The notes beneath the pieces were generated by a model. It was not told the DNA's origin. It was given only the letters and a program-made list of their open reading frames with translations, and ran no database searches. Made by a program: the position numbers and the translations under genes. Shown here in pieces: positions 1 to 64,000 of a DNA stretch of 64,000 nucleotides. Within the stretch, counting starts at the first letter, position 1; the number at the start of each line of letters is the position of its first letter. The DNA lies in NCBI RefSeq assembly GCF_004210375.1, contig NC_134829.1:26304034-26368033 (forward strand), written 5' to 3'. Origin of the DNA: Tachypleus tridentatus. Lineage: Eukaryota > Arthropoda > Merostomata > Xiphosura > Limulidae.

Positions 1-1649
1 TTTTAGTGTTAATGTTATTTACTTCATCAATATTAATTTTCTCTAATATATGTATTTATTGCTATACATGCCATCCCTGACCTCTTGTTTGCATTGCTTT
101 GAAAAGATTGACATCAGCCATCCCTTCATTAACTTCCTTTTTTTAAAAAGCTATTCTTGACTTGTTTGCTTTTTTTTCACTGCAGTAGTTCATTAGACAT
201 TCTTATGTCAAGTTATATTTATAACCAAACTATAAATACAAAGAAATTCCAACTGTAATATTTATTTATCTATTGACTGGTAAATTCTGTTTCACCCTGT
301 TCTGAAGCTTTTTAAAGGAATACAAGATTTATGTAAGAAATCTAACTTCAAAGGGTAATGATAACATCATTTATGCAAATAATTTAATTTACTATTTTTT
401 AATTACTACTAGTTAATGATAATTATAAAATTGGATACTTCATTTGAAACTATGGCACCTCAGTGAAAGAAAAACAGGAAATTCAAACTTTTTGCTATGA
501 TATTTACAGACATTCCCAGAACTGGTGGCAGAGTTATTATGTAGATATTGTTATAAAAGGAAACTGTAGTATTGTAAAGTTCTGATGACCTATTGAGGAG
601 ACATTCAAAATACCATTTTGATGAACATTTCAAGCCATTCCTACTTAGGTATTATTACTGCCTTTCTGATTATGTGTAAACCTGGTTAATTTCTATTTTA
701 TTGGAGTGTTTGAAACAACAAAAAATATCCTTTTCCTGTTTAAGCATGATCATACTGCTGTTAAAGTTGACTTATTGTACTGTTGAAAATTAAACTAAGT
801 AATCATTTCAAAGAATCTCTAGCTAGATTGATTACTGTATCTGGAAAAATAGAAAATAGTTGTAACTCTGTGGACAGATTATTAGTGTTTAGTATGTTTG
901 CATAGATAATCCTTTAGTAAGTTTTTTGTCTTGAATTCTAAAACACACAATTTTTGTAAAACATATAACAGTGTTTTATATTTATATTTTAGCACTGAAA
1001 TGAAGGAATCACACTGATTCTGTAATAATACCAGATTGACATCAACACACAAAGTAGTTCGGACACCTCTCAAATCAAGATGAAGCTAATGTCCAGAAAT
1101 GATACGGAGTATAATTGATTTCAGTATATGAAAGGATGGAATTGATACAAATACTGTCCATCCTGTTTTTAAGCTAGATTATATATTTAAGACTGTTTTA
1201 TTCTTTTCAGAAATATGGTTATAATTAACATGAATTTTGTTTTTCAGTTTTAAGTGCCTGATATTATAACTTGTATTATTAGAACGTGTTTTACGAAGTT
1301 AACAGTGTCAAATTATTTTTGTTCTTTTAAAGGTTTGTTTTAGAATTTTAACAGTTTCACATTATTCATTGCTACTAATTAATACATTTATAGTTACTTT
1401 AATATGAGTTAATTTTTTTAATGTAAAAATATTACTTTTTTTGTCTCCAATTCTTTATAGTTTGAAAGCCAAAATAACACTGTCTCAATTGTATGCTAAA
1501 TATTTAGAATTATTGTACTTTATACATATAAGTTCAAATTTATTTAAATAGTCACTGGATAAAATATAATATTAAATAAATAAAACAAAAGCTGCAAAGA
1601 TGGAAAAACTTTAAAAGTAAATAACACTTTTTAATTTAAAAATAACATT

Positions 1650-1748
1650 TTGGGCCTACACCCTTTATCAGGATGTAAATTATACAGTTATCAGTAGACC
1701 ACCAATATCTGTACATTTTATGTCCTGATAAAAAGGGTTCAGGCCCAA
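1650..1748. repeat. Short fold-back with ~28 bp imperfect arms
   Basis: Left arm 1650-1676 (TTGGGCCTACACCCTTTATC...) and right arm 1719-1748 read as inverted copies of one another with a few mismatches and a small indel. About 42 bp lies between them. It may be a tiny MITE or a fossil hairpin. No clear target-site duplication was found, so the class is left open. Confidence 0.55.
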
Positions 1749-4176
1749 CACATTGTATAATGCAAAATTAAAGTTTTGTGTTAGAAATCATAAATTTCTT
1801 TAACCACATACATTTAATTGTGTTTAAGAAAATGTTTTCTGTAATATAAATGTTTAGGTTATAATGTGTGGTAATACACATGTACTTATCTCATTAAAAC
1901 AACAACAAAAATATGGCATTGTTGGTTGAACTTTTATATCACTATTCATGTCTAGTATTTATAAATATGAGAGTATAGTTTGTCAGTGTTTCAGTTTTGA
2001 GTTACCTTCCAGAGTGTTATGTTTGTTACTTAATGTAAAGTTTCTGATAGTTGAGCTCTCCAACTTTATACATGTTTAAGGTCTGGATCTAAAATTTGAG
2101 AAGGAAGATAAGTCATTTGTGATCCATTTAAGAAACTTGTAATGAACCACAGCTGTGTTTTATTTCATATTCTTTAGTCAAAAAGTAAATTTTGAAATTA
2201 TTAAGAAGGGACACTTTTTGTGATGTATGTTGGTAAGTCTTTTTCAAAGTTGTATTTAATTAGTTATGGACTAGATAACCCTGCTTCTTTATACTAGTGT
2301 AAAGAGATTATACTCATTCTTTTCAGGAAAATACATAATTTAAGCCATTTTATTCCACTATGACAATTAGTGTAGTGGAGTTATTTCTATACAACTGGAA
2401 GAAGTGCATCAAACCTCGAGATAAATTAACTTGAACACATAAGTGATGAAAGTGATGCAGGGTTGTCCATCATCTTGATATCAGGATATTCAGATATCAA
2501 GGTTGTAGTTATATGCATTCTTCTCATGAATGGGTTCTTTTATATCAACATCATGTTTGATGAAATCTGCCTCTGTTGGTTTGAAAGAGTAGATATACTA
2601 AGTCAGTAGATGTAGCTTTTTGTTGCACCCTGTATGTCATTTCTGATATTCAGATAGTTGTATCTTTTTTGCTTTTATGGAATACTTGTGATACACATAG
2701 TAACATTTCACATAGGGAAGGTTGGATAGATTTGTTAAATTGTGTATTTTTGGTGCACTTGGACTGCGTAAGTATACACAGTATGAATTTCATTGAAAAG
2801 AGAAAATGAACAAGCCTTGTTTTCTTGTTTAAGAGTTAGTTGAAATTCATTAAACTCTGAGTTAGCCATTATCATGATCTTATTTTCTTTCATTAAGTCT
2901 AGAAATTCTGTGTTAAGAGTTGGATGCTTTTCATTAACTTTGGAGAATATAGCTGTGTGTGTATTTTAATTGGTAATTTGAGCTATAACCTATGTTTCCT
3001 ATAACTTTTATATTACTATTAAAGTAGTTCTAAACTAATTTTCAAGTGTTTTGTGGTATACACTTTCAGTTATTTTTTATGTATGAATTACAGTATTAAA
3101 TATTTTGGAGGATCCCCTGACTGTTGTACCAGTAGCACTTAACATTCATGGGAACAACTATTGTTTATAATGTAAAGAATACCACAGAAACTGGCTTACA
3201 GAAATATACACAAGTTTTAAAATAACCATAATGTTGAACTTTTATGTATGGAGCATCTGAAGCTTTGTTGACCTTATCTTTCCAGTTGTCTATAGGGTTG
3301 GACCATAGGACTAACCTTGTATTGGAAAAGGAATGTTGACTATAATTCCAAATTTACTTTGTGTATCTGTGTGAAACGTGGAAATTTTTAGTAAAATGTA
3401 CAGGCCTTTATTATATAGAAAAATCAGATATGTTACAAAAGCATTTGTAGCTAAGATGTATCTCAACTGACAATGCTGTTTTGACTCAAACAAGAGGGTG
3501 AGGTGACATTCATGTGAAGAACAGAAATACTTTTGTCCATTCTATAGTTTACATATTGTACTTTCATAACCTCTAAGAACCTCTGAAATTCATACTGACA
3601 GTTTTTTTCAGTATCCCTGGATACTGTATTTGATATTTACTCTCCTCTCTCAGGAACCTTGCTAAATCAGCTGTGTAGGATAAAATCAATAGTTGTTAAC
3701 CATGGCATCAGATATATATAACATCATGCTGAGTGGCACTTTGTAAAAGGTCATAGTATTCACTTTGATTTCCACATATGCAAATAATTTTGATGTCCTA
3801 GAAAAATATTTTTAAGGGTTTTCCTGCATACCAACAAATGAGGTTTTCTCTAGCAAAATGAATCAAATAACAGCATTTATTAAAGTAAGGCTTTGTTTTT
3901 GTACATTTATTTGTGTTACTCTTGTAAATAATGACTGTAGTAGTATCATTTTCTGTGCATAATTGACACAAAGTTTAATACATAAGTTTCGTTGAATTTT
4001 AGGATGCAGTATGTAAAACGGATTTCTTATGACAAATTGTATTTAGTAGTCATTATTGCTTATTTTGGAAGTACTTTTGTCTTTTATGATTGCAAATGGT
4101 AATTATAGACAAAATACAATAAATAGAGAGAATTCTGGTTAGGTTTGAAATATAATTGTTTCCACCTGATTTCTGT

Positions 4177-4214
4177 CATATGTGACAAAAAATTTTTTCA
4201 TTTTGTCACATATG
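4177..4214. repeat. Perfect 14-bp hairpin
   Basis: CATATGTGACAAAA at 4177-4190 is followed by its exact reverse complement at 4201-4214, with a 10-nt loop. The stem does not extend cleanly, so it is short for a microRNA precursor. It may be chance or the core of a small palindromic repeat. Confidence 0.6.
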
Positions 4215-5229
4215 GAAATAGTTATCATAAAGGTCTTTTCTGTGCTTAGAAAATCTTTCCATCTATCCAACTCATTAAGTAAATTCAAGTTGAGAGTAGT
4301 TTTTGATCATGCTCAATTAATTTTTACCCAGTAAGCTGGGCCAACCACACCTTAAATGAACAATTATTATTTTTGTATACTGAAAAATATTGTTAGTAAA
4401 GAGATGGCTAACTTGGTGGTATCTCCCAATTTATATTACTGATGTTTACACTGCATTTTATAAATAGTTAGCTCAGGTTAAAAATTACTGAAATATTTTG
4501 CATGTACTGAAGCAGAATGACTAGAAATTTATGGTGAATTTAAAGCAATACTTTTAATTTAATACACTTCCAAAATGTAACTGAAATTAAAACAAAAATT
4601 ACCAAAAACAGAAGAAAAACACCAACCAGAAGTACTAACGTTATGTATGCATTTGCATATCAAAGCAACCTTTGTCATCTTACAAATGGCACTAGATTGA
4701 GAACACAGCTAACATTGCTGCAGTATAAACTTTATTGAATAGGCAAAAGTGTGTGATTTTGAGCCAAAAATAACTTGTTGATTTAATATGTGGCCATACT
4801 TACTTGAAAATACTTGTTAACTAATCAAATGAAAGTACAAATCATTTAATGGCTATCTTATAATTTTAAATTTCAATGAAGTGCATGCAGAGCCTTATTG
4901 CTTGTGAGAACTGTTACTGTTGTGCCAAAATGTAATAACATTAAGGTGACTGTAATACAAATTATGTGAGGTAACTGTGTCTCATAAAGTTTTGTTTTCT
5001 GCTGTCATAATGCTGTCTCTGCACACTGATGTGCAACTTCTGCATTAAAAGCTTTATTTGTGGTGAAATTTTGGTGTATGTTTAGTTTTTGTATTGTTAT
5101 CTAAGTCCCTCAAATGTCACTAGGAAACTCTTTTCTGCATGTTTAAAAGTTTTCTTTCTTGGTAAGTACATGCTTGTATAGAGTATGTGTTACTGTCCCT
5201 AGCAGGGTTGAAATTCTGCCGATACTCAC

Positions 5230-5405
5230 CGGTACTGTGTATTGGAACTTGTTTTTTAAGGTGGTAGTAGTACAGGACTGACTTGAGCTGCTCTGTCTTT
5301 TTTGTTTTTTTAACAACTGAGTACCTGTAATGTTTTTCACCCCTGGGCCATAGTAACACAGCAAAGAATTTGTCACCGATGAACTGGCTGTGTTTATTGC
5401 TTGAT
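5230..5405 (-). CDS. Candidate internal exon, unknown gene
   Basis: On the minus strand, an AG after a TG-rich run (5406-5407) and a good donor GTGAGT (complement of 5224-5229) bound 176 bp. That interval is open in a frame reading DQAINTASSSVTNSLLCYYG and ending FQYTVP. The peptide is serine/threonine rich with a basic patch (LLKKQKRQ) and matches no family I recognise. A second minus frame is also open, which weakens the coding case. The interval recurs in unit 2 (15167-15342) with one replacement change and is cut in unit 3. It could equally be non-coding sequence that happens to be open. Confidence 0.22.
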
Positions 5406-5759
5406 CTGCACACACACAGTATTACTTGAATACTTGTTGTTACTTTATATATAAAGCTGTGTTGTGTTCATCACTGTCATCTTCCTTATTTGTGATTCAT
5501 AATAAGTGCTTGCAAGAAAAATTTAGATGCTCATTTTTAAGTATTGGTGGAATGACAGATTTTTGAAATATTAAAAATCTCAATTTATAAAGTAAACTGA
5601 GTTGTGAACAAAAGTCATTTAAGAAACCAAAAATGACAGCAATATATCTAAGACTGAATCTTCTCAATTTTTTGTGCTATGGCTACTATATGAAAACAAC
5701 AACAACAACAACAAAACAGTAAACTGTATTGAACTGATGCATTGCTAATGTTTTGCAAT

Positions 5760-8470
5760 TAAGTGGATATTATGTTATGATAAAAGCACATTTAATGAGG
5801 GTATATTTTTTAATGCTATCTCACTAGTCACTATTTACTTATACTATGACTAATCTATAAAGGAAAACCATTAAAAAATTATGACTAACAGTATCTTAGT
5901 GTTCAGAACTTGAGATGGTAAAAGTATGTTTAGTATTTAAAATGTAACTTAGAAATTATTTAAGTGAAATACCATAAAAAGTAATAAAACAGGAATTTCT
6001 GTTCTAATGTAATTCAAAGAAATAATTTGGGAAGTTGTGTATGTAATGAATTTGAACAATTGTTATAAATCCTAAAATATTACTGTATAACTAGATTTTT
6101 TTATAGTTGCTCAGCCAAAAATTGAATGGTACATTATACACTGCACTCTGTATATGTTGTGTTGGGTTGAAAAACAGTTGAATGGTAATTTTAAGTGTCA
6201 TATTACAGAAGAAATCAAAGATAACCATAGAGAGTATTAAATTATATTGGTTTCTAAAACTAAATCAAAAATGTGTAACTTTGGGCAATAATGTTACATT
6301 ATTATGATCCTCCAAGCTGTAGCACCTTTTGATATTTTGTGTGAATATTGCTGCATGTAATTTGTTAAACTAGGAATTTCCACTGTTCACTAGAGTAGAA
6401 AATATTTGAGGGTTGCTATTTATTGTGGTAGAGGTAAACAGTTATTGATTTTGTTGTTGCCATTCAATGATTGAATATATTTATCTACTGATAAAATTAC
6501 ATGGCTAATACTTTTTTTTATCATTCAGGAAACTAATGGAATGCCTTAGATTTAACATATTTATGAAATGCTTAGTTACTGTAAGTTAAAAGGATGTCTT
6601 GTATTTTCATTAGATAAAGAAAATAAAGGATAATTATTCTATTATTTCAATAGCACAGATAAAGATCTTAAACTATCCAAACCACAGAATGATTGTGTAG
6701 TACAGTTAGCTAGATTTGGAGAGTAAGAAAACTGCACAGTTAGTGAGAGGTATTGTAATTGTATGGTTTAGTAAGCCATTATAAGATCAAAGCTAAAGTT
6801 CTGAATGACAAAATAAAGATGGGAGGTAAATGTATGATCTGGTAGGGTGGAGGAGTGCCCACACTAAATTATCAGATGGCAGAATAAAGATGAGGTAATT
6901 ATGCAATTTGGTAGGTTAGGGGGTGTGTCCACACTAAATCACAGATAACAGAATAGGTAATTATATGGTTAGGTAGGATAAGGGAGTGTCACTGCATGTT
7001 TCACATCAGGTAATACAGTTATTTGTCTGTTGTTTCAAGAGTAACTTGAATCCTGACATCTTAATATGTGTTGTGTATATACATTGTTGGAGAATGTCTA
7101 CCTTAATTACATCCTCATATTTCACACTAAAGATTGTTTTTTCACACAATCTAAATACATGACATTGTAAACATTGTTCACTGAAATTAAATGTGACACT
7201 CGCATTTTGGCTTTTCACTCATTTACTCTATTTCATTTAAGCATAGGTTCTGTAGCAGGAGTGTGTTAAAAAAACCTTATTGAAAGCTTCACCTTATACT
7301 AAATGTATGTAGATGTACATCACTTCAAAAGATAGAAATGTGTTAACATTACATTAGAAGATTACTGAACAAAATGATTTTGGTTCAGAGGTTTTTGATT
7401 TGTCTTGCTAGTGTTCAAAAGTCAAAAGTGCTTTTTTACAAAATTCATAAGGGGTTATGCTCAGCTGGAACGGTGATCAAAAGTTAGAAGCATTAGTTAA
7501 GAAATAATGATGAGGATTTGGGTTTGTTGTTTTTAATTTTTTTTGATAGGTGGTCAGACTTTAGAAACACCAGTTTCTGTAGATAACATGACAGTAAACC
7601 TAAAGGCTGGTCTGATAGTTATATGTCAAATAAAACGGTTTCGACGTAAGAAATGCAGTCCGAAGTAAAATGTACAATATATTTTAAACGTGCTTATACA
7701 AAATGTTATAGGTGGTTGCGTATATACTAGCATTTAAGAACGTTAACAATTGCAGTGTTATTAGTATAACAGAAAGCATGACTGAAATAGTATTGGAGAA
7801 AAACGTGTTCGTGAAAGAGTGACAACTGGTGAAGTTAAGAGTGTAGTTTCGTTTTTTCACTGTTGTATTAGTTCTTTACTGGATGTTTTTATATAATGTA
7901 AAATATTGTGAACCTCGGTTTCATATGTTATGTATGTTTTTGGCGTTTTAAAAAATAAACATTACTTTTATTTGTTTACTCGTTGTCGGTATATAATTTA
8001 AAACCTGCAATAAGTTTATTGAATTGTTTAATTTTAAAAACAAAACATCGTGTTGTACTGGTAAATACGTGTTCTATACAGCTTGTTAAATAATTATTAA
8101 TTTCTTTCGACCTTCGTTATTACTGCATACTTATTCTACCTAAATTTGTGTGAATTATTTGTTTAGGCCTGCGACGTGGCAGTAAATTTGTGTTTAATAG
8201 GATGAGTATTCAGTTATTACATTAAAGGCATATTTGGAAATGGAATGTTAGAAATGAGAGACAATATTAGGCCTTGCACTGTAAATACCATAGTTTCAAA
8301 TTTAATTCCTAGGTTTCCTGAACGATAGTTTACAAATATTTACTAAACACGTGACCATTTTTTTAAATATTAAATGTAAAAAAATTGTTATTTATTATAA
8401 TATTTAACGTATCATAATATTCAAAGCAATAACATAAGAACGTGAAATAAAAAAGCCGCAAATTTTGGCT
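5760..8470. other. Duplicated non-coding stretch
   Basis: No gene is recognised. The stretch matches 18013-20740 in unit 2, and its first two thirds match the inverted copy (34075-38220, RTE insertion excluded). A degenerate tandem repeat at about 6753-7020 is listed separately. Otherwise I see only AT-rich DNA. Confidence 0.6.
6753..7020 (+). repeat. Degenerate ~55-70 bp tandem repeat
   Basis: Four or so diverged units share the pattern GGTAATTAT.TGGTTTGGTAGG, GTGTCCACACTAAAT and CAGAATAAAGATGAG. The same array is in unit 2 (about 18990-19283) and in the inverted copy (about 36775-37080). It therefore predates both duplications. Confidence 0.6.
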
Positions 8471-8510
8471 AACAAAATTTACAATGCCTTATAAAGATTA
8501 GAAATAACAA

Positions 8511-9535
8511 ATGCTACTTGAAATGTTGAATAGCTTTAATGAAAAAGAATGCACTGTCGCCTGATTTCTGGGTATTGAGAAAACATTCGACGCTGTATGG
8601 CACAATGGTCTTCGGTTCCGTACGTACGAAATGGGACACAGCGTGGAATTATTCGCTGGTTTTCTTACTTTTTGAAAAACAGAAAATGTAGAATACGCGT
8701 AGAGGGAACTTTCTCGGAGTTCTTCACTCCAGAAGCTGGCGTCCTTCAAGGATGGGTGTTTAGTTCTATTCTCTTCATCGTGTATGTAGATAATATGCCA
8801 CTCAAAGACCCAAACCATGGATACGCGTCACAGTTCGTTCATGATGTAGCAATTTGGAAAAGTGCCCCTACACCAGAAATAGCAGCCATTAACTTACAAC
8901 CACAAGTAATTAGATTATGTGAATATTGTGAAAAATATAGAATTAAAATAAATACAGCGAAGATACAATTGGTAATATTTTCAAAATCAACGAAACATCA
9001 AAAAGTTCAACCCCAAATCTACATAAACGGAAAGCTTCTCCAAACTGCTACATCTGCAAAATGTTTAGGGTTAACATATGATTCTAAACTTACATGGATA
9101 AAACATGTAAATACCATAAAAACTAAAATTTGGTGAAGAATAAACTATGCTAGGAGTCAAACTTGTAAAAACTTCTGAACACCTGAAAACATCTGTAAAA
9201 AATACAAAACATGTATAAGACCAGTAGTAGACTATGCAGCTCCTGCGTGGATTAATGTAAGTGAAAAACAAATGCAAACCAAACTCCAAACATTACAGAA
9301 TACACTAATTACATCAGCATACAGGGTACCTAAAACCACTTCTTCAAAGTTCATGCACAATTACTCAAATACACAAACAATACCAGATAGACTTCTACAT
9401 AGTACACTAAAATATTTAGATAAAAATTGGCGAAAAAATGAGTTGTTATGCGAACTAGACAGATATTGCATATATGATGAAGAGAGACCTAAACACCTCT
9501 CCCCGTTAAACTTGTACATCAGATCTTTAAGATAA
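8511..9535 (+). pseudogene. Jockey-like LINE RT relic (unit 1)
   Basis: This is the C-terminal half of a LINE reverse transcriptase. Reading in the plus strand one meets the remains of the first catalytic motif (EKTFDAVWHNGL), the GVLQG block, the YVDNMPL segment, then FVHD where jockey-clade enzymes normally have F(A/V)DD, so a catalytic aspartate is lost. Further on come a LGLTYDSKLTWIKH block and the thumb-like tail PVVDYAAPAWINV ending RSLR. At least two in-frame stops break it, near 8565 and 9175, and the endonuclease and gag-like ORF are absent. The GW after LQG, where unit 2 keeps GG, marks extra decay in this copy. It is dead sequence, already in the unit before duplication. Confidence 0.85.
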
Positions 9536-9539
9536 CATC

Positions 9540-10540
9540 AAATTTAAAATAATAATAAAATAGAGCTAAAATAAAACAGGCCACCTACGTTCTAGACTTA
9601 TAAAAACATTTAAAAAATGAATGAACAATATAAATGGACATTGCCCTGAAAAGGACCAGATTTAAAGATATGCTATTACTTCAGCCATTTTGTATTTATT
9701 CTAAATGTATGAATCAGGCCACTCCAACAAAGTAATTGAAGGAGGAGGAGGTCTACTGTACCTGACCTTCCTGGGTATACAAATATATATACCGAGAGAG
9801 AGAAGTTGAATCGGGCATTATTTGTGGGGTATTCACCATGAGAACTTGTGTCAACTGTGAAGTGTGTAAATCAGTGTTGTAGCTGTAATGATGGTGATGT
9901 GGAATATAGTTTTCTTTATAAGGTAATGTTGAGTATTAAAATTAAAATTAAAGTCGACCATACTGAAGCACGGTTGAAAGCAACAGAAGTGAGAAAAGCA
10001 GTTTAAATAATTTGCGCTCACCAATATGATGGCCTTTACCAACATCACGAGCACATGTTAAGTTACTAACAACAGCAGTGTAGCGCAAAATAGCGGGGTC
10101 TTTTTTCCTCGAAAATCATGTTTGCCTTCTTCTGGAAGTTTTTAAAGAACAATAACAGAGAAAACAAAACATACACGCATACTGAATTTAAGTCGGCCTG
10201 GGCATTTCAGGTTCCTTCACTGTGGTATTTCTTATCATGTGATAATAGACTCGTGCCGCTCGCTCTATGCTGACAGCGGCTCTGCGCAAAGACTTCTCTG
10301 CAGAAACAGAGCTGTTAAAGCCAGCAGTCACTACAGGATTTGGGTAGGCCCATCAACAAAGTTAATATTGGCTTGTGTAAGCTCCAGAGTGCGACTTATG
10401 AAGTGTCTATGGAGTTCCTGTTACCCGTACTGTGGGAGAGTTATAGGAGGAAGTGAACGGATAAAGGCCCTCAGCGGCGTTCTCATCAGTCTAACCAACT
10501 GACAAGAGAACGACGTACAGCAGCTACACAGAACGCGCTG
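9540..10540. other. Intergenic, including GC-richer 10.2-10.5 kb
   Basis: The first 200-250 bp after the LINE frame are probably its 3' untranslated tail. The interval 10230-10540 has clearly higher GC than its surroundings and is not repeated elsewhere in the window except in unit 2 (22490-22800). It lies about 2 kb upstream of the dioxygenase and could be an upstream exon or regulatory island. No splice signals convinced me. Confidence 0.4.
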
Positions 10541-10547
10541 TACGGCT

Positions 10548-10817
10548 TTGTTTGTTTGTTTTGGAATTTCGCACAAAGCTACTCGAGTGCTATCTGTGCT
10601 AGCCGTCCCTAATTTAGCAGTGTAAGACTAGAGGGGATGCAGCTAATCATCACCACCCACCGCCAACTCTTGGGCTACTCTTTTACCAACGAATAGTGGG
10701 ATTGACCGTCACATTATAACGCCCTCACGGCTGGGAGGGCGAGCATGTTTGGCACGACTCGGGTGCGAACCCGCGACCCCCAGATTACGAAGCGCACGCC
10801 TTAACGCGCTAGGCCAT
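10548..10817 (-). mobile_element. tRNA-Thr-derived SINE (unit 1)
   Basis: In sense (minus) orientation the element starts with a tRNA-like head with A box TGGCC.AGCGCGTTAAGG and B box GGGTTCGCACCC, runs through a conserved middle (TATTCGTTGGTAAAAGAGTA), and ends in a conserved tail (GCACAGATAGCC...GCGAAATTCC) plus CAAA repeats. The head resembles tRNA-Thr(CGT) around the anticodon region. It is shared with unit 2 at 22811-23083, so it predates the duplication. Confidence 0.92.
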
Positions 10818-10856
10818 AATTATAAAAGAACGAGACAAAGCTTTATCAGTAGTGAA

Positions 10857-11084
10857 GCGGGTTCGCGCCCGCGTCGCGCTAAACGTGCTCGCCCTCCTAG
10901 CCGTGGGGGTGTATAATGTGACGGTGAATCCCACTATTCGTTGGTAAAGAGTAGCCCAAGAGTTGGCGGTGGGTGGTGATGACTAGCTGCCTTCCCTCTA
11001 GTCTTACACTGCTAAATTAGGGACGGCTAGCACAGATAGCCCTCGAGTAGCTTTGTGCGAAATTCCCAAACAAACAAACAAACA
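10857..11084 (+). mobile_element. 5'-truncated SINE unique to unit 1
   Basis: Same SINE family, plus orientation, beginning inside the B-box region (GCGGGTTCGCGCCC) and ending in CAAA repeats. It is flanked by a 12-bp target duplication, ATCAGTAGTGAA (10845-10856) and ATCAGTATTGAA (11085-11096). Unit 2 has a single uninterrupted copy of the target at about 23113-23124. The filled and empty sites show that this insertion happened after the two units separated. Confidence 0.93.
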
Positions 11085-11404
11085 ATCAGTATTGAACATA
11101 AACAATATAACAGTTTCTAGTATTAATTATATAATGCACAAATAACGCAGAAAAAATTAAATAAATAATAATTAGCTGGAATGCTAAGAATATTTTAAAA
11201 ACAATTTCGTTTCAATAACTGAGCCCGCGAGACGTGTGTATAATTTTATAGTGAAATTAATTAGGGAATGTTTTTGGTAATGCTATATGATAATAATGAA
11301 AACAAAGTTGAATATGTTAGGTCAATCACAGTATGTTTGCCGTATCCAGTGTCACATGAGGGTCCATAACCAACAAGACTGTATGTAATTCGCACCGTTG
11401 TTGG

Positions 11405-11686
11405 TTTGTTTGTTTGTTTTTTGAATTTCGCACAAAGCTACTCGAGGGCTATTATCTGTGCTAGCCGTCCCTAATTTAGCAGTGTAAGACTAGAGGGAAG
11501 GCAACTAGTCATCACCACCCACCGCCAACTCTTGGGCTACTCTTTTACCAACGAATAGTGGGATTGACCGTCACATAAAACGCCCCACGGCTGAAAGGGC
11601 GAGCATGTTTGGTGTGACGGGGATTCGAACCCGCGACCCTCAAATTACGAGTCGCACGCCTTAACACGCTTGGCCATGCCAGGCCT
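11405..11686 (-). mobile_element. tRNA-Thr-derived SINE (unit 1)
   Basis: Full-length minus-strand copy flanked by ACCGTTGTTGG (11394-11404) and ACCATTGTTGG (11687-11697), an 11-bp target duplication with one mismatch. The B box GGATTCGAACCC is intact. Shared with unit 2 (23432-23707), hence older than the duplication. Confidence 0.93.
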
Positions 11687-11831
11687 ACCATTGTTGGTAT
11701 CTGTGAAGTCACCATTTTTATGTGTACTCATGTCTAAACTCTTGACGACAATGAAGTAAATTGTTGAATTATTTAATTGAAAAAAATTCAATCTGAATAA
11801 TTATATAATAAATATTTACTTACAGATTATG

Positions 11832-11921
11832 CGTTGGGCTATTTGCTTTACCCACTGCGAGGAATGGAACACTTGATTTTATCACTATAAGGCAGCAAAC
11901 TTACTGCTGTTCTACCGAGGA
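11832..11921 (-). mobile_element. Old tRNA-like SINE fragment (third family)
   Basis: Read on the minus strand it gives a weak tRNA-like head (TCGGTAGAACAGCAGTAAG), a decayed B box (TGTTCCATTCC) and the tail AAATAGCCCAACGC. It resembles the family best seen at 43277-43400. It is present in unit 2 at about 23852-23941. Confidence 0.5.
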
Positions 11922-11929
11922 ACAACAGT

Positions 11930-12483
11930 ACGAAAAATATATGAAGTAGCATATGTCTTTAATTCATCATATTTCGCAAGAAACTTTATCACATCTCAAG
12001 TTAGTTAGCTTGATATGTATGTAATAAACAATCATGAAAAGGTACTTAAACGTAGAACAACAAAATTAATTACCGACAGAGTTACTGACGTAGAAGTTCT
12101 TGATTTAATGCAATATTATTTTTTTTTATTAAAATATTTACTATATCACTGTATGAGGCCTAATCTCGCTTCTTTTGTTCAAGGTCACTGATGAGGGGCG
12201 GAGTTTCGAAATTAGTGATAAGTAATGAATCGAATGACATATTTAAATTAATATTTAGTATTAGTTTTGTAAGTTGTCTAGGCAAGTTTAAGTTGTGTTT
12301 TACAATTTAATACCGAGCTCATGTACCTAATGAAAAATTAATTATTTTAATAGTTTAACATAATCGAGTAAAAATAACAGGAACAACAATAAAAGTTTGC
12401 AGATGTGTTGACCTGATTCATCACCGACAGTTTATTACCGTCGCGTTTTAGATAGGCTTAGATAGATTATTAATTTGATTAGG
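11930..12483. promoter_or_regulatory. Upstream region of dioxygenase gene
   Basis: About 550 bp of non-repeat sequence lies between the last SINE fragment and the start codon. It should contain the promoter or 5' leader. No clear TATA box or initiator could be picked out with confidence. The counterpart is 23950-24503. Confidence 0.3.
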
Positions 12484-13716
12484 ATGTCGCCGCATGTTTT
12501 GAGAACTTTAGTGGTTCCAGTTTTCTTTCTTCTGACTTCCCCGATTGTTAGGTGTGGTAGATATGCAGTGTTTGATTCTAAAACAAACTCTATTTACGAG
12601 TTTTGTCCTGGAAATTTAAGCTGCACACTGGAAATAACCCCAGACATGAATACGATAAAACCATTCCAAACGCTGTCAGATCTTCCTTTAGCTGTAATCG
12701 ATATGAAGGAGGCTCAGGAAAAACCAGAGAAAGTTGCTGCTCAAATTGTTGAAGCTATGGAAACTGTGGGGTTTATGTACTTAAAGAATATTCCAGACTA
12801 TGATGAAGATAAGCTATTTAATCAAACTAAATGGTTCTTTGATTTACCGATTGATGTGAAACGCCAAGTCACTCGGCACGTTTGGAATAAAGCCAACAAC
12901 TTTATTTATCGTGGGTTTTTCCCTGTTATCCCTGAATGGACGTCGTACAAAGAAAGCTTTGAAATTGGTGGTTGTAATAACATCACAAAACGAAGTAAGG
13001 TAAGAACGATTCGAGATACTCTGTATGAGAATAATGTTTGGCCCAATTCTCCTGATTCAGTTGCATCTGCAAACTTTAGAAAATCGATGGAGGAGTATTT
13101 TTTGGTTTACCATAGACTGTCTCTAGATGTATTACGTCTTGTAGAATTAGGCCTTGGTTTAAAAAAATCTCGCTTAACATCAATGTTTGAGTCGAATCCA
13201 CTGTCGACTCTACGTTTAATCCATTACCCACCGCGTCCATTGCAACATACCCCAAAATCGGCTACAGATGGAAACTTGGTTTTACTATGTGACAAACATG
13301 GTGATGCAGGGTTTTTTACTTTTCTAACTACATTTCATTACCATGGACTGCAAATGCAAGATTCAGATAACAACTGGATAAATATTCCTCCTGTAAAGAA
13401 TGCTCTTATAGTTAACATAGGACTAAATATGGCCAAACTTACTGCGGGAAGATTTAAACCAACAATTCATCGAGTTATCGATCTAGGAATTAGCAGATAT
13501 TCTGTGCCATTTTTTTTAGAACCACATTTCGACGCAGATATGAGCAATTCTCTTTTTGGAACTCCATTGGAAGGAACAGCGAAAAATCTGAAATATGGGA
13601 TGTGGTTAAAAAACAACTCAGCCCAATATGCGGAAAATGCCCATACTGACTGGGGTGTTCCGGAAGAACTTGTCTCTGATTACCAAACGAACTCGCATGT
13701 GAATGATGAACTTTGA
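12484..13716 (+). CDS. Secreted IPNS-like 2OG/Fe(II) dioxygenase
   Basis: An intronless frame of 410 residues from ATG 12484; an upstream in-frame TTG at 12475 is not a plausible start. Residues 1-24 (MSPHVLRTLVVPVFFLLTSP...) look like a cleavable signal peptide. Residues 67-165 match the N-terminal domain of the isopenicillin N synthase/plant-type dioxygenase family (AVIDM, ETVGFMYLKNIP, YRGFFP, ESFEIG). The catalytic jelly roll follows with Fe ligands H272 and D274 (HGD) and H329 (TIHRV), and 2OG/substrate contacts R338 and S340 (RYS). Possible N-glycosylation sites are N44, N113, N166 and N377. The family oxidises small molecules using Fe(II), mostly with 2-oxoglutarate; the substrate here is unknown. 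Family members are normally cytosolic, so the signal peptide is unusual. It could be a retrocopy or an acquired gene. AATAAA lies 400 bp downstream. Confidence 0.93.
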   Translation: MSPHVLRTLVVPVFFLLTSPIVRCGRYAVFDSKTNSIYEFCPGNLSCTLEITPDMNTIKPFQTLSDLPLAVIDMKEAQEKPEKVAAQIVEAMETVGFMYLKNIPDYDEDKLFNQTKWFFDLPIDVKRQVTRHVWNKANNFIYRGFFPVIPEWTSYKESFEIGGCNNITKRSKVRTIRDTLYENNVWPNSPDSVASANFRKSMEEYFLVYHRLSLDVLRLVELGLGLKKSRLTSMFESNPLSTLRLIHYPPRPLQHTPKSATDGNLVLLCDKHGDAGFFTFLTTFHYHGLQMQDSDNNWINIPPVKNALIVNIGLNMAKLTAGRFKPTIHRVIDLGISRYSVPFFLEPHFDADMSNSLFGTPLEGTAKNLKYGMWLKNNSAQYAENAHTDWGVPEELVSDYQTNSHVNDEL

Positions 13717-13740
13717 AAATTTCTGGTGCTGTCATGACAA

Positions 13741-13761
13741 GTATATATATATATATATATT
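13741..13761. repeat. (TA)n microsatellite after dioxygenase
   Basis: About ten TA units follow the stop codon in unit 1. Unit 2 has only GTATATATTG at the same place (25758 region). The length difference is a ready marker to tell the two units apart. Confidence 0.9.
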
Positions 13762-13942
13762 GTAATGTGGTTAAATCCTTAAAAAATATAAAAATTCTAA
13801 TATATAATATGTAATAATCTACTATAAAAATTATAATTGAAAGTTGTTAGCAGGAGAAACGTTTGTAACCTGTGCATGCATATATTATAAAATTAGATAT
13901 ATATTATATGATTTAAAACATTATCCAGTTTATAGTTTTTCA

Positions 13943-14023
13943 TTTTGTTTGTAGTTTAGTACAAAGCTACACAAAGAGCTATCTGTGCTCTACCCACCAC
14001 GGGTATCGAAACGGGTATTATCA
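13943..14023 (-). mobile_element. 5'-truncated SINE, second family
   Basis: The minus strand reads a B box GTTTCGATACCCG followed by GGTAGAGCACAGATAGC and a GTGTAGCTTTGT-like tail. The tRNA-like head is missing. The same relic sits at 25949-26030 in unit 2. Confidence 0.65.
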
Positions 14024-14115
14024 ACATAATAACATAACTGTGGTTGAATCAGTAACACTCGTTAAAAATACGTTAATATTTTATAAATGGTAGATTAATT
14101 TGATATTTATACGTC

Positions 14116-14121
14116 AATAAA
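14116..14121 (+). terminator. Possible poly(A) signal of dioxygenase
   Basis: AATAAA about 400 bp after the stop codon, conserved in unit 2 at 26121-26126. The hexamer is common in AT-rich DNA, so this is only a candidate. Confidence 0.3.
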
Positions 14122-14392
14122 CTTAGGCGGAAGGATCTTTTCTTTTTACTTTAAAGGATTATGATCAACTTTTTACTTGCCTACTTTCTTATTGCGAAAG
14201 GTATGGTCGTGACATTGTAATGTTTTCAGCTTAAACTGAACCGTCAGGTAAGTTAATCAATGGCCACAGTAAACAGTAGAATATTAGATAGCGTATGATA
14301 AACAAAAATAAATAAAACTTAACTGAAAGAGACTGGCAAAGAAATACATTGAAAAACTCAATACAGCAGCTCATGATGACAACGGTTTCATT

Positions 14393-14490
14393 TCGTTTGT
14401 TTGGAAGTTCGCGGAAAACTTCGCGATGGCCATATGCACCAGTCTTTTCTAATTCAGCAGTGAAGGTGTAGAGAGAAGGGAGATAGTCAT
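14393..14490 (-). mobile_element. Old SINE tail, ending at the junction SINE
   Basis: Strongly decayed tail of the tRNA-Thr-type SINE (TTTGTTTGGAAGTTCGCGGAA... TCTAATTCAGCAGTG...). The same relic is at 26399-26496. Its missing head is probably the decayed piece at 27505-27655, since both carry GAGATAGTC at the point where a younger SINE sits. Confidence 0.6.
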
Positions 14491-14562
14491 TGTTTGTTTG
14501 TTTGTTTTTGAATTTCGCACAAAGCTACTCGAGGGCTATCTGTGCTAGCCGTCCCTAATTTA
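14491..14562 (-). mobile_element. SINE cut by the unit 1/unit 2 junction
   Basis: Only the tail of a young SINE is present: CAAA repeats, then the segment up to CCCTAATTTA, which is fused directly to CCAGAAGTAC, the first bases of unit 2. The same chimera is at 26497-26567. It is the breakpoint signature of the tandem duplication. Confidence 0.9.
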
Positions 14563-15690
14563 CCAGAAGTACAAACGTTATGTATGCATTTGCATATCAA
14601 AGCAACCTTTGTCATCTTACAAATGGCACTAGATTGAGAACACAGCTAACATTGCTGCAGTATAAACTTTATTGAATAGGCAAAAGTGTGTGATTTTGAG
14701 CCAAAAATAACTTGTTGATTTAATATGTAGCCATACTTACTTGAAAATACTTGTTAACTAATCAAATGAAAGTACAAATCATTTAATGGCTATCTTATAA
14801 TTTTAAATTTCAATGAAGTGCATGCAGAGCCTTATTGCTTGTGAGAACTGTTACTGTTGTGCCAAAATGTAATAACATTAAGGTGACTGTAATACAAATT
14901 ATGTGAGGTAACTGTGTCTCATAAAGTTTTGTTTTCTGCTGTCATAATGCTGTCTCTGCACACTGATGTGCAACTTCTGCATTAAAAGCTTTATTTGTGG
15001 TGAAATTTTGGTGTATGTTTAGTTTTTGTATTGTTATCTAAATCCCTCAAATGTCACTAGGAAACTCTTTTCTGCATGTTTAAAAGTTTTCTTTCTTGGT
15101 AAGTACATGCTTGTATAGAGTATGTGTTACTGTCCCTAGCAGGGTTGAAATTCTGCCGATACTCACCGGTACTGTGTATTGGAACTTGTTTTTTAAGATG
15201 GTAGTAGTACAGGACTGACTTGAGCTGCTCTGTCTTTTTTGTTTTTTTAACAACTGAGTACCTGTAATGTTTTTCACCCCTGGGCCATAGTAACACAGCA
15301 AAGAATTTGTCACCGATGAACTGGCTGTGTTTATTGCTTGATCTGCACACACACAGTATTACTTGAATACTTGTTGTTACTTTATATATAAAGCTGTGTT
15401 GTGTTCATCACTGTCATCTTCCTTATTTGTGATTCATAATAAGTGCTTGCAAGAAAAATTTAGATGCTCATTTTTAAGTATTGGTGGAATGACAGATTTT
15501 TGAAATATTAAAAATCTCAATTTATAAAGTAAACTGAGTTGTGAACAAAAGTCATTTAAGAAACCAAAAATGACAGCAATATATCTAAGACTGAATCTTC
15601 TCAATTTTTTGTGCTATGGCTACTATATGAAAAAAAACAACAACAAAACAGTAAACTGTATTGAACTGATGCATTGCTAATGTTTTGCAA

Positions 15691-18012
15691 TATCATTATA
15701 TAAGCATTAAAGGAAAACATGTTAATGTGGGTAAGATTTGCATAGGAGATAGTTTTAGCTTCTTATGAAATCAAGTATTTCTAAATAGAATATTGAGAGA
15801 GTGATTTGTCCTAATGGGAATGCATTAACCAATCTGAATAGAGGAAAGACAAATCCTGAATGTAAATATTGTGGTTCCTTGAGAAGTGATTCAAAAAATT
15901 GAAGGTAAGACCTATATGCTTTTTGTGACAGAACACTATATTTTTATGTATGTAGGCATATATTTTAAAATATAAGTATCTGTTTTAAAATTGTATGGCA
16001 TGCAATATGAGAAATGGTTAGCATGAATATTATGACATATTTAGAGGCTTTATAGTATAAGTGAGCAAATTAGATTGTGTTAAGCTGGTGTTAAGCTTTG
16101 CCCATACTTATGATTTGTCAGATTTTATCTAGGATATAAAAGACCCTTTTATTAGCTTCTTTTAAAATAGCTTTAGCCCAATGTGGCTTTGCTATAAGAA
16201 AACACACACACACACACACACACACAAAATAGTTTTAACACAACAGTAAAGTGTTCTTTCACGTCAAAGCTCGGCATTCAGCATAGCTATGGTGATCAAT
16301 TTGTAAAAATGTTTAATTGCAGTATAGTTTCAGGAACTTGGCTCCTATTAGAATATAGCTTGAGTGCTTCTTTGATTTGAAAACATAATATTTCCTTAAG
16401 CCAAACTTGAGAGTGGACAAATGTTCTACACTTTTGTATTGGCCACATGCTGTTTTATGCTAGAATCCTAATATTATTCAAATAACTGCTTACTTGAGCC
16501 AGAAACTATTCACTCTTAAATAGGTTCAGCATCACCTTGAAGATGAACTGTGGTTTATATTAAATAGGTTAAATTTAGCTTAGGTCAAGATATTGTTGGC
16601 CATTAATTATATATAAATTAATTAACAACATTGGTGTACAATCATTAGTTTCCTTTCTCAATTGGCAAAGCATTAGCTATGTTCAGAAGGTGTTTGTGGA
16701 AGTATCAAAGGGTTACTTAAGGCCAGAACATCAATTGCTTTTAAGCTAGAACCTTGATTTTTTTTCTAAATGGCATGTGATAGTTTTATTGAAAGTTTTA
16801 AACAGATGATACATGTGTTTGAATGTAAACATTTAATTGTTTTTAATTAGTTTGATTACTTGCTTGCTTGACCTTTCACCTTGGTTTCCTTTGTAAAGAA
16901 ATCAAGAGAGCCAGAACCTAGGATTCCTTTATAAAACAATTAAGTAATAGCTTGGACAAAACAGAATTGTGATTGTCTGTGAAGAGATATTCTATTTCTT
17001 TTGGCCATACCTTGGTTTGTTTTTAAAGATTGTAACATAAGTGGATTAGCATTTGAACTTTTTTTGATAGTCACAAACTAAATGTATTATTTAATTAATG
17101 TAATTTTTGTGTCTGTTTAGACCAGCACTCTGACTTCTGTCAAATGGCTTTAGCATTAGTGCAAGCCACAAATACTTTGGTGCAATTGTAGTGCTATATG
17201 GATCAAAACCTTGCTTTCCATGTTTTAGTGCTAGCTTATTCCAGAACCCTTTTAGCTTCAAATGAAAGTATGTGTAAATAATTTAGTGCTATATTTTACA
17301 GGAATCCTAGCTTTGTTCTAATGATAGTTTCAGGAAACACCAGTAGTTTCTTTGTTCTTCTCTTAGCTTGTAACTCAGAACTGTTGTTGTTTTTTCCTAC
17401 TGCTTAGATGAGCCAGTAAATTGACTTTGATTTTAATGCTAATGTTGAGCAGAAATTTGATATCCTTGTTCTCTTGCTACAGTGGGCAGAATTTCAGTTT
17501 GTTTATTTCTAAATTCTATCTCACTAGTCAGTGTTTGCTTACACTGTGACTAATCTATAAAGGAAAGCATTTAGATATTATAACTAAGGGTATCTTAGTG
17601 TTCAGAACTTACTATTTTAAGTATCATTCAGAACCATAGTTTCTATGTTAAAATACTAACTTAAATGAGAACCATGATGTCTTTGTTCTTGTGTTAAAGC
17701 CAGACCCTTGGTTTCTTTATTTTTATGCTGGAATGTGCCACACCCAGTATTTCATTCTAATGTCTTTCATTCTTAGGCTTTTTTTTTTATTTTAATGTTA
17801 GTTTGGATCAGTTCCCTGATTTCTTTGTTCTAGTACTTCTGTGTGACAAAATTGTCCAGAACAATTAGTTCCTTTCTCTAAACCAGGAAACATATTCATG
17901 TATGTTCAGAAATATGATCTTCATATAAGGCAAGTGAATAGGCTGATCAGACATTGATTGTGTCTCAATGTGATGGCTACTTCATACAGAGAGTGTAAAA
18001 TAATAAGAATAT
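15691..18012. other. 2.3 kb present in unit 2, absent from unit 1
   Basis: In unit 1 the flanks meet as TTTTGCAATTAAGTGG (near 5757); in unit 2 they are separated by this block, with only an AT/AAT overlap at the breakpoints. No gene is recognised. It holds a CA repeat, a SINE tail, and a loosely repeated motif of the type CCAGAACC-TTGGTTTCTTTGTTCTAATG-TTAGCTTGG. About 110 bp at 17517-17628 is a diverged copy of 18069-18178 just outside the block. Confidence 0.7.
16172..16228 (+). mobile_element. SINE tail with (CA)n run
   Basis: TAGCCCAATGTGGCTTTGCT is the 3' tail of the third SINE family (compare the complement at 43300-43320), followed by about 13 CA units. The tRNA-like head is not visible. 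Confidence 0.6.
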
Positions 18013-18178
18013 TAAGTGGATATTATGTTATGATAAAAGCACATTTAATGAGGGTATATTTTTTAATGCTATCTCACTAGTCACTATTTACTTATACTAT
18101 GACTAATCTATAAAGGAAAACCATTAAAAAAGTATGACTAACAGTATCTTAGTGTTCAGAACTTACTCTTTTAAGATG
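17517..18178 (+). repeat. Diverged ~110-bp direct repeat pair
   Basis: 17517-17628 and 18069-18178 both read TATCTCACTAGTCA, then ...GACTAATCTATAAAGGAAA... and TATCTTAGTGTTCAGAACTT. They are diverged by perhaps 15%. Both are also present, inverted, near 38640-38735 and 38075-38180. Confidence 0.75.
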
Positions 18179-20777
18179 GTAAAAGTATGTTTAGTATTTA
18201 AAATGTAACTTAGAAATTATTTAAATGAAATACCATAAAAAGTAATAAAACAGGAATTTCTGTTCTAATGTAATTCAAAGAAATAATTTGGGAAGTTGTG
18301 TATGTAATGAATTTGAACAATTGTTATAAATCCTAAAATATTACTGTATAACTAGATTTTTTTTATAGTTGTTCAGCCAAAAATTGAATGGTACATTATA
18401 CACTGCACTCTGTATATGTTGTGTTGGGTTGAAAAACAGTTGAATGGTAATTTTAAGTGTCATATTACAGAAGAAATCAAAGATAACCATAGAGAGTATT
18501 AAATTATATTGGTTTCTAAAACTAAATCAAAAATGTGTAACTTTGGGCAATAATGTTACATTATTATGATCCTCCAAGCTGTACCACCTTTTGATATTTT
18601 GTGTGAATATTGCTGCATGTAATTTGTTAAACTAGGAATTTCCACTGTTCACTAGAGTAGAAAATATTTGAGTGTTGCTATTTATTATGGTAGAGGTAAA
18701 CAGTTATTGATTTTGTTGTTGCCATTCAATGATTGAATATATTTATCTACTGATAAAATTACATGGCTAATACTTTTTTTTATCATTCAGGAAACTAATG
18801 GAATGCCTTAGATTTAACATATTTATGAAATGCTTAGTTACTGTAAGTTAAAAGGATGTCTTGTATTTTCATTAGATAAAGAAAATAAAGGATAATTATT
18901 CTATTATTTCAATAGCACAGATAAAGATCTTAAACTATCCAAACCACAGAATGATTGTGTGGTACAGTTAGCTAGATTTGGAGAGTAAGAAAACTGCACA
19001 GTTAGTGAGAGGTATTGTAATTGTATGGTTTAGTAAGCCATTATAAAATCCAAGCTAAAGTTCTGAATGACAAAATAAAGATGGGAGGTAAATGTATGAT
19101 CTGGTAGGGTGGAGGAGTGCCCACACTAAATTATCAGATGGCAGAATAAAGATGAGGTAATTATGCAATTTGGTAGGTTAGGGGGTGTGTCCACACTAAA
19201 TCACAGATAACAGAATAGGTAATTATATGGTTAGGTAGGATAAAGGAGTGTCACTGCATGTTTCACATCAGGTAATACAATTATTTGTCCGTTGTTTCAA
19301 GAGTAACTTGAATCCTGACATCTTAATATGTGTTGTGTATATACATTGTTGGAGAATGTCTACCTTAATTACATCCTCATATTTCACACTAAAGATTGTT
19401 TTTTCACACAATCTAAATACATGACATTGTAAACATTGTTCACTGAAATTAAATGTGACACTCGCATTTTGGCTTTTTCACTCATTTACTCTATTTCATT
19501 TGAGCATAGGTTCTGTAGCAGGAGTGTGTTAAAAAAAACCTTATTGAAAGCTTCACCTTATACTAAATGTATGTAGATGTACATCACTTCAAAAGATAGA
19601 AATGTGTTAACATTACATTAGAAGATTACTGAACAAAATGATTTTGGTTCAGAGGTTTTTGATTTGTCTTGCTAGTGTTCAAAAGTCAAAAGTGCTTTTT
19701 TACAAAATTCATAAGGGGTTATGCTCAGCTGGAACGGTGATCAAAAGTTAGAAGCATTAGTTAAGAAATAATGATGAGGATTTGGGTTTGTTGTTTTAAA
19801 TTTTTTTTGGATAGGTGGTCAGACTTTAGAAACACCAGTTTCTGTAGATAACATGACAGTAAACCTAAAGGCTGGTCTGATAGTTATATGTCAAAATAAA
19901 ACGGTTTCGACGTAAGAAATGCAGTCCGAAGTAAAATGTACAATATATTTTAAACGTGCTTATACAAAATGTTATAGGTGGTTGCGTATATACTAGCATT
20001 TAAGAACGTTAACAATTGCAGTGTTATTAGTATAACAGAAAGCATGACTGAAATAGTATTGGAGAAAAACGTGTTCGTGAAAGAGTGACAACTGGTGAAG
20101 TTAAGAGTGTAGTTTCGTTTTTTCACTGTTGTATTAGTTCTTTACTGGATGTTTTTATATAATGTAAAATATTGTGAACCTCGGTTTCATATGTTATGTA
20201 TGTTTTTGGCGTTTTAAAAAATAAACATTACTTTTATTTGTTTACTCGTTGTCGGTATATAATTTAAAACCTGCAGTAAGTTTATTGAATTGTTTAATTT
20301 TAAAAACAAAACATCGTGTTGAACTGGTAAATACGTGTTCTATACAGCTTGTTAAATAATTATTAATTTCTTTCGACCTTCGTTATTACTGCATACTTAT
20401 TCTACCTAAATTAGTGTGAATTATTTGTTTAGGCCTGCGACGTGGCAGTAAATTTGTTTTAATAGGATGAGTATTCAGTTATTACATTAAAGGCATATTT
20501 GGAAATGGAATGTAAGAAATGAGAGACAATATTAGGCCTTGCACTGTAAATACCATAGTTTCAAATTTAATTCCTAGGTTTCCTGAACGATAGTTTAACA
20601 AATATTTACTAAACACGTGACCAATTTTTTAAATATTAAATGTAAAAAAAATTGTTATTTATTATAATATTTAACGTATCATAATATACAAAGCAATAAC
20701 ATAAGAACGTGAAATAAAAAAGCCGCAAATTTTGGCTAAGAAAATTTACCATGCCTTTTGAAGATTAGAAATAACAA

Positions 20778-21805
20778 ATGCTACTTGAAATGTTGAATAG
20801 CTTTAATGAAAAAAGAATGCACTTTCGCCTGATTCCTGGGTATTGAGAAAGCATTCGACACTGTATGGCACAATGGTCTTCGGTTCCGTATGTACGAAAT
20901 GGGACTACAGCGTGGAATTATTCGCTGGTTTTCTTACTTTTTGAAAAACAGAAAATGTAGAATACACGTAGAGGGAACTTTCTCGGAGTTCTTCACTCCA
21001 GAAGCTGGCGTCCTTCAAGGAGGGGTGGTTAGTCCTATTCTCTTCATCATGTATGTAAATAATATGCCACTCAAAGACCCAAACCGTGGATACGCGTCAC
21101 AGTTCGTTCATGATCTAGCAATTTGGAAAAGTGCCCCTACACCAGAAATAGCAGCCATTAACTTACAACCACAAGTAAATAGATTATGTGAATATTGTGA
21201 AAAATATAGAATTAAAATAAATACAGCGAAGATACAATTGGTAATATTTTCAAAATCAACGAAACATCAAAAAGTTCAACCCCAAATCTACATAAACGGA
21301 AAGCTTCTCCAAACTGCTACATCTGCAAAATTTTTTAGGGTTAACATATGATTCTAAACTTACATGGATAAAACATGTAAATAACATAAAAACTAAAATT
21401 TGGCGAAGAATAAACTATGCTAGGAATCTAACTTGTAAAAACTTCTGAACACCTGAAAACATCTGTAAAAAATACAAAACATGTATAAGACCAGTAGTAG
21501 ACTATGCAGCTCCTGCGTGGATTAATGTAAGTGAAAAACAAATACAAACCAAACTCCAAACATTACAGAATACACTAATTACATCAGCATACAGGGTACC
21601 TAAAACCACTTCCTCAAAGTTCATGCACAATTACTCAAATACACAAACAATACCAGATAGACTTCTACATAGTACAATAAAATATTTAGATAAAAATTGG
21701 CGAAAAAATGAGTTGTTATGCGAACTAGACAGATATTACATATATGATGAAGAGAGACCTAAACACCTCTCCCCGTTAAACTTGTACATCAGATCTTTAA
21801 GATAA
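20778..21805 (+). pseudogene. Jockey-like LINE RT relic (unit 2)
   Basis: Counterpart of the relic at 8511-9535. It keeps GVLQGGVVSPILFIMYVNNM in better form than unit 1, but also has FVHD in place of the catalytic F-x-DD, in-frame stops, and an extra T near 21330 that shifts the frame after TATSAK. The tail from HNYSNTQTIPDRLL to RSLR is readable at 21623-21805. It is inactive. Confidence 0.85.
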
Positions 21806-22810
21806 CATCAAATTTAAAATAATAATAAAATAGAGCTAAAATAAAACAGGCCACCTACGTTCTAGACTTATAAAAAAATTAAAAAATGAATGAACAATAT
21901 AAATGGACATTGCCCTGAAAAGGACCAGATTTAAAGATATGCTATTACTTCAGCCATTTTGTATTTATTCTAAATGTATGAATCAGGCCACTCCAACAAA
22001 GTAATTGTAGGAGGAGGAGGTCTACTGTACCTGACCTTCCTGGGTATACAAATATATATACCGAGAGAGAGAAGTTGAATCGGGCATTATTTGTGGGATA
22101 TTCACCATGAGAACTTGTGTCAACTGTGAAGTGTGTAAATCAGTGTTGTAGCTGTAATGATGGTGATGTGGAATATAGTTTTCTTTATAAGGTAATGTTG
22201 AGTATTAAAATTAAAGTCGACCATACTGAAGCACGGTTGAAAGCAACAGAAGTGAGAAAAGCAGTTTAAATAATTTGCGCTCACCTATATGATGGCCTTT
22301 ACCAACATCACGAGCACATGTTAAGTTACAAACAACAGCAGTGTGGCGCAAAATAGCGGGGTCTTTTTTCCTCGAAAATCATGTTTACCTTCTTCTGGAA
22401 GTTTTTAAAGAACAATAACAGAGAAAACAAAACATACACGCATACTGAATTTAAGTCGGCCTGGGCATTTCAGGGTTCTGCACTGTGGTATTTCTTATCA
22501 TGTGATAATAGACTCGTGCCGCTCGCTCTATGCTGACAGCGGCTCTGCGCAAAGACTTCTCTGTAGAAACAGAGCTGTTAAAGCCAGCAGTCACTACAGG
22601 ATTTGGGTAGGCCCATCAACAAAGTTAATATTGGCTTGTGTAAGCTCCAGAGTGCGACTTATGAAGTGTCTATGGAGTTCCTGTTACCCGTACTGTGGGA
22701 GAGTTATAGGAGGAAATGAACGGATAAAGGCCCTCAGCGGCGTTCTCATCAGTCTAACCAACTGACAAGAGAACGACGTACAGCAGCTACACAGAACGCG
22801 CTGTACGGCT

Positions 22811-23083
22811 TTGTTTGTTTGTTTGTTTTGGAATTTCGCACAAAGCTACTCGAGGGCTATCTGTGCTAGCCGTCCCTAATTTAGCAGTGTAAGACTAGAG
22901 GGGATGCAGCTAATCATCACCACCCACCGCCAACTCTTGGGCTACTCTTTTACCAACGAATAGTGGGATTGACCGTCACATTATAACGCCCTCACGGCTG
23001 GGAGGGCGAGCATGTTTGGCACGACTCGGGCGCGAACCCGCGACCCTCAGATTACGAAGCGCACGCCTTAACGCGCTAGGCCA
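22811..23083 (-). mobile_element. tRNA-Thr-derived SINE (unit 2)
   Basis: Orthologue within the duplication of the SINE at 10548-10817, minus orientation, with the CAAA tail at left and the tRNA-like head at right. Confidence 0.92.
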
Positions 23084-23431
23084 TAATTATAAAAGAACGA
23101 GACAAAACTTTATCAGTAGTGAACATAAACAATATAACAGTTTCTAGTATTAATTATATAATGCACAAATAACGCAGAAAAAATTAAATAAATAATAATT
23201 AGCTGGAATGCTAAGAATATTTTAAAAACAATTTCGTTTCAATAACTGAGCCCGCAAGACGTGTGTATAATTTTATAGTGTAATTAATTAGGGAATGTTT
23301 TTGGTAATGCTATATGATAATAATGAAAACAAAGTTGAATATGTTAGGTCAATCACAGTATGTTTGCCGTATCCAGTGTCACATGAGGGTCCATAACCAA
23401 CAAGACTGTATGTAATTCGCACCGTTGTTGG

Positions 23432-23707
23432 TTTGTTTGTTTTTTGAATTTCGCACAAAGCTACTCGAGGGCTATCTGTGCTAGCCGTCCCTAATTTAGC
23501 AGTGTAAGACTAGAGGGAAGGCAACTAGTCATCACCACCCACCGCCAACTCTTGGGCTACTCTTTTACCAACGAATAGTGGGATTGACCGTCACATTATA
23601 ACGCACCACGGCTGAAAGGGCGAGCATGTTTGGTGTGACGGGGATTCGAACCCGCGACCCTCAAATTACGAGTCGCACGCCTTAACACGCTTGGCCATGC
23701 CAGGCCT
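23432..23707 (-). mobile_element. tRNA-Thr-derived SINE (unit 2)
   Basis: Counterpart of 11405-11686, with the same 11-bp flanks. It has one TTTG unit fewer in the tail. Confidence 0.92.
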
Positions 23708-24503
23708 ACCATTGTTGGTATCTGTGAAGTCACCATTTTTATGTGTACTCATGTCTAAACTCTTGACGACAATGAAGTAAATTGTTGAATTATTTAATTG
23801 AAAAAAATTCAATCTGAATAATTATATAATAAATATTTACTTACAGATTATGCGTTGGGCTATTTGCTTTACCCACTGCGAGGAATGGAACACTTGATTT
23901 TATCACTATAAGGCAGCAAACTTACTGCTGTTCTACCGAGGAACAACAGTACGAAAAATATATGAAGTAGCATATGTCTTTAATTCATCATATTTCGCAA
24001 GAAACTTTATCACATCTCAAGTTAGTTAGCTTGATATGTATGTAATAAACAATCATGAAAAGGTACTTAAACGTAGAACAACAAAATTAATTACCGACAG
24101 AGTTACTTACGTAGAAGTTTTTGATTTAATGCAATATTAATTTTTTTATTAAAATATTTACTATATCACTGTATGAGGCCTAATCTCGCTTTTTTTGTTC
24201 AAGGTCACTGATGAGGGGCGGAGTTTCGAAATTAGTGATAAGTAATGAATCGAATGACATATTTAAATTAATATTTAGTATTAGTTTTGTAAGTTGTCTA
24301 GACAAGTTTAAGTTGTGTTTTACAATTTAATACCGAGCTCATGTACCTAATGAAAAATTAATTATTTTAATAGTTTAACATAATCAAGTAAAAATAACAG
24401 GAACAAGAATAAAAGTTTGCAGATGTGTTGACCTGTTTCATCACCGACAGTTTATTACCGTCGCGTTTTAGATAGGCTTAGATAGATTATTAATTTGATT
24501 AGG

Positions 24504-25733
24504 ATGTCGCCGCATGTTTTGAGAACTTTAGTGGTTCCAGTTTTCTTTCTTCTGACTTCCCCGATTGTTAGGTGTGGTAGATATGCAGTGTTTGATTCTA
24601 AAACAAACTCTATTTACGAGTTTTGTCCTGGAAATTTAAGCTGCACACTGGAAATAACCCCAGACATGAATACGATAAAACCATTCCAAACGCTGTCAGA
24701 TCTTCCTTTAGCTGTAATCGATATGAAGGAGGCTCAGGATAAACCAGAGAAAGTTGCTGCTCAAATTGTTGAAGCTATGGAAACTGTGGGGTTTATGTAC
24801 TTAAAGAATATTCCAGACTATGATGAAGATAAGCTATTTAATCAAACTAAATGGTTCTTTGATTTACCGATTGATGTGAAACGCCAAGTCACTCGGCACG
24901 TTTGGAATAAAGCCAACAACGTTTTTTATCGTGGGTTTTTCCCTGTTATCCCTGAATGGACGTCGTACAAAGAAAGCTTTGAAATTGGTGGTTGTAATAA
25001 CATCACAAAACGAAGTAAGGTAAGAACGATTCGAGATACTCTGTATGAGAATAATGTTTGGCCCAATTCTCCTGATTCAGTTGCATCTGCAAACTTTAGA
25101 AAATCGATGGAGGAGTATTTTTGGTTTACCATAGACTGTCTCTAGATGTATTACGTCTTGTAGAATTAGGCCTTGGTTTAAAAAATCCGCTTAACATCAA
25201 TGTTTGAGTCGAATCCACTGTCGACTCTACGTTTAATCCATTACCCACCGCGTCCATTGCAACATACCCCAAAATCGGCTACAGATGGAAACTTGGTTTT
25301 ACTATGTGACAAACATGGTGATGCAGGGTTTTTTACTTTTCTAACTACATTTCATTACCATGGACTGCAAATGCAAGATTCAGATAACAACTGGATAAAT
25401 ATTCCTCCTGTAAAGAATGCTCTTATAGTTAACATAGGACTAAATATGGCCAAACTTACTGCGGGAAGATTTAAACCAACAATTCATCGAGTTATCGATC
25501 TAGGAATTAGCAGATATTCTGTGCCATTTTTTTTAGAACCACATTTCGACGCAGATATGAGCAATTCTCTTTTTGGAACTCCATTGGAAGGAACAGCGAA
25601 AAATCTGAAATATGGGATGTGGTTAAAAAACAACTCAGCCCAATATGCGGAAAATGCCCATACTGACTGGGGTGTTCCGGAAGAACTTGTCTCTGATTAC
25701 CAAACGAACTCGCATGTGAATGATGAACTTTGA
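24504..25733 (+). pseudogene. IPNS-like dioxygenase, broken second copy
   Basis: Same gene as 12484-13716 with about 99% identity. Three single bases are missing within roughly 65 bp: one T in a T-run near 25120, one A in an A-run and one T near 25184-25188. The first shifts the frame and gives a stop at 25143-25145 after 213 residues, before the metal-binding half. The third restores the frame, so H-x-D, distal H and RYS are all still encoded in 25200-25733. Substitutions include E79D and FI140-141VF. Either a very young pseudogene or a consensus error in homopolymers of a real second gene; the length-neutral total of three and the clustering make the second possible. Confidence 0.85.
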
Positions 25734-25948
25734 AAATTTCTGGTGCTGTCATGACAAGTATATATTGTAATGTGGTTAAATCCTTAAAAAATATAAAAAT
25801 TCTAATATATAATATGTAATAATCTACTATAAAAATTATAATTGACAGTTGTAAGCAGGAGAAACGTTTGTAACCTGTCCATACATATATTATAAAATTA
25901 GATATATATTATATGATTTAAAACATTATCCAGTTTATAGTTTTTCAT

Positions 25949-26030
25949 TTTGTTTGTAGTTTAGTACAAAGCTACACAAAGAGCTATCTGTGCTCTACCC
26001 ACCACGGGTATCGAAACGGGTATTATCAAC
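25949..26030 (-). mobile_element. 5'-truncated SINE, second family (unit 2)
   Basis: Unit 2 counterpart of the relic at 13943-14023. Confidence 0.65.
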
Positions 26031-26398
26031 ATAATAACATAACTGTAGTTGAATCAGTAACACTCGTTAAAAATACGTTAATATTTTATAAATGGTAGAT
26101 TAATTTGATATTTATACGTCAATAAACTTAGGCGGAAGGATCTTTTCTTTTTACTTTAAAGGATTATGATCAACTTTTTACTTGCCTACTTTCTTATTGC
26201 GAAAGGTATGATCGTTACATTGTAGTGTTTTCAGCTTAAACCGAACCGTCAGGTAAGTTAATCAATGGCCACAGTAAACAGTAGAATATTAGATAGCGTA
26301 TGATAAACAGAAATAAATAAAACTTACCTGAAAGAGACTGGCAAAGAAATACATTGAAAAACTCAATACAGCAGCTCATGATGACAACGGTTTCATTT

Positions 26399-26567
26399 CG
26401 TTTGTTTGGAAGTTCGCGGAAAACTTCGCGATGGCAATATGCACCAGTCTTTTCTAATTCAGCAGTGAAGGTGTAGAGAGAAGGGAGATAGTCATTGTTT
26501 GTTTGTTTGTTTTTGAATTTCGCACAAAGCTACTCGAGGGCTATCTGTGCTAGCCGTCCCTAATTTA
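26399..26567 (-). mobile_element. Old SINE tail plus junction SINE (unit 2/3)
   Basis: 26399-26496 is the decayed tail and 26497-26567 the young truncated SINE, fused at CCCTAATTTA to CCAGAAGTAC of unit 3. It repeats the unit 1/unit 2 junction exactly in structure. Confidence 0.85.
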
Positions 26568-27192
26568 CCAGAAGTACAAACATTATGTATGTATTTGCTT
26601 ATCAAAGCAACCTTTGTCATCTTACAAATGGCACTAGATTGAGAACACAGCTAACATTGCTGCAGTATAAACTTTATTGAATAGGCAAAAGTGTGTGATT
26701 TTGAGCCAAAAATAACTTGTTGATTTAATATGTAGCCATACTTACTTGAAAATACTTGTTAACTAATTAAATTAAAGTACAAATCATTTAATGGCTATCT
26801 TATAATTTTAAATTTCAATGAAGTGCATGCAGAGCCTTATTGCTTGTGAGAACTGTTACTGTTGTGCCAAAATGTAATAACATTAAGGTGACTGTAATAC
26901 AAATTATGTGAGGAAACTGTGTGTCATAAAGTTTTGTTTTCTGCTGTCATAATGCTGTCTCTGCACACTGATGTGCAACTTCTGCATTAAAAGCTTTATT
27001 TGTGGTGAAACTTTGGTGTATGTTTAGTTTTTGTATTGTTATCTAAATCCCTCAAATGTCACTAGGAAACTCTTTTCTGCATGTTTAAAAGTTTTCTTTC
27101 TTGGTAAGTACATGCTTGTATAGAGTATGTGTTACTGTCCCTAGCAGGGTTGAAATTCTGCCGATACTCACCGGTACTGTGTATTGGAACTT
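26568..27192 (+). repeat. Segmental duplication unit 3, truncated
   Basis: First 625 bp of the unit, ending at TATTGGAACTT, after which the sequence is unrelated to units 1 and 2. It differs from unit 2 at more positions than unit 2 does from unit 1, for example GTATTTGCTTATC for GCATTTGCATATC. It cuts the candidate minus-strand exon. Confidence 0.92.
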
Positions 27193-27220
27193 AAACGTCA
27201 TCTCTCTCAGTAAAGATAGT

Positions 27221-27504
27221 TTGTTTGTTTTTGTTTGATTTTTGAATTTCGCGCAAAGGTACTCAAGGGCTATCTTTGATAGCCGTTCCTAATTTAGCAG
27301 TGTAAGACTAGAGGGAAGGCAGCTAGTCATCACCACCCACCGCCAACTCTTGGGCTACTCTTTTACCAACGAATAATGGGATTGACCGTCACATTATAAC
27401 GCCCCATGGCTGAAAGGGCGAGCATGTTTGGCGCGACGGGGATGCGAACCCGCGACCCTCAGATTACCAGTCGCACGCCTTAACACGCTTGGCCATGCCG
27501 GGCC
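27221..27504 (-). mobile_element. Full SINE nested in an older SINE
   Basis: Full-length tRNA-Thr-derived SINE, minus orientation, ending GGCCATGCCGGGCC. Flanks AGATAGT (27214-27220 and 27506-27512) look like a 7-bp target duplication. To its right lies the decayed head of an older copy of the same family. Confidence 0.88.
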
Positions 27505-27655
27505 GAGATAGTCGTTACCACCCAACGTCAGCTTTTAGGCTACTCTTTTACCAATGAATAGTAGTATTGACCATACCATATGAGTTACCACACGGTCGAA
27601 AGGGCGAGCATCGTTTGGTGGGACGGCGATTCGAATCTGCGCGCGCAGATTTCGT
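27505..27655 (-). mobile_element. Decayed SINE head and middle
   Basis: Contains CTACTCTTTTACCAATGAATAG, a GGTCGAAAGGGCGAGCAT segment and a B-box complement GGCGATTCGAATC. It is the head side of the older SINE whose tail probably corresponds to 14393-14490 and 26399-26496. Confidence 0.7.
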
Positions 27656-28231
27656 GTCGAGGGCCCCAACTATCTGCCTACGGATAGCTGCGGTTTTTTT
27701 TTAAACAGTCGCCGAATTTTCTGTTTATATTGGAACTGTGGATTCGACATAATTTTAGAAAACTAAAAATTAAAACAAAGCAGTTGGGATCATCAACCCA
27801 TGGATCGTCAGATTGTACGATAGGGTCACGAATAGGTTGTAAAAGTATACCAATAATTTATGTATTTTGTAGTTTTTCTATTAATATATTTAATAAGGTA
27901 GATGCTATTGGCACTAAAGGTGTTTTGTTTTTCTTATTTATTGTGTATATTTGAAGGATTTGGACATATTGACAACAACGTAAGAAAACAAAACAAACAA
28001 CCTGTCTAGGTAATGATAAAACAACTTTTTGTTTTTGCCAACGTTTTTCTGTTGCGGTTTCGTTACAGTTAGTAGTACACGTTCTTGTACTAATGTGTTT
28101 GATCAGAAAAAGCAATATATTCAAATCCAAGTTCTGTCCAGAAGGACATATCACCCAGATCAGAATATGTTATTAAAAGAAAGAAAAAAGACATAGAGAA
28201 AGCAGAATTTATTGAGCTACAATTTATATAT
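27656..28231. other. Unrecognised intergenic stretch
   Basis: About 580 bp between a SINE and a MITE. Open frames on both strands are short, start inconsistently and resemble no family I know. Confidence 0.4.
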
Positions 28232-28239
28232 ATGTACAG

Positions 28240-28696
28240 CAGGGGCGTAGATTTTTTACACCCGATGGAGGAGATGATTTTTGCAACCACTTATGTGGAC
28301 TGTTCAATTTGCAAATTGGTAATCTCTGATTACGTGAACCGGAAAGCTGTAAACATGCTGTCACAGAGTAATCTTGTTGCCACGATACTTGCATGTATAC
28401 TTAAGCCTACTGACTGATACTTACGAACTATCGATTAGATCGAAAAGCTTAAAAGCACACCTATATTAAAGATGTACATTTCGGCTACTGAAAAAGCCTA
28501 CATCTAGGCCTACTTATGTAATTCGATTGGTAAGAACACGAGAATCACAAGAACAAACACAAAATTTGTAGGCCTGTGATGCAATAAAACAATTCAACAG
28601 ACCAAACTGTAGGGGAGGATGATTGTATGCACCATACCCCCACCTAAAATGAAAGAGGGGATTATACCCCCCATCCCCCCAGGTTCTACGCCCCTG
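28240..28696. mobile_element. hAT-type MITE, 457 bp
   Basis: Ends are CAGGGGCGTAGA and its perfect reverse complement, 12-bp terminal inverted repeats of hAT style. The flanks are the perfect 8-bp target duplication ATGTACAG (28232-28239 and 28697-28704). There is no transposase, so it is non-autonomous. The intact ends and flanks suggest a fairly recent insertion. Confidence 0.93.
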
Positions 28697-28743
28697 ATGT
28701 ACAGTATGTCAGGCATCATGGAATAAAAACTGTTCACGCAAGT

Positions 28744-29314
28744 CGAGGTTTCCCAAACTTTGCTAACCGACGACCTCTCCCCATTTCAACTTATTTTACT
28801 ACATTGGAAAACCACTTGCCGTTTAAAAATAGTTTTTACCATGTGCAACTGGTTTATTGTATGTGTATTTTACTACATTTACAGCTTAATTCTAGTTTTT
28901 AAAAAAAGAATAATGAAGAGAGATTTAAATATGGTAATATTTGTAAACCATCTTACGACTTACTTTAATGTGAAGGATGATATTGCATTGCTAAAACAGT
29001 CTTATGAATTTCTGGGTCATTGTTTAACAGTTTCAAACAAAGACCCGGCTTCACATTTATCTTATACATATGCGCCAATTCAATTAGAAACCAAATGTGA
29101 TGTTTTAATACGATCGGCAGGTAACGTGCCAGACGTACAACGAATTTACATAATTTATGTTAATTACAATTATTAATTTGGGATTTATATATACATTATT
29201 ATATTCAGTAAATAGTCATTTCATAAATTTAATGTATTACTGGGGGCCTCCTTGAGCACAATCATGGATCTCCCCACCACCAGGGGACTGCGGACCACAG
29301 TTTGGGAACCTCTG
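28744..29314. mobile_element. Older hAT-type MITE, 571 bp
   Basis: Left end CGAGGTTTCCCAAACTTTG and right end complement CAGAGGTTCCCAAACTGTGG are diverged hAT-type terminal repeats. Flanks ACGCAAGT and ACTTAAGT would be an 8-bp target duplication with two changes. A 138-codon open stretch inside has no ATG start and no transposase motif, so I do not call it a gene. Confidence 0.8.
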
Positions 29315-29319
29315 ACTTA

Positions 29320-32300
29320 AGTTATAAATGCATGTACTTTATCACAGACTGTATCTTATTCATGACTAAACACAGTTAACATTTAGTAAAATTTCCCATA
29401 GACACATCGAAAATTACAGTTTTTATTCGGTTTTATTTTACTTCTCTCTTTCAATAATAATAGATTGGTGATTTGAATAAACTGTATGTTAACATACAAT
29501 TTATTCTGGGGATAAATCAACGTTCCCCAGAACATATGATGTTTTTGCAAAAGTTTTATTTCGAAATAGGCTTGATAATAGAACAAGTCGTACTAAACAT
29601 CTTCTTAGACATATTAAGTTTTAAAAGAACAAAAGAACACAATCAAAGTAACAAGCTTAGAAAAAAACGATATTTAAATAACATATTTAAAAAACAAGCC
29701 ATATAAGCTGGGACCAACATTAAATAGTGCAATTGATTCAACATAAAAAAATAATAAAGTCAAATAATTTCTTGACCAGATTTCCACAAAGTTGCCTCAA
29801 AATTAGTTAATTTCTCAGCTGAAAAGAAGTTTCATGTAAATAAAAAACAATCGATATATTTAATAAGACAAGACAAACCTTAAACTTTCAAAAATCTACA
29901 GAAGCCTCAGCATCAGTTCATCTACACATCACTATTAGCAACAAAATTATCGTGGAAATTCTGAAAGCGCAATAAATTTTAGAATCATTTCGTGTTAGCA
30001 GCAAAATCACCGTGTAATATCCTTTACCAAAAAAAGCTAATTCTGGCATATCTTCAACAATTAAGAAACGTTCACGCACCAAAAAGTAGAATAATATCTG
30101 TTGGGGTGAAAAATGTAACTCATCCAATAGGGGAAAAATGGATAATAAAATGCACTATGAAGTTATTTTTATTATTAAAAAAATCTATTAAAAACAGGTA
30201 AAAAGTGATGCTGTCTTCGACTCATGAACGTTTTCTGCGCTGTTTTTCTCAAGTAGTCCAATTCCATGGAGTAAACACTGACTTGGAAACACTACTCTTT
30301 AAATCATATTACACCAAACTGGTCTCTACCAAGACTAAGGCTCGACATCACCGACTTTTCTCACCAAGATACTCGGAATGAATGATTACATCACATAATT
30401 CACTCCTATTCACACCACACAGAAGATAAAACACTTGTCTGTCAAATTTCTGTGTTTTACGACAAATTTATGACTTTATAAAAATTCTTAAATCAGCCAT
30501 CAAATTGCAGATAGTTTGAGTACGGTAACTTAAATCCATGGTGTCTACGATATTACTACAGAATGCAAAGGTTACTTTTGTGTTTAAGTAGAGATAAACT
30601 ATTGACAGCTAAGAGATCAAGTACTTCAATGGAGTTGTTTCTTTAAATATTTCTACTTCAAATTTGAGAAACTTTATATGTCAGTTTGGGTACAGGCCGA
30701 TTACAAATCTTTGTGCCCAACTGATAAACACGAGTTTTTCTTGGGATGCTTCCATTTCTGCCTATGTCTACTTTTTGCATTATATCTATCGCTCCCCGCC
30801 AAATGTTATTCAATACGGGATATTTTGATCCCCATATTAAGTTTTCATTTCTTCTATAGTATTCTCTATATACCTCTAACATCACAATCGGGGTGAAGGG
30901 ATTTTTTTTTTTTTCATTTTGAGCTCTCAAGGTCTTTAATCTCAAATACCTATTACCACAACAACTTTCGATGCGAGCTAAAGAAGACCTTTGTGCCAAT
31001 ACGTCGTCTTACTCTAGAAAAAGGCAGGAGTAGTCCATTAAACCCAAACATTTATCTTCGAGGACAGTTTCTGAAAGACCCTAAACCATTCGATCAGCTG
31101 TTAGAAATACTACAAACAGGTAGTGAGTTAATTCAAGGAAGAACAGGTTGATCAAACTTGACAAAATAATAAGCAACACTTTTAGACGGGGCCAAAGGTA
31201 AAGATAACAGAGTGTATACTAGAAAAAAAAAGCATGACCTTCACTTTATAAAAAAAATGTCATGGAAGAAACCAGAGTTTGGCTGCAAACTACAAATATG
31301 CAGTGGTGATTTAAAAGTTGAATAGATGAACATAGGGCTGGAGTGATTCAGAAAGCCCTAATGCAAAGTCAAAGTTCCCAGTGATGAGTAAAGTCCAGCA
31401 TCCTCAGTTATGATTCTGGGCGAAGGATAAATCAAAGACTCATAGTTTAGCTTAGATTAAATAAGTGCATGATAAAAGTGGAGCTTAGAATATTGATCCA
31501 CTTCATAAGATGTAGGACAAAGAACTAAAAGCTGTCAATTGCCCTTGAACACTTTATATGCAGTTGCTTCTAGGGAGGAATGATACCAAGTTTTAAGTTA
31601 AAACAAGTCCCAGAACAAGTATGAACAACAATAGGAATCTTCATTCCACCCAAATAGAATCGTAAATCAGATTGTGGACTTTACTGATGGCAGAAGTGAA
31701 TAAAAAGAGTTTTAGAGCACGAAAAACTAAAGTTTTACAGTGGTTCACTTACACGCTCTACTGAAAGCAGTTTGGAGTTGCCACTTAACATATCGTCTAT
31801 TTGATGATTGACAACAAATATGAATTTTTTCGAACACAAAGGCTTCTCACAACAGTAGGAGGAAATTTTTCTGTAATAACATTTATTTTAACGCTAAATA
31901 GGATAACACTCAACACAGGTCTGAGGCATTTCAAGTTCATTGGAAAATAATCAGGACAATGCTGATACCACACTTACTTGGAACTTTCTCTAAGCTAACA
32001 AGTTTTGAATAAACGTGGATAAACATTCATTTAACTAAAATAATGGAGGTTCTTCTTTCAAGACGCCACTCCTCCGTGTATTATTGTAAGCTTTTTCAAG
32101 ATAAAAAAGATCAAAACAAGATGCTCCTTCTTGAAAATGGCTTCTATGATAGACGTTTCACGACGAACTAGGAAGTTTATGTTAGAGCACTGTCTGCAGA
32201 AATCACACTGGGTAGGTGAGATGAGGAAGTTTGATTCTCGAAATAAAAAAGATGAACTTGAACCGTCATTTTCAAAAACCTACAAAGACAACTAGTCATA

Positions 32301-33560
32301 CCAACATGCCTATTATTAGCAGAAACCTTGGGGTTCTTTCCAGGGTTAGAAAAAGGGACTACAATTGCTTGATACCATGCATCAAGAAACTTTCATCTGC
32401 AAAATTTAGCTAAAACAACTAATAGATGGGCATTATAGACAGTATGAAGATGAGCATCATGTAATAAATATAGTCTGGGCCAACTAATGTACTTTCAGAC
32501 TAATGAAGAGCGATCTTAAATTCTACCACTTTCAACATTCGGTTATAATCATAAATACTGCTGCCTTAAAATAGAGTAGTGACTTTTTGGCCTGTAAACT
32601 GATGGTCAAGAAGGCATGGGAAGAAGTGTAAGTGCTGAAATGGGGAAAAAGTGCTGATCAAGATTTTGGAAATACCCTGTAAATCAACAACCTCTTGGGC
32701 TTTTGGTTACGAGAACAAATACGATGGGAGATATACTTTCCATTCACGTTTAATCCTTATCCCAAAAAAACACCCTTGTAACTAGTGGTCAAAGAAGCAA
32801 TAGAAATGAATGTAACCCAAGATTAAGTGCAAGGGTACTGAACATCTTCTCTTCTAATCCTAGGGAGCAGATAGGTGCTTTATGATAAAGTTCTATCATG
32901 TCTTCATTAAACTGAAGAAGGACTATGAATCTCTGGTCTATGACTCATTCATATTTGTTTCCTTGAAGCTGTTAGCCATGTACATAATCTAGGCTCTGCT
33001 TTATGCACTTTTATAGTCCAGAATTTGTGCATTGAGTCCAGTGAACCTCTGCTTTACACCAGATGCTTAAAACTTTTTTTACAGTATGTTCTGAAGCTGC
33101 CATTCTTATCACTGCTTTCCATCTGGCATAGTGTCTTTATGCCTTGGTGAGCCGTACCTTTTGCAAATATATTGTCTAGTATTCCTTATTTTGATCTTTG
33201 TATTTAGGCACAGTTCACTGAAATTGGTTTGAGATAAGATATTTCTAAATTCAGTGATCAGCCCATTCCTCCATGATTTGTTAAAATTCTTATGTATAAC
33301 CTTTCTTTAAGTCATCTGAAGGGGTCAAGTTTTTCTTGACCCATTTTCTCTTTAATGAACATTTTTTTGAACCATTCGTCTCCTTCCATTTTTCTGGATG
33401 ATTATGTGTACTTTGCTATGGTTTGCTGTGGCTTTATGATTTCTCACAGGACCTTTTCTAGAGATTCTGTGTTCACTGTTGAGCTGCATCCAATTTTATT
33501 TGCTTTTAATTGTGTTGAAGTTAAGAGGTTCACTATACTGTGCATTCTATACTGACCTAT
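29320..33560. other. Unrecognised stretch, no gene seen
   Basis: About 4.2 kb of AT-rich DNA. Short frames on both strands (such as the minus-strand one at 30658-30999) match nothing I recognise and overlap each other. A poly-T run sits at 30901-30915. It may hold introns or very old repeats. Confidence 0.4.
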
Positions 33561-33576
33561 TTCACTTTTAGAAGGC

Positions 33577-33645
33577 TTTGGTTTGGCTTTGAATATCACA
33601 AAAAGCTACATGAGGGCTATTTTCACTAGCCATTCATAATTTTAC
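33577..33645 (-). mobile_element. Old SINE tail fragment
   Basis: TTTGGCTTTGAATATCACAA...AAGCTACATGAGGGCTATTTTCACTAGCC aligns by eye to the tail of the tRNA-Thr-type SINE with many changes. Confidence 0.5.
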
Positions 33646-34770
33646 AAATAACATGAACAATTTCACTCAATATTACTATATGCCCCTATTTCTCATTAAC
33701 GACAATTAACTTTAAATTGTTAAAAAGTTACTTGACTTAACAAAATCAAGTGCACAACTTGTTAGATGCAAGAAACAATGTATGCAAACTGTTGTCACGA
33801 TCAGAGACTCTTCTGAGCTGGAGGTGGTAGCTCCAATACAAGAAACAGTAACACTGTTGTAGTCAGGTCAAGTGGATGTTATTGCTGGTAATTTACTAAT
33901 CATTTTTTCCAAAGTAATACTAGCAAAAAACAAAAACACCAACACATTTCTACAATCTTGTGGTGAATATTCCCATGTAACGTAGTTTGCTTTTGTCATT
34001 TTCAAGCAAGACAGAAATACAAAAGACTAATAATTTTAGCATATTTTATAAATATAATATCTGACACTTGACAATTTCAGTCATGTTTTCTGTTATACTA
34101 ATAACATTGCAATTGTTAACGTTCATAAAAACTAGTATATACACAACCACCTGTAGCATTTTGTATAATAACACTTAAAATATATTGTACATTTTACTTC
34201 GGACTGCATTTCTTACTTCGAAACCGTTTTATTTTACATATAACTATCAGACCAACCTTTAGGTTTACTGTCATGTTATCAACAGTTATGTTTCTAAAGT
34301 CTGACCACCTATCCAAAAAATTTAAAAACAACAAACCCAAATCCTCATCATTATTTCCTAACTAATGCTTCTAACTTTTGATCACCGTTCCAGCTGAGCA
34401 TAACCCCTTATGAATTTTGTAAAAAAACAAACAAAAAACTAGCACTTTTGACTTTTGAACACTAGCAAGACAAATCAAAAACCTCTGAACCAAAATCATT
34501 TTATTCAGTAATCTTCTAATGTAATGTTAACACATTTCTATCTTTTGAAGTGATGTACATCTACATACATTTAGTATAAATTGAAGCTTTCAATAAGGTT
34601 TTTTTTTTAACACACTCCTGCTACAGAACCTATGCTCAAATGAAACAGAGTAAATGAGTGAAAAAGCCAAAATGAAAGTGTCACATTTAATTTATGAGTG
34701 AACAATGTTTACAATGTCATGTATTTAGATTGTGTGAATAAACAATCTTTAGTGTGAAATATGAGGACGT

Positions 34771-36674
34771 TAACAAGAAAAAAAAAAAAGGATTACTCCA
34801 GAAATCCTTAATCTAATGGAGGAGAAAAGAAAAGCTGAACCTAGTAAGGAAAAATACCAAAAAATAAATAGACTTGTGAAGAAAAAATGCAATGTTGCCA
34901 AGGAAGAATGGATTAACACCCAGTGTACAGAGATTGAAAATAACAATGTAAAAAAAAGCAAATATATGCATAAGAAAATTTGTGAAGTGACAGGAAAGAC
35001 TCCATCAGCAAAAACAGGATGCTTAAAATCTAAGAATGGAGAAATCTTGATCGATAAAAAAGATATACTTAACAGATGGTCAGAATATATTGGGGAACTA
35101 TACAACGACAACAGAAGCCCAACCTCACACATAGAAATAGACACAGAAGGCCTTCCAATTATGTCTGATGAAGTGGAACATGCAATGAAGAAGATACATA
35201 AAGGCAAAGCAGCTGGTCCAGATGACATACCCATTGAACTTTTATTAGCCCTAAAAGAAGTGGGAATCCAGGAAGTGACAAAACTACTGAACACTATTTA
35301 TGACACGGGTGAAATACCGGAAGACTTTAAAAAATCAATCTTTATTGCATTGCCGAAAAAGCCCGGAACAACTGACTGTGAACAGCACAGGATAATTAGT
35401 CTAATGAGTCATCTTACCAAGGTTCTTTTAAGAGTGCTTATGTCTAGAATGAGGAATAAGATAAGACCAGAGATTTCTGATACTCAGTTTGGATTTAGAG
35501 CCGATAAAGGCACTAGAAATGCAATTTTCGCTCTAAACATGCTCATGGAAAGATCACTGGAAGTACAAAAGGATTTATATCTATGTTTTATCGATTATTC
35601 TAAAGCCTTTGACAAAGTGAGACATGGTGACCCATTCGACATGTTGTCAGACCTGAACATCGATGCTAAAGATCTAAGAATCCTTGGAAACCTTTACTGG
35701 CAGCAAATGGCAGCTATCAAAATTGAAAATGAATTGAGTGAATATAGACCAATTGAAAGAAGGGTGAGGCAGGGATGTGTATTTTCACCAGATCCTTTTA
35801 ACTTATACAGCGGAATAATCCTACGAAACATCAATGAACATCAGGGAGTCAAAGTAGGAGGATGCAATATCAACAACTTGCGGTACGCTGATGACACAGT
35901 CCTCATTGCGGACTCTGAACGAAATCTACAGACTCTCCTCACAACAACAGTAGACGAGAGTGAAGAAAAAGGCTTGCAGTTAAACGCAAAGAAAACAGAG
36001 TGCATGGTTATCTCAAAACAATCAATTACACCCATATATAGCATAACCGGCAAGGACGTGAGAATAAAACAAGTCGAAAGCTTCAAATATCTTGGATATA
36101 CTATAACATCAAATGCAAAGAGTGACACAGAAATAAAGAAAAGAATTGCAATGTCCAAGGATACTTTTAATAAAATGAAGTCCATATTCACAAACAGGAA
36201 CATAACAAATGTCACTCAAATTAACACCTTGAAATCATATGTATGGTCTGTTCTCTTATATGGCTGTGAGAGATGGACACTGAACAAAGATACAGAGAAG
36301 AGATTAGAAGCTGCTGAAATGTGGTTCCTTAGAAGGATGCTAAAAATATCATGGACTGAAAGAAAAACAAATGTGGAAGTCATGGAACTGGCAGGATATA
36401 AAAGGTCCCTCATGAAAACTATAAGAAAGAGACAAATGGAATTTCTAGGACAAATGTGTAGGAAGAATGGGATAGAGAAACAGATGCTATGTGGAAAAAT
36501 AGAAGGGAGGAAAAGCAGAGGGTGTCAAAGAACTAAATATATCGACAGCCTCAATAACTATGTCACCAAGAACTCAATGAGCAACGCCGAGTTGATAAGG
36601 AGGATTGACAACAGAGAAGTCTGGCATGTCATGGTCGTTGATGTCTGCCGCAGATTTGACACATGAAGAAAAAG
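34771..36674 (+). mobile_element. RTE/BovB-like LINE, 5'-truncated
   Basis: The insertion is flanked by a perfect 10-bp target duplication, ATGAGGACGT (34761-34770 and 36675-36684). Removing it restores the continuous sequence seen in units 1 and 2. The 5' end lacks the apurinic-type endonuclease, the usual result of incomplete reverse transcription. The 3' end is very short after the stop codon (CATGAAGAAAAAG), as is typical of RTE elements. Confidence 0.92.
34816..36666 (+). CDS. RTE/BovB-like reverse transcriptase ORF
   Basis: 616 residues from ATG 34816; the frame is open a little further upstream, so the ATG is only the first available. Domain order: linker (1-130), AAGPDDIPIELL (132-143), finger motif QFGFR (224-228), catalytic FIDYSKAFD (258-266, D260), VRQGC.FSP (317-324), catalytic YADD (357-360), KYLGYTITS (424-432), LYGCERW (481-487), then the conserved RTE tail with FLRRMLKISW and a basic C-terminus ending CRRFDT. 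The layout closely parallels BovB. The endonuclease is absent, so the copy cannot be autonomous, yet the RT frame carries no stop. That and the clean target duplication suggest a recent insertion. P-D in FSPDPFNLYS, where most RTs have P-L-L/P-x-L, is a possible defect. Confidence 0.92.
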   Translation: MEEKRKAEPSKEKYQKINRLVKKKCNVAKEEWINTQCTEIENNNVKKSKYMHKKICEVTGKTPSAKTGCLKSKNGEILIDKKDILNRWSEYIGELYNDNRSPTSHIEIDTEGLPIMSDEVEHAMKKIHKGKAAGPDDIPIELLLALKEVGIQEVTKLLNTIYDTGEIPEDFKKSIFIALPKKPGTTDCEQHRIISLMSHLTKVLLRVLMSRMRNKIRPEISDTQFGFRADKGTRNAIFALNMLMERSLEVQKDLYLCFIDYSKAFDKVRHGDPFDMLSDLNIDAKDLRILGNLYWQQMAAIKIENELSEYRPIERRVRQGCVFSPDPFNLYSGIILRNINEHQGVKVGGCNINNLRYADDTVLIADSERNLQTLLTTTVDESEEKGLQLNAKKTECMVISKQSITPIYSITGKDVRIKQVESFKYLGYTITSNAKSDTEIKKRIAMSKDTFNKMKSIFTNRNITNVTQINTLKSYVWSVLLYGCERWTLNKDTEKRLEAAEMWFLRRMLKISWTERKTNVEVMELAGYKRSLMKTIRKRQMEFLGQMCRKNGIEKQMLCGKIEGRKSRGCQRTKYIDSLNNYVTKNSMSNAELIRRIDNREVWHVMVVDVCRRFDT

Positions 36675-37217
36675 ATGAGGACGTAATTAAGGTAGACATT
36701 CTCCAACAATGTATATACACAACACATATATTAAGATGTCAAGATGCAGGTTACTCTTGGAACAACGGACAAATAACTGTATTACCTGATGTGAAACATG
36801 CAGTGACACTCCCTTATCCTACCTAACCATATAATTATTGTATATAATTATAACCTATTAATATATATAACCTATTCTGTTATCTGTGATTTAGTGTGGA
36901 CACACCCCCTAACCTTCCAAATTGCATAATTACCTCATCTTTATTCTGCCACCTGATAATTTAGTGTGGACACTTTTCCATCCTACCAGATCATACATTT
37001 AACTCCCATCTTTATTCTGTCATCCAGAACTTTAGCTTGGATTTTATAATGGCATACTGAACCATACAATTACAATACCTCTCACTAACTGTGCAGTTTT
37101 CTTACTCTCCAAATCTAGCTAACTGTACTACACCATCATTCTGTGGTTTGGATAGTTTAAGATCTCTATCTGTGCTATTGAAATAATAGAATAATTATCC
37201 TTTATTTTCTTTATCTC

Positions 37218-37401
37218 ATGAAAATACAAGACATCATTTATCTAATGAAAATACAAGACATCATTTATCTAATGAAAATACAAGATATCGTTTATCTAAT
37301 GAAAATACAAGACATCATTTATCTAATGAAAATACATCATTTATCTAATGAAAATACAAGATATTACTTATCTGATGAAAATACAAGATATTCTTTTAAC
37401 T
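37218..37401 (+). repeat. 27-bp minisatellite, ~7 units
   Basis: Units begin ATGAAAATACAAGACATC and recur every 27 bp at 37218, 37245, 37272, 37299 and 37326, then a 22-bp unit and one more full unit. Units 1 and 2 have a single copy of this sequence on the opposite strand (6591-6616, 18853-18880). The period is a multiple of three, which produces a spurious MKIQDIIYL repeat frame. Confidence 0.93.
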
Positions 37402-38920
37402 TACAGTAACTTAGCTTTCATAAATATGTTAAATCTAAGACATTCCATTAGTTTCCTGAATGATAAAAAAAAGTATTAGCCATGTAATTTTATCAGTAGA
37501 TAAATATGTTCAATTGTTGAATGGCAACAACAAAATCAATAACTGTTTACCTCTACCGTAATAAATAGCAACACTCAAATATTTTCTACTCTAGTGAACA
37601 GTGGAAATTCTTAGTGTAACAAATTACATGCAGCAATATTCACACAAAATATCAAAAGGTGCTACAGCTTGGAGGATCATAATAATGTAACATTACTGCC
37701 AAAAGTTACACATTTTCTATTTAATTTTAGAAACCAATATAATTTAATACTCTCTATGGTTATCTTTGATTTCTTCTGTAATATGACACTTAAAATTACC
37801 ATTCAATTGTTTTTCAACCCAACACAACATATACAGAGTGCAGTGTATAATGTAACATTCAATTTTTGGCTGAGCAACTATAAAAAAATCTAGTTATACA
37901 GTAATATTTTAGAATTTATGACAATTGTTCAAATTCATTACATACACAACTTCCCAAATTATTTCTTTGAATTACATTAGAACAGAAATTCCTGTTTCAT
38001 TACTTTTTATGGTATTTCACTTAAATAATTTCTAAGTTATATTTTAAATACTAAACATACTTTTACCATCTTAAAAGAGTAAGTTCTGAACACTAAGATA
38101 CTGTTAGTCATAATTTTTTAATGGTTTTCCTTTATAGATTAGTCATAGTATAAGTAAATAGTGACTAGTGAGATAGCATTAAAAAATATACCCTCATTAA
38201 ATGTGCTTTTATCATAACATAATATCCACTTAATATTCTTATTATTTTACACTCTCTGTATGAAGTAGCCATCACATTGAGACACAATCAATGTCTGATC
38301 AGCCTATTCACTTGCCTTATATGAAGATCATATTTCTGAACATACATGAATATGATGTTTCCTGGTTTAGAGAAAGGAACTAATTGTTCTGGACAATTTT
38401 GTCACACAGAAGTACTAGAACAAAGAAATCAGGGAACTGATCCAAACTAACATTAAAATAAAAAAAAAAGCCTAAGAATGAAAGACATTAGAATGAAATA
38501 CTGGGTGTGGCCCATTCCAGCATAAAAATAAAGAAACCAAGGGTCTGGCTTTAACACAAGAACAAAGACATCATGGTTCTGATTTAAGTTAGAATTTTAA
38601 CATAGAAACTATGGTTCTGAATTATACTTAAAATAGTAAGTTCTGAACACTAAGATACCCTTAGTTATAATATCTAAATGCTTTCCTTTATAGATTGGTG
38701 ACAGTGTAAGCAAACACTGACTAGTGAGATAGAATTTAGAAATAAACAAACTGAAATTCTGCCCACTGTAGCAAGAGAACAAGGATATCAAATTTCTACT
38801 CAACATTAGCATTAAAATCAAAGTCAATTTACTGGCTCATCTAAGCAGTAGAAAAAAACAACAACAGTTCTGGTACAAGCTAAGAGAAGAACAAAGAAAC
38901 TACTCGTGTGTCTGAAACTT

Positions 38921-39196
38921 TTTTGTTTGTTTTGGAATTTCGCGCAAAGCAACTCAAGGGCTATCTGCGCTAGCCGTCCCTAATTTAGCAGTGTAAGACT
39001 AGAGGGAAGGCAGCTAGTCATCACCACCCACTGCCAACTCTTGGGTTACTCTTTTCCCAACGAATAGTGGGATTGACCGTAACATTGTAACGCCCCCACG
39101 GCTGGGAAGGCGAGCATGTTTGGTGCGACTGGGATTCGAACCCGCGACCCTCGGATTACGAGTCGAACGCCTTAACACGCTTGGCCATGCCGGGCC
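38921..39196 (-). mobile_element. tRNA-Thr-derived SINE at inversion edge
   Basis: Full-length copy, B box GGATTCGAACCC, head ending GGCCATGCCGGGCC at right. No matching flanks were found, as expected if one flank was lost when the inverted copy was joined here. Confidence 0.92.
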
Positions 39197-42090
39197 GGGA
39201 CATATTCACAGGGCTTGGTTGAGGACGTTCACAAATGTTCAATGTTGATCTTGTCCGATGATTAACCAAACCAATGTAAAGTTATAATGATTCCCTGACT
39301 TTTCTCCCATGCCAAAGATATTTAATTGTGGATCAGCCTATTTTGTCTATATCCGATTACAAATATTTCTAGGTGTTCGTGGGATTAAAAACATCACCTA
39401 ATAACAAGGGGATGTATTTTATTAGTTGATTCAAGCATTTTTATTCACAGTTTCATTTACTGAGTTATAAGTGAAACATTTTTTATAGTAATAAATATTA
39501 ATAATCTGTTTTTACTTCCAGCCACAATATTTCAAAGATAACTAAATAAGCTTCAGTGGAAGGATGTAACAGATACAGTCTTTCAAATAATTTCTATATT
39601 TCACTATTTAGTTCCCAAGTGTATAACATAATGTTAACTTCAGGAGGAGCTTCAAATAATTGAAATTTCTACCCTGAAAATTAACTAACAAAACGTATTA
39701 AGCTGGTTCAGTTAACTTTGTTTACTCCTTCCCCTAGAGTATTATTGCAATGTCCTCGATATGTTGAGATCCTGACTGTTTGTTACCTCCTCTCCTGGGT
39801 GGGTTAGTTGGTGGTGGGCACTGAACTTACTCATTCCTTTACGGATGAAAAACTTAAACAGCTGCGTAATTAAATTTATATTAACTACGAACAGATGATT
39901 CTATCTTAATGACACCGTCTTCTGAAGTTCTTATGCGTGAGATTTTGATTTTGTATTCGTTGTCAAAATTTTCTCATTCAAATATATCAATTTTCTGTAT
40001 ATACAATAGGGGCTTTCTGGTTCCTCGAAGTTGATAAAGAAAGTTAGATGTAGGTACCTCTTAGTCAAAACATCATAATTTCTAACCATTCAGCTATTTT
40101 TAATATTGAAAAGTATTTGATGAATTATCAATGGGATAACCACCCACAGTAATTTGGATTAGTAAAGAAGATTTAAAGTTCAAAATTACTCAAACGTGTT
40201 AGCTTATATTTGCTATTATTAAAAGTCAGTTGTCAAACATTTGTTCAAATTACCCAATGATTCAAGTCATTCTGTAATGACTCAAAATCCTGAATACAAC
40301 TAGAAATGCTCAAGATTGTAATGTAACCAGCAAATTTTGTCAATTAATTATGTTCTTATTAAAATAATTATTGTAGATAAGAAAGAATAGCTCTAGAGAA
40401 ATAATAAACCTCATTTGTGGACCCTATCAACAATGGTTTTCTGTTGTGGATTAAATTCAACTGTTCATTTAAATATCACACCTTATATACTATGGTTATT
40501 TTTCTTACTACGTTTTAAATATTCAATCACATACAGGTATAGTCTATTAATGTGTATTATCTCACTCTTTTAACAGTCAAGCAAACTTTATGATATGTTC
40601 TACATTTCTTTACATTGCATTCACGTTTATTAATGTACTTTGGTGAACGTAGGTTAGAAAACTTGATAAGCGTCTATTTCAAATACAACTAAAGATTTTA
40701 ATCAAGCATCTAATGGTTATAGTTAAACAAAAATAATCAGTTTAATTTGATTTTTAATTTTTGTTATAAAATGAGATGTATTGCTATGATACACACTATT
40801 GATAAACTATAAAATAGTCCCACAGTGTAGTTTTCATTTCAAAATGTTCCATAGTATAGTTGTTATGTTCAAAGAATACCACTCATCGCTACAAGCTTTC
40901 AGCACTCTATCTAGTGTACAAAGACGAAAATTTGTCAGTTACCATGTTAAAAAATTAATAATAAAATCTATACTTACTGTAACCGACAATTTGAATAGAA
41001 TATCTTCACACAGAATGCACGGAAACACACCTCATTATTGTGATATGCAAAAGCTGAATTGATACATTGTGAAAGAAACATGTAGTATTAGTTTAACGGA
41101 ATGTTATATTGTGTACTGCTGTCTAGGACATGTGTACAGCTCTTACCACTGACTCTTATTATTCGTGCATTCTCACCTCTTGCACTTTTTTACTGTGGTT
41201 GGGATATGAATAATGATAAGTCTCTTCATAGTTAGTCCTGGTACCCCAATCTCATCCATATTATTTTGTTTTCCAATACCATTAACTACAAGGGGTATCC
41301 TGGTGGTAGTTTTTCACCCTGGGTGTGAGTGGTGCCTTCTTGCGGCTGCGGTCCCGCACTAGTCGTGGCTGCATTCTAACCGTCACGATCACAACTGTCC
41401 TCCTCACTTGCACCACATGTGCTGCCTCTTCTTGGATAGCAGGTAGTGCTGCACAATCAACCCTATATGTAGTATGACCGGTTTATGTTTTGGTGGGTGA
41501 TGTCTGAATCTTGTCTTGTGTGTTGGTGTCCTTGATTTAAAACGAGTTGCTGATTTTGATTTTCTTTTATTAATCCAAACTGACTGTGTGTTCCAGTGTG
41601 AGGCCGAGTACCAGAGAGAGCAAGAGCCGCGTAAACAAACATAACTCCCTTTTAAACAAAGCGTGCGAACGTCAAAGTGACCACCGAGCAGGCTGACTGC
41701 TGGCACTACTTCTTGCTTCCAAGTTGTGTTAGTTTATATGAAACGAATGGGAAATTCTCTCCTTATATTGGCATTAGGGCTTACAAAGGATATTCATTTT
41801 AAACATCGAAATATAAGGAAAAAGATATAACATACATACTATTGGGTCATTTCATGAATAAGGAACAAATAACAACTAAACATAGTTCAACATTACAAAG
41901 AACTGCTCTGCGGCATTGAAATCACCAAATTATATTAAAAGCACATGAAAATCCAGGACATATCCGTGAAATACTGTTAGAGAAAGTGTTTATCTTTAAC
42001 CATATAGCACAAGTACTTAATTAGAGGGTAGTGATAATGTAAAATTACAGGGCTAATTAGGGAACACAAACACAGCTTTGATAGGGCATG
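39197..42090. other. Unrecognised stretch, no gene seen
   Basis: Nearly 2.9 kb with no repeat I can name. A moderately GC-richer patch at 41290-41700 includes a 100-codon minus-strand open frame (41404-41706) that is rich in basic residues and unlike any family I recognise; I do not call it. Confidence 0.4.
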
Positions 42091-42099
42091 TCGTAAAAC

Positions 42100-42600
42100 T
42101 GTAGGCAGCTAATGGGAGTGAGCGGGGTGGGTAGGGTGGCGTGCGGCTGGCATCTGGATCTCAATCGGTCTCAGCCGATCGTTAGCCGTACGCAGAGCGT
42201 ACACCATGATCAGCGGCTCGGTGATTATACGCTTAAGGCGTTCTAGGCGGGAATCGCGCGCTCGATGTTTGTTTGTTTGTTTTGGAATTTCGCACAAAGC
42301 TACTCGAGGGCTATCTGTGCTAGCCGTCCCTAATTTAGCAGTGTAAGACTAGAGGGAAGGCAATTAGTCATCACCACCCACCGCCAACTCTTGGGCTACT
42401 CTTTTACCAACGAATAGTGGAATTGACCGTCACATTATACAACCCCACGGCTGGGAGAGCGAGCATGTTTAGCGCAACGCGGGCGCGAACCCGCGACCCT
42501 CGGATTACGAATCGCACGCCTTACGCGCTTGGCCATGCCAGGCCCGCGCGCTCGAACAAAGCAAACCCGCGGCCTGGATATTGAATGGTCATAGTAGCAC
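42100..42600. other. GC-rich island split by a SINE
   Basis: 42100-42265 and 42545-42600 are markedly GC- and CpG-rich in an AT-rich window and flank a young SINE. The part left of the SINE contains small inverted repeats such as TACGCAGAGCGTA and is free of stops in one minus frame. It could be an exon, a CpG-rich control element or a structured RNA; none can be shown. Confidence 0.4.
42266..42544 (-). mobile_element. tRNA-Thr-derived SINE, perfect flanks
   Basis: Flanked by a perfect 11-bp target duplication CGCGCGCTCGA (42255-42265, 42545-42555). Full-length with CAAA tail at left and tRNA-like head at right. The B-box region is GGGCGCGAACCC. It interrupts the GC-rich island. Confidence 0.95.
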
Positions 42601-43276
42601 CAAAACAAAATGTTTAAATTGCAGTTGACCTTTACAGAAAGGCTGGTTTCTTCATGAGTTCACATTATTCATACAGGCCAAACTGTGATTGTCATATTGT
42701 TCTTATTATCATAAGTGTGACAAGCACCTGTTACAACAATGTAACTACTACATTATATTAAATTTGGCACTTCTAAATAGCCCAATGACAATTTCAAAAT
42801 TCATTCTAAAATTGTTTAGAAATATTATTTGGTTAGTTAACATGTAAGGTTGTTATCTAATCATAAGTATAACATTAACTGGATTGTAAGTCACAATTTT
42901 AAGTGTATGCCACAATCATCAGTACAATTTCGGATGGCTGATACACAATGCAAAATGATCTCACAGAGGACACAACACCGGCTAAATGCTTCATAGTTTT
43001 GATCTATACACAATACACTTATACATGCATGCTATGCTTTACTTTTCAATAAAAGATAAATGAAATTAATGGGTAAATACCTGTGAAACCTTTGGTTTAT
43101 CAAGTAAAATCCCTGATGATCTGTTGTAACTTGAAATCAACGTGGTTGTCTAATCTTCGTCAAAGCTCAAGGTAGAATGGCATTACACATGGAGCAGCAA
43201 GACAGTGCATGAGTTTCAGTGCATTCAGTACGTTGCTATGGGACGCATGACACATACTTTCGTCTTAGTGAAGATG
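42601..43276. other. Unrecognised stretch
   Basis: AT-rich, with no repeats or coding signals that I can name. Confidence 0.4.
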
Positions 43277-43400
43277 TTTTTTTTTTTGCTTTTCTTATAG
43301 CAAAGCCACATTGGGCTATCTGCTGAGCCCATCGAGGGGAATCGAACGCCTGATTTTAGCGTTGTAAATACATAGACTTACCGCTGTACTAGGGGGGGCC
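43277..43400 (-). mobile_element. SINE, third tRNA-like family
   Basis: The minus strand reads a C-rich start, AGTACAGCGGTAAGTCTATG (A-box region), GGCGTTCGATTCCCC (B box), then GCAGATAGCCCAATGTGGCT and a run of A. Length about 124 bp. The tail resembles 16172-16200 and 44034-44082. Confidence 0.75.
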
Positions 43401-43507
43401 ATGAAGATCTTGAGCTCCACATGTCTATGTCTCTTTGATGTTAATTGTTAAGCAACAACGACGATTGTGTTTTTCATATTTTATGAATATATGTAGGTAA
43501 CAATATT

Positions 43508-43569
43508 GGGGGGCTGAGGGGGCTTGGCTCATTTGGGGGACTCAACCCCCCCCTGGCGCCGCCACTGTT
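43508..43569. mobile_element. Possible single end of a hAT-type MITE
   Basis: The complement of the right edge reads CAGTGGCGGCGCCAGGGG, a hAT-style terminus, with G/C runs inside. I found no matching left end, so it may be a fragment. Confidence 0.35.
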
Positions 43570-44033
43570 ATTACTGAACCACCTGGTGGATACCTATGAA
43601 AAGGAAGTCACAGTCATGAAGGAATCGATAATTAAGGTAATTAATAAAAGTAATTTAACATCCGATGAGGAAATACTGTAATATAAAGAGAACAGCGTAT
43701 AGCCTGCAGTAACTTTACTTAGGGTTAACAATAACGATGGATAAGATTTACAGTGGTCATCATACTACAGTATTTCATTATCACTTTAATTAAATAGTTA
43801 TTAAGACACGATAAGAGTTTTGAAAACCGTAATGTGTACCAAACAGCATTGGAATTTTTTCACAAAAAACTAAACGAATTTGTTCAAAATGTGATGGAAA
43901 AGTTCTGTTTTGGAAAATGAGAGTGAGCTTGTTCTCTCTGTTCACAAAGTCTGTAACGTTGAAGAAGCTTTTCTGTCTCTAATAAATTGCGTATGATAAA
44001 CGTCGTGCCATTAACTTAATTGGAAGCTATTTG

Positions 44034-44082
44034 TTGTGTTTTTAAGCAAAGCCACATTGGGCTGTTTGTAAAAGCACACACA
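44034..44082 (-). mobile_element. SINE tail fragment, third family
   Basis: TTTTTAAGCAAAGCCACATTGGGCTGTTTG is the complement of the conserved tail of the 43277-43400 family. The head is missing. Confidence 0.55.
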
Positions 44083-44802
44083 CATAAAACTTATGTGATA
44101 TATTTGTATTTGTAAAGGAAAGTTTTCAATTTCAAAACTGAAACCCATTTCTGTTTTACTTAAAACCTTGAAGTTGGAAGGTTTACGAACGATTTTGATA
44201 TCTAATTCTCGATAACGTGTTTTATCTGTAGCGAAAAGTTTTTCCCTCAATATAATTAATGGTATTGTAATTCTCTCTTTTCTCAGTTCCAATCCAATGA
44301 CAAGCGAATAAAATGGATATACTTTTGTATATCTATTATTGTCTCGTACGGTTTTTGTAACTCTCATTTTGCGAGTAGGTGAGACCGAATTCAGAGAAGT
44401 CAGACATCAAGTGGTTCAGCAGCCAACTTGAAAGCTTATAATACTAAAATCCTAGTTTCGATACCTTTGGTAGCCACATTACAGATACTCCATTGTGTTG
44501 TTTTCTGCTTAGTAAGAAGTAAACAAACAGGGGATTGGGTTGGTTACAGAGTACTGTCATGGGTTCATGGTTGTCGGAATTCAATTTGGAGCACAAAAAT
44601 GTATTTCGATCTCGTAATTTTGAAAAAGACACTCTTCTGACCCCCAAATTCACCTCTTCATACTTTGCAATAAAAAATATACGAAATTTATGGGCTGGCT
44701 GGACTGTGTTCTTCTTATATAAAATAGTTAATGCATTCATGTTGGTATACTATGATTGACGAAATGAAAAGTGTTTACAAACATTATATTCCGGTGGGTT
44801 TA
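44083..44802. other. Unrecognised stretch
   Basis: Short overlapping frames on both strands (44011-44759) cancel each other as evidence and match no family. Nothing else is seen. Confidence 0.4.
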
Positions 44803-44935
44803 AGCCTCCCAGTGGCACAGCGGTATGTCTGTGGACTACATTAACAGAAACCAAGTTTTGATTTCCACCCGTGGTAGGCAGAGCACAGATTGCCTATTGT
44901 GCAGCTTTGTGTTTAACTTCAAATAAATAAACAAA
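44803..44935 (+). mobile_element. SINE, second tRNA-like family
   Basis: CCTCCCAGTGGCACAGCGGT (A-box region), a decayed B box GTTTTGATTTCC, then GGCAGAGCACAGATTGCC and GCAGCTTTGTGTTTAACTTC with an A-rich tail. About 130 bp. Confidence 0.75.
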
Positions 44936-45018
44936 CTGGTTGGTTTAAAACAGACAAAAATATTTATTGGTCTCCTCAAGTGCCGTATTTGTGAGGCTGA
45001 TTTGGGGCGACTGCTTTA

Positions 45019-46803
45019 ACTGCTGCTGCTACTGGTAGTACAACTACTGCTTCTGCTTATGTTGACTTGTTACAACTATTGCTGCTTCTGCTACTGGTAG
45101 TACAACTACTGCTTCTGCTTATGTTGACTTGTTACAACTATTGCTGCCTCTGCTACTGGTAGTACAACTACTGCTTCTGCTTATGTTGACTTGTTACAAC
45201 TATTGACCATTTTCAAATTTGTCCTTCAAGAATAAGAGGGATGAAGGTTACTTTACATAAGACAGTTAGAAAACATGACTGAAAATATTGCTGCTTCTGC
45301 TACTGGAAGTACAACTACTGCTTCTGCTTATGTTGACTTGTTACAACTATTGCTGCTTCTGCTACTGGTAGTACAACTACTGCTTTTGTTTATGTTGACT
45401 TGTTACAACTATTGCTGCCTCTGCTACTGGTAGTACAACTACTGCTTCTGTTTATGTTGACTTGTTACAACTATTTCTGCTTCTGCTACTGGTAGTACAA
45501 CTACTGCTTCTGCTTATGTTGACTTGTTACAACTATTGCTGCCTCTGCTACTGGTAGTACAACTACTGCTTCTGCTTATGTTGACTTGTTACAACTATTG
45601 CTGCTTCTGCTACTGGTAGTACAACTACTGCTTCTGCTTATGTTGACTTGTTACAACTATTTCTGCTTCTGCTACTGGTACTACAAAAACTGCTTCTGCT
45701 TATGTTGACTTGTTACAACTATTGCTGCTTCTGCTACTGGTAGTACAACTACTGCTTCTGTTTATGTTGACTTGTTACAACTATTGCTGCTTCTGCTACT
45801 GGTAGTACAACTACTGCTTCTGCTTATGTTGACTTGTTACAACTATTGCTGCCTCTGCTACTGGTAGTACAACTACTGCTTCTGCTTATGTTGACTTGTT
45901 ACAACTATTGACCATTTTCAAATTTGTCCTTCAAGAATAAGAGGGATGAAGGTTACTTTACATAAGACAGTTAGAAAACATGACTGAAAATATTGCTGCT
46001 TCTGCTACTGGAAGTACAACTACTGCTTCTGCTTATGTTGACTTGTTACAACTATTGCTGCTTCTGCTACTGGTAGTACAACTACTGCTTCTGTTTATGT
46101 TGACTTGTTACAACTATTGCTGCCTCTGCTACTGGTAGTACAACTACTGCTTCTGTTTATGTTGACTTGTTACAACTATTTCTGCTTCTGCTACTGGTAG
46201 TACAACTACTGCTTCTGCTTATGTTGACTTGTTACAACTATTGCTGCCTCTGCTACTGGTAGTACAACTACTGCTTCTGCTTATGTTGACTTGTTACAAC
46301 TATTGCTGCTTCTGCTACTGGTAGTACAACTACTGCTTCTGCTTATGTTGACTTGTTACAACTATTTCTGCTTCTGCTACTGGTAGTACAAAAACTGCTT
46401 CTGCTTATGTTGACTTGTTACAACTATCGCTGCTTCTGCTACTGGTAGTACAACTACTGCTTCTGTTTATGTTGACTTGTTACAACTATTGCTGCTTCTG
46501 CTACTGGTAGTACAACTACTGCTTCTGCTTATGTTGACTTGTTACAACTATTGCTGCTTCTGCTACTGGTAGTACAACTACTGCTTCTGCTTATGTTGAC
46601 TTGTTACAACTATTGCTGCTTCTGCTACTGGTAGTACAACTACTGCTTCTGTTTATGTTGACTTGTTACAACTATTGCTGCTTCTGCTACTGGTACTACA
46701 ACTACTGCTTCTGCTTATGTTGACTTGTTACAACTATTGCTGCTTCTGCTACTGGTAGTACAACTACTGCTTCTGCTTATGTTGACTTGTTACAACTATT
46801 GTT
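45019..46803 (+). repeat. 62-bp minisatellite with 705-bp higher order
   Basis: About 26 units of 62 bp containing CTGCTACTGGTAGTACAAC and TTATGTTGACTTGTTACAAC. An 85-bp foreign spacer (TTGACCATTTTCAAATTTGT...) occurs at 45203 and again at 45908, exactly 705 bp apart, with ten units between. Unit variants (CTTCTGCTT/CTTCTGTTT, ATTGCTGCC/ATTTCTGCT) fall in nearly the same order after each spacer, so the array grew partly by copying 705-bp blocks. 62 is not a multiple of three, so the array is not coding. Each unit holds the small palindrome GTAGTACAACTAC. Confidence 0.95.
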
Positions 46804-47794
46804 GCCACTACTCCTTCTATTTATCCTTCTCAGATCAGACTAGCTCCCATAACCGAATTGGCGAGTATTTGTCTTCAATTCTGAGCAGAAACGGTCACAG
46901 AAATGACTGGATAAGTCGTACCCTACTTTTGCACCCAAATGTGGTTTATATTTTCCTCGGCCATCTCTTCTGATTGAACTCGCGAAACCGCGTACAAGAG
47001 GTTTTGAATCAGAGCTTGCATTGCAACCTTCCTCGGCCATCTATACTGACAAAACTCGCGAAACCGCAGGGAGAGCTTTGAAACAAGACCTTGCTTTGCA
47101 CTACATGTGAGCCTTGTTCGTAGGTGTGGGTGTATGGATTTTGGATGAATATGCTGAGTTTTATTTTCTAACAGATTGGAAACTAGCGCAAATTCGGCCG
47201 TGCTGGTATGATACCAAATATCGCAAGGAGTTCAAAATTTTGATAAGAAATAAAGTTCTGAAAAGCAACTCGCAGACTAGTCGTTAGTAAAAATTATTTG
47301 TTGAATGTACGGTAAGTTATTACACTGGCCAGTGAAAATGCACCAGATAATGGATTTCTCTTTAAGTGTGAACAGTACACGTTAGTGTTGATAGATGTTT
47401 TTCGTCATTTCTGGTGAACAGAAGTCGCGAGACCAGTTTAAAAAACATACATATAACATTTTGTCATTAATTACGTGATAAGTTCAAGGACTTAGAAGAT
47501 GGTGAAAAACAATTGACTCCGCCCCTTTGACGTCAACTGTGGAAAGTAATATATTTCGTTAAGATGTCACATGTTTGCATATATCTAGTGAAAAGAATAA
47601 GGCCTCAGTAAAAGAACAATTTAAGTATTATGATTCACATGAATATAAAATGTTTATTGATATTCTAAACTGTCTGTTTTTGTTTTTTAAAAAAATGATG
47701 TACTAAAGATCAGGTCTGAGCGCGTTCTGTGATTTGTCCTTTGTCTCCACCGGTAAAAGATTATCTCTTTGATAAGTGTCAATTTTTTGTTCAG
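46804..47794. other. Unrecognised stretch with a short direct repeat
   Basis: CCTCGGCCATCT...CTCGCGAAACCGC occurs twice, at about 46957-46992 and 47031-47066. Otherwise nothing is recognised. Confidence 0.45.
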
Positions 47795-48068
47795 CATAGC
47801 CAGGTGATTCGGGCACTCGACTCGTAGTCTGACGTTTATGGGTTCGAGTCTCCGTCACACCAAAACATGCTCGCCCTTTCAGCCGTTTGGGCGTTATAAA
47901 CCACGATCAATCCCACTATTCTTTGGTAAAAGGGTAGTCCAAGAGTTGGCGGTGAGTGGTGATGACTAGCTGCTTTCCCTCTAGCCTTACACTGCTAAAT
48001 TAGGGACGGCTAGCACAGATGGCCCTCTAGTAGCTTTGTGCGACATTCCGATAAGAAACAAATAAACA
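47795..48068 (+). mobile_element. tRNA-Thr-derived SINE, diverged
   Basis: Head AGCATAGCCAGGTGATTCGG, B box GGGTTCGAGTCTC, middle and tail as in the family consensus, ending in an AAACAAATAAAC run. More diverged than the copies in the duplicated units. Confidence 0.88.
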
Positions 48069-48151
48069 AGTGTCATTTTCAAGATGAGCTCTACAGATTT
48101 CAAGTTTTCGATAGAAAAGAAAACTATAGGTTTTTTTTAAAACTCTCAATA

Positions 48152-48416
48152 TGACCAAGTGGTAAAGGTGCTCGACTTGCAATCCGAGGGTCGCAGGTTC
48201 GAATTCCCGTCGCACCAAACATGCTCGCCCCTTTTAGCCATGGGGACGTTATAATGTGATGGTCAATCCCACTATTCGTTGGTAAAAGAGTAGCCCAAGA
48301 GTTGGCGGTGGGTGGTGATAACTAGCTGCCTTTCCTCTAGTCTTACACTGCTAAATTAGGGACGGATAGCGCAGATAGCCCTCGAGTAGCTTTGTGCGAA
48401 ATTCCAAAACGAAACA
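48152..48416 (+). mobile_element. tRNA-Thr-derived SINE
   Basis: Starts TGACCAAGTGGTAAAGGTGC with B box AGGTTCGAATTCC. Flanks AACTCTCAATA (48141-48151) and AACTCTTAATA (48417-48427) form an 11-bp target duplication with one mismatch. Confidence 0.92.
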
Positions 48417-48427
48417 AACTCTTAATA

Positions 48428-49370
48428 AATATTATATTTAGTAACAGAACTTTGTACGTAATGAATTGAAAACTAAGATGTTGTAATTTTCAAAAAGTAG
48501 TTAAACTGATATTCTCCTTTTTGAAAATTAATCTACGATCCCCACGAATTGTTATTGTGTTAAAATAAAAATAAAATGTTTACTGAAGTGTAATATTACC
48601 TCTTTCTCTCTTTTTTCTTGTATTTCGCAGAATTCAGTTGTAAACAAACACATTTTGCTATGTAGGGTTGATAATCATGGTCTTCAAATGAGTTCTAATT
48701 ATAAATCAAATGATTATTCTTTCATATTTTGTAAATCTAACGCGTTTGTTGTTTATCGTTACAAAATATACTTTGCCAGAAGAATGTAAAATCACAGACT
48801 TGACAAGTTTCGCACAAACTGAAACACTAATTAACAAAATATCAAGATATGTTAATACATTACTTACGTAAATATCTTAGCATACTAGATTAGGTTTCAT
48901 ACAGCTTTCCTACACTATGTCCATATTACTATTTGCTCATTTCAGTTAAGTTTATATTTTGTATATAAATTATGTAATTAATTTGTATGTGTGAAAACAA
49001 ATACTACATTTATCAGGAGACACTTTAATACATCGTACTGAAGACATTTAACTACATAAAAAGCGAATAAAGGATTCAGTTACGTACATTCTTGTCAAAC
49101 ATAATTATTTTGTGACAACAGCAGTATTATTTGTTCACACTCCACGTTCAATGCAACTTCAACATGTAATATTTCAGTTTGTAGGCTCAGAAAAATTGGT
49201 TTATCGACTATTTATCATTTTAAAACAGACATTCGCGTTACGTAAGTTTTGAAACAATGTTACAGTAACATATGATACGTTATCTTTCATATATACTTTA
49301 TACAAGTATTATCAAATGTATTAATCGTCAGTTAGAAATAAATGTTCTAAAAATTACCGAAACGAATTTT
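48428..49370. other. Unrecognised stretch
   Basis: AT-rich DNA without repeats or coding signals that I can name. Confidence 0.4.
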
Positions 49371-49372
49371 CT

Positions 49373-49540
49373 TCTATGACTCTAAACAAACTCTATGTCG
49401 ACGACGTTCAGATTTCCTTTCAGTCTTTGAATGTGAGTTATTTTGACTGTCAGTTTAAAACCGCTAATTTCTCGATGTGGAATCCTGTTTATAATGGGTA
49501 TAAGGTTCCATGCATCATTCAAAATCTTACAGATTTCTCC
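49373..49540 (+). pseudogene. LINE reverse transcriptase scrap
   Basis: Reads LNKLYVDDVQISFQSLNVSY, which matches the YxDD catalytic motif and following segment of jockey/I-group LINE enzymes, then loosely QFKTA and NGYK at the positions where that family has its N-G-F-x-F block. The frame stays open to 49681 but similarity fades. No other RT blocks are present. Confidence 0.55.
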
Positions 49541-49939
49541 AATACAGTTTCTAAACAGAGTTCTATAACCTCCTTTTCACCTCAGATGTTTGCAACCTTT
49601 TCTTTTTCTAGTATTCTGAGAAGCTATCATCCTTCTCGCATCATTTCACCAATTTTATGTCTTCACGCATCGGTGGGCTAAGTTCTTTTGCAAATAGAGG
49701 TGTATTATTCTTTTTTTTCCTTTGTCTTCAGGTAAATTTAACTGGAATAAGTTTTACATTTGATAATACTGTATAATCCAATCAATGGTACACCCTATTA
49801 TAACTTCTTACCGTTCCAAATTATAATATTTATATAGGTTGGGATTACCCATTCCTCTTTCATTAACATCTTTCAAGACATTCTTCTGTTCCCACTTTTT
49901 ATGAATAATTCGAAACCGTGTGACTACAAGAACTTTGCC

Positions 49940-50055
49940 ATGATTTGCTGTGACCTTGTAATTGCTTGCAGGATCCCTTTTAAAGATTTTGTTTCACATG
50001 GTTTGCTGTGGTCCTGTGATTGCTTGCAGGATCACTTTTAAAGATTTTGTTGTCT
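49940..50055 (+). repeat. ~58-bp tandem duplication
   Basis: Two neighbouring segments both read ATG.TTTGCTGTG..CTTGTGATTGCTTGCAGGATC.CTTTTAAAGATTTTGTT. A weaker match (GGTTTGCTGTGGCTTTATGA) occurs at 33420-33480, suggesting both are bits of an old dispersed repeat. Confidence 0.6.
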
Positions 50056-50103
50056 TGCTCTGGATCATTTAGAAGCTAAACATTACACTAGTTGCATAAT
50101 CTA

Positions 50104-50368
50104 TACTAGGTGGTTAAGGCGCCCGACACGTAGTCCGTGGGTCGCGGATTCGAATCCCCGTCACAGCAAACATATTCGCCCTTTCAGTCATAAGGGTGTT
50201 ATAATGTGACGGTCAATCACACTATTCGTTGGTAAAAGAGTAGCTCAAGAGTTGGTGGTGAGTGGTGATGACCAGCTGCCTTCCCTCTAGTCTTAAAGTG
50301 TTAAATTAGGGACAGCTAGCGCATATAGTCCTCGTGTAGCTTTGCGCAAAATTAAAAAAAACAATCAT
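50104..50368 (+). mobile_element. tRNA-Thr-derived SINE
   Basis: Head TAGGTGGTTAAGGCGCCCGA, B box GGATTCGAATCCC (close to the tRNA consensus), then the usual middle and tail, ending GCAAAATTAAAAAAAACAA. Confidence 0.9.
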
Positions 50369-50587
50369 ACAACAGACATTGCTTCTGTACTGCCAGTTTA
50401 CTATATGGCTACATTCTCAACTACAAAACTTGATTCAGGTGTTAAACATAATATTCAGAGAAACTAGGTTTGAAACTATTATTTATGAATGATGGCTGGA
50501 ATTACACTGGGAAATTCTTTAAGCACATCTATATTTGGCATGAATCGACGTTTCTGAAATGTAACATCATATAGCGTGTGTGTGTGT

Positions 50588-50704
50588 GTTTGTTGTTAAA
50601 TACAAACCTATACAAGTGGATATTTGTGATATGCCCACTGCGGGTATCTAAACACAATTTTTAGCGTGTAAATCTCTCAATTTTTCTCTGTGCCATCAAG
50701 GGGT
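50588..50704 (-). mobile_element. Decayed SINE, second family
   Basis: GTTGTTAAATACAAACCTATAC...GCCCACTGCGGGTATC...TTAGCGTGTAAA follows the layout of the second family with many changes. Confidence 0.5.
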
Positions 50705-50956
50705 ATCATTTAGAGGGCTTGTCTTCTCATAATCACCTTCTAGTGGTCATTTTTGTAATCTGTCGTGATTGAGTAGCACTGAGACATGTAAGTGAACAAA
50801 ATAATGACACATAAAACTTGCATTATGTTTTATTACTCGCAAACGGTAGCAATTATGACCAGAAAATATAACACCATTTAATATTCTTGGTTCATCTACA
50901 TTAAGGGGTAAAAGTATTATTCTATGAATTATTTAGATGTAATACCTTTGTAAACT

Positions 50957-51083
50957 TTTTTGTTTGTTTAGAATTAAGCACAAAACTAAACAATGGGCTG
51001 TCTGTTTTCTACCTTCTATTGGTTTCGAAACCCTGATTCTAGTGTTGTAAGTCTGAAAACATACTGCTGTGCCACTGGGGGGC
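50957..51083 (-). mobile_element. SINE, second tRNA-like family
   Basis: Tail GAATTAAGCACAAAACTA, B-box complement GGTTTCGAAACCC and head complement TGCTGTGCCACTGGGGGG. Confidence 0.75.
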
Positions 51084-51244
51084 GTTTGCATAGTGATTAT
51101 CACACAACTACGAAAATTATATCCGAAAAAACGTAATTAGTTAATTAATTAGGGTCTTCGAAACCATAGGCTTTTTATCATGTTCTCACGTAACCGTATG
51201 ATTTTCTTTCAGTCATTCTACAACGAGCAATTATGCATAAATAA

Positions 51245-52574
51245 CACTATGTAACAAAATTTTTACTTTTTCTTGTTCCTGAGTAGAAAGTGTTATTTCC
51301 AAATTGCTTATGCCTAAAATAAATGGAAAAGACCTATTTTCCTCTTCAAACTTTGCTTTTGTGACCTGGGTAATGAAAATTTTCAATTTACTCATTTTCC
51401 AGAACATTCCAGGTAGATTCAGTGCTGAGTAGCTGATCGAGAATTTTCTCGAACTTACAAGAATTTTCAAGAACTTTCTAGAATGTTGTAGAACTTTTCA
51501 TCTGTCTCATTCAGTGCACCTCAAAGAGGAATACAATAGTGTCAAGACCTTACTAGAAGCCTTGAAGTGTGATGAATATGGCTGGGAGGTTATCGGAGAC
51601 TTCAAAATGTTGGCATTGCTGATGAGTCTCCAAGGAGGATTTACTAAGTTTCACTGTTATCTTTGTCCTTGGGGCAGCAGGTACACCGCAGCGCACTACA
51701 ACAGGAAGCACTGGCCACAATGGACCGAGTTCTCTGTGGGGAGGCACAATGTCAAGTGTGAACTACTAGTGGACTGCCAGAAGGTGTTGTTCCCACCATT
51801 GCACATAAAATTGGATCTTATGAAACAATTTGTCACAGCTTTTGATAAGGAGTCTGCAGCCTTCAAGTTTCTTCGAGGCTTCTTCCTCAAGCTGTATGAG
51901 GCAAAGGTCAAATCTGGTGTCTTCGTTGGACCACTAATAAAGAAGATCCTGGAGTGCACAGAATTCCCCAAGAAGCTCAGTAGGAAGGAAAGAAAAGCTG
52001 GGGGCTTCTTGGGCAATCACAAGGCCGAAAATTATGTGCAACTGGTTGAGACTCTGGTGAAGAACTACAGCAAAATGGGCTGCAGGATGTCCCTGAAAGT
52101 CTGTATCCTTGACGCTCATCTTGATAAATTCAAGGATAATATGGAAGCATACTCAGAGGAGCAAAACGAGCGCGTTCACCAAGATATACTGGACGTTGAA
52201 CGCCTCTACCAAGAAGCGTATAACAAAAACATCATGGGAGACTATATTTGGGGGCTGATGCGTGAAAGTTATTTACATTACAGTCGCAAATCTAGAAAAA
52301 ACTACTTACTTCTAAATATTTTATTCGTTTTTGTATAACTTTAGTGTAAATAAATATAAATCTTGATTCATATGTTGTTTTATTCAGACCTTATGTAAAT
52401 GAATATGTGCAAATTTGCCCGTTTTTACATAGAAAATAGGTTAATTTCTAAATTTTATTATCCAGGTCACAAAAGCAAAGTTTGAAGGGAATAATGGCTA
52501 TTTTCTGTACTTTCACAACATAAGCAATTACGAAATAACATACTATCCAGGAAAAAAAATTATGTTACATTGTG
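51245..52574 (+). mobile_element. CACTA-like TIR transposon, 1.33 kb
   Basis: Left end CACTATGTAACAAAATTTTT and the complement of the right end CACAATGTAACATAATTTTT begin imperfect terminal inverted repeats of about 125 bp (51245-51380 and 52450-52574). The inner parts match well, for example CTTCAAACTTTGCTTTTGTG. The flanks on both sides are TAA, fitting a 3-bp target duplication. CACTA-type ends plus a 3-bp duplication point to the EnSpm/CACTA superfamily, but a PIF/Harbinger origin (TWA target) is not excluded. The internal gene is only a C-terminal part, so this copy is internally deleted. Confidence 0.85.
51514..52338 (+). pseudogene. C-terminal part of transposon-borne protein
   Basis: A 274-codon frame with no ATG at its start (GTG), so the N-terminal half is missing. 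It contains FHCYLCPWGSR (a possible Cys pair), LFPPLHIKLDLMKQF, FLGNHKAENYVQLVETLV and YSEEQNERVHQDILDVERLYQ. I recognise these from memory as belonging to a multi-copy protein widespread in Hydra and arthropod genomes, usually annotated as uncharacterised. Its position between long inverted repeats shows that it is a transposon gene, presumably the transposase. The last dozen residues (LLLNILFVFV) differ from the usual short end, probably because of one extra A in the A-run after SRKSRK. Not functional here. Confidence 0.75.
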
Positions 52575-52577
52575 TAA

Positions 52578-53100
52578 TAGTAACAAAATACAACTATACT
52601 GAATAAAAATTCACCACAAACTTTATAATACAGATTTATACAGAGCTAAACCTTACCTTTGCAGGAAAAAAACATAGAGATAATAGTTTTTAAGGCACGA
52701 GCTTGAATTACGATTTTCTTACTTTTTTTGTCTTTCAAAGATTTGACCTTAGAAATATCAAAAACATAACTTATATGTTTATTTATATTCCACAGCACTC
52801 GTTAATGGAGTAAAAACTGCTTTTTGCGTAATCCTAATTACTGTCTATTTTTAAAACAAAATTTAATAGTAGTTTCATTAATTTTATATCTAACATATAT
52901 TAACAATTTAATTCTTTAATTTCGGTTATGACAATGGAAGTACACTGTGTGAATGCAGTTTCAAATATTTGCTCTTAAAAACATCCAATTTATTCTTCTT
53001 ACTGATTCTGAATCTTTTATTATTTAAGCTTTTAGAAAATCACTACACAAGTTTCAAAATATTGATTCTTTTCAAATATTAGCAAATTATGGCATTTATA
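52578..53100. other. Unrecognised stretch
   Basis: AT-rich, nothing recognised. Confidence 0.4.
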
Positions 53101-53104
53101 TTTG

Positions 53105-53350
53105 GGTGGCCTGCTATGGCCCGATGATTAGGGACATTCAACTCGCAGGTTCGAATCTAATTAAAGATATACGTCTTTTTAGCCGTGGGAGCGTTATATG
53201 TGATGATAAATTCCAATTTTTATTGACAAAAGAGTGATACAAGTATTGGTAGTGGCTGGTATAAACCAGCTACCTTCCCTCTAATATCTCACTTTTAAAT
53301 TACCTAAAGCTAAGTCACACAGTCTTGGAGTTGTTTTGCAGAAAATTAAA
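53105..53350 (+). mobile_element. Strongly decayed tRNA-Thr-type SINE
   Basis: GGTTCGAATCTAATT marks the B box; TTTTTAGCCGTGGGAGCGTT and CAGCTACCTTCCCTCTAAT match the family middle. The tail is much diverged, making this one of the oldest copies in the window. Confidence 0.75.
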
Positions 53351-53486
53351 CATAAAACAATCTATCTAAGGTACTTTTAATAAATTTCAGCTCATAATAA
53401 ATAACATTAGACAGTAATAAATCCGTTAAGGATTTTGTTACAAAGAAAATATGTACACTAAAATTTGGAAGCAGAGTTATAGTGGT

Positions 53487-53612
53487 TTTGTGTTGTTTTG
53501 AATTAAGCACAAAGCTATACAAAAGCTATCTGTGCTTTACCCACCAAGGGTATCGAAACCTCGTTTTCAGTGTTATAAGTCCACAGACATGTTACTGAGC
53601 CACTGAGGAAGC
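53487..53612 (-). mobile_element. SINE, second tRNA-like family
   Basis: Tail TTTTGAATTAAGCACAAAGC, ACCCACCAAGGGTATCGAAAC, and head complement TACTGAGCCACTGAGG. Confidence 0.75.
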
Positions 53613-54447
53613 GTGGTTTTGTGTCCACTTTTGAAAATTTGACATCATATTGTCTGAAGTGAAAAAAAAAAAAAAGAATTTGGTAGACCTTACTGAATCG
53701 TAACTTTATGAAAAAGGAATATCTGGAATCGTATTGTTGATAAACATGTAGTTAAGAAAAATGCAGTGAGTAGATAAGAGTAGTGGTCGGAAATTTACTG
53801 AAATTCGCGCAAAATATACTGCTATCTCAGCAGATCGAAAAGGTGTGTGGTTCTAATTTTAAATTCTAGCTTGTAAATGCCTGTGATTTGTGTTTTCAAT
53901 TCGTTATTAACTATGGACTTTGTACTGTACGCGTAATAATATATATAAAGTGAGTAAGAAGACACGCCATTTGACATACAAAAAGCACATTTGATATTTC
54001 GTAATTATTTTTTTTTTCAAATTAAGAACTTAAAATAAGTAATATCAAAATCTGAATTATAAATTATGTTATAATACCAATTTTATTATGAATTATAAAT
54101 TAATATGTAATACCAATTTTATTGGCATAAAATGATAATAAAGTTGTTCAATTAAATTTTGATAATAACTCTTTAAATTCTCAAGACATACGCCCTTTGA
54201 CCTCTCTGCATAGGCAGGTTTCAACATTTTCTACAGCACAAGTAACATCAAATTTATCCAGAGTAACTAGCGCTACTTATGAGGCTGATATTTTTCATTC
54301 AAGCATTGGGGAGACTTTAACCTTGTCAAGCCAATGAAGAACACCAGCCGTTCATTTTCTTGCATAACATGCATGCAGAACGCAATCATAATTTCCAAAG
54401 GTAAAATGGGTGTGACATGAATAACATGAGAAAAAAGAAAGGACTAT
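53613..54447. other. Unrecognised stretch
   Basis: AT-rich, with local AATTATAAATTA-type low-complexity repeats at 54050-54130. No gene is seen. Confidence 0.4.
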
Positions 54448-54589
54448 CAGTAGCGTATTTATGTAGGGGCTAGAGGGAGCTCAGCCCCAGGTCCCATTGA
54501 TGATTTTATTATATGTAAAAATTACATGGGATATGGGGTTCACAAAAGTTATTAGCCCCTGGGTCCTCACAACCTTAAATCCGCCACTG
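54448..54589. mobile_element. Small hAT-type MITE, 142 bp
   Basis: Left end CAGTAGCGTATTTATG and complement of right end CAGTGGCGGATTTAAGG are hAT-like terminal repeats, with a second inner pair built on GGGGCT/AGCCCC. The 8-bp flanks match at only five positions, so it is old. Confidence 0.7.
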
Positions 54590-54740
54590 AGAATGATTTC
54601 ATTGATACATTTTCTATGAAAATAGCACATACAGAGTAAATGATAAATTCAGAATAATACTATATTGAAGTTGAAAGGTAGAAATGCATGACATATTAAT
54701 ATACAAAAAGCAAAATTATAGTCTATGAGTGTCGTCACTG

Positions 54741-54861
54741 GTTGTTATTGTTTTGAATTAAGCACAAAACTACACAATGGGCTAGTTGTGCTCTGTCCAC
54801 CACAGGTATCGAAACCCGGTTTTTAGTGTTGTAAGTTCGCAGACATACAGCTGAGCCACGT
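54741..54861 (-). mobile_element. SINE, second tRNA-like family
   Basis: Tail TTTTGAATTAAGCACAAAAC, CACAGGTATCGAAACCCGG, head complement CAGCTGAGCCAC. Confidence 0.75.
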
Positions 54862-55060
54862 CGTCAATCCAGTAAAGTAGACAAAGAGTACTATTTTTAT
54901 TTACTTCTAATAGGTTTTTACAATCTTCAATTTTTTTCAGTGGTCTGAGGTGTTCAGTTAAAATCATGTAGTTTCACTTCCACATTTAAACTGCAAGTTC
55001 AGTGACAGTTAAAGCATAAATAATGTATAATTTCACTGGAAGAAGACAAAAACCAATGTA

Positions 55061-58000
55061 TGTTGTTACGTATCACAGCTTTTCTCGGACAAGCTTCCGA
55101 CTTATTATGTGACGTATATTAGGCATTAATATTTAAAATAGCAAGAAATGTTAATTTATTTTAGAAGCTAATTAAACGTTAATATGTATCAGATTTATGA
55201 TATTTGCCAACAAGACTGATACATGCAAGTTTCTTTTTTAACACAAATATATTTTAATACACACACACAATACAATTTATAATAACGGTTACTACAAATA
55301 GTTATTACAAATAATGATTTATATACAACAGTTTTAAAAACTTACAGACAATACAGATTCTTATACCCGGTGTAGAACTGAATATTTTATCAACAGTTAA
55401 GGTCCACGACGAACAAATGAATTCTGAGTCGCTATTGTCACACCTTACTGAAGCAAGTTACCTTGGTTTGCCTCTCGCCGGTTACAAGCCGGCTTTTTCC
55501 GGCGAAGATATTTAATGTTTTTTTGTAAAATAATAATGGTCAAAATAAATCACTGAAGTTGAACGGTTTGTTATATTTGAAATCTATAAACGTTCCTGGT
55601 GACATTCTGAAGTTTTCCGATTAATAGATGTTAATCACAATTATAGCTTCTGAGGCACACTGACTGCAGCTGTCCAACAATATTCTTCTATTACTGTCTC
55701 TTGACTAGCTGCTTTTATACGAATCACGCGAAGTTTTAGAATGATCAAAAGTGTTTGAACACGGTAGCGTTTTCGTAAATCAAATGTTATAGATTCTTAC
55801 TCTCAAAAATCTTCTACAAATTTACAGAACAGACGGGACTTACGCAATACACAATGAACAATATAAGTCACATGCATCAAACTGAAATACACGTAAGTAT
55901 CAAAATAAATGTATCACGGTAAATCTGTTACAACTCTCTCCCCAGAGAATTACAAATTGGCGTCAGACAATTATTACTAAAATATTATATATATATACAT
56001 ATGCATTGATAACAATGCATTAAATACAATACATTGTCAAAGAATTATACAGTTTCCAAAATCATGCCAATGTATAACACAATTACTATAAATAACCTTA
56101 TGATAATAAAAGTACGTAGAACGTGAAAATGCTTAAAAACAGATGTTATTTTTATGGTTTAACACAGTCAATAATCATTCGACTGAGGTATTCTTTAAAA
56201 GCTGGAACAGGTTTGAAAGGAGTAACATGAATTTTCTGGTTAGATTTTTCCAATCACTTGTCATGTCTGACAAGTTTTACAAAAATGAGAAAAATTTACA
56301 AAACATTTTGCCTAATTTTTGTCAAAATAAGTGTTTCATAATTTTGTCACGCATCTTGTTGACATCTAGGTTATCTCCCATAGAAAGTTCATGGGTAGCT
56401 TTCAATATTTCAGAACGTTATGCTTTTGGAACAGCAATTTGATAAACTACCGCCCAGTTCTCTGAAGCTGATACTATGGTGGTCTCCATTTTCTCTCGAG
56501 CACATCATTTCTGAAAATATAACAGTCTGGAACTTTTTCCAGTTCATTCTTTGGGAGTGCATGTTTAAATAGTGAAGTGATCTGCAGATCCTTTTCTTGC
56601 TCAGAGATCGGTTTAATTCCAGCAAACAAAACTTCACCAGTTGTACCAGATTTCTCATATCCATCATTGTCACTCACCGAAGAACTGTAAGAAAGACAAT
56701 TATTCAAAAAATTCCCGTTGGATCCAAAAAATCTATCATCCCATCCTCTGAACACGTGTCTAACATCTCTTTTTGGCTTAATTTATTAACCCAAGATCGA
56801 GTCACAGCATACGAGAGAAACAAGTTTTGATTCTCTTCAACAACAGCGTCTTTCTAAGATGAAACAGTGATCGGCTCGCTAACCATCTTAAGTTTGGCAA
56901 CATCTTTTGCCCTAGCCAAATCGTTTCCCAACAATAATGATACACTCTTAACTGGCACAACTGGTCCTGAAGAGAGATCTGATGTTAAATGAATGTTATG
57001 AAAAGGAGCATTAATAAACCCACTCTTAATACCCTGAGCTATAACAGACTCACCAGTGGCAAAATTCGAATCTGAAGGCAATACACCTTCTAATAATAAT
57101 GACTGAATCACCCCAGTATACGTAATATACGTATGGACGTGGGATTAGCAGTCATTTCACAAATGCACTGAACTAACAGACACAAAAAGCTTAAATTCCT
57201 CCCTAACTACATCAGCGTTTATATCAGTGACCAAATAAACAACATCGGGTGCTCTGGTGAAATTGCGTCTATATGTGGACACAAATGCATTGAGTGCGAC
57301 CTCATTTTCTTTTTCAAACTCCAACAATCGGACATAACATGACCAGGTTTCTTACAAAAATAGCAGACGTGCTTTGATGACTTTAATAATAAAGTTTTAT
57401 CCTGACTATCTAAAGATTTCGAACTAGAAGAGCTGGATTGAACAAATACTGGTTTTTGCTGAAATAGCAGAAATATCTTGTCATGAAAAGTGGTTTTGTG
57501 AGTTAAAGTGTACTCATAAGAAAAAGCAGCTGCTTCCTGTAGTGTTTCAACTTTCTTTTATTCCAAATAAATTTTGAGATCGTCACTTGTACAGCGTTTA
57601 AATTCGTCGGTTAGACATAATTGTCTAAATTTGTTGAAACTGTTTCCAATATGCATAGAATTACATCATCGATCAAAATGAACTTCTTGTTCCTGGGTGT
57701 ATTCAATACAAGTTTGGCTATCTTTCTTGTGATAACCTCGAAACTTTTGGCGAAAAGCCTCTAGTACTAACTCATATGCTTTGAGGATAGCTGTTTTAAC
57801 CAGAACATGTGGGACTTAAGCAACACGCATCTAACAATATAAGTTACACACATCAAACTGAAACACACGTAGGTATTAAAATAAAGGTATAATGGTAAAT
57901 GCATACACTTAATACAAATATATTTTAATATGCAAACAATAATATAATTTATAATAATGAGTATTACAACCAGTGATTTATATACACAAGTTTTACAAAC

Positions 58001-58572
58001 TTAAAAACAGTTTTGAGTCTTCTAACCGATTAAAAAATTCCTTGATATCTTTACGAGGGTTCATGACGAGCGAATTAACTCTCAGTTGATTTAAGAAAAA
58101 ATAATTTAACGGGGAGCTAGCTAGCTCTTTACTGATCACACGTGAGTTTTTCATGAAAGTACTAATGTCCGATATTAATTCGCTGAAGTTAAACGGTTTG
58201 TCATGTTTGAAATATATAAAGGTTCCTGGCCAATATCTAAATTTCCCGATTAATAAGCGTTAATCACATTTACAGCTTTCAAGACTTATAGTATACCAAT
58301 TGTAGAAAAGCAACAATATATACTGTCTCTCGGCGTCTCGCGTTAGTTGTATTTTATATGCGTTATGCGAATTTCTAGAAATTAAAGCTGACTCAACAAT
58401 ACTGACGATACGCTAACGCTTTCGTGAAACATATATTGTTGATTCTTACAATCGAGAATCTTCTACAGATTTAGTGGATAGACAGAAATTTCGCTACATG
58501 TATTTCTTAATATATATTTAAATAAAACGAACATCGGTATTAAAATAAATATATAACAGTTATTCCATTACA
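55061..58572 (-). mobile_element. LTR-retrotransposon fossil, Ty3/Gypsy-like
   Basis: An old, broken element lying on the minus strand. It is bounded by TG...CA ends and a perfect 5-bp flanking duplication ATGTA (55056-55060 and 58573-58577). The left LTR is 55061-55932, with a purine-rich tract beside it. The right LTR-like region (about 57806-58572) is rearranged and clearly diverged from the left one. Between them only a gag part with a CCHC zinc knuckle (about 57290-57800) and a protease-like part (about 56850-57120) can be recognised; RT, RNase H and integrase are missing. It carries several breaks. LTR divergence suggests considerable age. Family placement rests on the gag/protease resemblance to Gypsy elements of arthropods. 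Confidence 0.82.
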
Positions 58573-58581
58573 ATGTATATC

Positions 58582-58709
58582 TGCTGTTGCTATTTTGAAT
58601 TAAGCACAAAGCTACACTATGGGCTATCTGTGCTCTGCCCACAACGGGTATCGAAACCTGGTATTTAGCGTTGTAAGTCCGCAGACATACCGCTGAGCCA
58701 CTGGGAGGC
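58582..58709 (-). mobile_element. SINE inserted in the LTR element's flank
   Basis: Second-family SINE with a perfect 12-bp target duplication ACAATGTATATC (58570-58581 and 58710-58721), which spans the outer end of the LTR fossil. It therefore inserted after that element. Confidence 0.88.
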
Positions 58710-58882
58710 ACAATGTATATCACATCTGTAAATGAGACCTGAATCCTACTGTGGTGTTCCACAATTTTAGGTTGACCCATATAAATTCTAATTCTAATTG
58801 TACATATTCAAAAGAAGTTTGAATAACACCTCATACCAACTTCTTAAAACTTATAAACTACCCTTTTACCTTTTTACATAGA

Positions 58883-59110
58883 TTCGGCATGTCCAGTTGG
58901 TTAATGTGCGCGACTCGTAATCCGATGGTTGCAGGTTCGAATCCCTGTTACACCAAACATGTTCGCCCTTTCAGCTGTAAGGGAGTTATAATGTTACGGT
59001 TAATCCCGCTATTCGTTGGTAAAAGAGTAGCCCAAGAGTCTTACTCTGCAAAATTAGGGACGGTTAGCGCAGATAGCCATCGTGTAGGTTTGCGCGAAAT
59101 TCAAAAACAA
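58883..59110 (+). mobile_element. tRNA-Thr-derived SINE with internal deletion
   Basis: Head TTCGGCATGTCCAGTTGGTT with CGACTCGTAATCCGA, B box GGTTCGAATCCC. After AGTAGCCCAAGAG the sequence jumps to TCTTACTCTGC, missing about 60 bp of the middle region present in all other copies. Confidence 0.9.
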
Positions 59111-59383
59111 AACAAATTTTGTTACAACACACACTCTGCTGAAGTCATCTAGAAACTCGACCAAACTGTGATGTGTAGCTTTAGCATGAAGCGAGATGTA
59201 AAGCAAAGTTTTAGTTGTGTTCTTTCCATAATAATGTAAACAAAATTTGTAAAAATGTTCGTAAATATACCTAAATAAAGATATATTTATTATTTTAGAA
59301 TAGTAAAACCTGACACTTAACATTGCCAAAAAATGTAAAAGTGACTCGTTTAAGATTTCTAAAACATTAAAAAATTACATCTG

Positions 59384-59509
59384 TTGATTTATTTATTGCT
59401 ACGCACAACGCTATAAACACCTAACTATTCGTGTTCTGCATATCGCGGGTGTTGAAATCTGATTCATAACATTATAAATCCTAAGAATTACTGCTGCGTC
59501 ACCCGGGAT
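59384..59509 (-). mobile_element. Decayed SINE, second family
   Basis: GCTACGCACAACGCTATA, GTTCTGCATATCGCGGGTGT and CTGCTGCGTCACCCGGG follow the family layout with many changes. Confidence 0.55.
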
Positions 59510-59588
59510 GGAGAGATTTATTGGTAAAAAATATACTTAAAATTTCAGATAATTTCACGTCCATTCTTAGGTAATGTTAGCCAAACGT

Positions 59589-59720
59589 CCCCCCCTCCCC
59601 AATGGCTCAGCGGTATGTTTATGGACTTAGAACGCTAAAAACCAGGTTTCGATACCCGTGGTGGGCAGAGCACAGGTAACCCATTGTGTAGCTTAGTTCA
59701 AAATAACAAACAACAACAAC
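59589..59720 (+). mobile_element. SINE, second tRNA-like family
   Basis: CCCAATGGCTCAGCGGTATG (A box), AGGTTTCGATACCCG (B box), GGGCAGAGCACAGGTAAC and a GTGTAGCTTAGTTCAAAAT tail ending in CAA repeats. One of the best-preserved copies of this family. Confidence 0.85.
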
Positions 59721-61120
59721 GTTAGTGAAACACTATAATATCTTTAATTCCTATTTAGTGTTCAATGATTCCTTTTGTCATTTGGAGCAGATTTTTCAGA
59801 ATCACAAAATTATTTTAAAATTCTAACTTTATGTTTTAGAGTAATTTTAAGTATCACATAGTCTACTGATTTTAGAGATTTATGCACTGTCTGGGGCATA
59901 GAGGTAGATAACATTTCGATTTCTGTGCTGAGACAGAAATAGTTCGTAGAAACTTCAAAACTCTGAATTATTATTGTTTTAGTTTTGCCTTTAGATGGCG
60001 GAAGGATTTAATCTTGAAGAAAACGTGTATTGGTAGTAGTTCTGGCAGTTTGTAACATCAAATGTATATCAGGATTTAAATAAGTTTGACAATTATATCT
60101 GGAAGTAAAAAAGAAATTTATAAATTTAACGACATATATAAGTCTGTAGTTTGGAACAACAGTGAGTAGATTAAAATTTGTACTATAAGCACATTTTTAT
60201 ACTAATTGGTATCTGTTCTGTTTTAGCGAAAGGTAATTGCAAACATGAAAGCAATTCAGTGAAATTAGCGACACCGGTTCACTAGTTCTGCAGTTATGAA
60301 TTGAGACGAATGTTTGTTTTATTGTTTTTGGGACATTCATTTAATTTATTTGAATGTTTTAGTAGTACAACCTCAGAAAATAGAGATGTTAGATTGACTA
60401 ACAGTAGCATATAGTCGAGACGTATTCGGTTTTCCTCTTAGTCTTGGCTTTATTACTTTTAATATTTTTAAACTGTCTTTATTTGTTAGTTTAAAAAAAT
60501 GAAAAAAATGTACTCATTCATGGGACAAGGAGAGAGAACGACCACTTTCTAATTTTGTTGTTAAGCGGTTTTGTGTAGGATTATTGCTATTACATGAAGA
60601 GGCACTCCCATTTTAACTAGTCATTACTGAGACTTGAAGGCTGTGGCAGAACTTAGGGTTTAATTGTAAATATCGCTGCATTTTTGATAAAAACTAAACT
60701 TTAATTAAATGTTAGATTGTTCAGATGGTAGTTGTAAATTTTATCAAACTGTTGAATTTATTATTAAAGCAAAAAATAATAATTGGTGTGTGTCATTGTA
60801 GCTAACTAGACCCAAAAGTGAAATCACCACAATATATGAAAAGTTTTTATAGACTGTAATTTTAACATATAAAAACAAAGAAAAAAATCTAATACAAATG
60901 ATGGAAATTTGACTTGGTGATGTAAGTTGTTGCAGGGTGTTATCTAGGATGGAAGGACAGGTTAAGAATTTTCTTTTGAAAGAAGAAGAGTTAGAGATGA
61001 TCTGATTGAGTTGCTTGAGATTGTTAGCATTAATGCATTATTCATTTTTGCACTTAATGGTGAGAATGGTCAGACTATGGAACACAAGTGTAAATTTTGG
61101 TAGGATAGCAGCCATTTTTT
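59721..61120. other. Unrecognised stretch
   Basis: AT-rich; no gene is seen. The last 200 bp may be further decayed LINE sequence in front of the next feature. Confidence 0.4.
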
Positions 61121-61123
61121 GAT

Positions 61124-61245
61124 AAGAAAGTTGTATTTCTCGAACAAGTTGGTTGTCATCTGCAATAGGTTGCCTTGAAATGTGATGGATGCAGTAAATT
61201 TAAGGAGGTTTAAGAGAAGACTTGACAAACATTTTGAATTATAAG
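61124..61245 (+). pseudogene. CR1/L2-like LINE C-terminal relic
   Basis: One plus frame reads KLYFSNKLVVICNRLP, a stop, then NVMDAVNLRRFKRRLDKHFEL and a stop. This matches the typical end of CR1/L2-type polymerases, where W-N-x-L-P is followed by V-x-A and F-K-x-x-L-D-K. The rest of the polymerase is not readable. Confidence 0.6.
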
Positions 61246-61745
61246 GGTTGGTTTTGAGTTTCTCTTTTTAATTTAACTGAATGATATGACCTGGATGGAT
61301 CGACAGACTTCTTTTTATCCTTAAATTTGATATTAGATGCTGTTGATGATTATAGATTAATAGGTAACATATAATGGTTACAAATTTATAGGTTCATATG
61401 CAGTTGGTATAAAAAAATCATCAGCCATGGAATAAATTAATAAAACAAAAAAGTACACTTTGTAAATGAGTAAACAGCTTCTGTCATTTCATTTCCAGTA
61501 GTTTACAATAGGCTATTAGGTTTGTCTCATCTTTTTTCTTTTTCATTTTTGTTTGCTACTAGCCTGTTTGTGAAGTTAGGCCTATTGTTAATTACTAACA
61601 GAAGTGCCGCTTAGTGGTTAGCTGTTTGTGCTAATAATTACTAATCATAGTATTCAAATATTAGAAAAAATGAACATTTTCTTGAAGTTTTCTTGGGAAT
61701 TTCTGTATGAAAAAGTGTTTGAATTGTGCTATTTGGTTATACACA

Positions 61746-62215
61746 GCCCTCTTTGCACCTGAACGATATACAGCAGCCCTCTTTAAATCTGAACGATATA
61801 CAGCAGCCCTCTTTGCAGCTGAACGATATACAGCAGCCCTCTTTGCATTTGAACGATATACAGCAGCCCTCTTTGCATCTGAACGATATACAGCAGCCCT
61901 CTTTGCAGCTGAACGATATACAGCAGCCCTCTTTGCAGCTGAACGATATACAGCAGCTCTTTTTGCATCTGAGCGATATACAGCAGCTCTTTTTGCATCT
62001 GAACGATATACAGCAGCCCTAATTGCACCTGAACGATATACAGCAGCCCTCTTTGCACCTGAACGATATACAGCAGCCCTCTTTGCATCTGAACGATATA
62101 CAGCAGCCCTCTTTGCATCTGAACAATATACAGCAGCCCTCTTTGCATCTGAACAATATACAGCAGTCCTCTTTGCATCTGAACGATATACACAGTCCTC
62201 TTTGTATCTGAACGA
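61746..62215 (+). repeat. 30-bp tandem repeat, ~15-16 units
   Basis: Unit GAACGATATACAGCAGCCCTCTTTGCATCT, given here as two parts: GAACGATATACAGCAG and CCCTCTTTGCATCT. The period is exactly 30 bp, so any frame without a stop in one unit stays open throughout. An ATG at 61707 opens a 182-codon plus frame (ERYTAALFAS repeats, 61707-62255), another plus frame reads NDIQQPSLHL, and a minus frame reads GLLYIVQMQR. Unit differences cluster at one base (T/G/C), which changes the residue in the ERYTAALFAS frame, and show no excess of silent changes. I treat it as a minisatellite, with coding not excluded. Confidence 0.93.
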
Positions 62216-62259
62216 TTCAATGCACAGAGTTCAAAGTTTTCATATGTTTCATTGATATA

Positions 62260-63781
62260 AGCTGTAATGCTTTTATTTATTAAAACTGGTACCATTCCTT
62301 AATATATTTGTGAAAACTTTAGTTTTTCAGTACTAAAGTTAACTATTACACCAATAAAGATGTATAATCAAAACTATCATGTACAACCATAATGAAAACT
62401 GTGTTCTTGTTGTGAGAAAACTTTCATTTAAAATTGTGTTTTGTCATAAATAAATGGTTGTTGCATGTACAACTGTTATTTTTGTAATGTTCTGAGTTTT
62501 GAATATCCCAAGTATGAAATGTTTTATGGATTTTTATTTATGGCACTATTCAGTAGATGGCACAGGAATTTTTGGTTATATACATAGGTACTGATATACT
62601 TGCTACATCCATAATAGTAAGATGATATTATACATGTTAGAATGTGTAATCAATGACATAAAAACTGTCTTTAAGTAGATTTGACCTTGTATTCCTTTTT
62701 TTATTGAATAACCCTAAAGAATGTACCTCACAAACCATTATAACAATATAATAAAATTAGATTAATTAAAAGAAAGTAATTAAAGAACATCATAAGACAA
62801 CTATTGTACATTACCCATGAATAATTATTTATATGCTACACAGGCATGTCTGTGCTTTTCATTCTTTGTACTTGCTCACGACACAGTGATACACAACCTA
62901 AATGCTTGCTGTGCTAAATTCATTAGATTTTTAGTAGACCCTCAGTGTATAAAAGAAACTGTATACTTATTCCAAAATTATCCAGTATTAAACTTATGGT
63001 GTTTTTTCTTCTTAACTGTTGTATAACAGGTGTTTTTAACTTGGTTGATCATAGAAGTGGACATGACCTATAATCTGAAGTTTTCACTCCTTGTCGATGA
63101 GTATTTCACGTGTTTACAATGTGGTGCTAAATCTCTTAATTTAAGTAGTTTTTCACATCTACTTAGCTATAACTCTCGTTGTTAGATTTGTGGTACTTGC
63201 TAATTAATTAATCAGTGGCACTGTTAACTGATTACAAAAAGTGTTGTTGATGGGTACTGCCAGAGAGCAGAAAGTTTGCTTTCCTTCTAGAGAATGATTA
63301 ACAAAAAGAAAAAGAGACTGGTAGACTTCATTATTAACCATGCCATCACATAAAAAAGAACAAGTGTGGTGGCAATATTTTGATTACTTGGATGATTGGA
63401 ATAATCAAAACTGACAATAATTGGAAATCTTGATTTTAACTAGTTCATAAAATCATAATTTTTATTTATCAGTTCTAGGGATAGTTGAAAATGGTGGTAA
63501 TTGGTAACAATAATTTTGATTAGTTGGTTATTTTCATGACAATTAATATAATTGGAATTCAGATGAACTGATTTTTGAAATAACTGAAAATGGTAATAAT
63601 TATAAACACTAATTTTAATTAATTGATTTTATCATAATTTCAATTAATTGACCACTTCCGAAACTAATTGATGAAATCCTTGCTTGTAAGTAATTGATTA
63701 TATCAGTTAAATGTATTTGTGTGTATGTAATGTGTATACACATTTTGGAATTCAACTGTATATGTTTTATGCATGTTTCAG
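62260..63781. other. Unrecognised stretch before candidate exon
   Basis: AT-rich. A 69-codon frame at 62817-63026 is hydrophobic with several cysteines but matches nothing known to me. Segments around 63400-63660 repeat TAATTGATT-like motifs loosely. Confidence 0.4.
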
Positions 63782-63863
63782 GTGAATCTGTTTCTTGTCC
63801 AAAATGGGAAGAAGGAATAAAAGGCAGAAACAAGTCAAATCTAGTATAAGGTATCCTTCCAAG
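63782..63863 (+). CDS. Candidate first coding exon, unknown gene
   Basis: An 82-bp interval lies between an acceptor-like TTTCAG (63776-63781) and a strong donor AAG/GTAAGG (63861-63869). ATG at 63804 sits in a fair context (CCAAAATGGG), with an in-frame TGA at 63783-63785 upstream inside the exon, as expected of a true start. The 20 codons read MGRRNKRQKQVKSSIRYPSK, ending in phase 0. The peptide is strongly basic and could be a nuclear localisation segment. No family is recognised, and the rest of the gene would lie beyond the right edge. It could also be a chance arrangement in non-coding DNA. Confidence 0.35.
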
Positions 63864-64000
63864 GTAAGGAGGTTTTGAAAGCTAAATGTTTGTGTCAGAT
63901 GTGAGCTACAGTATTATATCAAAGAGGTATATAGTTTGTGAATTCTGTATTAAGAGATATGGTTTCTATATATTTGCTATGTGATTACCACACAGACTGT

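Follow-up and report, generated by a model that had tools for sequence, protein, structure and literature searches.

The window analyzed here, a 64,000-nucleotide stretch of Tachypleus tridentatus DNA (bases 26304034 to 26368033 of contig 5 in a 2.17-Gb assembly), contains a real gene for an isopenicillin N synthase (IPNS)-family oxidase that is probably functional and whose product is probably, as predicted from its ends, directed to the endoplasmic reticulum (ER). Our best explanation is an ER-lumenal Fe(II)/2-oxoglutarate-type oxidase of the horseshoe crab, encoded by a lineage that would be separate from the intron-rich, cytosolic-type paralogs of the same genome and that, among the proteins compared, would be nearest to mostly marine bacterial enzymes; we give this explanation as a whole a probability of about 0.55. 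Residues 1 to 24 would direct the chain to the ER lumen and be removed by cleavage after C24, and the lumenal chain would fold as a double-stranded beta-helix. Of the active-site residues present, H272, D274, and H329 would bind Fe(II), and R338 and S340 would hold a carboxylate, most likely that of 2-oxoglutarate. Activation of O2 would then lead to oxidation, within the ER, of a small molecule or short peptide, and the C-terminal NDEL would allow the KDEL receptor to return the protein from the Golgi. The gene appears to have been recently duplicated in tandem, with one copy already broken.

The frame, its active site and its predicted fold

On the forward strand, 410 codons plus a stop run from 12484 to 13716, confirming the uninterrupted frame described in an earlier note made from this sequence. 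The frame starts at the first in-frame ATG after an upstream in-frame stop at 12463. Both IPNS-type domains that the note had recognized exceed the curated Pfam cutoffs: DIOX_N (PF14226; residues 71 to 188, positions 12694 to 13047, E = 2.4e-12, 48 versus 27.3 bits) and 2OG-FeII_Oxy (PF03171; residues 242 to 347, positions 13207 to 13524, E = 2e-14, 54.2 versus 23 bits). The iron ligands H272 and D274 (13297 to 13305) and H329 (13468 to 13470) are intact, as had been claimed, as is the carboxylate-binding R-x-S motif R338-Y-S340 (13495 to 13503); none of the five residues H272, D274, H329, R338, and S340 varies when the protein is aligned with 30 bacterial proteins or, in a second alignment, with 26 of those 30. 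This anatomy would imply Fe(II)-dependent activation of O2. An NCBIfam search with the protein gave no match up to an E value of 1, and an Rfam search of the window gave none. The genome, called arthropod-like in the note, can be assigned more sharply to a horseshoe crab, as it contains 19 matches to coagulin, a family that we take to be specific to these animals.

Folding of the single sequence was uninformative (mean pLDDT of 33). An AlphaFold model built from the alignment with 26 bacterial proteins reached a mean pLDDT of 81 and a pTM of 0.80, with 244 of 410 residues at a pLDDT of ≥90 and 27 of the 29 ten-residue blocks in residues 71 to 360 at ≥88; residues 1 to 28, 42 to 52, 169 to 172, 388 to 391, and 401 to 410 fell below 50. 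The modeled chain is a double-stranded beta-helix of the IPNS type. Foldseek placed IPNS structures first in the Protein Data Bank (PDB; E = 1.6e-25, 24 to 26% identity); a reconstructed ancestral ethylene-forming enzyme ranked lower, as did thymine-7-hydroxylase. When PDB entries were ranked by sequence, IPNS stood below 9ovh, thymine-7-hydroxylase, TraH, 6jyv, and TropC.

IPNS of Aspergillus nidulans (1ips, 1bk0) shares the fold, the iron triad, and the RxS motif with the window protein at only 24 to 26% identity; it is a cytosolic enzyme that acts on the ACV tripeptide without 2-oxoglutarate. Neurospora thymine-7-hydroxylase (5c3p), which was solved with alpha-ketoglutarate, shares the fold and the LRLxHYP and RYS motifs at 24% identity. 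Since these two motifs are common to both proteins, 2-oxoglutarate is the likely cosubstrate, and it is supplied in the ER, along with Fe(II) and ascorbate, to the collagen hydroxylases. In IPNS, as described in PMC4488382, the RxS motif instead binds the carboxylate of the substrate. Thymine-7-hydroxylase differs from the window protein in grouping with the other IPNS-type genes of the horseshoe crab genome: in the more careful of the two trees described below, it falls in a 12-row set with these paralogs (bootstrap 99, SH-aLRT 99) and directly beside them at only 81/65.

Candidate ER signals at the two termini

A von Heijne-type weight matrix predicts a signal peptide at residues 1 to 24 (12484 to 12555), with the best cleavage after C24 at a score of 5.45. 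This score was reached by 9 of the 187 chance ATG frames in the window with at least 40 open codons (15 pass 3.5), by none of the 320 internal starts of the protein itself, and by none of 87 microbial relatives, whose starts were set mechanically and 3 of which pass 3.5. A simpler home-made rule, applied first, did not call the N terminus signal peptide-like; because the matrix replaced this negative rule, the test was chosen after the fact. The hydrophobic start, taken alone, is good and not beyond chance. Residues 25 to 66 (12556 to 12681) form an N-terminal extension with C41, C47, and the sequon N44 that is mostly missing in six aligned bacterial relatives. The protein has sequons at N44, N113, N166, and N377 and cysteines at 24, 41, 47, 164, and 269; the four N-x-S/T sites and the cysteine pair to which the note had pointed are therefore present, and they are compatible with a lumenal route but do not prove it.

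Doubt is cast on the signal peptide by an AG at 12550 to 12551, within codon 23, which follows a pyrimidine-rich stretch and resembles a splice acceptor. Part of the hydrophobic start could belong to an intron, as its pyrimidine tract and acceptor, in which case an upstream exon spliced to 12552 would provide the real N terminus, with or without another signal sequence. The AG is preceded by CTGACTTCCCCGATTGTT, with a branch-point-like CTGAC in the tract, and the pyrimidine-rich codons are those read as F, L, V, S, and P. By approximate weights, the AG scores 3.87, which is within the top 1.8% of 7212 AGs and higher than three of the five acceptor sites assigned in paralogs. The paralogs also have a separate candidate first exon, M..[IL]P[VI][VI]D, in seven of nine regions examined, from which it follows that their domain would start directly, without a signal peptide; no such exon was recognized in regions C3 and C6, and in region C1 the open frame continues upstream beyond its Met. 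We nonetheless consider an intron edge rather unlikely. The one at 12551 is outscored by an AG within the catalytic domain, at 13519, so acceptor-like decoys do occur, and the ATG at 12484 has an A at -3. The GC content of the 68 bases from 12484 to 12551 (0.426) resembles that of the coding part (0.38) and not that of the upstream 184 bases (0.293); it is reached by 18% of same-size windows within the coding part and by 6.6% and 8.7% of those in the upstream and downstream flanks. An NDEL end would also still require a signal sequence, so by this argument some signal sequence would exist either way. The signal peptide that the note had proposed is thus favored by the matrix score and weakened by the first rule and by the acceptor-like AG inside it.

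The protein ends in SHVNDEL, a feature that the note had passed over, of which NDEL (residues 407 to 410, positions 13702 to 13713) would be a KDEL-type ER retrieval tail. Among 2058 stop-to-stop frames of at least 20 amino acids in the window, four end in [DENQ]EL and two in DEL, and the latter two are the two copies of the IPNS-family gene. None of the 87 microbial relatives checked has a DEL end. The genome has at least two KDEL receptor genes with gatekeeper residues of the human type, both of which keep RYLDLFT and FTPLEV...W, containing the residues that we take to correspond to D50, E117, and W120 of the human receptor. These genes (L141 and L142, contig 13) have N in one and T in the other at a position that presumably matches human residue 54. 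Since the gatekeeper-type residues are kept in both genes, retention of NDEL by the receptor is plausible.

According to the tests described in PMC8248988, the human receptor retrieves KDEL, HDEL, and RDEL and does not retrieve the uncharged ADEL or the acidic DDEL; NDEL is not among the tails named there. This failure with A or D at -4, together with the gatekeeper-type residues of the two receptor genes, would favor an enzyme that is truly secreted or resident in the Golgi, with a real signal peptide and an NDEL that does not retain it. We consider this improbable, because a wheat P5-type protein of the PDI family is described as ending in NDEL as well (PMC4355359) and, on general grounds, a supply of 2-oxoglutarate and Fe(II) outside the ER is doubtful. 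The NDEL tail and the predicted signal peptide taken together fit residence in the ER better than secretion. Of the secreted or lumenal oxidase suggested previously, the ER route is accordingly the plausible half, and secretion fits the NDEL end less well.

Paralogs, bacterial relatives and predicted lumenal homologs in animals

A search of the genome with the whole protein gave three matches at E ≤ 0.001 (seven candidates scored): the gene, its tandem duplicate, and a fragment of the latter. Genome-wide, PF03171 and PF14226 have 65 matches each at E values up to 10, two of each being the gene and its copy; the rest lie mostly in clusters on contigs 12, 2, and 72, with a few on contigs 10, 1, 3, 6, and 4. 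IPNS-type oxygenase genes with introns have expanded greatly, and in clusters, in the horseshoe crab (contig 12 at 65.90 to 65.99 and 75.89 to 76.21 Mb, contig 2 at 56.0 to 56.4 and 63.5 to 64.1 Mb, and contig 72), with further sites on contigs 10 (26.04 Mb), 1 (38.5 Mb), and 3 (66.3 Mb). Two paralogs read in detail, C10 and C12a, have about seven exons each over 10 to 12 kb, and their last exons end in LQY and ISY, respectively, not in DEL.

The earlier note had called the gene intronless, which holds within the frame, and had suggested that it might be a retrocopy or horizontally acquired. A retrocopy of one of the genome's intron-containing IPNS-family genes would explain a frame without introns beside the two relatives with about seven exons. 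It is very improbable: the tandem copy is the only close match in 2.17 Gb, the paralogs fall elsewhere in both trees, YRGxFP and PFFx[ED]P are absent from all three paralogs compared, and the stretch from 13717 to 14700 showed no A-tract. We therefore rejected this origin.

Two trees were computed. The first has 96 rows (the window protein, 87 bacterial, plasmid, or phage-collection proteins, three joined paralogs, and five PDB segments), and the second, more careful one has 54, after 9 long or partial rows, one paralog among them, were dropped and 33 were thinned. Bacterial sequences were collected with patterns taken from the window protein and one plasmid protein (84 relatives, 80 kept), and neither tree contains IPNS or IPNS homologs of other animals. 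In the first tree, the window protein falls in a 17-row set (SH-aLRT 99), the rest of which are mostly proteobacterial and mostly marine by name. In the second, it is in a set of 16 rows with 15 bacterial proteins (bootstrap 100, SH-aLRT 99), its placement within the set being weak (93/62); the two paralogs kept there lie in the 12-row set (99/99) with thymine-7-hydroxylase and cyanobacterial and other bacterial proteins. None of the patterns used in collecting the sequences was YRGxFP, a motif found in the window protein, in 15 of the 16 other members of the 17-row set, and in none of the 79 other rows, two PDB rows carrying the near form WRGYFP or one like it.

Grouping with bacterial proteins and the shared YRGxFP make a retrocopy unlikely and an old horizontal transfer possible, though unproven. 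The tree shows affinity, not transfer, as the sample was drawn by pattern and included no other animal homolog. The window protein is a long branch, by path length its closest row is L067, which is not in the bacterial set, and no bacterial protein compared exceeds 36% identity to it. In approximately unbiased (AU) tests, for which the group was named after the first tree, a single clade of the window protein and the paralogs was not rejected in the first sampling (P = 0.275) and weakly rejected in the second (P = 0.034). Horizontal acquisition, the other origin suggested before, is thus compatible with the bacterial grouping (100/99) and is held back by the AU values, the long branch, and the low identity. 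A fuller scenario, in which horseshoe crabs captured a bacterial-type IPNS-fold oxidase that gained ER signals at both ends and is now a 2-oxoglutarate-dependent small-molecule or peptide oxidase of the ER, we hold only tentatively.

The mostly marine proteobacterial oxygenases L091, L061, L062, L054, and L150 are collinear with the window protein over about residues 64 to 385 and share YRGxFP, STLR..YP, and PFFxEP with it; they differ in sequence (29 to 36% identity) and mostly lack the N-terminal extension. None of the 87 bacterial or other microbial relatives matches its signal peptide score or has its DEL end. In samples of two larger groups, 3 of 390 genomes of one bacterial order, including the center genome, matched at E ≤ 1e-34, and none of 369 genomes of one class did; the empty class sample shows little because the cutoff was strict, its own center genome standing at 7.5e-34. 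The best of these extra matches (E = 1.7e-40) is collinear from about residue 40 to 384. Ten neighboring genes of four relatives gave no common pathway, so no substrate is inferred from them: L070 lies near genes of the alcohol dehydrogenase type and for a proline racemase, a methyltransferase, a pyridoxal phosphate enzyme, and an aminotransferase, L062 near SBP_bac_5 and a gene without a Pfam match, L063 near two heme pathway genes, and L091 near MmgE/PrpD. A viral origin was rejected, two of eight possible scans of viral contigs having given no relative; in a phage collection, a distant homolog is encoded by 1 of 50,697 records, which lacks annotation and is flagged as unverified.

To our knowledge, the studied enzymes of the IPNS family are cytosolic, and the lumenal 2-oxoglutarate oxygenases of animals, such as the collagen prolyl and lysyl hydroxylases and their kin, belong to other branches of the superfamily. 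The view that the family is usually cytosolic, taken in the note, requires a caveat, since a 2015 paper (Francis et al., PMC4488382) described predicted signal peptides on ctenophore IPNS homologs, with SignalP D values of 0.899 and 0.919 for two Mnemiopsis models. A lumenal IPNS homolog in an animal is therefore not wholly new. By their published description, these ctenophore "FYY" homologs resemble the window protein in HxD...H, RxS, and, in the two Mnemiopsis models, the predicted signal peptide; they end in FYY where it ends in DEL, and have RELEHxD at the iron site in place of LLCDKHGD (PMC4488382). Beta-lactam genes acquired by transfer have been reported in a springtail (PMC5200902), and the genes listed as transferred in an enchytraeid include one for IPNS (PMC8460440). 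A narrow search of the open PMC literature, which never combined IPNS with KDEL, found no report of an IPNS homolog with a KDEL-type tail, and a search for IPNS, ER lumen, and 2-oxoglutarate found no paper. The main interest of the gene lies in its compartment and in its separate lineage within one genome. If ER resident, an IPNS-type enzyme would bring new chemistry to that compartment and, together with the ctenophore homologs, would suggest that marine animals have a broader, little-studied class of lumenal oxidases for natural products or for peptide modification.

A tandem duplication with one broken copy

The intact gene lies in a duplication unit at 5758 to 15187, and a broken copy lies in a second unit at 18011 to 27192. 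Positions 5758 to 10856 match 18011 to 23123 at 98.2%, and 11085 to 15187 match 23112 to 27192 at 98.5%. A match of 4625 to 5759 with 14562 to 15691 at 99.2% raises the possibility of a further partial unit upstream. In the second copy (24504 to 25733, forward strand), the frame is broken from about 25117 to 25186 through two deletions, one of 1 base and one of 2 bases, with stops left between them. The copies differ at 3 of 1230 coding sites and 33 of 2850 flanking sites (Fisher's P = 0.003); counting two doubtful sites next to the indel raises the coding figure to 5 of 1230 (P = 0.02). Each of the three clean coding differences alters an amino acid, a pattern expected under decay of one copy.

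The broken sister and the reverse transcriptase fragments within the same repeat units are what would be seen if the gene were a nonfunctional relic, with both copies decaying and neither expressed. This is quite improbable, given 410 open codons, retention of the catalytic residues at about 30% identity with bacterial proteins, and a coding stretch that has diverged less than the flanks between the duplicates. We therefore continue to read the intact copy as a probably functional gene. The reverse transcriptase fragments lie at 20833 to 21351 (over the cutoff) and 8579 to 9136 (under it).

Elsewhere in the window, 51433 to 52338 holds a 301-codon frame without a Pfam match, and 34774 to 36666 holds an open 630-codon LINE-like reverse transcriptase frame (RVT_1, E = 1e-35). 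Repeat arrays occupy 45020 to 46805 and 61661 to 62298, the latter of which has open frames on either strand and looks like a minisatellite rather than a gene.
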